Shown here in pieces: positions 1 to 35,001 of a stretch of DNA of 35,001 nucleotides. Below the pieces are notes generated by a model that worked only from the letters and a program-made list of their open reading frames with translations, searched no databases and was not told the DNA's origin. The position numbers and the translations under genes are program-made. How positions within the stretch are numbered: position 1 is the first letter of the stretch; each line of letters begins with the position of its first letter. The DNA comes from a virus. Location: IMG/VR virus record IMGVR_UViG_3300021957_006387, positions 1 through 35,001 of that record; one strand, written 5' to 3'.

Positions 1-223
1 ATCTAACTGTTGTGCTTTTTATTTAATAGAAGGTTCTGATAGTAGTTGGCAAATTAGTAATAGAATAGAATCAAGTGACATTGCAGCTAATGATTATTTT
101 GGATCAAATAATTTTTATAGTTTAGATATTTCTGGAGATGGAAATACATTAATAGCTGGTACAGAAAATGAAGACACAGGTGGCGATAGAGCAGGATCTA
201 CATACATTTTTACAAATTCATAA
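1..223 (+). CDS. 3' end of a propeller fibre paralogue (cut by window edge)
   Basis: An open frame enters from the left edge (first full codon at base 2) and stops at TAA 221-223. The visible 73 residues hold the tail of one FG-GAP-like blade (SSWQISNRIESSD), a complete final blade (SDIAANDYFG, then SGDGNTLIAGTENEDTGG) and the C-terminus STYIFTNS. This matches the final blade and end of the complete paralogues that follow, which end in YVFTA, YIFDA or FVFTA. It is therefore the C-terminal part of another member of the same array. Its N-terminal tag, stalk and connector lie outside the window. The next gene starts 12 nt after this stop with the same AAAGGA ribosome binding site used across the array. 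Confidence 0.85.
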   Translation, partial: SNCCAFYLIEGSDSSWQISNRIESSDIAANDYFGSNNFYSLDISGDGNTLIAGTENEDTGGDRAGSTYIFTNS

Positions 224-235
224 AGGAAGAATTAA

Positions 236-2149
236 ATGAGTAACGGAAGAAAATTTGCAAATATAATAGTTGGAACTGAAGTTAAAGTCTCAGTTGTAGA
301 TTCAGATTTAGCTAACACTGTAAATGCTATCAAATCTAGATTAGACTCGGATGATGGTAAAATACAAAGTGTTTCAAATTTATTAGATACTAGTATTAGT
401 TCAATAAAAACTAGATTAGACTCAGACGATGCAAAGTTGCAATCGCTAAATACTACAATACTAGCAGGAATTCAAAACTTAGCTGACTCTGATTTAATTA
501 TCAATCAACTTGAATCTAAGATTAATGCAGCTATAACTAAAGTTGATTCTGATTCATCTTTTTTACAAAGTTTAAATACAGAAATAGGCATAATAAAAAC
601 AAGATTAGATTCAGACGAAACTGCTTTGCAAGCTGTTAGTATTTTAACCGCAGCTGCAGCTTCAGGCGCTGGACTAAAAGATTCAGATCTTAAAGTAGTT
701 GCTGATATAAGAAATCATTTAGATTCTGAAATACTTTTTGCAAAAAATATTACCTTAAGCTACACTAATTACATTTATACAGCAACAGCTGGTCAAACAT
801 CATTTACAGGAACTGATGATAATTCTGCTACTCTAGCTTATACTGCAGGATCAATTCAAGTGTTTATGAATGGAATAAAATTATTAAGTCCTGATTTTAC
901 AGCTACAGATGGAACAACTGTTGTATTAACTGAAGCTGCAGGATTAGATTCACAACTAGTAATAGTTGTTCCTAAGCTAGCTTCAAATCCTGTTAGTTAT
1001 GGACCAGTTTGGACATCATTATCTCAACAAGCAAAACTAGTCGCATCGGATGCTGGAACAAATGATTTTTTTGGTGTCAGCGCAGACATTAAAGGTGATT
1101 ATGCAGTTATAGGGGCTAGAGCAGAAAGAGCCGCTTATGTTTTTACAAGAAGTGGAAACAATTGGTCACAACAAGCTAAGCTAACACCTTCTTCAAGTAC
1201 AACTAATTTTGGTCTTTACGTAGCAATGAGCACTGATACAAATTATATAATAGTAGGATCTCCTAATTACAGTACTGGTGGAGGAGGTTTTGTGTTTGTT
1301 AGATCGGGAACATCATGGACAGAACAAACAATATTAGTTGACTCAGGTGTTGCATCTGGTAATGAATGGGAAAGAGTAGCAATAAGTAGTGATGGAACAT
1401 ATGCTGTTGTAGGTTCAATAGGTTATAGTAGTTATAGAGGTAGAGCAACTGTGTTTATAAGAAGTGGAACAACATGGACACAACAAGCACAATTTACTGG
1501 TCAAGCAAATAGTGATAACTTAGCATCTGCGGTTTCTATTAGTGACGATGGTGCAACTTTAGCACTTGGTGCTCAAATGGATGATGATGCAGATGGAAAT
1601 GCTGGATCTTTACATGTTCATACAAGATCAGGTACAACTTGGTCATCTAGAACAGTGTTAACTGCATCAGATGCTGGTGGATCAGATTACTTTGGTGGTG
1701 GAACTAAAGGAGTGGATATTAATGAAGACGGAACTTTAATATTAGTTGGATCATATGGACACAACACTGGAGGTGTTGGCAATTCAGGAGCTGTTTATTT
1801 ATTTAAATATAGTGGATCTTCATGGTCTCAAGTCGCTAAAATAACCCCACCATCTAACGTATTAAATCAAGGTTTTGGCCATCAAGTTGCAATATCTGGA
1901 AATACCGTTACAGTTGGCTATCATGATACCGCTGCTAATTTATCTACTGCAACATGTCATGTATACACAACAGAAGATGAAAGTACTTGGACTTTAGCTA
2001 AAACATTTACTGCATCCGATATTGCAGCTGGAATGTCTTTTGGTCATGGCCTAGCTATAGATGAAGATAGTGGAACAATAGTAGTAGGTGCATCTGGAAC
2101 AGCTAATACGTCTACTTCACCTGGTGCTGCATATGTATTTACAGCTTAA
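236..2149 (+). CDS. Fibre/adhesin paralogue 1: stalk + 7-blade FG-GAP propeller
   Basis: 637 aa, no signal peptide or membrane segment. Order of parts: N-terminal tag MSNGRKFANIIVGTEV; predicted coiled-coil stalk to about residue 173 with RLDSDD-type units (two RLDSDD and one RLDSDE) plus LADSD and VDSD units; connector domain about 176-255 (TATAGQTSFTGTDDN, FMNGIKL, FTATDGTTVVLTE), a small beta domain common in phage tail fibres; then from W259 seven repeats of the type SDAxxxDxFG...VVVGA...YVFTRSGTTW. The chain ends AAYVFTA, so the strand W259-SLSQQAKL probably completes the last blade and closes the ring. FG-GAP repeats are known from integrin-like and adhesion proteins. A receptor-binding role on the virion is inferred from the architecture and from neighbouring tail genes. 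AAAGGA lies 9-14 nt upstream of the ATG. Confidence 0.75.
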   Translation: MSNGRKFANIIVGTEVKVSVVDSDLANTVNAIKSRLDSDDGKIQSVSNLLDTSISSIKTRLDSDDAKLQSLNTTILAGIQNLADSDLIINQLESKINAAITKVDSDSSFLQSLNTEIGIIKTRLDSDETALQAVSILTAAAASGAGLKDSDLKVVADIRNHLDSEILFAKNITLSYTNYIYTATAGQTSFTGTDDNSATLAYTAGSIQVFMNGIKLLSPDFTATDGTTVVLTEAAGLDSQLVIVVPKLASNPVSYGPVWTSLSQQAKLVASDAGTNDFFGVSADIKGDYAVIGARAERAAYVFTRSGNNWSQQAKLTPSSSTTNFGLYVAMSTDTNYIIVGSPNYSTGGGGFVFVRSGTSWTEQTILVDSGVASGNEWERVAISSDGTYAVVGSIGYSSYRGRATVFIRSGTTWTQQAQFTGQANSDNLASAVSISDDGATLALGAQMDDDADGNAGSLHVHTRSGTTWSSRTVLTASDAGGSDYFGGGTKGVDINEDGTLILVGSYGHNTGGVGNSGAVYLFKYSGSSWSQVAKITPPSNVLNQGFGHQVAISGNTVTVGYHDTAANLSTATCHVYTTEDESTWTLAKTFTASDIAAGMSFGHGLAIDEDSGTIVVGASGTANTSTSPGAAYVFTA

Positions 2150-2168
2150 TAATAAAGGAATAAGATAA

Positions 2169-4163
2169 ATGAGTAACGGAAGAAAATTAGCAAATATAAT
2201 TTTAGGAACTGAAGTTAACATTACAAATGTTGATTCTGATTTAGCTAATTCAATTAGTTCAATAAAAACAAGATTAGACTCAGACGACACTAAGCTTCAA
2301 TCATTAGATACAGCTGTTAAAGCTGGATTTACTAACTTAGCTGATTCTGATCTAATTGTAAGTCAGCTTACAGCTAAAATTACTTCTGTAATAACTAACT
2401 TAGATTCAGATACAATTGCTCTACAAACAGTCAATACAAAAATAGGTTTGATAAAATCTAGACTAGATTCTGATGATGCTAAACTTCAAGCAATTGGTAC
2501 AGAATTGTCTTCTGAAATATCAACTACAAATACTGAAATTAGTAGTATCAAATCTAGATTAGATTCAGATGATGCAAAGTTACAATTATTAGATACTTCT
2601 ATACAAACAATCAAAGGTAGATTAGACTCAGACGATGGTGCTATTCAAACATTAACTTCATTAGCTTCAGTAGCTGTAGGAGCAGCTGGATTGAGCGATT
2701 CAGATTTAAAAGTTGTTGCAGATTTAAGAAACGAATTAGATTCTGAAATTTTAACTGTAAGAAATTTAGCACTTTCAAATATTAATTATACCTACACAGC
2801 AACTGCTGATCAAACAACTTATAGTGGCACTGACAATAACTCTCTTACATTAGCTTATACAGCTGGAACTATTCAAGTATTTTTAAATGGTATAAAGTTA
2901 GATGATGCAGATTTTACAGCCACTGATGGAACGTCAGTAAATTTGGTTGAAGGAGCTCAATTAGGTCATCAGTTAACAATAATAGTACCAAGTGTTAAAT
3001 CAAATTATTCTTCTGTTATATCTATAAATTGGAGTGGTTTATCACAAGCACAAAAGGTGACTGCATCAGATGCTGCTAATAGTGATTTCTTTGGAAACGT
3101 TGTTGATGTAGACGGTGATTACGCAGTAGTAGGAGCTCGATTGAATTTCGCTGCTTATATATTTTACTATAATGGATCCACATGGTCAGAACAGCAAAAA
3201 ATACAAGAAACAACTTTTGGAAGTAGTTTTGGTTATGCAGTATCAATATCTGGCGATACGGTAGTAATAGGCTCAAGTAATACAGATGTTAACAGCCCAG
3301 ATGGAACTAAAGCCTATGTGTACACAAGATCAGGTACAACGTGGTCTTTACAACAAAAAGTTGATCCATCTCAAGCTGAACATGATGATTTTTTTGGTTA
3401 TCAAAGAACCATGAAATTAGATAAGTCAAACAATAATCAATTTATCGCAGGCTCGTCCAGTGAAGATGAAAGTTATTCTGCTGAAGGAGCAGTTTATATA
3501 TTTACAAGATCAGGTACAACTTGGACAGAACAACAAAGAATAGTACCTGCTGATGGTGCAATTAATTCTAACTATGGTATTACTGCAGACATTGCAGGTG
3601 ACTATGCGGTGTTTGGTGGAAGGCCTGGAAATAATTTTGCTGTATATGTTTGGACAAGATCTGGAACTACTTGGAGTCAACAAACAACTATTACACAACC
3701 TTCTGGTCACACAAATTCTCAATATGCTTATGACAGTGGACTATCAATTAATAGTACAGGAGACACAATAGCAGTTGGAGCATATGGTAATACATCTACA
3801 CAAGCAGGAAAAGTTTTTATTTTTACAAGGTCAGGTACAACTTGGACAAACCAAGCTGTGATTCAACCTTCTGATACTGCTAACGGCGACTACTTTGGGT
3901 GGGATTGTCAATTAGATACTACTGGTGATACATTAGTAGTGGGAGCAAAATTAGCAAGTACTGGAGGAAAGGTTTATGTGTTTACTAGGTCAGGAACATC
4001 GTGGACTGAACAAAAAGACTTTACAGCTTCAGATGTAGCAGCTAATTGGGAATTTGGTGAAGATGTTGCAATTGATGGTAGTAAAGGTAAAATAGTAGTA
4101 GGTGCAAGACAATACAATTCAAGTAACAATGGTCAAGGCGCAGTATATATATTCGATGCTTAA
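2169..4163 (+). CDS. Fibre/adhesin paralogue 2: long stalk + 7-blade propeller
   Basis: 664 aa. N-terminal tag MSNGRKLANIILGTEV. The stalk belongs to the longest class: the landmark leucine before the connector is L202, against 174 in paralogue 1. Its four RLDSDD units are spaced 63, 32 and 21 residues. The connector spans about 204-283 (TATADQTTYSGTDNN, FLNGIKLDDADF). The propeller begins at W288 (NWSGLSQAQKVTASDAANSD) and has seven blades. Six end in aromatic-rich YVFTRSGTTW-like strands and the seventh ends the protein with VYIFDA. Blades 2-6 carry almost the same RSGTTW strand, with DNA copies close to acaagatcaggtacaact. The protein is presumably a trimeric or multimeric virion fibre head displayed like its neighbours. 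It is intact and follows paralogue 1 by 19 nt. Confidence 0.75.
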   Translation: MSNGRKLANIILGTEVNITNVDSDLANSISSIKTRLDSDDTKLQSLDTAVKAGFTNLADSDLIVSQLTAKITSVITNLDSDTIALQTVNTKIGLIKSRLDSDDAKLQAIGTELSSEISTTNTEISSIKSRLDSDDAKLQLLDTSIQTIKGRLDSDDGAIQTLTSLASVAVGAAGLSDSDLKVVADLRNELDSEILTVRNLALSNINYTYTATADQTTYSGTDNNSLTLAYTAGTIQVFLNGIKLDDADFTATDGTSVNLVEGAQLGHQLTIIVPSVKSNYSSVISINWSGLSQAQKVTASDAANSDFFGNVVDVDGDYAVVGARLNFAAYIFYYNGSTWSEQQKIQETTFGSSFGYAVSISGDTVVIGSSNTDVNSPDGTKAYVYTRSGTTWSLQQKVDPSQAEHDDFFGYQRTMKLDKSNNNQFIAGSSSEDESYSAEGAVYIFTRSGTTWTEQQRIVPADGAINSNYGITADIAGDYAVFGGRPGNNFAVYVWTRSGTTWSQQTTITQPSGHTNSQYAYDSGLSINSTGDTIAVGAYGNTSTQAGKVFIFTRSGTTWTNQAVIQPSDTANGDYFGWDCQLDTTGDTLVVGAKLASTGGKVYVFTRSGTSWTEQKDFTASDVAANWEFGEDVAIDGSKGKIVVGARQYNSSNNGQGAVYIFDA

Positions 4164-4181
4164 TAAAAAGGAATAAAATAA

Positions 4182-6140
4182 ATGAGTAACGCAAGAAAAT
4201 TAGCTAACTTAATGGTAGGCACAGAATTGAAAATTTCTGGTGTAGATTCTGATCTATCAAATACTGTAAATGCCATTAAAGGAAGATTAGATTCAGATGA
4301 TAGCAAGATTCAAAGTTTGTTGACATCACTTGAAAATAAAGTTAGTTCAATAAAAACAAGATTAGATTCTGATGATGCTAAACTTCAAGCATTGAATACA
4401 TCTATTGAAGCTGGTATAGTTAATTTAGTAGATTCAGATCTTATAACAACTCAAATACAATCAAAAATAAATTCTATTGTATCTAATTTAGATTCAGACT
4501 CTACAGCATTACAAGCTGCTAATGAACAAATTACTTTAATCAAAGGTAGATTAGATTCAGATTCAACAGCTATTCAAACAATAGCTGGAATAGCTGATAC
4601 AGCTTCAAGAGCTGGTGGAGTAGGCGATTCAGATTTAAAAGTTGTTGGTGATTTAAGAAACGAATTAGATTCTGAAATTTTATTTGTAAGAAATTTGACA
4701 CTTTCATATACTAACTATGTATATACAGCAACAGCTGGACAAACATCATTTACAGGAACTGATGATAATTCTGCTACTTTATATTATACTGCAGGAGCAA
4801 TATTAGTATTTTTAAATGGTGTTAAATTAGAAGCTGAAGATTTTACAGCTACAGATGGTACTTCAATTGTACTAACAGAACCAGCTGGTCTAAGTAACGA
4901 ATTGAATATAGTGTGTCCTAAATTAGAATCAAATTATACACCCACTATACCTGCTGACTGGGTTAACTCAACTCAAGAAGCTAAAATACTTAGAAGTTCG
5001 TGGAACACAGCAGATGATAATTTTGGAATGAGCGTATCTTTAGACGAGAGTGGTAATACAGCAATTATTGGATCTATTAAAGTTGTAGGTGGTGCTAGAG
5101 GATATGTACATTTTTTTACAAGATCAGGTACTACTTGGACTCAAGGTCAGACATTAACAAGGACAGGTGGAGCTAGTGCTGATAGAAGAAATTTTGCACA
5201 AAAACTTGTTTTATCTAAAGACGGAACGTTTGCTGTTGTAGCAGCTCGGGATGATGACAATCCTTCCGGAGGTTTAGATACTGGTGCTGTTTACGTGTAT
5301 GCGTTGTCAGGTAGTACTTGGAGCCAAGCTCAAATTTTAGCACCAGCTGGTTCTGATATATCAAACGATTCAAGATTTGGTAGAGGTATAGACATAACTA
5401 AAGATGGTTCATATATAATTGTAGGTGCTGCAGCACAAAAAGCTGTTTATGTTTATTTAAAAACAGGTACAACAACTTGGACTTTACAACAAAAAATAAC
5501 ACCTTCAAATAGTTCTGGAGATGATTATGGCGCAAACGTTGCTTTAAATTCAGATACTGGAGACACAGCCATTATTTCTCATGAAGGTAGAGATAGAGTT
5601 TTTATATGGACTAGATCAGGCACTACATGGTCACAACAAGCTGAGATAGCTCCAACAAATCCAAATGATGTTGGAGGTGGTGAGTGGGATGTTAGATCAA
5701 GTGTTACCATATCAGGTGATGGAGATACTGTAGTTTTTGGTGATCAAGGTGAAGGTGCAATATATGTATATACAAGATCTGGCACTACATGGTCTCAGCA
5801 ACAAAAAATAACACCTACTGAGACAATCGGTACAAGTGCTGGTAGAATTAGTAGATGGGGATCATCAATAAGTTTATCTACTGATGGTAATATCTTTGCT
5901 GTAGGAACTGATAGATTTCATGATCTAGGTGACCCAGAAACTGGACAAACACAAGTGTGGCAACGAAGTGGAAGTACTTGGACAGAAAAAAAGAAAATAC
6001 AATCAGCAGACATAGCAGCAGGAGATCATTTTGGAATTTCAAATGCAATATCTGGAGATGGTAAAACATTATTAGTTGGCGCTCAAAGAGATGATGATAA
6101 TGCATCCAACGCTGGATCAGCATTTGTATTTACAGCTTAA
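4182..6140 (+). CDS. Fibre/adhesin paralogue 3: medium stalk + 7-blade propeller
   Basis: 652 aa. Tag MSNARKLANLMVGTEL (Ala at position 4, where paralogues 1 and 2 have Gly). The stalk is in the 174-residue class with three RLDSD units (25- and 63-residue spacing), then DSDLKVVGDLRNELDSEI. Connector about 176-255 (TATAGQTSFTGTDDN, FLNGVKLEAEDF). The propeller starts at W260 and has seven blades ending SAFVFTA. Two blades carry Asp-rich turns (ARDDDNPSGG, AQRDDDNASN) like the Ca2+-binding loops of FG-GAP repeats; calcium binding is inference. Its connector DNA is nearly identical to paralogue 1 around TATAGQTSF, while the turn encoding EAEDFTATDGTS is closest to paralogues 4 and 6, a mosaic pattern. 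Confidence 0.75.
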   Translation: MSNARKLANLMVGTELKISGVDSDLSNTVNAIKGRLDSDDSKIQSLLTSLENKVSSIKTRLDSDDAKLQALNTSIEAGIVNLVDSDLITTQIQSKINSIVSNLDSDSTALQAANEQITLIKGRLDSDSTAIQTIAGIADTASRAGGVGDSDLKVVGDLRNELDSEILFVRNLTLSYTNYVYTATAGQTSFTGTDDNSATLYYTAGAILVFLNGVKLEAEDFTATDGTSIVLTEPAGLSNELNIVCPKLESNYTPTIPADWVNSTQEAKILRSSWNTADDNFGMSVSLDESGNTAIIGSIKVVGGARGYVHFFTRSGTTWTQGQTLTRTGGASADRRNFAQKLVLSKDGTFAVVAARDDDNPSGGLDTGAVYVYALSGSTWSQAQILAPAGSDISNDSRFGRGIDITKDGSYIIVGAAAQKAVYVYLKTGTTTWTLQQKITPSNSSGDDYGANVALNSDTGDTAIISHEGRDRVFIWTRSGTTWSQQAEIAPTNPNDVGGGEWDVRSSVTISGDGDTVVFGDQGEGAIYVYTRSGTTWSQQQKITPTETIGTSAGRISRWGSSISLSTDGNIFAVGTDRFHDLGDPETGQTQVWQRSGSTWTEKKKIQSADIAAGDHFGISNAISGDGKTLLVGAQRDDDNASNAGSAFVFTA

Positions 6141-6158
6141 AGATAAAGGATAAAGTAA

Positions 6159-8363
6159 ATGAGTAACGCAAGAAAAATAGCAAATATAGTAGTAGGCACA
6201 GAAGTTAAACTTTCTGTAGTGGATTCTGATTTGGCTAACACAGTAAGTGCTATAAAATCTAGATTAGATTCTGATGATGGTAAATTACAATCATTAGATA
6301 CTTTAATTAATAGTAGAGTATCTTCAATTAAATCTAGATTAGATTCTGATGATGGTAAGTTACAACAACTCGATACTTTAATAAAATCAAATTTAAGTAA
6401 TTTAGCTGATTCAGATTTAATTGTAAGTCAACTTACTGCTAAAATAACTTCTGTTATAAGTAATTTAGACTCAGACACTACAGGAATACAAGCTGTTAAT
6501 ACTCAAATTCAAACTATTAAAAACAGATTAGATTCTGATGATAGTAAAATTCAATCTTTATCAATCTTATCTCAGTCAGCATTATCTGTTTCAGGAATGA
6601 AAGATTCAGATCTTAAAGTAGTATCTGATTTAAGAAATGATTTAGATTCAGAAATATTATATGTAAGAAATATTGCTCTAAGTTATACTAATTACATTTA
6701 TACAGCAACAGCTGGACAAACAACATTTTCTGGTACTGATGATAACTCAGTTACATTAGCTTATACAGCAGGATCAATATTAGTATTTTTAAATGGTATT
6801 AAAATTGAAGCAGAAGATTTTACAGCTACAGACGGCACTTCAATTGTACTAACAGAAGCAGCTAGTGTCAACGCACAGTTAGTAATAGTTGTTCCTAAGT
6901 TACAATCAAATTACGTAGCTCCTATAGTTATAGATTGGGGAGGAATGCAAACATTTGAAATAGCACCTAATCCTCCAGTTACAGGCCACGTTGGATATTC
7001 AGGAAGTCAAGTAGCTCTAAGTAGTACAGGTCAATATGCAGCAATAAATGCTATGAGTTATACTAATGATAGGGTAGGTCACACTAGTAATTCTGGTGGT
7101 GGTTTTATAATTTATAAAAATAGTAGTTCAGATTACAGTGATGCAACAGCGTGGGATAAAGTAGCTTCCAAACATAGTCTTCCTGTGACGTCAGGAGGAC
7201 CGACAGGAGCAACATTTAGTATTAATGAGGCTAATGAACAACGTTTGGGAGAAAGACCAATTTGGATTAACGAAGATGCCTCTAAAGTTGTAATTCCTCA
7301 TATGCCGACTAGTACTGCTTCAACGTGGGCAATGTTTGTTTTATCCAGAGTTGATAGTGATTTTTCTGACTATGGTTCTTTTAATCCATATGAAATATTA
7401 ACTGATAAAGGTTCTTCTCAAAATAGAATGGAAGGATATTTAGCTTCACATCTTGACGTTGACAAAAACGTTGAAAGAATAGTTTATCATGTTCCTAAAA
7501 TTAATAGTAGTAGTGTTTTTGTTGGAGGTATTGCTATAATAAAAAGAACAGGAACAACTTGGGCTATAGAAGCTCAATTTGATACTCATGATGCAAAAAC
7601 TGGATACCAAACAGTATATACTAATACTTCAAACTCACCTGGAATGGGTAAAGATGGTGTTGTGATGAGTGCAGATGGAGATAAAATAGTTTGTTCTAGC
7701 ACAAATGGAGCTCAAAATGAATCTAACAGAGGAGCTATATGGACGTTTACAAGATCAGGAACAACGTGGTCTATGCCTGATAATGGTACTATATACAATC
7801 CAGATAGTTCATCTAATGCATTTGGAAAATCTATTTCTTTATCAGCTGATGGAAATTATTTAGCAGTTATATGTGCTAATGGTGCTACATCAGGTAGTTC
7901 TGTTGACAATAAAATTAGAACTTATGAGTGGAATTCAGGTACATCGGGTTGGGATGAACTAGCTTCAGACATTTTAATGTCAACTGAAAGCTCTGGTTCT
8001 GGTAGACCACAATGGTTTGGCGATGAAATGAATCTTGTGAAAATCAATAGTGATGGTACTGTTTTAGCATTTAATGCTCGTTATGATGATGACTCAGACG
8101 GCTTGCAAGCTAACACAGGTCTTATAAGAATTTACAAAAGATCAGGTAACACATGGTCATTAGCTAATTATAAATATGGTGCTGATTTATTTAGTTCAGT
8201 AAGTAATTTTAATACCAATCATAGTAGTAATCATTATATAGATAGAATGGATATGAGTGAAACTGGAGCTACAATCATAGCTGCTGCACCATTCTTAGAC
8301 ACTGACATAGCCAATGGAAATGGTCCTACCTATGGAGCTATTGGAATATTACATGATAGTTAA
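6159..8363 (+). CDS. Fibre/adhesin paralogue 4: medium stalk + divergent propeller
   Basis: 734 aa, the longest member. Tag MSNARKIANIVVGTEV, stalk of the 174 class (three RLDSDD units spaced 25 and 63), connector about 176-256 (TATAGQTTFSGTDDN, FLNGIKIEAEDF). The head (W260 to end) is the most divergent. The SDAxxxDxFG openings are largely lost and loops are longer, but seven blade-ending strands can still be counted: GFIIYKNSSSDY, MFVLSRVDSDF, GIAIIKRTGTTW, IWTFTRSGTTW, IRTYEWNSGTSGW, LIRIYKRSGNTW and the terminal AIGILHDS. It also has an Asp-rich turn, ARYDDDSDG. The shared stalk and divergent head suggest a different ligand. Spacing to the next gene is 15 nt. Confidence 0.72.
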   Translation: MSNARKIANIVVGTEVKLSVVDSDLANTVSAIKSRLDSDDGKLQSLDTLINSRVSSIKSRLDSDDGKLQQLDTLIKSNLSNLADSDLIVSQLTAKITSVISNLDSDTTGIQAVNTQIQTIKNRLDSDDSKIQSLSILSQSALSVSGMKDSDLKVVSDLRNDLDSEILYVRNIALSYTNYIYTATAGQTTFSGTDDNSVTLAYTAGSILVFLNGIKIEAEDFTATDGTSIVLTEAASVNAQLVIVVPKLQSNYVAPIVIDWGGMQTFEIAPNPPVTGHVGYSGSQVALSSTGQYAAINAMSYTNDRVGHTSNSGGGFIIYKNSSSDYSDATAWDKVASKHSLPVTSGGPTGATFSINEANEQRLGERPIWINEDASKVVIPHMPTSTASTWAMFVLSRVDSDFSDYGSFNPYEILTDKGSSQNRMEGYLASHLDVDKNVERIVYHVPKINSSSVFVGGIAIIKRTGTTWAIEAQFDTHDAKTGYQTVYTNTSNSPGMGKDGVVMSADGDKIVCSSTNGAQNESNRGAIWTFTRSGTTWSMPDNGTIYNPDSSSNAFGKSISLSADGNYLAVICANGATSGSSVDNKIRTYEWNSGTSGWDELASDILMSTESSGSGRPQWFGDEMNLVKINSDGTVLAFNARYDDDSDGLQANTGLIRIYKRSGNTWSLANYKYGADLFSSVSNFNTNHSSNHYIDRMDMSETGATIIAAAPFLDTDIANGNGPTYGAIGILHDS

Positions 8364-8378
8364 ACAAAGGAAAAGTAA

Positions 8379-10115
8379 ATGAGTAACGCAAGAAGATTGA
8401 GTAGATTGATAGTAGGTACAGAACTTGTAGCCTCAAATGTTGATTCAGATTTATCTACAAAAATTAATTCAATTAAAACAAGATTAGATTCTGATGATAG
8501 TAAAATTCAATCTTTAAGTTCTTCAATTGCTTCTGTATCTTCTGCAGCAGGTTTATTAGATTCTGATTTGAAAGTTGTTGCTGATTTAAGAGATCAATTA
8601 GATTCAGAGATATTATTCGTAAGAAATTTATCATTATCATATAATAGTTATGTTTACAACGCAACAGATGGACAAACATCTTTTACAGGTAATGATGCTA
8701 ACTCAGCAACTCTAGCTTATACTGCAGGATCAATTCAAGTATTTTTAAATGGTATTAAACTAGAAGGTGATGACTACACAGCTTCTGATGGTACTTCTAT
8801 TGTATTAGCTGAAGCAGCAATAACTAATGCACAATTAATTATTGTATGTCCTAAGTTAGAATCAAATTATGTAATTCCACCTTACGTTGCTGATTGGTCT
8901 AATGCACCTGCTGAGACAGCAGCTATTCAACATTCAGGACCTGCAGACAATGATTATTTTGGTGTTGATGTTGGTATAGATAGAAATTATGCTATTGTAG
9001 GAGCATATGGAGATGATGCAGCTGTTAGTTCCGGAGGCGCTGCTTATGTATTTTTTAAGTCTGGAGGATCTTGGTCACAACAAGCTATGATAGGTGGGGA
9101 TACCAATCAAGATTATTTTGCTGGAACAGCTGTTGCCATTGGTGGATCAACTGAAGGACTTAGAGTTGCATTAGGAATTCCTAAATATAACCTTGGAAAC
9201 AATTATGGAAGAGTGATGTTTTATACAAGATCAGGAACAACCTGGACACATCAAGCCAGTATTAATGGAGCTTTAGGTGCATCAACTACAGCAGGATTTG
9301 GTAATGCGCTAGCAATGAGTGGCGATACAACAGTTGTAGGTGCAACTGCTGAGAGTTCAGACACAGGAAGAGTATATGTGTATACTGGAAATGGTACATT
9401 ACAACAAAATATAATTTCAAGCGATGCTGCTTCTGGCGATAAATTTGGATTTTCCGTTGATATTGATGGTGACTTAATGGCTGCTACGGCTCCCTTTAAG
9501 AATGGACAAGAAGGTGCTTGTTATGTTTTTGAAAGATCAGGTACTACTTGGACACAAAAAGCTAAATTAGTTCATACAGGTTCTCAAGGTTCTGATAGAT
9601 TGGGATATTCAGTTTCATGCCACGAAGGTGCAAATGGAACAAATACAATTGCAGTTGGTCATAATGATCAAAGAAGTGCTCCTAACCCTCCACAAGGAGG
9701 AGGAGTTTTCGTATTTACAGGATCAGGAACTAGCTATACTCAACAAGCAAAAATAGTACCATCAGATGTAGCCACCGGAGACTACTTTGGAAGTTCTGAC
9801 GTCAATGGCAGGAGCATAAGTAATCAAATTCAATTTGATAAAGGACAAGCACAAGGAGATGTTCTCTTTATAGGATCAAGCAATGATGACGACAATAGTT
9901 TGAGTAACTCAGGTTCTGTATATGTTTTTAGTAGATCAGGTTCAACGTGGAGTCAAACTCATAAGATAAATGCATTTACTAAAGGACCTTCTGCATCAGC
10001 AAACTTTGGTGGATCTCTTGATGTAGATGAAAATGGTAGTTTAATAGTAGGAGCTCCAAATGATGATGAAGGTGGCACTGCTAGAGGTGCTGCATATATT
10101 TTTGATGCACAATAA
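8379..10115 (+). CDS. Fibre/adhesin paralogue 5: short stalk + 7-blade propeller
   Basis: 578 aa. Tag MSNARRLSRLIVGTEL. The stalk is the short class (landmark leucine L86) with a single RLDSDD. Relative to the 174 class exactly 88 residues are missing between two RLDSDD units, so the junction reads straight from the first unit into the terminal DSDLKVVADLRDQLDSEI segment. Connector about 88-168 (NATDGQTSFTGNDAN, FLNGIKLEGDDY). Seven blades from W173, ending AAYIFDAQ, with openings QHSGPADNDYFG, SSDAASGDKFG and VPSDVATGDYFG. A 64-nt block at its stalk start (8436-8499) is identical to paralogue 8. Blade 3 has a shortened closing strand (YVYTGNGT) without the usual Trp. Confidence 0.74.
   Translation: MSNARRLSRLIVGTELVASNVDSDLSTKINSIKTRLDSDDSKIQSLSSSIASVSSAAGLLDSDLKVVADLRDQLDSEILFVRNLSLSYNSYVYNATDGQTSFTGNDANSATLAYTAGSIQVFLNGIKLEGDDYTASDGTSIVLAEAAITNAQLIIVCPKLESNYVIPPYVADWSNAPAETAAIQHSGPADNDYFGVDVGIDRNYAIVGAYGDDAAVSSGGAAYVFFKSGGSWSQQAMIGGDTNQDYFAGTAVAIGGSTEGLRVALGIPKYNLGNNYGRVMFYTRSGTTWTHQASINGALGASTTAGFGNALAMSGDTTVVGATAESSDTGRVYVYTGNGTLQQNIISSDAASGDKFGFSVDIDGDLMAATAPFKNGQEGACYVFERSGTTWTQKAKLVHTGSQGSDRLGYSVSCHEGANGTNTIAVGHNDQRSAPNPPQGGGVFVFTGSGTSYTQQAKIVPSDVATGDYFGSSDVNGRSISNQIQFDKGQAQGDVLFIGSSNDDDNSLSNSGSVYVFSRSGSTWSQTHKINAFTKGPSASANFGGSLDVDENGSLIVGAPNDDEGGTARGAAYIFDAQ
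8436..8499 (+). repeat. 64-nt exact direct repeat, copy A (paralogue 5 stalk)
   Basis: This block is identical over 64 nt to 13741-13804 in paralogue 8, although the genes differ downstream (short versus long stalk). It encodes NVDSDLSTKINSIKTRLDSD plus the start of the next codons. It ends inside the RLDSDD unit, exactly where the stalk architectures part, which fits recombination at that unit. Confidence 0.9.
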
Positions 10116-10131
10116 ATAAAAGGAAAAGTAA

Positions 10132-11793
10132 ATGAGTAACGCAAGAAGATTGAGTAAAATAGTTGTTGGTACGGAAGTAAAAATAGCTTCTGTTGACTCT
10201 GATCTATCAAATAAAATAACATTGTTTAAAGGAAGATTAGATTCTGATGATGGTGCTATACAATTATTAGGAGCATCACTCGAATCTGTTTCATCATCTT
10301 CAGGTATGAGCGATTCAGATTTAAAAGTAGTTGGTGATTTGAGAAACCAATTAGATTCTGAAATTCTTTTTACTAGAAATCTATCAGTTAGTTATACAAA
10401 TTATCTTTATAACGCTACAGCAGGTCAAACATCTTTTAGTGGAACGGATGCTAACTCAGCAACTCTAGCTTATACTGCTGGAGCTATACAAGTATTTTTA
10501 AATGGTGTACTGATGACCTCAGAAGATTTTACAGCTACAGATGGTACTTCAATTGTATTAACAGAACCAGCTCAAGTGAGTGCTCAATTAATTGTACTTG
10601 TTCCTAAGATAGAATCAAATATTATAATAACTGGTGTAGATTGGACTAGCCATTCTTTAGCACAAAGTCTTCAACACTCAGGAACACAAGTAGCTAGTCA
10701 GCTGTTTGGTGAAGTAATTTCTATCGATGGAGATTACGCAGTTATAACTGCAAGAAATTTATCATATCAAATTAGTAGTACTGATGTAAAAGGAAAAGCA
10801 TATGTGTTTTATAAATCAAGTGGTACCTGGGCACAACAAGCTGAGCTTTCACATACTGACACGCCATCTAGTAACTACGGAGTAGATGCAGCAATATCTG
10901 GAAATACAGTTGCAGTTGCTGATAGTGCAGGTGATGGGGCAGTAAGAATATTTACAAGATCTGGTACTACATGGTCTTTACAACAAAAAATAACAGGAAA
11001 CTCGACAACAATGAATGGTTTTGCTGACGGAGCTATATCATTATCAGGAGATAAATTAGCTGTAGGATGTTATGCATATGCTACTCCTGGATCAAGTACA
11101 GGAAGAATAGCTATTTTTAATAGATCTGGATCAACGTGGAGTTTTGAATCTTTTCTTGATGCTTCAGATGCAGCTGCTAGTGATCTAATGGGGTATTATA
11201 ATGTTTCTATTAGTGGTAACTATGTTATTGCCGGAACATCAGCCAGAGAAGCTGCATATATATGGTTTTACAATGGATCATCGTGGTCACAACAAGCAAA
11301 ATTAACAGCTTCAGATGGAAGTTCAGGTCATAGTTTTGGGTTTAGTGTTGCAATAGACGGTGACATAGTAGTTGTAGGCGCTGCATGGAAAACCAGTGAA
11401 ACGGGAGCTGCTTATGTATTCACTAGATCAGGTACAAGTTGGACTCAAACAACAATTTTAGGAGCAGGTGGTACTATACCAAGTGATTTATCAACTGGCG
11501 ATCAATTTGGATATACTTTAGATATAGATGAAAACTCATTAATTGTTGGTGCACCTAATGTAGCTTCACCTAGAGGTAATGGATCAGCTTATATTTTTAT
11601 AACTAGCAATAGTGGCGCAGCATGGACACAGGCAAATAAATTTACAACTACAAGTGGAGACAACACTGATAATTATGGTTATGGGAGAAGAACAGTAGCT
11701 ATAGATGAAACGTCTGAATCAATTATTGTAGGAGCATATGAAGATGATACTGGAGCAACTAAGGCTGGTAAAGTATATTTTTATGAAGGTTAA
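10132..11793 (+). CDS. Fibre/adhesin paralogue 6: short stalk + 7-blade propeller
   Basis: 553 aa, the shortest of the propeller-bearing members. Tag MSNARRLSKIVVGTEV, short stalk with one RLDSDD (same 86-residue register), connector about 88-166 (NATAGQTSFSGTDAN, FLNGVLMTSEDF). Propeller from W171 (DWTSHSLAQSLQHSGTQ) with seven blades. Closing strands include AYVFYKSSGTW, VRIFTRSGTTW, IAIFNRSGSTW, AYIWFYNGSSW, AYVFTRSGTSW and YIFITSNSGAAW; the last blade ends KVYFYEG. Its first propeller segment (QHSG) resembles that of paralogue 5, its neighbour, suggesting a recent common ancestor by tandem duplication. The ribosome binding site is AAAAGGAAAAG ahead of the ATG. Confidence 0.74.
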   Translation: MSNARRLSKIVVGTEVKIASVDSDLSNKITLFKGRLDSDDGAIQLLGASLESVSSSSGMSDSDLKVVGDLRNQLDSEILFTRNLSVSYTNYLYNATAGQTSFSGTDANSATLAYTAGAIQVFLNGVLMTSEDFTATDGTSIVLTEPAQVSAQLIVLVPKIESNIIITGVDWTSHSLAQSLQHSGTQVASQLFGEVISIDGDYAVITARNLSYQISSTDVKGKAYVFYKSSGTWAQQAELSHTDTPSSNYGVDAAISGNTVAVADSAGDGAVRIFTRSGTTWSLQQKITGNSTTMNGFADGAISLSGDKLAVGCYAYATPGSSTGRIAIFNRSGSTWSFESFLDASDAAASDLMGYYNVSISGNYVIAGTSAREAAYIWFYNGSSWSQQAKLTASDGSSGHSFGFSVAIDGDIVVVGAAWKTSETGAAYVFTRSGTSWTQTTILGAGGTIPSDLSTGDQFGYTLDIDENSLIVGAPNVASPRGNGSAYIFITSNSGAAWTQANKFTTTSGDNTDNYGYGRRTVAIDETSESIIVGAYEDDTGATKAGKVYFYEG

Positions 11794-11812
11794 GTAATTA
11801 AATTATATATAT

Positions 11813-11833
11813 AGTTAACAAAAAAAGGATAAG
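11813..11833 (+). repeat. 21-nt leader repeat before paralogue 7
   Basis: The 21 nt from AGTTAAC through seven A residues to GGATAAG recur exactly at 13659-13679 before paralogue 8. It includes the AAAGGA ribosome binding site and extends well upstream of it, so it is either a copied leader or a shared regulatory element. Confidence 0.8.
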
Positions 11834-11836
11834 TTA

Positions 11837-13648
11837 ATGAGTAACGCAAGAAAAATATCTCAACTTGTAGTTGGAACAGAAGTTAAAATTTCCAACGTAG
11901 ATTCTGATATTAATAATAGTTTAACTAATATTATATCTAGATTAGATTCTGACGATAGTAAATTACAATCACTTAATGTAGCAACAGCCGCTGCTTCAAG
12001 TGTTGCTGGTATAAGTGATTCAGATTTAAAAGTAGTTGCTGATTTAAGAAATGATTTAGATTCAGAAATATTATATGTAAGAAATATAAGACTTAGTTAC
12101 ACAAATTATCTTTATAACTCTACTGCAGGACAAACATCATTTACAGGAACTGATGCTAACTCAGCAACTCTAGCTTACACTGCTGGTTCAATTACAGTAT
12201 TTTTAAATGGTATTAAACTTGAAGCTGATGATTACACAGCTACAGATGGTACAACAATAGTTTTAACACAGCCAGCAGGTTTGAGTAGTCAGCTATCAAT
12301 TCTTTGTCCTAAATTAGAATCTCATCCAGCTGTAATACCTGCTACTACATATACATGGGCACTTGGTCATTCAGTAGATCAAGTAAAAATAGTTTCTAGT
12401 GATATAGGAACAGGAGATAGATTTGGATGGGATCTTGCTATAGATCAAGATGGTGATACAATGGTAGTTACTGCACCTTATTGGGATGGAGCTACATACC
12501 AACAAGATGGAGCTATTTACGTATATACAAGAGCATCTACAGATGCTACAGATAGTGACTGGACTGAGCAACAAAAAATGACAGCTGAAAGTTTTACTGG
12601 AGTTAATCATAATACTTACTTTGCATGGTCTGTTGATATTACAAATGACGGAGATACAATAGTTGCTGGTGCTCATAAAACACCAAACGATAAAGGTGGT
12701 CATCTAGTAGTATACTCAAGAACAGGTTCTACCTGGGCAATAGATAGCGAGTTATTTGCTAATGATATACCAGAGTCTTCTGCTCAAAGTGTTGATAGGC
12801 TAGGTGAAGCTGTTGCAATTTCTGGAGATGGAAATACAATTGTGGCTGGAGCTCCTGGTAAAGGATCCGGAGCAGGTAATGGATTTGCTTATATTTTCGT
12901 AAAAGATGAATATGGAGATTGGTCTCAAGAAGCAAAAATTTCTCCTCAATTTAAATCAGGAGGAAGTGCTTCTAGTCATGGAACTGATGGTAATCAAGAT
13001 TTTGGTAAAGCAGTAACTATTACAAATGATGGTAATACTATTGCAATTGGTGCACCTGGAAGATCAATTGGTAGTGGAAATATTACAGGACGTGTTGAAG
13101 TATTCACAAGATCTGGATCTTCATGGTCACATCAAGTAACTATTGAAAATGATACACCTACAGCTAGAGATGGCTTTGGTTGGACTGTATCTTTAGCAGG
13201 AAATGATGGAGATACATTAGCTATAGGTCAACATTATGAATACTCTGGATTTGACGGACATTCGTGGATATATATTAGATCTGGTTCTACGTGGTCACAG
13301 CAAGCAAAGTTAAGAGGTTATTCTATTACTGCTACTGAAGATTATGGTGTTGATGTTAGTCTTTCAGATACTGGAGATAGATTAATTGCTGGAGCACAAC
13401 AAGATAATGTTGCATCAGGACAAGAACCTGGTACAACTTTTATTTGGAGAAGAAATGACAGTGATGCTATTACATGGAATTTAGAAAGAAGAATAGAACC
13501 AACGTCTGGTTCTCATGATGATAGATTTGGATACGCAGTATCACTTGCAGGAGATAGTAGTACAATTGCAATAGGAGCTTACGGCGAAGGCGGCGGAGGC
13601 AGCAATTTAAATGGTGCTGTATATGTGTTTGTAGGCGAACAAGAATAA
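11837..13648 (+). CDS. Fibre/adhesin paralogue 7: short stalk + 7-blade propeller
   Basis: 603 aa. Tag MSNARKISQLVVGTEV, short stalk (landmark L86, one RLDSDD), connector about 88-167 (NSTAGQTSFTGTDAN, FLNGIKLEADDY). Propeller from W174 with seven blades. Openings include SSDIGTGDRFG, NDTPTARDGFG and TSGSHDDRFG; closing strands include YVYTRASTDATDSDW, VEVFTRSGSSW and FIWRRNDSDAITW; the end is VYVFVGEQE. Loops are longer than in paralogue 6. It has a 43-nt spacer upstream, longer than the 14-19 nt typical of earlier array genes, holding TATATATA about 24 nt before the ATG and a leader block that recurs before paralogue 8. It could therefore have its own weak late promoter. Confidence 0.74.
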   Translation: MSNARKISQLVVGTEVKISNVDSDINNSLTNIISRLDSDDSKLQSLNVATAAASSVAGISDSDLKVVADLRNDLDSEILYVRNIRLSYTNYLYNSTAGQTSFTGTDANSATLAYTAGSITVFLNGIKLEADDYTATDGTTIVLTQPAGLSSQLSILCPKLESHPAVIPATTYTWALGHSVDQVKIVSSDIGTGDRFGWDLAIDQDGDTMVVTAPYWDGATYQQDGAIYVYTRASTDATDSDWTEQQKMTAESFTGVNHNTYFAWSVDITNDGDTIVAGAHKTPNDKGGHLVVYSRTGSTWAIDSELFANDIPESSAQSVDRLGEAVAISGDGNTIVAGAPGKGSGAGNGFAYIFVKDEYGDWSQEAKISPQFKSGGSASSHGTDGNQDFGKAVTITNDGNTIAIGAPGRSIGSGNITGRVEVFTRSGSSWSHQVTIENDTPTARDGFGWTVSLAGNDGDTLAIGQHYEYSGFDGHSWIYIRSGSTWSQQAKLRGYSITATEDYGVDVSLSDTGDRLIAGAQQDNVASGQEPGTTFIWRRNDSDAITWNLERRIEPTSGSHDDRFGYAVSLAGDSSTIAIGAYGEGGGGSNLNGAVYVFVGEQE

Positions 13649-13658
13649 AAAATATTCA

Positions 13659-13679
13659 AGTTAACAAAAAAAGGATAAG
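13659..13679 (+). repeat. 21-nt leader repeat before paralogue 8
   Basis: Exact copy of 11813-11833, ending 4 nt before the ATG at 13684. Array genes further left have only the AAAGGA part. Confidence 0.8.
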
Positions 13680-13683
13680 GTAA

Positions 13684-15780
13684 ATGAGTAACGGAAGAAA
13701 ATTAGCTGACTTAATGGTTGGTACAAATGTAGTAGCAACTAATGTTGATTCAGATTTATCTACAAAAATTAATTCAATTAAAACAAGATTAGATTCTGAT
13801 GATACAAAGTTACAGTCTTTGGATACAGCAATACAAGCAGGGATTCAAAACTTAGCTGACTCTGATTTAATTATTAATCAATTACAAGCTAAGATAAATT
13901 CTGTCATATCTAATGTTGATTCAGATTCATCATTTGTACAATCCATCAATACACAAATAGATTTAATAAAATCAAGATTAGATTCAGACGATGCTAAACT
14001 TCAACAAGTAAGAACAAGTATTGCTTCAGAAATATCAGCTACCAACACAGACGTAAGTTCTATTATAGGTAGGTTAGATTCAGATAGCTCAAAGCTACAA
14101 CAATTAGACACCTCAATTGTATCAGTAAAAACTAGATTAGATTCAGACGATGCAGCTATTCAAGCAGCAACAACATTAGCTAGTGCAACAGCTGGTTCTG
14201 TAGGTGTAACAGATTCTGATTTAAAAGTAGTTGCTGATTTAAGAAATCAATTAGATTCTGAGATAATATTTGTAAAGAATTTTGCAATTAGTTATACAAA
14301 TTACATTTATAATTCTACTGCAGGACAAACATCATTTACAGGTAATGATGCTAACTCAGCAACTCTAGCTTACACAGCTGGAGCTATTCAAGTATTTTTA
14401 AATGGTATAAGATTAGAAGCTGACGACTATACAGCTACAGATGGAACAACTGTTGTATTAACTGAAGGTGCACAACTAGGTCATCAAGTTACTATTGTTT
14501 GTCCTAAGTTAGAATCAAATTATATACCTGCTCTTAACTGGGGTGCTTTGTCTCTTGTAACAGTACTTATGGGTGGTGATGGTGATGGTCCTGCAGGAAA
14601 TTTCGGAACCAATATTGATATGGCAGGTGATTATATTGCAGTTGGTGCTCCAGGTATGACTGGAGCTCATTATAGTGGAAGTGTTCAAGCTGGAGGAGTT
14701 TTTATATACAAAAGATCAGATTCAGAAGGTGGATATGGATGGCCAGAAACAACATTAATATACGATGGAAACGGCCTGTATCCTAATGCAGACGAACAAG
14801 ATCAGTTTGGATCCTCACTAGCTTTTACAGATGAAAATGGTGATAATTTATTAGTAACAAATACTAATACTAGCAACTCTGCTCGCCAATATAAAGTATA
14901 TCACTACACAAGATCTGGGACTACATGGTCTTTAGCTCAAACAATTAATGCTCCTACATATGGTGGTGCAAGTTCGGGCAATCAAATGGAAGCAAGTAAT
15001 AGCGATCATGGGTTTGGTAGAGATGGACGTTTATCAGCGAGTGGTGATTATTTTGTGGTTGGTGCTCCAACTGATGATGCTGGAGGTGATAATAAAGGTT
15101 CTGCATGGATGTATTATTATTCAAGTGGAAGTTATGCTATTCAACAAGAGTTAATTGGTTCTGACAATGGAGATGCTTCTAGATATGGAGAACAAGTATG
15201 TATCAATGGTGATGTAGCAGTAATAGGAGCTCCCGATCAAGATAAATATGATGGCTATAAAGGTGCTGCTTATGTATTCACAAGATCCGGATCATCGTGG
15301 TCTCAGCTACAAAAAATTCAGCCTCCGACTTCTGGTGTTCATTCTGATACTTCGGCTAGAAAAGGAATGGGTAAATCTGTATCAATTGATGGAGATTACA
15401 TAGCAATTGGAGCTCATCAGTCAACAGTGTCAACTTATACTTATGCTGGAAAAGTTTATATATACAAGTGGAATGGAAGTTCGTATGTCATAGATGGTTC
15501 AGTGACACCTTCTAATCCGATGCAATATGGTTATTTTGGACAATCGTGTGAAATAAGAGGTGATGTATTAATTGTAGGATCATACGGAAGAGTTTCTGGT
15601 TATGTTTTTACCAGAACTGGATCAACATGGACAGAACGAAAAATATTATTTCCTGGCAATACTCCTTTTAACTCAACTGGATTGGGTAGCACACAACAAT
15701 CTACTATTAATAAAGACACAACTAAAAATGAAGTAATATTAGGAGCAAATGGAAAGGGAGTGTGGGTTTACTCACTCTGA
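13684..15780 (+). CDS. Fibre/adhesin paralogue 8: long stalk + 7-blade propeller
   Basis: 698 aa. Tag MSNGRKLADLMVGTNV. The stalk is in the longest class (landmark residue 202) with RLDSD units spaced 63, 32 and 21, the same unit order as paralogue 2, although its first 64 stalk nucleotides (13741-13804) are identical to paralogue 5. Connector about 204-281 (NSTAGQTSFTGNDAN, FLNGIRLEADDY). Propeller from W286 (NWGALSLVTVLMGGDGDGP) with seven blades. Three closing strands deviate from the RSGTTW form (KRSDSEGGYGW, YYSSGSY, KWNGSSY), and the protein ends GVWVYSL. Upstream spacer of 35 nt carries the same 21-nt leader as paralogue 7. Confidence 0.74.
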   Translation: MSNGRKLADLMVGTNVVATNVDSDLSTKINSIKTRLDSDDTKLQSLDTAIQAGIQNLADSDLIINQLQAKINSVISNVDSDSSFVQSINTQIDLIKSRLDSDDAKLQQVRTSIASEISATNTDVSSIIGRLDSDSSKLQQLDTSIVSVKTRLDSDDAAIQAATTLASATAGSVGVTDSDLKVVADLRNQLDSEIIFVKNFAISYTNYIYNSTAGQTSFTGNDANSATLAYTAGAIQVFLNGIRLEADDYTATDGTTVVLTEGAQLGHQVTIVCPKLESNYIPALNWGALSLVTVLMGGDGDGPAGNFGTNIDMAGDYIAVGAPGMTGAHYSGSVQAGGVFIYKRSDSEGGYGWPETTLIYDGNGLYPNADEQDQFGSSLAFTDENGDNLLVTNTNTSNSARQYKVYHYTRSGTTWSLAQTINAPTYGGASSGNQMEASNSDHGFGRDGRLSASGDYFVVGAPTDDAGGDNKGSAWMYYYSSGSYAIQQELIGSDNGDASRYGEQVCINGDVAVIGAPDQDKYDGYKGAAYVFTRSGSSWSQLQKIQPPTSGVHSDTSARKGMGKSVSIDGDYIAIGAHQSTVSTYTYAGKVYIYKWNGSSYVIDGSVTPSNPMQYGYFGQSCEIRGDVLIVGSYGRVSGYVFTRTGSTWTERKILFPGNTPFNSTGLGSTQQSTINKDTTKNEVILGANGKGVWVYSL
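13741..13804 (+). repeat. 64-nt exact direct repeat, copy B (paralogue 8 stalk)
   Basis: Second copy of the block at 8436-8499, 5305 nt downstream in the same orientation and frame. Third-position identity over 21 codons indicates a recent exchange or duplication rather than protein-level conservation. Confidence 0.9.
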
Positions 15781-15806
15781 TAAATTAAATATTAAAATTA
15801 AAAAAA

Positions 15807-15814
15807 TATAAATA
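15807..15814 (+). promoter_or_regulatory. T4-type late promoter box before the propeller-less gene
   Basis: Perfect TATAAATA, 27 nt before ATG 15842, in the 61-nt spacer after paralogue 8. T4 late promoters consist of this box, recognised by the gp55 sigma-like factor with gp33/gp45. Confidence 0.7.
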
Positions 15815-15841
15815 TTAAGTCTAAACAAAGGAAATAAAAAA

Positions 15842-16576
15842 ATGAGTAGAGGTAGAGAACTAGCCAAATTAGTAGTAGGACAATCAGTTGTCGTAACTGG
15901 AGTTGATTCAGATTTAGCTAACACAATAGCAGCAATCAAAGGAAGATTAGATTCTGATGACACTAAACTTCAAGCTCTTGATACTGCATTAGCAGCTGAG
16001 ATTTCATCTACCAATACTGACATATCAGCTATTAGAGCAAGATTAGATTCTGAGCACGAAAACACCAGAAGTATTATTGCAGCTGGTTTAGTTAATTTAG
16101 CTGACTCTGATTTAATAGTAAGTCAGTTAACAGCAAAAGTAAGTGCAGCTATTACAAATTTGGATTCAGATTCAATAGCTTTACAAAATGTTCAAACACA
16201 AATAGATACTTTAAAAGGAAGATTAGATTCTGATGACACTAAACTTCAAGCTCTTGATACAGCAGTTACAGCAGCTCAAGCTAGAGCAGATGCAGCACAT
16301 GTAAGATTAGATTCAGACGAAGCAATCATTCAAGGTCTTAGAAATACATTTACATTTTTTGAATATACCGCAACAGCTGGACAAACCTCATTTAGTGGAA
16401 GTGATAATAATTCAGCATCTTTAATTTATACTGTCAATCAAATAATGGTTTTCTTGAACGGTATAAGATTAGAATCTTCTGACTACACAGCATCAAATGG
16501 TACTAGTGTCGTTTTAACAGAAGCTGCTGGTGTAAGCAATGATGTAACAATTGTTAGTTTAGTTAAGTCATCCTAA
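15842..16576 (+). CDS. Propeller-less array member: stalk + connector only
   Basis: 244 aa. It opens with a variant tag, MSRGRELAKLVVGQSV, followed by a stalk with four RLDSD/E units (32, 60 and 28 residues apart) and LADSDLIVSQLTAKV. It then has the family connector (TATAGQTSFSGSDNN, FLNGIRLESSDY, NGTSVVLTEAAG) and ends at once with VTIVSLVKSS, exactly where the others go on to the propeller. A 47-nt coding block is duplicated inside it (15938-15984 and 16214-16260). The stop is clean and no propeller remnant follows, so it reads as a designed short protein rather than a decayed copy. A perfect late box precedes it. It could be a base, spacer or hub for the long fibres, or a stand-alone fibre; this is inference. 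Confidence 0.75.
   Translation: MSRGRELAKLVVGQSVVVTGVDSDLANTIAAIKGRLDSDDTKLQALDTALAAEISSTNTDISAIRARLDSEHENTRSIIAAGLVNLADSDLIVSQLTAKVSAAITNLDSDSIALQNVQTQIDTLKGRLDSDDTKLQALDTAVTAAQARADAAHVRLDSDEAIIQGLRNTFTFFEYTATAGQTSFSGSDNNSASLIYTVNQIMVFLNGIRLESSDYTASNGTSVVLTEAAGVSNDVTIVSLVKSS
15938..15984 (+). repeat. 47-nt exact repeat within the propeller-less gene, copy A
   Basis: Identical to 16214-16260, 276 nt (92 codons) downstream in the same frame. It encodes a GRLDSDDTKLQALDT stalk unit and records an internal duplication of a stalk segment. Confidence 0.85.
16214..16260 (+). repeat. 47-nt exact repeat within the propeller-less gene, copy B
   Basis: Second copy of the stalk-unit block at 15938-15984. 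The two copies flank the LADSDLIVSQLTAK part of the stalk. Confidence 0.85.
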
Positions 16577-16594
16577 AATCATCTTTTTCTAACT

Positions 16595-16602
16595 AATAAA
16601 TA
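16595..16602 (+). promoter_or_regulatory. Near-match late promoter box before the PKD-like gene
   Basis: AATAAATA (one mismatch to TATAAATA), 23 nt before ATG 16626, the same spacing as the perfect boxes. It lies within a short AT-only hairpin, ACTAAT/ATTAGT (16592-16608). Confidence 0.4.
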
Positions 16603-16625
16603 ATTAGTAAAAGAGGTTCTTTATA

Positions 16626-19600
16626 ATGGCATATGACTCCGAAAACATTCCTTTAGTTACAAGGATTGAATCAGGCAATGGTAATAACGTAAGTTTTTCT
16701 GTGAATTCAGAAGGTGAGGGTGTTTATAAAATAAACTCTCTTGTTGATTCTGATTTTGTAAAAAGTGTTATTTCAGAAAATCCTGCTGTTGTTGATTCTG
16801 ATATTGTATATAACATGATTAGAGAACATGCTGCTTCTTCAGATGTTTCTGGTGATACTGTTACGTTAAATAATCCCTCCGATGGTTCTTTATCTGTAGA
16901 GCCTGGAATAATAAATTTAGAAGTAAACAACACAGTAGCAGATGCTATTGATAGATTAAACGAAGCTTCAAGAAATGTTTTAAAAAATACAGCTGTAGCT
17001 AATCTAGATTTTACTGGAGATAATTTAGTTGGTGGAGCTGGTTTTACTACAACATTAACAACATCAGCAGATGGTACTCCAAATAGATATGATGTTTATT
17101 GGGGTGATGGTACAGTAGATTCAGACAGTTCTGATAGCACACCTTCCCATACATATAACAGTAACAGTGGTTCTCCTTTTACTGTAAAAGTTGTAGCAAG
17201 AAATAATTCTGGTGAAGGTGCAGGTTCATTTTCAATAAAAGAAAGATCTAATTATGTTATTGTGTATACAGCTACACCAGTAGTTAGCTTTGCAATATAT
17301 GCAGCTTCTTCTGGTGGTTCTCCTATTACAAATTGGGATGATGGAGCAACTGTATATCTACAAAATAACACAACTAATACTTCGAATTCAACTGCTACGT
17401 ATAATTGGAATTTTGGAGATAGTGATGGTGTTTATTATGTTAGTAACGATGGTCAAGCAGGTGGTTCTGTAAACAATGGTGGTTCAAGGTTACCTTATAC
17501 TTTTGATTCTGTCACTGAGACTGATCGAACTTTTAATATTTCATTAACTTTAAATACACACACGACAGCTAATCCATCTGATCTTCCTATAGCTGATTCT
17601 GATAACACATATAAAATATATGATACACATACACCAGTAGTATCAATAGACGATAATGATGGTATTAACGAAGAAGCTACATCAGGACATACTGTTCAAG
17701 CAACTAACAACAGTGGAGCTGGCGTAGGAAGTTATTCAGTTTATGGAAATCAATATGTATATGTGTGGGGTGATGGTACTTCTAACACAACTGTAAATGC
17801 TGGTTCAGGTTCATCTGGCGACAGAGGAGTTGGATCAGTTTCACATACATATGCTTTATCAGGTTCTAATCAATCTAATGGAAATTCGACTACTTTTAAT
17901 GGTGAATTGAGAATTACATCTTTACATTCAAGTTCGCCTTTTTCATCTTCACCTTTTAGTGTAACAGTAAGACCTGATTTGAGAGTTAATGTTGCATTAG
18001 CTTCTACGGATGGTAATTTAACATTATCTGATAGAACTGGAGACAACGTAGGTAGCTTATATAAGTTTACAGATTATAACAACAAAGTTAGATCTAGAGT
18101 TGACCTTGTAAATACATCTCAAAATGCTAGTAGTTATATTATTGAAAGAGGTTTTGGAACTCCAGTATCTAGAACTCAAGGATCTGGTGATCCTGGCACT
18201 GTAGGAGGAAGCAATCAAAATTTTCAGTTTGATGCTGAAGATACTGGTACTTATATTGTTAGAGTAAGAGGTTTTGGTTCACCAGGTGGAGTAGCTCAAG
18301 AAGACAGCGAAACATTAACTGTAACTTTATCAGATCCCCCAACAGCACCTAGTTATCTTACTGAACGTACTTTAACTTTAGCTACATCAAGTGTAGGAAC
18401 TAATCCAAAAACAGCTTATTATGATGCTTCATCAGGGTACGATAGAACTCAAGATGCACCTACATTATCACCTGGAACTAGTTTAACTAGTTCTATAGCA
18501 AGAAGATATACTGGTACCGGTACATTTAGTACAACAACATTAAACGGTGTAGGAGATGCAACTACTGGTTATTTAAGGGCTAGAAAAGGTACAAATGTTA
18601 TAATTGGAACAACAACTTTTACTACTGATTTAAATCAAAACGGAACTTTTGATTCTTTGATAGTATCTAATCAAGGAGACGCTCATGATACTGTTAGTAG
18701 TTCAACTTACCCAACTGGTTTTTATCAAACATTTGATGCTACAATAACTCATTCTTTAGCTAGTGGATCAACATCTAATGGTTTAAATGCTTTTAGATTA
18801 GAAAGTAGTTTTGGCAATTCTAGTTATGTACATATACTTAAAGACAGTGTAACAGATACACCAACTATATCTAATGCAGGTACATTAAGCGTAGGCAATG
18901 CAGGTTCGTTGAAATATATATCTGGTATACCTTACTTCAACTCAGGTTCTCCAACTGTTAGTGTATCAGGAATTACTATTACAAATTTAGTTGGTCTAGC
19001 TTACATTGATGCTTCTAATATTGTTGAAATAGATACTAGTACAAATCAAGAAGGTACATCAGCTTCAGGTACAAATAATACAGACTATACATATGCTAAC
19101 ATAGATGGTTCAACTACAATGTTAAATAGTGGTTTTCCTATAGCAGGAATTGGTAGTGAAGGTACACCATATGCTATTGGAGATTTAAGTGTTCCTATTA
19201 CATCTTCGTCTGTAAGAACTGTAGATAGAATAAAAATAAGAGCTAGAAATGTTAATGGTGTAAGTTCATATGTTGAAAATACAACAAATATAAATGTACA
19301 TACTGCAGCTCAAAGTGGTTTTAATGAAAACTCTATAAGCGTTTCAAATAGTTTAGGATCTACATTTACAGATAACGCAATTAGATCAGCAGCATTTAAA
19401 TCTGAAACAACTAATACACCTTCTTTAAGAGGTTCAAGTTTTAATTATTATTCTACAGAAACTTTTACAGAATCAGCTGATCCTGGCGTAGCTGGAACAA
19501 AAGAAGCTACAGTAAGATTAGGAATATTAAAACACGACGTTACTAACTATTCAACATATGTTCCACCAGGACCAAATAGATCAAGTGATACTGGTACTCA

Positions 19601-19976
19601 GTTTTATACATTAGCATTTAGAAGAGCTGCTATGGCTAACTTTACTGTAAATATAGTTTCAAGTACAGGTATTGAAGGAATGTTTATAGCTGCACCAGGA
19701 ACAACAATAGATAATTCTTCTGGTACAAATGGTTGGTTAAATTGTGGATCACAATATGCTGGAGCAGGTGTTCCAGGAAGCAATACAGGTAGTGGAGGAA
19801 ATGGCTCTGATGGATGTGCGTCTACAGGAGCTGATGTAGTAGGTACTGGAACTTTAAATGGATCCTTTACTTTTACTTTAGGTACAGAAAATTCAACAAA
19901 TGCAGATAGCAATGTTGTATTATTGAGAATAGCTTTAGCAGCTAACGACACAATAACTAGTTTGAGTATTAATTAA
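16626..19976 (+). CDS. Large virion structural protein with PKD-like domains
   Basis: 1116 aa. The N-terminal 120 residues contain two VDSD motifs and IDRLNEASRNVLKN, probably an attachment region. PKD-like (Ig-fold) domains follow, recognised by WGDG motifs and later SHTY strands: VYWGDGTVDS with W159 then SHTYNSN, YNWNFGDSDG near 258-268, and YVWGDGTSN with W381 then SHTYALSG. The remainder is Ser/Thr/Gly-rich beta sequence without a motif I can name, ending in a glycine-rich part (AGVPGSNTGSGGNGSDG) and LRIALAANDTITSLSIN. PKD-type proteins are known structural proteins of marine T4-like phages and often mediate surface binding. It follows the array by 49 nt with AGAGG before the ATG, and its TAA overlaps the next ATG by one base, implying translational coupling. 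Confidence 0.65.
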   Translation: MAYDSENIPLVTRIESGNGNNVSFSVNSEGEGVYKINSLVDSDFVKSVISENPAVVDSDIVYNMIREHAASSDVSGDTVTLNNPSDGSLSVEPGIINLEVNNTVADAIDRLNEASRNVLKNTAVANLDFTGDNLVGGAGFTTTLTTSADGTPNRYDVYWGDGTVDSDSSDSTPSHTYNSNSGSPFTVKVVARNNSGEGAGSFSIKERSNYVIVYTATPVVSFAIYAASSGGSPITNWDDGATVYLQNNTTNTSNSTATYNWNFGDSDGVYYVSNDGQAGGSVNNGGSRLPYTFDSVTETDRTFNISLTLNTHTTANPSDLPIADSDNTYKIYDTHTPVVSIDDNDGINEEATSGHTVQATNNSGAGVGSYSVYGNQYVYVWGDGTSNTTVNAGSGSSGDRGVGSVSHTYALSGSNQSNGNSTTFNGELRITSLHSSSPFSSSPFSVTVRPDLRVNVALASTDGNLTLSDRTGDNVGSLYKFTDYNNKVRSRVDLVNTSQNASSYIIERGFGTPVSRTQGSGDPGTVGGSNQNFQFDAEDTGTYIVRVRGFGSPGGVAQEDSETLTVTLSDPPTAPSYLTERTLTLATSSVGTNPKTAYYDASSGYDRTQDAPTLSPGTSLTSSIARRYTGTGTFSTTTLNGVGDATTGYLRARKGTNVIIGTTTFTTDLNQNGTFDSLIVSNQGDAHDTVSSSTYPTGFYQTFDATITHSLASGSTSNGLNAFRLESSFGNSSYVHILKDSVTDTPTISNAGTLSVGNAGSLKYISGIPYFNSGSPTVSVSGITITNLVGLAYIDASNIVEIDTSTNQEGTSASGTNNTDYTYANIDGSTTMLNSGFPIAGIGSEGTPYAIGDLSVPITSSSVRTVDRIKIRARNVNGVSSYVENTTNINVHTAAQSGFNENSISVSNSLGSTFTDNAIRSAAFKSETTNTPSLRGSSFNYYSTETFTESADPGVAGTKEATVRLGILKHDVTNYSTYVPPGPNRSSDTGTQFYTLAFRRAAMANFTVNIVSSTGIEGMFIAAPGTTIDNSSGTNGWLNCGSQYAGAGVPGSNTGSGGNGSDGCASTGADVVGTGTLNGSFTFTLGTENSTNADSNVVLLRIALAANDTITSLSIN

Positions 19977-21751
19977 TGGCTATTAGTTTAAAATCAAAAG
20001 TCGATTTTCTATTTAAGAAATTAGGTTTCAATGTTACAAGAACTGATTCTGATAGTCTTAAAGGAGCAACTAACGAATCAATACCATCACCGTTAGTCAT
20101 AAGAGGCGACTTAACTTGGAACAAAGCTGGAGCTATTCCTAATGCAATTCCAAGTTCAGATAATTCTATAGTTGAAGTTTATGGTTCAAATAATTTAATT
20201 CAAACTACAATGGACGGAACAGCTTCAACCAATCGTACGTGGCTAACAGGATTAACCAATTGGATCAATCCAGAATTTGGAGCTACATATCAAGTTAAAG
20301 TTTATATACACACAACAGACGATAGCGATAGTGCTGCTAATATAAGTAAACAAGTTTTTGCCTCAGGTTCCGGAAATAACGATGAATGGTTTTTTGATTA
20401 TTCGTCTGGTGTGTTACATTTTATGGGAGAGAATTTACCTAACGGTGTAAGTTTTTCTGGTAAATCTGTTTACATAAGTGGAGCAAGATATGTAGGACCA
20501 TTAGGTTTAGATGAGTTTGTTCCTAATGCTATGAACGAATCTGATCAAGCTGTTGTTTCACAACACACTAGAGATATAAGTAGTTTAAAAAATGCTTTAG
20601 ATTCAGATTATATTTTATTTCAACAAAAAATATCTAACATAGTAGGTATAGGTGACTCTGATTTAAGTGTAGCTGCAACATTAAGAAATAATGTTGATAG
20701 TTTAAGATTAGATGTTGATTCAGATACCATATTTGTTCAAAATCTTAGAACAAAACAAACACAATTAAAACTTTCAATAGACTCTGATTATGCATTATTT
20801 CAAAATAAAATATTAAGTATAAAAGGTATTGAAGATTCTGATTTGACAGTCATGGCTAATTTAAGAAATGATGTAGACAGTTTAATTTCAGACAGAGATT
20901 CAGACACTTCTTTCATACAAAATCTTAAATCGAAACAACAGTTGTTGAAAACTTCATTAGATTCAGATCATGATCTTTTTCAATCAAAACTTTTACAAAT
21001 CGAAGGTATAGGTGATTCTGATTTAACAGTCATGGCTAATTTAAGAAACGAAGTGGATAACCTTAAATTAGACAGAGATTCAGATACAATTATATTACAA
21101 AGTTTAAAAATTAAACAAGATGAAATTCTTCAATTGTTAGATTCAGATCAAGCTCAAATTCAAGCTATACGTACTGAAGTTAGAACAAGATTAGATTCAG
21201 ACTTTGGTCATTTTGCTAGCAAAATATCTGTTGGTGTTGACTCTGACTTACAAACTTTAACTACAAAAGTTTCAAGTCTAATGTTAGATAGAGATTCAGA
21301 TACAATTGTTATTCAAGATCTTAATAAAAGATTGAATATATTAGAAGCTGCAATAGGTGTTACACCATCACAACCAGATGCAACACCTGTACCAACTGAT
21401 TCAGAAACATTAGGAACATTACAATTCCAGACAGACAGTGATAATACACTTGAAGAAAGTATTACTGTTGCGTGGAGAGTAATAGCAGGTGACGGTGCAA
21501 CTGTTACTATTAACACAGTATTATTTGCCAAAGGAATGACTGATGCAAATGTACTACAAATCTTGTATATTAATATTATTGATCACCCAATAGCTAATAG
21601 ATATTGGGAAGTGTTTGCATTGAGAGGTGGAAATAAAATTGAATATGCGTTTAAGGAAAAATATAGTTTATTAGGATACACTTTAACTGTTTCAGTAACT
21701 AAACAAGGAAGTGACAATGCTAATTTTACTAACACAGTTCCTTCATCGTAG
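19976..21751 (+). CDS. Virion structural protein with three 60-residue LDSD repeats
   Basis: 591 aa. Residues 1-190 form a domain I associate with structural proteins of T4-like marine phages (VDFLFKKLGFNVTRTDSDS, NRTWLTGLTNWINPEFG, YQVKVYIHTTD, NDEWFFDYSSGVLHF, GKSVYISGARYVGPLG). Residues 209-388 are three repeats of exactly 60 residues (DSDxxLFQxKI..., GIxDSDLTVMANLRNxVD, DRDSDTxxxQxLK), very likely coiled coil. Further DSD units run to about 445. The C-terminal 120 residues form a different, probably globular domain (ESITVAWRVIAGDGATVTIN, RYWEVFALRGGNKIEYAF). The DSDLxVxAxLRNxxDS segment resembles DSDLKVVADLRNELDSEI of the upstream fibre stalks. The role is presumably tail- or fibre-associated. 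Its ATG overlaps the previous stop (ATTAATG), with no strong ribosome binding site. Confidence 0.65.
   Translation: MAISLKSKVDFLFKKLGFNVTRTDSDSLKGATNESIPSPLVIRGDLTWNKAGAIPNAIPSSDNSIVEVYGSNNLIQTTMDGTASTNRTWLTGLTNWINPEFGATYQVKVYIHTTDDSDSAANISKQVFASGSGNNDEWFFDYSSGVLHFMGENLPNGVSFSGKSVYISGARYVGPLGLDEFVPNAMNESDQAVVSQHTRDISSLKNALDSDYILFQQKISNIVGIGDSDLSVAATLRNNVDSLRLDVDSDTIFVQNLRTKQTQLKLSIDSDYALFQNKILSIKGIEDSDLTVMANLRNDVDSLISDRDSDTSFIQNLKSKQQLLKTSLDSDHDLFQSKLLQIEGIGDSDLTVMANLRNEVDNLKLDRDSDTIILQSLKIKQDEILQLLDSDQAQIQAIRTEVRTRLDSDFGHFASKISVGVDSDLQTLTTKVSSLMLDRDSDTIVIQDLNKRLNILEAAIGVTPSQPDATPVPTDSETLGTLQFQTDSDNTLEESITVAWRVIAGDGATVTINTVLFAKGMTDANVLQILYINIIDHPIANRYWEVFALRGGNKIEYAFKEKYSLLGYTLTVSVTKQGSDNANFTNTVPSS
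20600..21139 (+). repeat. Three in-frame 180-nt (60-residue) repeats
   Basis: Residues 209-268, 269-328 and 329-388 of the 591-aa protein align without gaps. Each starts DSD(Y/H), contains GIxDSDL(S/T)V near position 17-24, LRN near 28-30 and DSDT at 40-43. Repeats 2 and 3 are closest (DSDLTVMANLRN in both). Confidence 0.9.
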
Positions 21752-21762
21752 AATTTTAATAA

Positions 21763-21770
21763 TATAAATA
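21763..21770 (+). promoter_or_regulatory. T4-type late promoter box before gp18
   Basis: Perfect TATAAATA in the 62-nt gap between the 591-aa gene and gp18, 43 nt before the ATG. Confidence 0.7.
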
Positions 21771-21786
21771 TAACAGATAATTTATC

Positions 21787-21800
21787 TTTGTAATTACAAA
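21787..21800. promoter_or_regulatory. 14-nt perfect palindrome abutting the gp18 ribosome binding site
   Basis: TTTGTAATTACAAA is a perfect inverted repeat in the predicted gp18 leader, between the late box and AAGGAG. It could be a weak hairpin or protein site; no known function. Confidence 0.35.
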
Positions 21801-21813
21801 AAGGAGTCGATAG

Positions 21814-24006
21814 ATGGCGTTCCAAGTTAGCCCAGGTGTACAGGTCAAAGAAAAAGACCTAACAAATATAATCCCAGCAGTTGCAACTTCAACAGGAGCT
21901 TTTGCAGGAAATTTCGAATGGGGTCCATGTCTAGAACCAACATTAATAAGTTCAGAAGAACAGTTAGTTTCTATATTTGGTAACCCAGTTGTTTCAACCA
22001 TAGCAGGTGAAAGTAACAGAACAGATTGGTATTCAGCAGCAAACTTTTTATCTTATGCTAATGCTATTCAAGTTTGTAGAATTTTAACAGACGGTGCAAG
22101 AAATGCTGCATCAGAATTCTCAACATTAGAAGCTGGTAAAACAACTTTGACAATAACAGGTACTACTCCTGTTTTTACCTTTCCAGACTCAGACGGAGAA
22201 GGTCATAAAACAGAAACTGTTACAATAGGAGCAATTACTGGTGCATCAGCTTTCACATTTAGAGTAACAGACTCAGACAATATAAGTAACTCTGGTGATA
22301 TAGCAAACATAATTAAAAATGCTATTAACGTTGAAGGAAACGCAGTAGATGCTGCAATTGATTCAGACGGGTCATCATCATTAAGTAATGATGCAACAAT
22401 AACTTTTACAACACCAGCTGGTACAGATCCATCTGCAGTAACTACTATAGGTTTGTCTTTTATTCCAATAGAAGAACAAGAACAAGGTGCAGGATTTTCT
22501 ACAGCAGCTGTTCTCAATAACTTAGATGATTTTATTGCAGAAGAAAGTACACTTACAAACGGATCTGTATATGCAAGATTTCCAGGTTCAAGAGGAAATG
22601 GTGTAGGTGTTATTTTAATTGATGCATCAATAACAGATAGTGATTTTTTAAATACATCTTTAGTTAATAGCGGAACAATAAAAGCAGGTGAATTTTTTGA
22701 TAAAAAACCTGGAAAGTCTCAATGGTCAACTGATACATTTGATTCAGATGTCAACGATGAAGTTCATATAATTGTACATACAACAGATACAACTATCACA
22801 GGAAATGCATTTGAAGTTTTAGAGACACATGAAGCTTTGTCTAAAGCAGGTAATGGTTTAACTGCTGATGGTGGTCAGAATTATTACAAAACTATTGTTA
22901 ACAATACTAGTAATTGGATTTACATTTTATCTGAAGATAACGCTAATGGAACCTCAGTTACTTCTTTAACTAACAGTGAACAAACAACTGCAATAGGAAC
23001 TAGTATCTACAAAAGTAATCAAAATGATTTTGTAAGATTTGTTTCAAATGCATCAATAGCTGGTGTTAGAAGATATAATCTTAACGGAGGTTCATCAGGT
23101 GATGATATTGACGCAGCAGATTACACATCAGCATTAGATAAGTTTAAAGATGCTGAAGAAATTGATATATCTCTTTTAATAGGTAATCATTTTGGATCAG
23201 GTACATCAAATGCATTAAAACAAAAAACTGTACAAAAATATGCAATAGACAACATTGCTAAAATAAGAAAAGATTGTATAGTTTATGTGTCACCATCATA
23301 TGATTCAGCTGTTATAAACCCAACTGCTAAGAAAGTTGCAGATCATTTTGCTGATTACAACAGTAATTCATACACTGTTTTTGATTCAGCTTGGAAAAGA
23401 ATGTATGATAGATACAACGATGAGTATTTTTGGTCACCTTTAGCAGGAGATACTGCTGGGTTGACAGCAAGATCAGAATATACAAACGATGCATGGTGGT
23501 CACCAGCTGGTTTCAACAGAGGCTTTGTTTCAAATGTTACTAAGTTATCTTACAATCCACAACAAGCTGACAGAGATGCTCTGTATAGGGAAAGAATAAA
23601 TCCTGTTGTTACTGTAAGAGGACAAGGTACTTTATTGTTTGGAGATAAAACAGCTCTATCTAGACCTTCAGCATTTGATAGAATCAATGTAAGAAGATTG
23701 TTTATAGTTTTAGAAAAAGCAATAGCAACAGCAGCAAAGTTTCAGTTGTTTGAATTCAACGATGATTTCACAAGAGCTAATTTTGTAGCAGCTATAGAAC
23801 CTTTCTTACAAGACATAAAAGCAAGAAGAGGTGTACAAGACTTCAAAGTTGTTTGTGACACTACTAATAACACATCAGCAGTGATCGATGGCAATAGATT
23901 TGTAGCAGATATTTATATCAAGCCAAACAGATCAATTAACTTTATTACTCTTAATTTTGTAGCAGTACGAACTGGAGTAAGTTTTGAAGAAGTAGCAGGA
24001 GCTTAA
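21814..24006 (+). CDS. gp18: Contractile tail sheath protein (gp18-like)
   Basis: 730 aa. The start (FQVSPGVQVKEKDLT, then GAFAGNFEWGP) and especially the C-terminal half match T4 gp18 as I recall it: RYNDEYFWSPLAGDTAGL, DAWWSPAGFNRG, YRERINPVVT, GDKTALSRPSAFDRINVRRL, FKVVCDTTNNTSAVIDGNRF, SINFITLNFVAVRTG. It forms the contractile outer cylinder of the tail around the gp19 tube. It is somewhat longer than T4 gp18 (659 aa). Residues about 109-225 hold a DSD-bearing beta-rich segment (FPDSDGEGHKTETVTIG, FRVTDSDNISNSGD) probably lying in the surface-exposed variable domains. A strong AAGGAG site precedes the ATG, with a perfect late box 43 nt upstream. gp19 follows by one base. Confidence 0.95.
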   Translation: MAFQVSPGVQVKEKDLTNIIPAVATSTGAFAGNFEWGPCLEPTLISSEEQLVSIFGNPVVSTIAGESNRTDWYSAANFLSYANAIQVCRILTDGARNAASEFSTLEAGKTTLTITGTTPVFTFPDSDGEGHKTETVTIGAITGASAFTFRVTDSDNISNSGDIANIIKNAINVEGNAVDAAIDSDGSSSLSNDATITFTTPAGTDPSAVTTIGLSFIPIEEQEQGAGFSTAAVLNNLDDFIAEESTLTNGSVYARFPGSRGNGVGVILIDASITDSDFLNTSLVNSGTIKAGEFFDKKPGKSQWSTDTFDSDVNDEVHIIVHTTDTTITGNAFEVLETHEALSKAGNGLTADGGQNYYKTIVNNTSNWIYILSEDNANGTSVTSLTNSEQTTAIGTSIYKSNQNDFVRFVSNASIAGVRRYNLNGGSSGDDIDAADYTSALDKFKDAEEIDISLLIGNHFGSGTSNALKQKTVQKYAIDNIAKIRKDCIVYVSPSYDSAVINPTAKKVADHFADYNSNSYTVFDSAWKRMYDRYNDEYFWSPLAGDTAGLTARSEYTNDAWWSPAGFNRGFVSNVTKLSYNPQQADRDALYRERINPVVTVRGQGTLLFGDKTALSRPSAFDRINVRRLFIVLEKAIATAAKFQLFEFNDDFTRANFVAAIEPFLQDIKARRGVQDFKVVCDTTNNTSAVIDGNRFVADIYIKPNRSINFITLNFVAVRTGVSFEEVAGA

Positions 24007-24007
24007 T

Positions 24008-24568
24008 ATGACTTTAAGAATTGATGATTTCAAAGCTGCCCTTATTGGAGGCGGTGCAAGACCAAATTATTTTAGAGTGATACCTAGTTTTCCAGGAGGT
24101 GTAACATCTACAGATAATACAGGTTTAGGATTAGTACAATTAGGTTCATTTGTAATAAAAGGAGCACAACTACCTCCTTCAACAATTGGAGAAATTCCTG
24201 TTCCTTTTAGAGGAAGACAATTGAAAGTTGCAGGAGATAGAATATTTGAAGATTGGACTATCACAATCATGAACGATAACAACTTTGCAATAAGAAATGC
24301 ATTTGAATCGTGGATGAATCAAATAAACCAACACGTTGGTGGTACAACATCTCTAGGAACAAACATTCAAGCTTACATACAAGATTGGAGAGTTGAACAA
24401 CTAGATAAAAATAATGATGTACAAAAAACCTATACCTTTAGAGGCTGTTTTCCAGTGCAAGTTGATCCTATAGATATGTCTTTTGACGCGACAGACACTA
24501 TCGAAGAATTCAGCTGTACTATTGCGTATCAATATTGGACTAGTAATACTACGGACAATGTAGGATAA
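24008..24568 (+). CDS. gp19: Tail tube protein (gp19-like)
   Basis: 186 aa, slightly longer than T4 gp19 (163 aa). The core motif LKVAGDRIFEDWTITIMNDN corresponds to INVAGDRTFDDWTVTVMND in T4 gp19, and the end IEEFSCTIAYQYWTS to IQTFEVTLALDYWE. Hexameric rings of this protein stack into the inner tail tube through which DNA passes, inside the gp18 sheath. The gene starts one base after the gp18 stop (TAATATG). AGGAG at 23997-24001, inside the gp18 end, serves as its ribosome binding site, so the two are co-translated, fitting their matched stoichiometry. Confidence 0.95.
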   Translation: MTLRIDDFKAALIGGGARPNYFRVIPSFPGGVTSTDNTGLGLVQLGSFVIKGAQLPPSTIGEIPVPFRGRQLKVAGDRIFEDWTITIMNDNNFAIRNAFESWMNQINQHVGGTTSLGTNIQAYIQDWRVEQLDKNNDVQKTYTFRGCFPVQVDPIDMSFDATDTIEEFSCTIAYQYWTSNTTDNVG

Positions 24569-24614
24569 ATTTACTATAACAATAGTAGCTAGTATAATAT
24601 TATGAGGAAGCAGA

Positions 24615-26231
24615 ATGGCAGAAAAAACTATTAATCTTTTTGGATTTGATTTAGTCACTCCAGAAAATGAAAAAAAACAAGTAAGTCCTGTACCTGTTGA
24701 AATGGATGACGGTACAGAACTTCCTGTTGGAGGACGCGTTGGTTACACATATGAAATTGATAAAAAATATCGAAACGAACATCAATTAATAACTCAATAT
24801 AGAAACGTGAGCTTTTATCCAGAAGCTGATGCTGCAATAGACGATATTGTTAATGAAGCTTTTGTTGTTGAACATGAAAGAGCTCCAGTATCAATACGTT
24901 TAGATACTCTGAATATAGACGATAGAATTAAAAAGATAATAAGAAGCGAGTTTAAAAACGTATTACATTATCTTAAATTTCAAAGAAAATCTTATGATCT
25001 ATTTAGACAATGGTACATAGATGGTAGATTGTTTTTTCAAGTAATAATAGATAAAAAAAATCCTAAAGATGGTATTCATGAACTAAGACCTATCGACGCT
25101 TTAAAAATAAAAAGAATGGTTAAACCTGAATACGAAAAAGATAAAAATACAGGTGTTCCAGTTCTTACAAAAGTAAACGAATGGTACGAATATGCTCCAG
25201 ATAAAAATATGAATAGCTCTGCTAAACTATCAAAAGATAGTGTAGTTTTTTGCCCTTCTGGTATACTTGACAGAAACAGAGGAATGATTGTAGGTTATTT
25301 AGATAAAGCTATTAAACCATTTAATAATTTAAGATCAATGGAAGATGCTTTAATTGTTTATAGAATAGCAAGAGCTCCTGAAAGAAGAATATTTTATGTA
25401 GATGTTGGTCAGCTTCCTAAGATTAAAGCTGAACAATATATTAAAGATATGATGAATAGATATAGAAATAAAATTGATTATGATCCTAGTACTGGTTCAA
25501 TAAGAGATAGTAGAAAATTTATGTCTATGTTAGAAGATTTTTGGTTACCAAGAAGAGATGGATCAAAAGGAACTGAAATTACTACACTTCCAGGAGGACA
25601 AAATCTAGGTGATCTTGATGATGTTGAATATTTTAAAGGCAAGTTGTATCAATCTTTAAATGTACCTATGAGTAGAATCAATCAAGATAATAATTTTCAA
25701 CTTGGAAGAGCTTCAGATATTAGTAGAGATGAATTGAAATTTACAAAATTTATTCACAGAATAAGAAAACAATTTGCTGAATTGTTTAATGAAGTGTTGA
25801 GAGTACAATTAGTTTTAAAAGGCGTATGTACAACTGGTGAATTTGAAGAGATGAGACAGTATATAACATATGATTATATTTCTGATACACATTTTGAAAA
25901 TTTAAAAAGAATTGAAATACTAGGAGATCAACTTAATGTGTTAAGAGATGCTTCTGAATATGTTGGTAAATATTTTTCTATAGAATATATAAGAAAAGAA
26001 ATACTTGGTCAAACAGAAGAAGACATTGCAAGAATTGATAAACAAATTATGAGTGAAATGGATAAAGAACAAATACAAGATATAGATGTTCCTTCTGACA
26101 TTGCAAATAACGACTTTGTTAATATGTATGATGATTATAAAAAGTCACCAGAGATGACCTTAACAGAAAACAGTAGTGATTTAGATATAAATACTACAGT
26201 AATAGAAGAGGATTCTGATGCCATTACCTAA
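24615..26231 (+). CDS. gp20: Portal vertex protein (gp20-like)
   Basis: 538 aa, close to T4 gp20 (524 aa). Recognisable portal segments are QYRNVSFYPEADAAIDDIVN near the N-terminus, the crown/wing region (LKFQRKSYDLFRQWYIDGRL, FQVIIDKKNPKDGI, ELRPIDALKIKRM), RIARAPERRIFYVDVGQLPK, FWLPRRDGSKGTEI and ITTLPGGQNLGDLDDVEYF, then RINQDNNFQLGRASDISRDE. The dodecameric portal nucleates the prohead, is the DNA channel and binds terminase and neck. The C-terminus is acidic and ends EEDSDAIT. GAGGAA precedes the ATG. The last 14 nt overlap the next gene. A perfect TATAAATA lies inside its 3' end. Confidence 0.95.
   Translation: MAEKTINLFGFDLVTPENEKKQVSPVPVEMDDGTELPVGGRVGYTYEIDKKYRNEHQLITQYRNVSFYPEADAAIDDIVNEAFVVEHERAPVSIRLDTLNIDDRIKKIIRSEFKNVLHYLKFQRKSYDLFRQWYIDGRLFFQVIIDKKNPKDGIHELRPIDALKIKRMVKPEYEKDKNTGVPVLTKVNEWYEYAPDKNMNSSAKLSKDSVVFCPSGILDRNRGMIVGYLDKAIKPFNNLRSMEDALIVYRIARAPERRIFYVDVGQLPKIKAEQYIKDMMNRYRNKIDYDPSTGSIRDSRKFMSMLEDFWLPRRDGSKGTEITTLPGGQNLGDLDDVEYFKGKLYQSLNVPMSRINQDNNFQLGRASDISRDELKFTKFIHRIRKQFAELFNEVLRVQLVLKGVCTTGEFEEMRQYITYDYISDTHFENLKRIEILGDQLNVLRDASEYVGKYFSIEYIRKEILGQTEEDIARIDKQIMSEMDKEQIQDIDVPSDIANNDFVNMYDDYKKSPEMTLTENSSDLDINTTVIEEDSDAIT
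26186..26193 (+). promoter_or_regulatory. Possible intragenic late promoter before the gp13-like gene
   Basis: Perfect TATAAATA inside the portal 3' end, 24 nt before ATG 26218, matching the spacing of intergenic boxes. Chance is possible in AT-rich coding DNA. Confidence 0.4.
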
Positions 26232-27219
26232 TAGTAAACAAGAGTTAGCTGATTATATATTAAGAAAATTAGGAGCTCCTGTTATTAATGTTGAGATAGC
26301 AGATATACAATTGGAAGATTGTATAGATGATGCTGTACAACTGTATCAAGAATATCATTTTGATGGCGCAGAAAGAACATATAGATTAATTAAAATTGAT
26401 GAAAAATTTCTAAACAGAAATACAAGAAAACATCAAACAATGACAGCTGAAGATTATGTTAGTACTGAAACATATTCTAAAGGTGCTAGAGTGATGCATA
26501 AAATAGATAACGTAACCGGACAAAGAATATACATTAAGACTGATTCTGATGGTGCGTTTGATTCTGAAGCAACTTTTTCAACTAAATTTCAATTAGAAGA
26601 AAAAATTTTAGAAGATCAGAATATAACATTAACAGATGGTGGAAAGGTAGGAATCAAAGTTCCTAATGACATTATATCAGTTACTAAAATTGCTAAGGTT
26701 GATTCGTTTAGTCAAGCAGGTATGTGGAATTATGAGTACCAATATTTTTTAAATAACTTTGATTTTTTCTACGGTGGAATGGCAGGTGGTGGTTTAACTT
26801 CATATTACATTCAGAAATCTTTCATTGAACATATTGAATTTTTATTAAACACTTCACCAGCTATAAGATTTAACAAACATAAAAATAGATTATATTTAGA
26901 TGTTGATATGAATAGACTTAAACATGTTTCTAATGGTGGTAAAAAAACACATTATTTGTTAGCTGAATGTTATGTAATTACAGATCCAGAAATTTATGGA
27001 CAAGTATATCAAGACAGTTGGTTGAAATCTTATTCAGTATCATTAGCTAAGATGCAATGGGGTGCTAATTTAAAAAAATATATGAACACAGAATTACCTG
27101 GCGGGGTTCAATTAGATGGTCAAACATTATACAACGAAGGTAAAGAAGAAGAACTAGCTTTAAGAGAAGAGCTTAGAAACAATAACCAATTAGAGCTAGA
27201 CTCTATTTTATGGGGATAA
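26218..27219 (+). CDS. gp13: Neck protein, gp13-like
   Basis: 333 aa (T4 gp13 is 309 aa). The start KQELADYILRKLGAPVINVE...QLEDCIDDAVQLYQEYHFDG parallels T4 gp13 as remembered (LKDVILRRLGAPIINVELT...ALELYGEYHFDG). The C-terminus ELPGGVQLDGQTLYNEGKEE followed by ALREEL parallels MLPGGVTIDGQRLIEEAR...ALREEL. In T4 gp13 forms the neck with gp14, closing the filled head and accepting the tail. Residues about 100-140 contain a DSD-bearing insertion (IKTDSDGAFDSEATFS). Location is unusual: it sits directly after the portal and overlaps it by 14 nt, whereas in T4 gene 13 lies with 14-16, upstream of the tail sheath gene. AAGAGG at 26206-26211 is the ribosome binding site. Confidence 0.8.
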   Translation: MPLPNSKQELADYILRKLGAPVINVEIADIQLEDCIDDAVQLYQEYHFDGAERTYRLIKIDEKFLNRNTRKHQTMTAEDYVSTETYSKGARVMHKIDNVTGQRIYIKTDSDGAFDSEATFSTKFQLEEKILEDQNITLTDGGKVGIKVPNDIISVTKIAKVDSFSQAGMWNYEYQYFLNNFDFFYGGMAGGGLTSYYIQKSFIEHIEFLLNTSPAIRFNKHKNRLYLDVDMNRLKHVSNGGKKTHYLLAECYVITDPEIYGQVYQDSWLKSYSVSLAKMQWGANLKKYMNTELPGGVQLDGQTLYNEGKEEELALREELRNNNQLELDSILWG

Positions 27220-27227
27220 TAAATAGT

Positions 27228-27398
27228 ATGAGTAAAACTGACTTTACGAAAGACATTGACAATAAAGACAATTTTGTTAATAATATAAAGAACGAATTAG
27301 ATGTTACAGCTTATAATGCGTTAAACGCAATAAAAAAAGAGTTAGCAACTGATTTTATTAAAGGTGATAATAATGATACTGCAAAATCTGAAGAATAA
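27228..27398 (+). CDS. Small hypothetical protein (gene 67-like position)
   Basis: 56 aa from ATG 27228 (MSKTDFTKDIDNKDNFVNNI). An in-frame ATG at 27210, overlapping the end of the gp13-like gene, would give 62 aa. Neither start has a clear ribosome binding site, so translation is probably coupled to the upstream gene. The product is charged, rich in Asn, Asp and Lys, with a probable amphipathic helix (NELDVTAYNALNAIKKELAT) and no membrane segment. In T4 the small prohead core genes 67 and 68 lie between portal and protease, so position suggests a prohead core peptide; the sequence itself does not prove it. Its 3' end overlaps the next gene by 26 nt in another frame. Confidence 0.55.
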   Translation: MSKTDFTKDIDNKDNFVNNIKNELDVTAYNALNAIKKELATDFIKGDNNDTAKSEE

Positions 27399-28092
27399 AA
27401 TTTTTGAAAATCAAAAAAAGATTGTCATTGAGCAATTGAATAACGACGTTGCAGTTGATAATTCTATATTTACAGATGAAGAATTGAAAAACATTAAAGA
27501 AGAAACAGATATCAATAATTATTTTGAATATATTGAAGAAGACATTGATGATGTAGAGGAATATGAATTTGATTTAAACTCAAATGATGAAGAAGATTGT
27601 GGTTGTGAATCTCATGAAGATGATTGTGAATGTCCAGAATATTACTTAGACTTTGTACCTATGGAAGATGGTGATGAAATGGATCTTCAATATGGTGTAG
27701 AAGATAGAACTGGATACCACGATGGAATTCAAACATATATTGCTATGAAAGATGCTTTGTTTGCTGAAGAGTATGAGATATATGAAGATTTATATTTTGA
27801 TGAGGATGGAAATGAGAATATAAAAGAAGGTGCAGCTCAAGTAATATTTAGAAGAGCTAAAGGTAAAATTATTAAAAAGAAAAAGTGTGGACCTGGAATG
27901 AGATTAGCAGGTCGTAGATGTTTACCTCAAACTGGAACACAAAAAGCATCGATGAAAAAATTAGGAATAAAACTTAAAAGAGCTAAGAAAGCTATGGGTT
28001 CAGCTGCAAAAAGAAAGGCTGCAAGAATAGCTAAGATTACAAAAAAGAGAATCAAGGGTCGTAATAGAAGCTTAGCTTCTTTATCAAACTAG
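27373..28092 (+). CDS. Acidic/basic two-part protein, possible prohead core component
   Basis: 239 aa from ATG 27373 (MILQNLKNKIFENQ). The frame also opens at GTG 27364, but AAAGGTG sits there as ribosome binding site, favouring the ATG. Charge is sharply split: residues about 30-160 are very acidic (YIEEDIDDVEEYEFDLN, DEDGNENIKEG), and from about 160 to the end very basic (GKIIKKKKCGPGMRLAGRRC, KLKRAKKAMGSAAKRKAARI, KKRIKGRNRS). Cysteines are clustered as C76, C78, C85, C87 (CGCESHEDDCEC) and C172/C183, which could bind metal. The basic tail looks DNA- or RNA-binding. Its position between portal and protease matches T4 gene 68, a prohead core protein, but homology is not shown. The next gene follows with AGGAG. 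Confidence 0.65.
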   Translation: MILQNLKNKIFENQKKIVIEQLNNDVAVDNSIFTDEELKNIKEETDINNYFEYIEEDIDDVEEYEFDLNSNDEEDCGCESHEDDCECPEYYLDFVPMEDGDEMDLQYGVEDRTGYHDGIQTYIAMKDALFAEEYEIYEDLYFDEDGNENIKEGAAQVIFRRAKGKIIKKKKCGPGMRLAGRRCLPQTGTQKASMKKLGIKLKRAKKAMGSAAKRKAARIAKITKKRIKGRNRSLASLSN

Positions 28093-28101
28093 GAGATATA
28101 A

Positions 28102-28440
28102 ATGGCTAATACTATAATAGCAAAAAGAATTACAGCAAGAGATCAAAACTCTGCAAGAGTAACATTGCATATTGATGCAGCATCTGCTTTTGATTCAGAC
28201 GCATTATTGTTTACATTAGAAACTGGTGAAACAAAAAGATTTCAACCTAATAGAATAGAGACAGTTATTAATATGGGACCTAATGATGTTACATTAGACG
28301 GTAAAGTATTTGAATCAGGCAATTGGTTGCTATCTCAATTTGGAGGTTTACCTTTTATTGGAGCAGCAGGAGGAGGTTCTCTTACTGTTGTAGGTACTAG
28401 CCCTAATGCAATAATTGAATTGAGAGGCTTCTTAGTATAA
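28102..28440 (+). CDS. 112-aa hypothetical, probable small virion protein
   Basis: I do not recognise a family. 112 aa, no signal peptide or membrane helix. It is beta-rich with glycine-rich turns: SARVTLHIDAASAFDSDALL, FTLETGETKRFQPNRIETVI, GPNDVTLDGKVFESGNWLLS, FIGAAGGGSLTVVGTSPNA, ELRGFLV. The pattern looks like a compact beta-sandwich, as in small head decoration or joining proteins; that is a guess from composition and context. It has a good AGGAG site six bases before ATG, overlapping the stop of the preceding gene, and lies 18 nt before the protease gene in the head module, so a capsid-related role is the best assumption. Confidence 0.6.
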   Translation: MANTIIAKRITARDQNSARVTLHIDAASAFDSDALLFTLETGETKRFQPNRIETVINMGPNDVTLDGKVFESGNWLLSQFGGLPFIGAAGGGSLTVVGTSPNAIIELRGFLV

Positions 28441-28458
28441 TTAAGATAGGATAGAACA

Positions 28459-29115
28459 ATGAAACTCATAGCAGAACCAACATTATTTGAAGACATAAAA
28501 GTTATTACTGAAGGTAAAGGCAAAGATAAAAAAAGAATGTATATATCCGGTCCTTTTCTTCAAGCTGAGAAACAAAACAGAAATGGTAGAGTTTATCCTC
28601 AATCTATTATGGATCAAGCAGTTAAAAAATATAAAGAAGAATATATTGATAAAAAAAGATCTTTAGGAGAGTTAAATCATCCAGCTGAACCTACAGTTAA
28701 TCCTGAAAGAGCAGCTATACTAACTGAATCATTAGAGAAAGACAACATCTATTATAAAGGAAAAGCAAAAATACTATCAACACCATGTGGTAAAATTGTT
28801 GAAAGTTTAGTAGATGATGGTGTAACAATTGGTGTAAGTTCAAGAGGTTTAGGATCTCTTAAACCTACAAGAGAAGGTTATAATGAAGTACAAAGTGATT
28901 TTGTTTTAACTACTGCGGCAGATATCGTTTTTGATCCCTCTGCACAATCTTCATTTGTTGAAGGTGTTTATGAACAAGCAGAATGGATATTCGAGTCTGG
29001 ATTGTTTGTTCAAAGAGACTTAGCTGAAGCAAGAAAACAATTGCTTAGAGCTGATAGAAATAGAATAAATGAAGTTAAACTTAAATTATTTAATAAATTT
29101 TTAAGAGATCTTTAA
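28459..29115 (+). CDS. gp21: Prohead core protease (gp21-like)
   Basis: 218 aa, about the T4 gp21 size. The family hallmarks are present: QNRNGRVYPQSIMDQAV, SLGELNHPAEPTVNPERAAI with the probable catalytic H74, and DGVTIGVSSRGLGSL with the probable nucleophile Ser in SSRG (S127 or S128). Phage T4-type prohead proteases of the gp21 group are serine proteases that cut scaffold and capsid precursors after (I/L)xE during head maturation, then degrade themselves. The substrate genes (scaffold and capsid) follow immediately. AGGAT upstream is a modest ribosome binding site; no late box precedes it, so it is read through from upstream. Confidence 0.93.
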   Translation: MKLIAEPTLFEDIKVITEGKGKDKKRMYISGPFLQAEKQNRNGRVYPQSIMDQAVKKYKEEYIDKKRSLGELNHPAEPTVNPERAAILTESLEKDNIYYKGKAKILSTPCGKIVESLVDDGVTIGVSSRGLGSLKPTREGYNEVQSDFVLTTAADIVFDPSAQSSFVEGVYEQAEWIFESGLFVQRDLAEARKQLLRADRNRINEVKLKLFNKFLRDL

Positions 29116-29119
29116 GAAT

Positions 29120-29127
29120 TATAAATA
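29120..29127 (+). promoter_or_regulatory. T4-type late promoter box before gp22
   Basis: Perfect TATAAATA 25 nt before ATG 29153, in the short gap after the protease gene; AAGGAG follows at 29139-29144. Confidence 0.7.
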
Positions 29128-29152
29128 AAAGAGACTACAAGGAGTGGACCCA

Positions 29153-31513
29153 ATGTCTAAAGATTTAATAAATGTAATTGATGATCTTCTTAATGAGAAG
29201 GCAAAAACTGGTGCAATGACAACAAAAGATACTGTTATCAATCCGCAGGAAAAAAAGCCTATGAAAGAAGAAGAAATAAAAGAATTTAATCAGAATGCAG
29301 ATAATGCAAAGAATTTAACTAGTGATGGAAAGACAGCAGATGCTGCTACTATTAAACCATCTAGTGGCAAAGATTCGAGCAATGTTGAAGCTGATAAAGG
29401 ACCTCATGATCAAGCTGGAGAAAACGCTAGCGATCAAGGTGATATGAACAAAGGCAAAATTGCTAGTGATGCATCTGCTGAAATTGCGGCTGACAAAGGT
29501 CCACATGATCAGTCTACAGATAATGCAGGTGATACAAATAGTATTGATGGTATAAGTGCTAAACCTTCTCAAGCTTCTGCAGAAGTTGAAGCTAATAAAG
29601 GTCCACATGATCAAGCTAACGATCCAGGAATGAGCGAAGAAATAGAAACTGAAGAAGAAACAGTTGATGAAAAAGCTAAAATGGATGCAGTAGGTAAGGA
29701 AGATGGTGATGTTGACAACGATGGTGACAAAGATAAATCAGACGATTACTTAATGAAAAGAAGAGCTGCAATTAAAAAAGCTATGTCTTCAGAAGAAGTT
29801 TCTTGGGAAGATGCAATGTATGTTCTACATTCAGAAGAATTATCAATTAAAGAATCATCAGGAGCTTTTGATTGGGACAAGATTAAAGACTTAGATGAAA
29901 GTCAATGGTACCTATTAGTTGGCGAATTAGACGAATCTGAAGTTGACATTTTTGCTGAGGAATTAAAAACTATGGCTTCAAGTATACCAGAAGAACAAGA
30001 GCTTCCAACAAAGCAAGAAGCTGAAGAAGAATATGGTAGAGAATTGACTGATGAAGAGTATGATCATATTTGTGATTCACAATATCACTTATGTGCTGTT
30101 GTAGTTGAACATCCAGAGTGGGGTGAAGGTAAACCAATTATTGGTAGACACGCTGCACCAGATGATGAAGGTAACATAGAATGGTATGATGTAGAATTTG
30201 AACATGGAATAGAAGAAGAAGTTCCTGTAGAAGGTATGAACATTGTTCACGAAATGAGTCATGGCGCTTCTAAAGGTAAAAAGAAAATGAAAGAAACTAT
30301 GAAAAAGAACATTGACACAAGCATGGGTGAAGATAAAGTTGAAGAAGGTGAGAAAGTAAAACCTGGTTCTGCTTTTGACAGAATGCCTGCTAAGTCTCCA
30401 GGTGTGAAAATGGGTGATAAGATTCCAGCTAAATTTAAGCCAGGTGTTCCTGCAGTTTCTTCTGTTAAGAAAGAAGAAGCTGAAGAAGTTGAAGAGGCTT
30501 TACCAGCAGGAGATCCAATTCAAAAACTTGGTGATGCAAAAGGTCAAGATACAACTATCAAAACTGGTGCAAATGACAAAGAGCTTCCTGCAGATGATAA
30601 GAAAACAGCTAAAGGTGAAGCTGATAATAAAGGAGGCGATCCTGCAGCTGGTCCTCATAACCAAGCTAATGATCCATTAGAAACACCAACTACAGCTAAT
30701 CCAAAAGGTGTTGCAAAATTAAAAACAGCATCTGCTACAGCTGAACCTAACAAAGGTCCACACGATCAAGCTAAGGATCCTATAGTCAATAAAATGGCAG
30801 CTGAAGAAACACATTCTGAGAACGTGGATGATTTAGATGAAGATTTTAAACGTAAGGCACAAGTAGTTTTTGAAACAGCTGTTAATGAAAAAGTTGAGCA
30901 ATATAAAGTAGAAATTCAAGAAGAAACTGAAAAGTTAATTCAAGAAGAAAAAGATTCTATTAATGAAAAAGTTCAAGAATATATTGACTATGCGGTTAAA
31001 GAATGGTTAAAAGAAAATGAATTAGAAATTAAATATTCTTTAAGAACTGAAGTAGCTGAAAGCTTTATTACAGGAATGAGAAAATTATTCGCAGAGAATT
31101 ATATAGACATACCTGAAGATGAAATTTCTGTTGTTGATGAAATAACAGAACAAATAGATTCATTTAAGGAGCAATCTGAAGAGTATGCTTCACAAAATGA
31201 AAAACTACAAAAAGAAGTCTTAGAATTGAAAAAGTCATCTATTGTAGAAACAGTATCAGAAGGTCTAACAGAAACACAGAAAATTAAATTAGAAAAATTA
31301 TCTGCATCTGTTGAAGCTGAAGATACAGAGGAATTCCAAACCAAGTTAGAAGATCTTAAACAAGTTTATTTTAACGAAGGTGAAGAAAGCAAGAAGCTTC
31401 TTGGCTCATTGAGTGAAGAAGTTATTGGTACTGACGAAGTAATTGCTGAAGAATCTAATGACTATTCCGTCAATGCATACGCTCAGTTCCTTACAAAAAC
31501 TATAAAGAAATAA
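29153..31513 (+). CDS. gp22: Very long prohead scaffold core protein (gp22-like)
   Basis: 786 aa from ATG 29153; an in-frame GTG at 29144 overlaps the AAGGAG site and is rejected. T4 gp22 is 269 aa. Only the C-terminal ~210 residues resemble it: FKRKAQVVFETAVNEKVEQY, VQEYIDYAVKEWLKENELEI, LRTEVAESFITGMRKLFAEN, helical coiled coil. The N-terminal extension holds GPHDQ/GPHNQ repeats at residues 83, 116, 150, 500 and 535; an EF-hand-like loop DVDNDGDKDKSD (186-197) followed by DYLMKRRAAIKKA; and a compact domain near 285-365 (VVVEHPEWGEGKPIIGRHAA, EWYDVEFEHGIEEEVPVEGM) resembling small beta-barrel modules of marine phages. The rest is acidic and low complexity. It shapes the prohead and is cleaved by gp21. 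Perfect late box at 29120. Confidence 0.85.
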   Translation: MSKDLINVIDDLLNEKAKTGAMTTKDTVINPQEKKPMKEEEIKEFNQNADNAKNLTSDGKTADAATIKPSSGKDSSNVEADKGPHDQAGENASDQGDMNKGKIASDASAEIAADKGPHDQSTDNAGDTNSIDGISAKPSQASAEVEANKGPHDQANDPGMSEEIETEEETVDEKAKMDAVGKEDGDVDNDGDKDKSDDYLMKRRAAIKKAMSSEEVSWEDAMYVLHSEELSIKESSGAFDWDKIKDLDESQWYLLVGELDESEVDIFAEELKTMASSIPEEQELPTKQEAEEEYGRELTDEEYDHICDSQYHLCAVVVEHPEWGEGKPIIGRHAAPDDEGNIEWYDVEFEHGIEEEVPVEGMNIVHEMSHGASKGKKKMKETMKKNIDTSMGEDKVEEGEKVKPGSAFDRMPAKSPGVKMGDKIPAKFKPGVPAVSSVKKEEAEEVEEALPAGDPIQKLGDAKGQDTTIKTGANDKELPADDKKTAKGEADNKGGDPAAGPHNQANDPLETPTTANPKGVAKLKTASATAEPNKGPHDQAKDPIVNKMAAEETHSENVDDLDEDFKRKAQVVFETAVNEKVEQYKVEIQEETEKLIQEEKDSINEKVQEYIDYAVKEWLKENELEIKYSLRTEVAESFITGMRKLFAENYIDIPEDEISVVDEITEQIDSFKEQSEEYASQNEKLQKEVLELKKSSIVETVSEGLTETQKIKLEKLSASVEAEDTEEFQTKLEDLKQVYFNEGEESKKLLGSLSEEVIGTDEVIAEESNDYSVNAYAQFLTKTIKK

Positions 31514-31530
31514 TTAAGAAAAAAATTTAA

Positions 31531-31538
31531 TATGAATA
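31531..31538 (+). promoter_or_regulatory. Near-match late promoter box before gp23
   Basis: TATGAATA, one mismatch to the late consensus, 39 nt before ATG 31578 in the 64-nt gap between scaffold and capsid genes. Gene 23 has its own strong late promoter in T4. Confidence 0.5.
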
Positions 31539-31577
31539 AGAAAAATCACATCAACGTTTTTATAAAGGAGAAGAGAT

Positions 31578-33062
31578 ATGTCTTTTGATGTTCTCACAGA
31601 AAAATGGGCTCCAGTAATTAATCACGACGATTTACCTGAAATTAAGGAAAGAGACAAGAAAGCCGTTGTAGCTCAAGTTCTCGAGAATACTGAGAAAGCT
31701 CTTCATGAAGAAACTCAGATTCAGGAATCAAGTGTATCTGGTGCAGCCTTCGGAGGTGCCTTTTCAGGCGCCGGCGATAATGCAAGTATAAACGCAACTG
31801 GTCGTGCAGGTTACGATCCGATTATCATATCACTAGTAAGAAGAGCAATGCCTCAAATGATGGCTTTTGATCTTTGTGGTGTGCAAGCAATGTCAGCTCC
31901 AACAGGTTTAATTTTTGCCTTACGTGCTAGATATAATAACAGAAATGAAGTAGACGGACTTGGTGAAGAGGGCTTAGAGGCTTTCTACAACGAAGTATTC
32001 CCGAACTTTTCTGGTACTGCCTTCAATACAGGTGCTCCTGGCACTCATAAAGAAGGTGCGAATGAGGATACTTCTGGTAACCCATTTAATCCTTCAAGAG
32101 CTGCTAACTCTGGTTCAACATCAGCTGAATCAGATGCATATACTGATAACTCAGTAACACCTGTCAATAACCCTTTTGGTGCTAACTCTGGTGCAAACCC
32201 TGCTCTTGCAGGTGGTTCAGCAAAAAATAGCGCTGAAGGTACTTCTTCTTATGGTATGACTACCAGAGAAGGTGAAGGTGATAACTTCCGTGAAATGTCA
32301 TTCACAATTGAGAGAACAGCTGTCGAAGCTAAGACACGTGCTCTAAAAAGTGAATACACAATGGAGTTAGTACAAGATCTTAGAGCTGTTCACGGTCTAG
32401 ATGCTGAAGCAGAATTATCAAATATTCTGTCTACAGAAATCTTAGCTGAGATCAATAGAGAAGTTGTATACACTATCATTTCTCAAGCTAAAAGAGGTGC
32501 TACAGGCCTAACAACAGCAGGAAGATTTGATCTTATTGCTGATGGTCAAGGTAGATGGTCAGTAGAAAGACAAAAAGGTCTTATGCTTCAAATAGAAAAA
32601 GAAAGCAATAACATTGCATTCGAAACTAGAAGAGGTAAAGGTAACTTTATGTTATGTTCTGCTAACGTAGCTTCAGGTCTTACAATGGCTGGTCTTCTTG
32701 ACTATTCATCAGGGATCCAAGATAACTTAGATGTTGACGTAACATCAGGTGTCTTCGCAGGTACTTTGAATAATAGAACAAAGGTTTATATTGACCCGTA
32801 TGCAACATCAGGTGACTACATCGTTGTTGGATATAAAGGTACAAACAATATGGATGCAGGTATGTTCTATTGTCCTTATGTTCCATTACAAATGGTCAGA
32901 GCTGTTGCTCAAGAGACTTTCCAGCCAAAAATCGGTTTTAAAACTCGATATGGAATGGTTTCTAATCCGTTTGCTGGTGGTGCTGCAGCGATCCAATCAA
33001 AAGGATTAGTAGCTCCTCACTCAAACGTATACTACAGAAAATTTGCTGTAGATAACGTATAA
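31578..33062 (+). CDS. gp23: Major capsid protein precursor (gp23-like)
   Basis: 494 aa. T4-type capsid segments: GRAGYDPIIISLVRRAMPQM, MAFDLCGVQAMSAPTGLIFA, MSFTIERTAVEAKTRALKSE, YTMELVQDLRAVHGLDAEAE, SNILSTEILAEINREVVYTI, and near the C-terminus VPLQMVRAVAQETFQPKIGF with KTRYGMVSNPF. HK97-fold proteins of this type form the hexamers of the head. The first ~50 residues look like the removable propeptide; IQE at residues 48-50 fits the (I/L)xE cleavage rule, putting maturation after E50 (inference). Strong AAGGAG before the ATG, a near-perfect late box TATGAATA 39 nt upstream and a strong terminator after the gene fit high expression. Its codon choice includes more C-ending codons than the array genes. 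Confidence 0.97.
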   Translation: MSFDVLTEKWAPVINHDDLPEIKERDKKAVVAQVLENTEKALHEETQIQESSVSGAAFGGAFSGAGDNASINATGRAGYDPIIISLVRRAMPQMMAFDLCGVQAMSAPTGLIFALRARYNNRNEVDGLGEEGLEAFYNEVFPNFSGTAFNTGAPGTHKEGANEDTSGNPFNPSRAANSGSTSAESDAYTDNSVTPVNNPFGANSGANPALAGGSAKNSAEGTSSYGMTTREGEGDNFREMSFTIERTAVEAKTRALKSEYTMELVQDLRAVHGLDAEAELSNILSTEILAEINREVVYTIISQAKRGATGLTTAGRFDLIADGQGRWSVERQKGLMLQIEKESNNIAFETRRGKGNFMLCSANVASGLTMAGLLDYSSGIQDNLDVDVTSGVFAGTLNNRTKVYIDPYATSGDYIVVGYKGTNNMDAGMFYCPYVPLQMVRAVAQETFQPKIGFKTRYGMVSNPFAGGAAAIQSKGLVAPHSNVYYRKFAVDNV

Positions 33063-33082
33063 GAGTTATTGAACTAATATAG

Positions 33083-33111
33083 AAAAAGGGAGGTTAAGCC
33101 TCCCTTTTTTT
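33083..33111 (+). terminator. Intrinsic terminator after gp23
   Basis: Stem GGGAGG (33088-33093), loop TTAAG, stem CCTCCC (33099-33104), then seven T. Flanking A-run and T-run can extend the stem. It is the only GC-rich hairpin with a T-run I found between genes. Confidence 0.9.
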
Positions 33112-33113
33112 GT

Positions 33114-33121
33114 TATAAATA
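33114..33121 (+). promoter_or_regulatory. T4-type late promoter box after the gp23 terminator
   Basis: Perfect TATAAATA just past the terminator T-run and 21 nt before GTG 33143, so transcription stops and restarts here. Confidence 0.7.
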
Positions 33122-33142
33122 TATAAACAAAAGGAGTTTAAT

Positions 33143-33265
33143 GTGATAGATATTATTATATGGATTTTAATTGGTGCTTTCATTGGATGGAATTTACCTC
33201 AACCTGGTTGGGCTATTCTTATTCAAGAGTGGATCACAGATAAAATAACTAGATTTAAGAAGTAG
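33143..33265 (+). CDS. 40-aa membrane peptide
   Basis: Small gene starting with GTG 33143: AAGGAG at 33131-33136 is correctly spaced, while the ATG two bases earlier is followed at once by TGA. The peptide has a hydrophobic N-terminal helix (VIDIIIWILIGAFIGWNLPQ), then PGWAILIQEWITDKITRFKK with a basic end, the pattern of a single-span inner membrane peptide. I recall similar GWNLPQP-type small proteins near gene 23 in marine T4-like phages, function unknown. A terminator and perfect late box precede it, so it opens a new transcription unit. Nine bases separate its stop from the next gene. Confidence 0.7.
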   Translation: MIDIIIWILIGAFIGWNLPQPGWAILIQEWITDKITRFKK

Positions 33266-33273
33266 TTCTCACA

Positions 33274-33855
33274 ATGGCTAATACTTTCTCAGACGTAGTG
33301 GTAAATAATCAAGTTGATTTAAATTTTACACCACCTCAGAATTTTTTTCTAACTGCTGAAAGATTGCCCAAACTAGTTTTTACAATACAAGATTTTACTT
33401 TACCTACGTTAGTTGGAGGTGAAGCTAATCTTCCTAATTCATTAAATCCTGGTCGTGTTTATATACCTGGCGATGGTTTAGATTATGGAACATTAGAAGT
33501 TAATTTTGTAATTGATAAAGAGTTTAAAACATATAGAGAAATATTAAAATGGGTAAAAGGAATTACTGCACCTGAAAGTGGTGATCAGTCAAAAGATTAT
33601 CAAGAATCTATTGCCAGAAGGCAACCAGCATTTTCAAAGTTTTTTTCAAACATTGAATTGTTTGGTACTGATGCTGGTAACAGACCTTTAATAAGTTGGA
33701 AATTTAGAGATGCTTTTCCTATTGGTATAGGAGGTCCTTCATACGATTCAAAATCACAAGATGTTGAACCTTTAGTAGGAAATGTAAGTTTTAGGTACAT
33801 GTATTTCGAATGTGAAACGTACACTAACGGCAAAGCTAATAACGATAAGATATAA
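33274..33855 (+). CDS. Tail-tube-like virion protein
   Basis: 193 aa. The layout resembles tail-tube-fold proteins (gp19/gp54-type): an early strand FFLTAERLPKLVFTIQDFTL, the turn VYIPGDGLDYGTLEVNFVID then FKTYREILKWVKGI, and a C-terminal part WKFRDAFPIGIGGPSYDSKS with VGNVSFRYMYFECETY. Similar proteins occur in T4-like marine phages as virion structural proteins near gene 23. Candidates are a tube-initiator (gp54-like) or a tail completion protein (gp3-like, encoded near 23 in some relatives); I cannot decide which. Only a weak site precedes the ATG, so translation is probably coupled to the 40-aa gene. Confidence 0.6.
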   Translation: MANTFSDVVVNNQVDLNFTPPQNFFLTAERLPKLVFTIQDFTLPTLVGGEANLPNSLNPGRVYIPGDGLDYGTLEVNFVIDKEFKTYREILKWVKGITAPESGDQSKDYQESIARRQPAFSKFFSNIELFGTDAGNRPLISWKFRDAFPIGIGGPSYDSKSQDVEPLVGNVSFRYMYFECETYTNGKANNDKI

Positions 33856-33858
33856 ATA
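33851..33858 (+). promoter_or_regulatory. T4-type late promoter box before the zinc-ribbon gene
   Basis: Perfect TATAAATA overlapping the stop of the tail-tube-like gene, 26 nt before ATG 33885. Confidence 0.65.
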
Positions 33859-33884
33859 AATATATAAACAAAAAGAGGTATGTC

Positions 33885-34628
33885 ATGAAAACATTTACAG
33901 ATTTTATAGAAGAAATTTTTGAAAGAGCTGAAGAAGAAGACGAAAGAGATAAACCAGATAGAAACGTTGTAATGCAAGCTAGAAAAGCTGTCAACATGGG
34001 TAATAAAGATATTACATTTCATGATGGTAAAACGCATAACGTATCAAGAGCTCATGCACAAAAATTCTTAAACAAACATACTTCTGCAGACAGAGATAAC
34101 AAATTAAGTATACAAAATCATGCTCAGCAATCACATAAAAACTTCATGTCACATGTAGGTGAAGACATAGAAGTTGAAGAAGGTACAGGATCAAAAGTTT
34201 GTGATCAATGTGAAAATGGTAAAACAGAAAACGGTTCAACATGTAAACCTTGTAATGGAACAGGATATGATATGTCACCAGCAAAACCTGCTACTGAAGC
34301 ATTAGTTGGAGATCAACATAAATTAGATCACAATAAAGATAATAAAATTTCTAAAAGCGATATGAAAATGGTTAGAAAAGTAGGCGCTGTGAAAGAAGAT
34401 GAATCATCTGTTGCAAAAGAAGGTTCGTTAACACCTGTTAGTAAAAATGATTATGCTGAACAAATGGCCGCATACATGAAAGGTTTAATATTAAAAAATA
34501 ACGTTTCAGTTGAAGAAAAAGCAGGTCTGTGGGCTAATATTCATGCAAAAAGAGCTCGTGGTGAAAAAATGAGAGAACCAGGTTCAAAAGGTGCACCTAC
34601 AAAAGCAGATTTCAAAAGATCACAGTAA
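33885..34628 (+). CDS. Zinc-ribbon/EF-hand modular protein
   Basis: 247 aa, soluble, charged. Modules in order: an N-terminal helix MKTFTDFIEEIFERAEEEDE; a segment RNVVMQARKAVNMGNKDITF with DGKTHNVSRAHAQKFLNKH, recurrent in marine T4-like phages; a four-cysteine DnaJ-like zinc ribbon C106-x2-C109...C120-x2-C123 (CDQCENG, CKPCNGTGYD); an EF-hand-like loop DHNKDNKISKSD (148-159); and a C-terminal basic module KAGLWANIHAKRARGEKM with PGSKGAPTKADFK that I have seen in marine phage proteins. Function unknown; metal binding is inferred from cysteines and Asp spacing. A perfect late box overlaps the preceding stop, AAGAGG gives the ribosome binding site, and the TAA overlaps the next ATG (TAATG). 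Confidence 0.65.
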   Translation: MKTFTDFIEEIFERAEEEDERDKPDRNVVMQARKAVNMGNKDITFHDGKTHNVSRAHAQKFLNKHTSADRDNKLSIQNHAQQSHKNFMSHVGEDIEVEEGTGSKVCDQCENGKTENGSTCKPCNGTGYDMSPAKPATEALVGDQHKLDHNKDNKISKSDMKMVRKVGAVKEDESSVAKEGSLTPVSKNDYAEQMAAYMKGLILKNNVSVEEKAGLWANIHAKRARGEKMREPGSKGAPTKADFKRSQ

Positions 34629-35001
34629 TGTCTGTATTTAAATATTTTAAAAAAGACATAGCTCCTGAAGGATATACTTTTAATAATAAAGGTGATCTTG
34701 TCATTGAAATGGTTTTAAGAACAGATCCTAAACTTCCAAATTTAAAAGTACCTGCAGATGGTCCTAAAGGTAAAAGTTTGCATATGAAAAAAATGGGCGT
34801 AAGATCTGCACCAAGTGATAATAAAAAATCTGAAGTTAAAAAAGAAGATATGGATGGTATGTCGCAAAAATCAGGTGACAAAAGAAGTACAGATAGTGGA
34901 GCTGGAATGACTCCTCAAGGTGTTGCAAAATACAATAGACGTACTGGTGGTGATTTGAAAACAGCTGTTACAACTCCTCCTTCCAAACTTAAAAAAGGAA
35001 G
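34628..35001 (+). CDS. Basic protein with marine-phage C-terminal module (cut by window edge)
   Basis: Starts at ATG 34628, sharing one base with the preceding stop (TAATG), and runs off the right edge after 124 codons. It begins MSVFKYFKKDIAPEGYTFNN, is lysine-rich and hydrophilic, and reaches GAGMTPQGVAKYNRRTGGDL then KTAVTTPPSKLKKGS. That last stretch is the start of a small module I recognise from many marine T4-like phages, usually continuing into a basic, Cys-containing end (possibly the DUF6321-type family; assignment from memory). No function is known to me. Translational coupling with the upstream gene suggests the two proteins act together. Confidence 0.6.
   Translation, partial: MSVFKYFKKDIAPEGYTFNNKGDLVIEMVLRTDPKLPNLKVPADGPKGKSLHMKKMGVRSAPSDNKKSEVKKEDMDGMSQKSGDKRSTDSGAGMTPQGVAKYNRRTGGDLKTAVTTPPSKLKKG

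Follow-up and report, generated by a model that had tools for sequence, protein, structure and literature searches.

How are three 60-residue repeats in a viral tail protein related to the stalks of the fibres encoded upstream, and what does their common motif mean? The window, i.e. the entire stretch of 35,001 nucleotides analysed here (IMG/VR virus record IMGVR_UViG_3300021957_006387), encodes both (Table 1). Positions 20600-21139 correspond to residues 209-388 of the ORF at 19976-21751. Aligned without gaps, the three 60-residue units are identical at 39/60, 34/60 and 38/60 positions. The best 60-mer at offset 60 within the coil of the 591-aa protein reaches 41/60 identical residues, compared to a maximum of 17/60 at this offset in 2000 shuffled coils. 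This bears out the claim of an earlier note on this DNA that three gap-free repeats are present. The same note had called them exact, which applies to their length and register but not to their sequence identity: At the DNA level, units share 116-122 of 180 nucleotides. Each unit carries the tripeptide DSD three times, at spacings of 18/21/21. When DSD spacings were examined for coil periodicity, no clear phase emerged (0.49 at 3.4, the edge of the scanned range, 0.42 at 3.5 and 0.36 at 3.6). The record from which the window stems was also searched with a degenerate DNA pattern of this repeat block, without a match.

The units resemble the fibres in two respects. A block of the form GI.DSDL.V.A.LRN.VD is present in 3/3 units and was compared with the connector DSDLKVVADLRN of the fibres using a matrix that was derived from all eight connectors and disregards the DSD columns. 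All three units match above chance: They score 17.6-24.5, against maxima of 15.2 among 200,000 windows from shuffled coils and 10.8 among 200,000 position-matched windows. The 58 other DSD windows from the eight fibres minus their connectors, the 244-aa protein, the PKD-like protein and the sheath scored at most -5.5. Three groups of loci were then scanned in their ORFs of 80 aa or more, with clade A here comprising the window, G003, L001, L002 and L004. A score of at least 12 was obtained at 18 places in clade A, eight of them the source connectors and ten within the 591-aa protein and its orthologues (window 3, L001 3, L002 2, G003 1, L004 1). None of 39,196 windows in eight clade B loci and none of 517,393 control windows reached this score; the maximum was 9.8. 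In G003, the block is located in the 591-aa orthologue, and all other ORFs remain below 12. The L002 block, SGIGDSDLKVVADLRNEVDQLR, is nearly the fibre connector sequence. The second common unit is DSDxxx[LIVFM]Q, to which 8/16 DSD in the 591-aa protein and 29/56 in the fibres and the 244-aa protein belong. It was found at 0/13 DSD in five globular proteins of the window, in none of ten G015 ORFs counted and in 4/8 ORFs counted in G003.

The proximity of the repeat block to the fibre connector, proposed in the earlier note, is thus confirmed by the matrix scores. The refuting outcome named there, a similarity no greater than among generic coiled coils, was not obtained with shuffled and position-matched controls. 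The description of the repeat-bearing polypeptide as an otherwise unrelated protein was too narrow, since it also looks fibre-like and its stalk has DSDxxx[LIVFM]Q in common with the fibres. Common origin or an exchange of stalk segments between the 591-aa protein and the fibres is well supported by these sequence comparisons. The proposal of a shared building block stops short, as DSD is also found in unrelated folds.

Table 1. Positions of the features in the 35,001-nt window
Feature	Position	Strand	Remarks
Eight fibre paralogues	236..15780	+	DSD stalk, one DSDLKV connector each, distal domain; FG-GAP match in the two of eight scanned
Fibre connector windows	starts 668, 2685, 4614, 6591, 8547, 10300, 12005, 14200
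244-aa stalk protein	15842..16576	+	fibre-type N-terminus and stalk, 6 DSD, without FG-GAP match
1116-aa PKD-like protein	16626..19976	+	weak PKD, below Pfam cut-off; 5 DSD vs 0.58 expected
591-aa tail protein, probably fibre-like	19976..21751	+	ORF; 16 DSD vs 0.66 expected; low-confidence AF2 model
N-terminal domain, conserved, residues 1-180	19976..20515	+	phrog_9417 (unknown function)
Stalk repeat 1, 60 aa	20600..20779	+	gap-free alignment
Connector-like block 1, VGIGDSDLSVAATLRNNVDSLR	20642..20707	+	score 19.3
Stalk repeat 2, 60 aa	20780..20959	+	gap-free alignment
Connector-like block 2, KGIEDSDLTVMANLRNDVDSLI	20822..20887	+	score 24.5
Stalk repeat 3, 60 aa	20960..21139	+	gap-free alignment
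Connector-like block 3, EGIGDSDLTVMANLRNEVDNLK	21002..21067	+	score 17.6
Tail sheath (gp18)	21814..24006	+	5 DSD vs 0.38 expected, all between two T4 gp18-alignable parts
Head-tail adaptor (neck) protein	26218..27219	+	1 DSD (relatives 1-3)
112-aa protein of unknown function	28102..28440	+	1 DSD; homologues with 1-2 in both clades

The 591-aa protein is probably fibre-like and composed of an N-terminal domain, a helical stalk and a distal domain. Residues 1-180 match phrog_9417 (E 5.7e-34). With this domain as tblastn query, 50 phage records were found, 38 of them from Caulobacter phages and some annotated as tail protein. Among viral contigs, the N-domain is conserved in 80/80 loci kept and the remainder of the protein is variable; these loci were chosen by similarity to the query, and their ORFs range from 178 to 2178 aa, some of them ending at contig ends. 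The DSD stalk is confined to L001-L005 with 10-14 DSD per protein. The proteins of the other 75 loci have 0-3, and these loci as a whole 0-5 vs 0.2-3.9 expected. At the N-domain sites TDSD and DDSDSA, the orthologues lacking DSD have e.g. TDTN and GDAGNA. A single-chain AF2 model of the 591-aa protein is weak (mean pLDDT 52.9). It predicts some beta structure near either terminus and, in between, helices at residues 227-281, 288-340 and 349-459, each long helix being opened by a GI.DSDL block. A Pfam scan of the protein yielded nothing useful, i.e. a single chance match (E 0.18) and no FG-GAP domain. In both fibres scanned, the FG-GAP matches are strong. The eight fibres form a tandem cassette array with near-identical starts (MSN[GA]R[KR]) and divergent distal parts. 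A scan of viral contigs with one whole fibre as query did not return relatives.

DSD is not limited to stalks. No other tripeptide exceeds expectation as strongly in the window (85 DSD vs 7.4 expected). DSD also ranks top in seven globular tail or neck proteins or domains, fibres excluded (16 vs 1.4, P about 3e-12), in which every other tripeptide has P of at least 3e-4. Besides the stalks, the carriers in the window are the sheath, the PKD-like protein, the N- and C-domains of the 591-aa protein, the portal, the neck protein and the 112-aa protein. The tube, protease, scaffold and major capsid ORFs of the window contain no DSD. A breadth control was applied, too: In 15 control sets, no tripeptide was present in at least two copies at fivefold expectation in more than five proteins. 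By the same measure, DSD stands out in 11/70 proteins in G003 and 9/52 in G009, where the next-best tripeptides arrive at 6 and 4, respectively, and in 12/23 proteins of the window, a figure that is inflated by the eight fibre paralogues. Since sheath, neck, sheath-stabiliser, baseplate and PKD-like proteins carry DSD without any coiled-coil relation, stalk homology is insufficient as an explanation. Where coiled-coil stalks of such phages resemble each other, a shared short motif can be part of the reason, and the 60-residue repeats would be the visible tip of a DSD pattern across tail proteins.

The tripeptide itself is specific in its central serine. Compared to expectation, DSD amounts to 16/1.4 in the globular set of the window, 71/3.7 in the G003 tail and 54/2.8 in the G009 tail. 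For other D-x-D tripeptides, the lowest P is 0.05 (DLD 6/2.6 in G003), and G009 displays small excesses of DAD (4/2.2) and DND (3/2.2). Generic D-x-D metal binding is made unlikely by the lack of any other clearly enriched D-x-D. DSE is in excess, too: weakly so in clade A (4/0.9, 6/1.4), but strongly in L178 and other tail proteins of clade B, which contain 15 vs 1.5 expected; hence, the last acidic residue may vary in this clade.

DSD sites are retained during divergence. When five proteins or domains of the window were compared with their G003 orthologues (identity 0.64-0.96), 14/14 DSD of the window proved to be kept, compared to 129/329 other triplets of D, S, N, T, G and E. An alignment of eleven DSD-rich sheaths places the DSD serines in ten columns: three common to clades A and B, two adjacent ones that are perhaps one site, one found only in clade A and four in parts of clade B. 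The L083 sheath has DSE at two of these places. Judged from this alignment, sheath DSD sites do turn over, though only in part. In window numbering, nine columns precede residue 422, the start of the C-terminal part that aligns with T4 gp18, and the tenth is located at about 430. Residues 83-365 of T4 gp18 are presumably the exposed part of the sheath. They constitute its protease-resistant fragment according to the accessible text of PMC9230969. Among 85 sheath-type ORFs counted, 54 lack DSD and 8 contain a single copy. Three copies are present in 2 and five in 21, and these 23 sheaths belong to clade A (seven rows, with two contigs represented twice) and clade B (L083-L098), whose sheaths are 54-57% identical. 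In the clade B loci (9/16 examined), DSD is present in neck and small proteins, once in each major capsid ORF, and in scaffold ORFs at 0-2 copies.

A similar picture was obtained with gp15 of G003 as query. All 29 contigs with at least 53% identity are DSD-enriched (7.5-28x), G003 itself and some near-copies being included and the gp15 ORF of L228 being cut and free of DSD. Four remote gp15 contigs have one DSD each vs 0.2-0.9 expected. In G015, a 152-kb contig read as eight pieces, the partition is sharp: 139 of its 146 DSD fall into 17 of 177 ORFs, and the remaining 160 ORFs together contain 7 vs 10.6 expected. When ten of the 17 were scanned against PHROGs, four matched (two baseplate wedge subunits, one head closure Hc2 and one to families of unknown function) and six did not. 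The gp15, sheath and adaptor proteins among the DSD carriers were assigned by similarity. The unmatched G015 ORFs are probably tail proteins as well; two of them, at 36.2 and 42.0 kb, stand away from the tail genes. As far as DSD-concentrating ORFs can be named from their sequences, they are predicted to encode proteins of the fibres, sheath, neck and baseplate as well as the sheath stabiliser. No enrichment was seen in the tube, major capsid and packaging ORFs or in the others examined. At sequence level, DSD is thus a conserved tripeptide that recurs across folds, yet clusters in certain ORFs.

The highest DSD count seen, 36, is found in a 1081-aa ORF of L231 (20,855 b). A different excess was observed in L173, the Cr30 record: SNT is over-represented in 5/36 proteins (29 vs 6.4), as is ANT. 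This could be another motif of the DSD kind or simple repeats.

Which enzymes might act on such sites? In G015 and G009, and partly in G006, the region that separates the tail genes from the large terminase is an island of glycosyltransferase (GT)-like genes, Asp/Asn hydroxylase-like genes and others. One further island gene appears by our own reading to encode a SAM methyltransferase. G003 has a comparable but diverged island. It includes two twitch-domain radical SAM proteins (L161:5426-6844 and L161:8960-10318; NF033640, both above cut-off). Modification islands with GT-like ORFs adjoin the tail genes in L244 (8615-20000) and L177 (3497-17890), and other ORFs there look methyltransferase-, sulfotransferase-, SDR- and GNAT-like to us. 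TauD proteins are encoded in the island, too, and PF05118 matches were found in G003 (three proteins, one below cut-off) and L083. The hydroxylase-like, TauD and sulfotransferase- or acetyltransferase-like proteins make other chemistries possible. PF05118 hydroxylases as specific partners of DSD were set aside, since they also occur in Mosig and P-HM1.

The GT-like family has invariant residues D85 and D87 (DxD). An AF2 model of one member (pLDDT 79.9, pTM 0.82) was compared with the PDB, and all 50 matches listed are glycosyltransferases by title, the best being LARGE1 (E 1.7e-8), with BoGT6a, LgtC, UGGT and GlyE among the others. LARGE1, LgtC and similar matches are taken here to be GT-A enzymes. 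Pfam, PHROGs and NCBIfam did not provide a family name for the cassette GTs scanned, and PDB sequence searches with two GT-like proteins yielded nothing below E 0.2. The searches for glycosyltransferases covered PF00535 and this GT-like family; PF00535 members were not detected in five contigs of clade A. Within the GT-like family, identity between the clade A protein and the clade B reference is 28%. How well the family tracks DSD depends on the search. With a single protein as query, it was found in 4/11 mostly short DSD contigs, one of them the query's own, and in 1/9 complete named genomes. With a profile, three or four copies were detected in 5/6 longer DSD contigs, which is not an unbiased count, as five of the six were picked after a GT had already been seen and some are near-copies of one another, and in 1/9 controls. 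This control is Mosig, the genome already hit by the single-protein search; it has three GT matches, and DSD is not enriched in the stretch examined. Among the gp15 loci, 10/29 have a GT match within reach. Eight loci with GT relatives at 31-43% identity have DSD at 0.8-2.7x expectation. These sequence data make a link between the GT-like family and DSD suggestive only.

From these observations, DSD looks like a conserved attachment site. Tentatively, we favour the reading that it is a sequon on the exposed tail for a phage-encoded modification. O-glycosylation is the leading candidate, because the minimal DSD tripeptide is an SdgB substrate and glycosylation of phage virions has precedent (see below). 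The stalk would be built from two units shared with the fibres, DSDxxx[hydrophobic]Q and G[ILVM]xDSDLxVxAxLRNxVD, with predicted helices beginning at the latter. A phage-encoded enzyme would modify the DSD acceptor on the exposed tail surface: The serine might be O-glycosylated by the glycosyltransferases encoded beside the tail genes, with involvement of the methyltransferase-like protein. Sugars coating the tail in this way could lend stability to the fibres or serve as a shield for the particle. We infer the exposure of the DSD sites, their modification, the enzyme and the function from sequence. A wider proposal is possible, if rather doubtful: A T4-like clade would have evolved a virion-wide, fold-independent DSD sequon in most outer tail and neck proteins, and the adjoining GT/methyltransferase cassette would decorate the serines.

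The partial turnover of sheath sites, the DSE excess and the DSD in major capsid and scaffold ORFs of clade B speak against the sequon reading. The coil context of DSD in the stalks is a further counterpoint to modification, and there DSD may be structural. Extended to all sites, this leads to an explanation without any modification, in which DSD is a helix cap, a turn or an ion-binding element, stalk-segment exchange accounts for the common blocks and the DSD of other proteins would occupy turns at the surface. The specific stalk contexts, the long helices opening at GI.DSDL in the low-confidence AF2 model and the location of the sheath sites in indel-rich stretches agree with it. A turn or an ion site would be expected to accept DTD, DND, DGD and DAD as well, none of which is clearly enriched, and DSD occurs in predicted helices as well as in unrelated globular proteins, so that a purely structural role is unlikely on balance. 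A different modification or a binding partner, such as phosphorylation, aspartate hydroxylation by the Asp/Asn hydroxylase-like proteins or the docking of an assembly chaperone or a small decoration protein, appears still less probable. The PF05118 matches in G003 and L083 and the DSE excess of clade B, where the last acidic residue is variable, would fit. Against this, the stretches examined in Mosig and P-HM1 have PF05118 without being DSD-rich, and it is not obvious why the docking of just one partner should require 16 copies per protein.

Two further explanations carry little weight. The earlier note had considered that the 591-aa protein and the fibre stalks pair in mixed coiled coils, for which the connector block and the DSDxxx[LIVFM]Q units in both would speak. 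The DSD spacing of the 591-aa units differs from that in the fibres (e.g. 15/25/22/20/21/24), so that registers would be mismatched over the length, and such pairing is very unlikely. The idea that GATTCWGAT or GANTC repeats spread as DNA and the amino acids merely follow would profit from the codon usage, as 78/85 DSD in the window have a TCN serine codon, which creates GANTC. It deserves practically no credence: The window uses 12 different nonamers for DSD, and the first twelve ORFs have 82/0/0 DSD in the three sense frames and 0/1/0 in the antisense frames, which refutes a DNA-level motif.

The preferred reading, a sequon for modification, would give the pattern a wider meaning. A tripeptide that selection maintains in numerous virion proteins without common ancestry, and that divides a set of tail-type ORFs sharply from the remaining genome, would be a readable sign of a surface code. 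Such a code could explain why glycosyltransferase and other modification genes adjoin the tail genes and, if true, would amount to a general coating code for a viral tail. In the literature searched, which leaves most subscription journals outside, no prior report of DSD or Asp-Ser-Asp in phage tails was found. Among phages, the tail proteins of Caulobacter and marine phages with phrog_9417 have the N-terminal 180 residues in common with the 591-aa protein, but 75/80 related loci differ from it by lacking the DSD stalk. Kyanoviridae T4-like phages and their relatives have homologous sheath, sheath stabiliser, neck and baseplate wedge proteins in similar gene neighbourhoods. In contrast to the DSD contigs, stretches of 30-42 kb from each of nine named phages of this kind have DSD at expectation (1/2.5 to 7/4.0).

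Two known glycosylation systems are relevant to the proposed modification. Mycobacteriophages are described to modify their own structural proteins by phage-encoded glycosyltransferases, the glycans being attached to the C-termini of capsid and tail tube subunits (Freeman et al., 2023, as cited in the accessible parts of PMC12619734 and PMC12363180). By contrast, the major capsid and tube ORFs of the window lack DSD, which is carried by its sheath, neck and fibre proteins. The second system is found in staphylococci, where SdgA and SdgB act on SD-repeat proteins; the likeness consists in the serine within DSD as acceptor, which is a candidate acceptor here. As far as the available text of PMC8561734 and PMC3794999 describes it, SdgB, whose fold is GT-B, O-GlcNAcylates the minimal DSD tripeptide, and its targets are cell-wall adhesins in which the SD dipeptide is repeated over long stretches. 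Here, single DSD are dispersed over many virion proteins, the stalk sites are at least 15 residues apart, and the candidate enzymes resemble LARGE1 and LgtC. Since continuous SD-dipeptide repeats are absent, the phage DSD system is not a member of the staphylococcal one. If the sequon reading is right, DSD on the phage tail would nevertheless work like the DSD of the staphylococcal adhesins.

Follow-up and report, generated by a model that had tools for sequence, protein, structure and literature searches.

The window analysed here, a stretch of 35,001 nucleotides of viral DNA from an IMG/VR record, carries on its plus strand a gene (29153..31513) for a bona fide T4-type gp22, the prohead core scaffold protein, the N-terminal half of which is a modular arm. 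Small cassettes are inserted into, lost from or replaced in a slot of this arm by recombination, and the same modules circulate among other proteins of related phages, some of them products of genes in the gp67/gp68 core interval. A gp22 of this kind, with its modular arm and its slot for exchangeable cassettes, belongs to a broader pattern among marine T4-like phages, of which we found no description in the literature searched.

The gp22 gene and its neighbourhood

The head gene cluster follows the T4-type order: gp20 portal (24615), head-tail adaptor, core protein (27364), a 112-aa protein, gp21, gp22, gp23 and tail tube (33274). The gp22 gene is flanked by those for the prohead protease gp21, its expected processor (28459..29115, plus strand; Peptidase_S77, PHROG and Pfam matches), and for the major capsid protein gp23 (31578..33062, plus strand; PHROG and Pfam matches, homology). 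Because gp23 is ~50% identical to cyanophage gp23, the virus is, on sequence grounds, a T4-like myovirus of the marine type. In T4, the core genes 67 and 68 map between gp20 and gp21; a putative small basic core/scaffold protein (27364..28092, plus strand; weak match to PHROG 3503) is encoded in this interval of the window. The head-tail adaptor gene (26218-27219) is located between the gp20 and core protein genes, unlike in the cyanophage head clusters examined, and is found in that position in contigs L001 and L014 as well. The 112-aa protein encoded just 5' of gp21 (28102-28440) matches no family and is conserved in L001, L014, L127 and L174. Elsewhere in the window (236-16576), successive related ORFs nearly all begin with MSN/MSR-(A/G)R, contain recurrent LDSDD motifs and are rich in repeats in their C-terminal halves; this run resembles a tandemly arranged family of adhesins or virion proteins.

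The gp22 ORF starts with ATG (an in-frame GTG is located 9 nt upstream) and encodes 786 aa. Its C-terminal scaffold core (residues 559-778; 30827..31486, plus strand) was recognized by the match to the Pfam family T4_CASP (PF25623; 154.8 bits, cut-off 27). An earlier, sequence-only reading of this DNA had found only the last ~210 residues gp22-like; however, the alignment to PHROG 237 (scaffold) begins at residue 379, and the gp22-type part is therefore nearer 400 residues. The same reading had called the protein three times normal size. This is true only in comparison with T4 gp22 (~270 aa): since marine T4-like gp22s without the extension are mostly 341-490 aa long (among the relatives examined), the window protein is about twice normal size. 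The oversized ORF itself is present as described, and L001, an independent contig from another sample, encodes a whole-length homolog with the same architecture throughout and 85-86% identity.

The extension is one continuous protein with gp22, translated and constrained, as follows from its conservation in L001 and from the per-codon dN/dS values between the two proteins (0.079 for residues 1-378, 0.046 for residues 301-375, i.e., the barrel described below, 0.184 for residues 379-557 and 0.126 for the core). Purifying selection spans the whole extension and is strongest in the barrel and near the third GPHDQ copy. The extension is thus neither a separate protein nor unconserved in relatives. 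The unusual length could have pointed to an artefact (a fused frame, a chimeric contig or two separate proteins), but this is hardly credible: the architecture of L001 is the same, that of L014, L127 and L174 is similar, and an assembly artefact is ruled out by L001 and by the purifying selection over the whole extension.

Modules of the arm

From the N-terminus, the extension consists of a predicted helix, three GPHDQ motifs, an EF-like segment (residues 175-212), a predicted hairpin (residues 238-275), a compact domain (residues ~297-378) and a long linker with two GPH(N/D)Q motifs, followed by the core. The five motifs were confirmed at residues 83, 116 and 150 (cluster 1; 29399..29614, plus strand; spacings 33 and 34) and at residues 500 and 535 (cluster 2; 30650..30769, plus strand; spacing 35). 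Their chance origin is ruled out, as shuffled copies of the protein contain on average 0.00015 such motifs against the five observed. Cluster 1 recurs in L001, L014, L127, L129 and L174. A loose regular expression for a short gp22-linker motif matched only part of the set.

The EF-hand/dockerin-like module (29675..29788, plus strand) contains the loop DVDNDGDKDKSD at residues 186-197 and has 191 relatives in viral contigs. Among the 45 distinct segments compared, the D/N/E ligands (positions 1, 3, 5 and 12) and the glycine at position 6 agree with the 12-residue EF-hand loop, in part because the search itself selected for them; position 8, which is hydrophobic in that loop, is Lys in 36 and Val in six segments. 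The "textbook" DxDxDGDxDxxD loop noticed earlier is indeed present, but no Pfam EF-hand model matches the segment, and this loop is the sole basis on which ion sensing could be proposed. The predicted helical hairpin (AFDWDKI...; 29864..29977, plus strand) was found only in gp22 of the window's clade, with two copies in L014. Searches with tblastn for the EF segment, the helical module and the L127 cassette (see below) in cultured phages gave no matches.

The compact domain (residues 297-375; 30041..30277, plus strand), already suspected from the sequence, was modelled with AlphaFold2 from a 42-sequence alignment of relatives. The prediction is a confident small barrel of 60-70 aa, in which five strands come after a short helix (core pLDDT ~90; 10-residue block means 86-95 over model residues 21-70). 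The best Foldseek superpositions were with C-terminal Tudor domains of PcrA/UvrD (5dma, TM 0.68, rmsd 2.3; 7egt, TM 0.66, rmsd 2.5; probability ~0.9, TM on the target). Sorted by E-value, the list is mixed, with the Pex13 SH3 domain on top and no value <0.2; for a shallower model UvrD was ranked first. CdnL is also among the matches. No Pfam family profile, including that of the PcrA/UvrD Tudor domain (PF21196), matched the barrel, and hhalign against PcrA Tudor sequences aligned only 16 columns (the V-x-H-x-x-(W/F)-G-x-G stretch; probability 44). Its membership in the PcrA Tudor or another Pfam family was rejected for want of a whole-domain match, and the modelled domain appears to be SH3/Tudor-like rather than a PcrA Tudor domain.

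The exchangeable slot and the distribution of the barrel

DNA alignment revealed an exchangeable slot at residues 275-449 (29975..30499, plus strand), which holds the barrel in the window, an unrelated cassette in L127 and almost nothing in L129. Flanking the slot, L127 and L129 share 98.9% and 98.2% DNA identity, and their gp22 genes differ by 240 nt. The window DNA aligns to both sides (76% and 84%) but not across, the barrel being located in the slot; the domains are swapped between close relatives. The L127 cassette comprises 80 aa, and a relative of it (74% identity) is found inside a different, 923-aa mosaic protein of that contig of the pair which lacks the cassette in gp22. This protein (L287, 2111-4879) also contains modules seen in other late proteins.

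A scan with eight barrel relatives as queries recovered 230 loci from viral contigs. Of the 80 retained, most have the barrel within gp22, where it commonly occupies residues 90-190 of a 447-505-aa protein. Among distinct gp22 cores of public contigs, the barrel is present in 43 and absent from 74. These 117 cores were used for a tree from which the extension was excluded; its ratio of proteins with and without the barrel is not a frequency, because the sample is enriched for carriers (a separate scan, in which gp22 cores were not chosen for having the barrel, found 72 distinct proteins that lack it and two that have it). Presence and absence of the barrel take 15 changes on this tree, 12 of them forced by well-supported branches, i.e., there were at least 12-15 gains or losses among the sampled gp22s. 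Individual pairs illustrate such events: L059 (with barrel) and L236 (without) share 86% and 89% DNA identity on the flanks of a ~69-codon insertion, and L095 and L211 (91-93%) differ by a similarly clean one (66-70 codons over both pairs). L014 (with) and L174 (without) are a further pair.

Outside gp22, genes located between gp20 and gp21 also code for proteins with these modules. L017 possesses there a 185-aa stand-alone protein with the barrel and the EF segment, next to a normal-sized gp22 (345-346 aa); L019 has a 188-aa barrel protein after gp20, and the EF segment is present in proteins of this interval in L134, L135, L136 and L146. The proteins of L134, L136 and L146 start with MKTLRQIISEVAQ and have their first ~300 residues in common, with lengths of 771, 342 and 599 aa, respectively. 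The barrel can also be found in other mosaic proteins, e.g., protein 163 of cyanophage P-HM1, which has the EF segment too. Most module-sharing proteins are encoded outside the core interval, mostly without a clear targeting sequence. No barrel was found in gp22 of cultured phages in the collection searched; in the annotated records, it occurs only in hypothetical proteins near cytidyltransferase genes. A cellular origin of the barrel was rejected: the two matches in genome contigs are a MAG fragment starting like phage gp22 and a 24-residue match.

A further protein of the window may link this mosaic family, by similarity, to the head interior. The product of 33885..34628 (plus strand) is probably a capsid-targeted internal head protein: its N-terminus, MKTFTDFIEE, resembles MKTYQEFIAE of T4 IpII/IpIII (AF158101), with the aromatic residue at position 4, F7, I8 and E10 all present. 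Positions 4, 7, 8 and 10 were found to be important in the T4 capsid-targeting peptide; Asp at position 10, present in the L002 homolog, blocks processing in T4 but not targeting (PMC9026906). The protein also carries another EF-like loop, with weak sub-threshold Pfam EF-hand matches only, and a GLWANIHAKRARGE module, and its C-terminus is a module shared with P-HM1 163 (PHROG 16028).

Possible roles of the arm

We consider the chances about even that the arm resides in the core and serves there as a modular carrier or tether with a slot for exchangeable cassettes. The identity and neighbours of gp22, the purifying selection, the exchanges at the slot, the repeated gain or loss of the barrel and the module-bearing proteins of the core interval speak for this reading. 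In T4, ~580 copies of gp22 build the prohead core together with gp21, gp67, gp68 and internal proteins; gp22 co-purifies with the internal proteins, is degraded by gp21, which cuts after L/I-x-E, and ends as small peptides (PMC9026906, PMC9958956). By analogy, the helical C-terminal core of the window protein would polymerize while the arm displays its cassette inside the prohead, and as many cassette copies as gp22 copies would therefore enter the core, one per subunit. The cassette would hold a partner or internal proteins, or would itself be packaged cargo, and the EF-like loop is a possible calcium binder that would make its own segment stiffer. L/I-x-E occurs 18 times in the window gp22 (11.9 expected), 11 of these at or after residue 558. 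The positions are 15, 44, 234-280, 355 and from 563 onwards; the free stretches (45-234 and 356-563) are marginally unusual (P ~0.05, shuffling), and L001 has the same layout, L127 and L129 approximately so. Cutting by gp21, dense in the core and lacking in these stretches, would leave larger arm fragments, which may be retained in the head or lost from it. The motif lies inside the barrel in 34 of 46 proteins and does not systematically flank it; sites positioned to release the barrel were rejected as inconsistent across proteins. Counting against the carrier or tether reading are this placement, the marginal significance of the free stretches and the many module-sharing proteins encoded outside the core interval. 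Moreover, many relatives have no cassette at all, so that assembly does not in general require one.

The cassettes may instead be handles for assembly or recruitment, with the barrel and the EF segment binding portal, shell or other core proteins during prohead formation and tuning core mass or head size before being fully degraded. We regard this as possible, though doubtful. The modules are indeed common to proteins of the gp20-gp21 interval, and the behaviour of T4 gp22 described above (co-purification with internal proteins, breakdown to small peptides) fits as well; however, the modules' frequent loss or replacement in near-identical phages would be odd for a contact with a conserved capsid. 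That the cassettes can be exchanged speaks against an obligatory contact with conserved shell proteins and in favour of the role of a carrier or partner tether. It had been suggested from the sequence alone that the extra domains serve core assembly; a role in the prohead core is supported indirectly by the gp20-gp21 interval proteins of L017 (barrel and EF segment) and of L134-L136 and L146 (EF segment).

Another suggestion made there, delivery of peptides into the head, would be compatible with exchangeable cassettes. In its strong form, gp22 would be a delivery vehicle: the slot would load hundreds of copies of a small domain, gp21 would free them for injection with the DNA, and hosts would drive cassette turnover as for the T4 internal proteins. 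We consider this unlikely. A PcrA/UvrD-type barrel, packed via gp22 and injected, could act on host transcription by contacting RNA polymerase; T4 Alt acts on host transcription as well, by another chemistry. The clearest superpositions (5dma and 7egt) and the listing of CdnL fit this idea, but no Foldseek E-value reaches 0.001, the lowest belongs to an unrelated SH3 domain, and the profile searches gave the short alignment described above. PcrA requires H681, W684, K712 and L714 for the contact (PMC5397179). The barrel keeps the His and Trp or another aromatic residue, whereas an invariant Glu takes the place of K712 and L714 is not retained (by-eye correspondence on G-x-K-x-L). We regard this reading as very improbable. 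Finally, recombination between repeated modules could insert the cassettes into a disordered arm as tolerated passengers of little function. Domain mosaicism is common in phage proteins according to the part of a survey drawn on here (PMC10684548), and barrel presence varies freely; yet the strong purifying selection in the extension, with its peak at the barrel and the third GPHDQ copy, and the intact barrels of dozens of gp22s render mere passengers quite improbable.

In the usual account, the T4 scaffold is a passive former, to be cut up and then expelled. Among the sampled phages, a scaffold with a cassette slot has gained or lost a folded domain no fewer than a dozen times; this suggests that the prohead core is a site for adding functions by fusion, and hints that the supposed throw-away scaffold may also carry or recruit other molecules within the growing head. 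Furthermore, mosaic proteins of unassigned function are flagged as possible residents of the core or head.

The mosaicism survey (PMC10684548) likewise deals with the shuffling of small domains among the proteins of related phages. In the part drawn on here, it names proteins of the tail, of lysis and of replication as its main cases and notes that its domain database covers head scaffolding poorly; no scaffold cassette slot is mentioned there. With the PcrA/UvrD Tudor domain (PF21196) and CarD/CdnL, the barrel shares, in its predicted structure, the small five-stranded SH3/Tudor-like fold and a V-x-H-x-x-W-G-x-G-type signature, but it has no whole-domain sequence homology to the PcrA/UvrD Tudor domain and does not keep the Lys and Leu of the RNA polymerase contact. 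With T4 IpI-IpIII and gp67/gp68, the arm has in common the working idea that the core houses small, variable proteins. Genes for some module-bearing proteins lie in the same interval, and the 33885 protein has the targeting layout. The T4 internal proteins are separate and targeted, whereas the variable part in the window is built into the scaffold, a gp22 without a targeting sequence. With T4-type gp22 (PF25623, PHROG 237), the window protein shares the C-terminal core, the gene order gp20-gp21-gp22-gp23 and the concentration of L/I-x-E motifs in the core, to which it adds a modular N-terminal half, a folded domain and an exchangeable slot.
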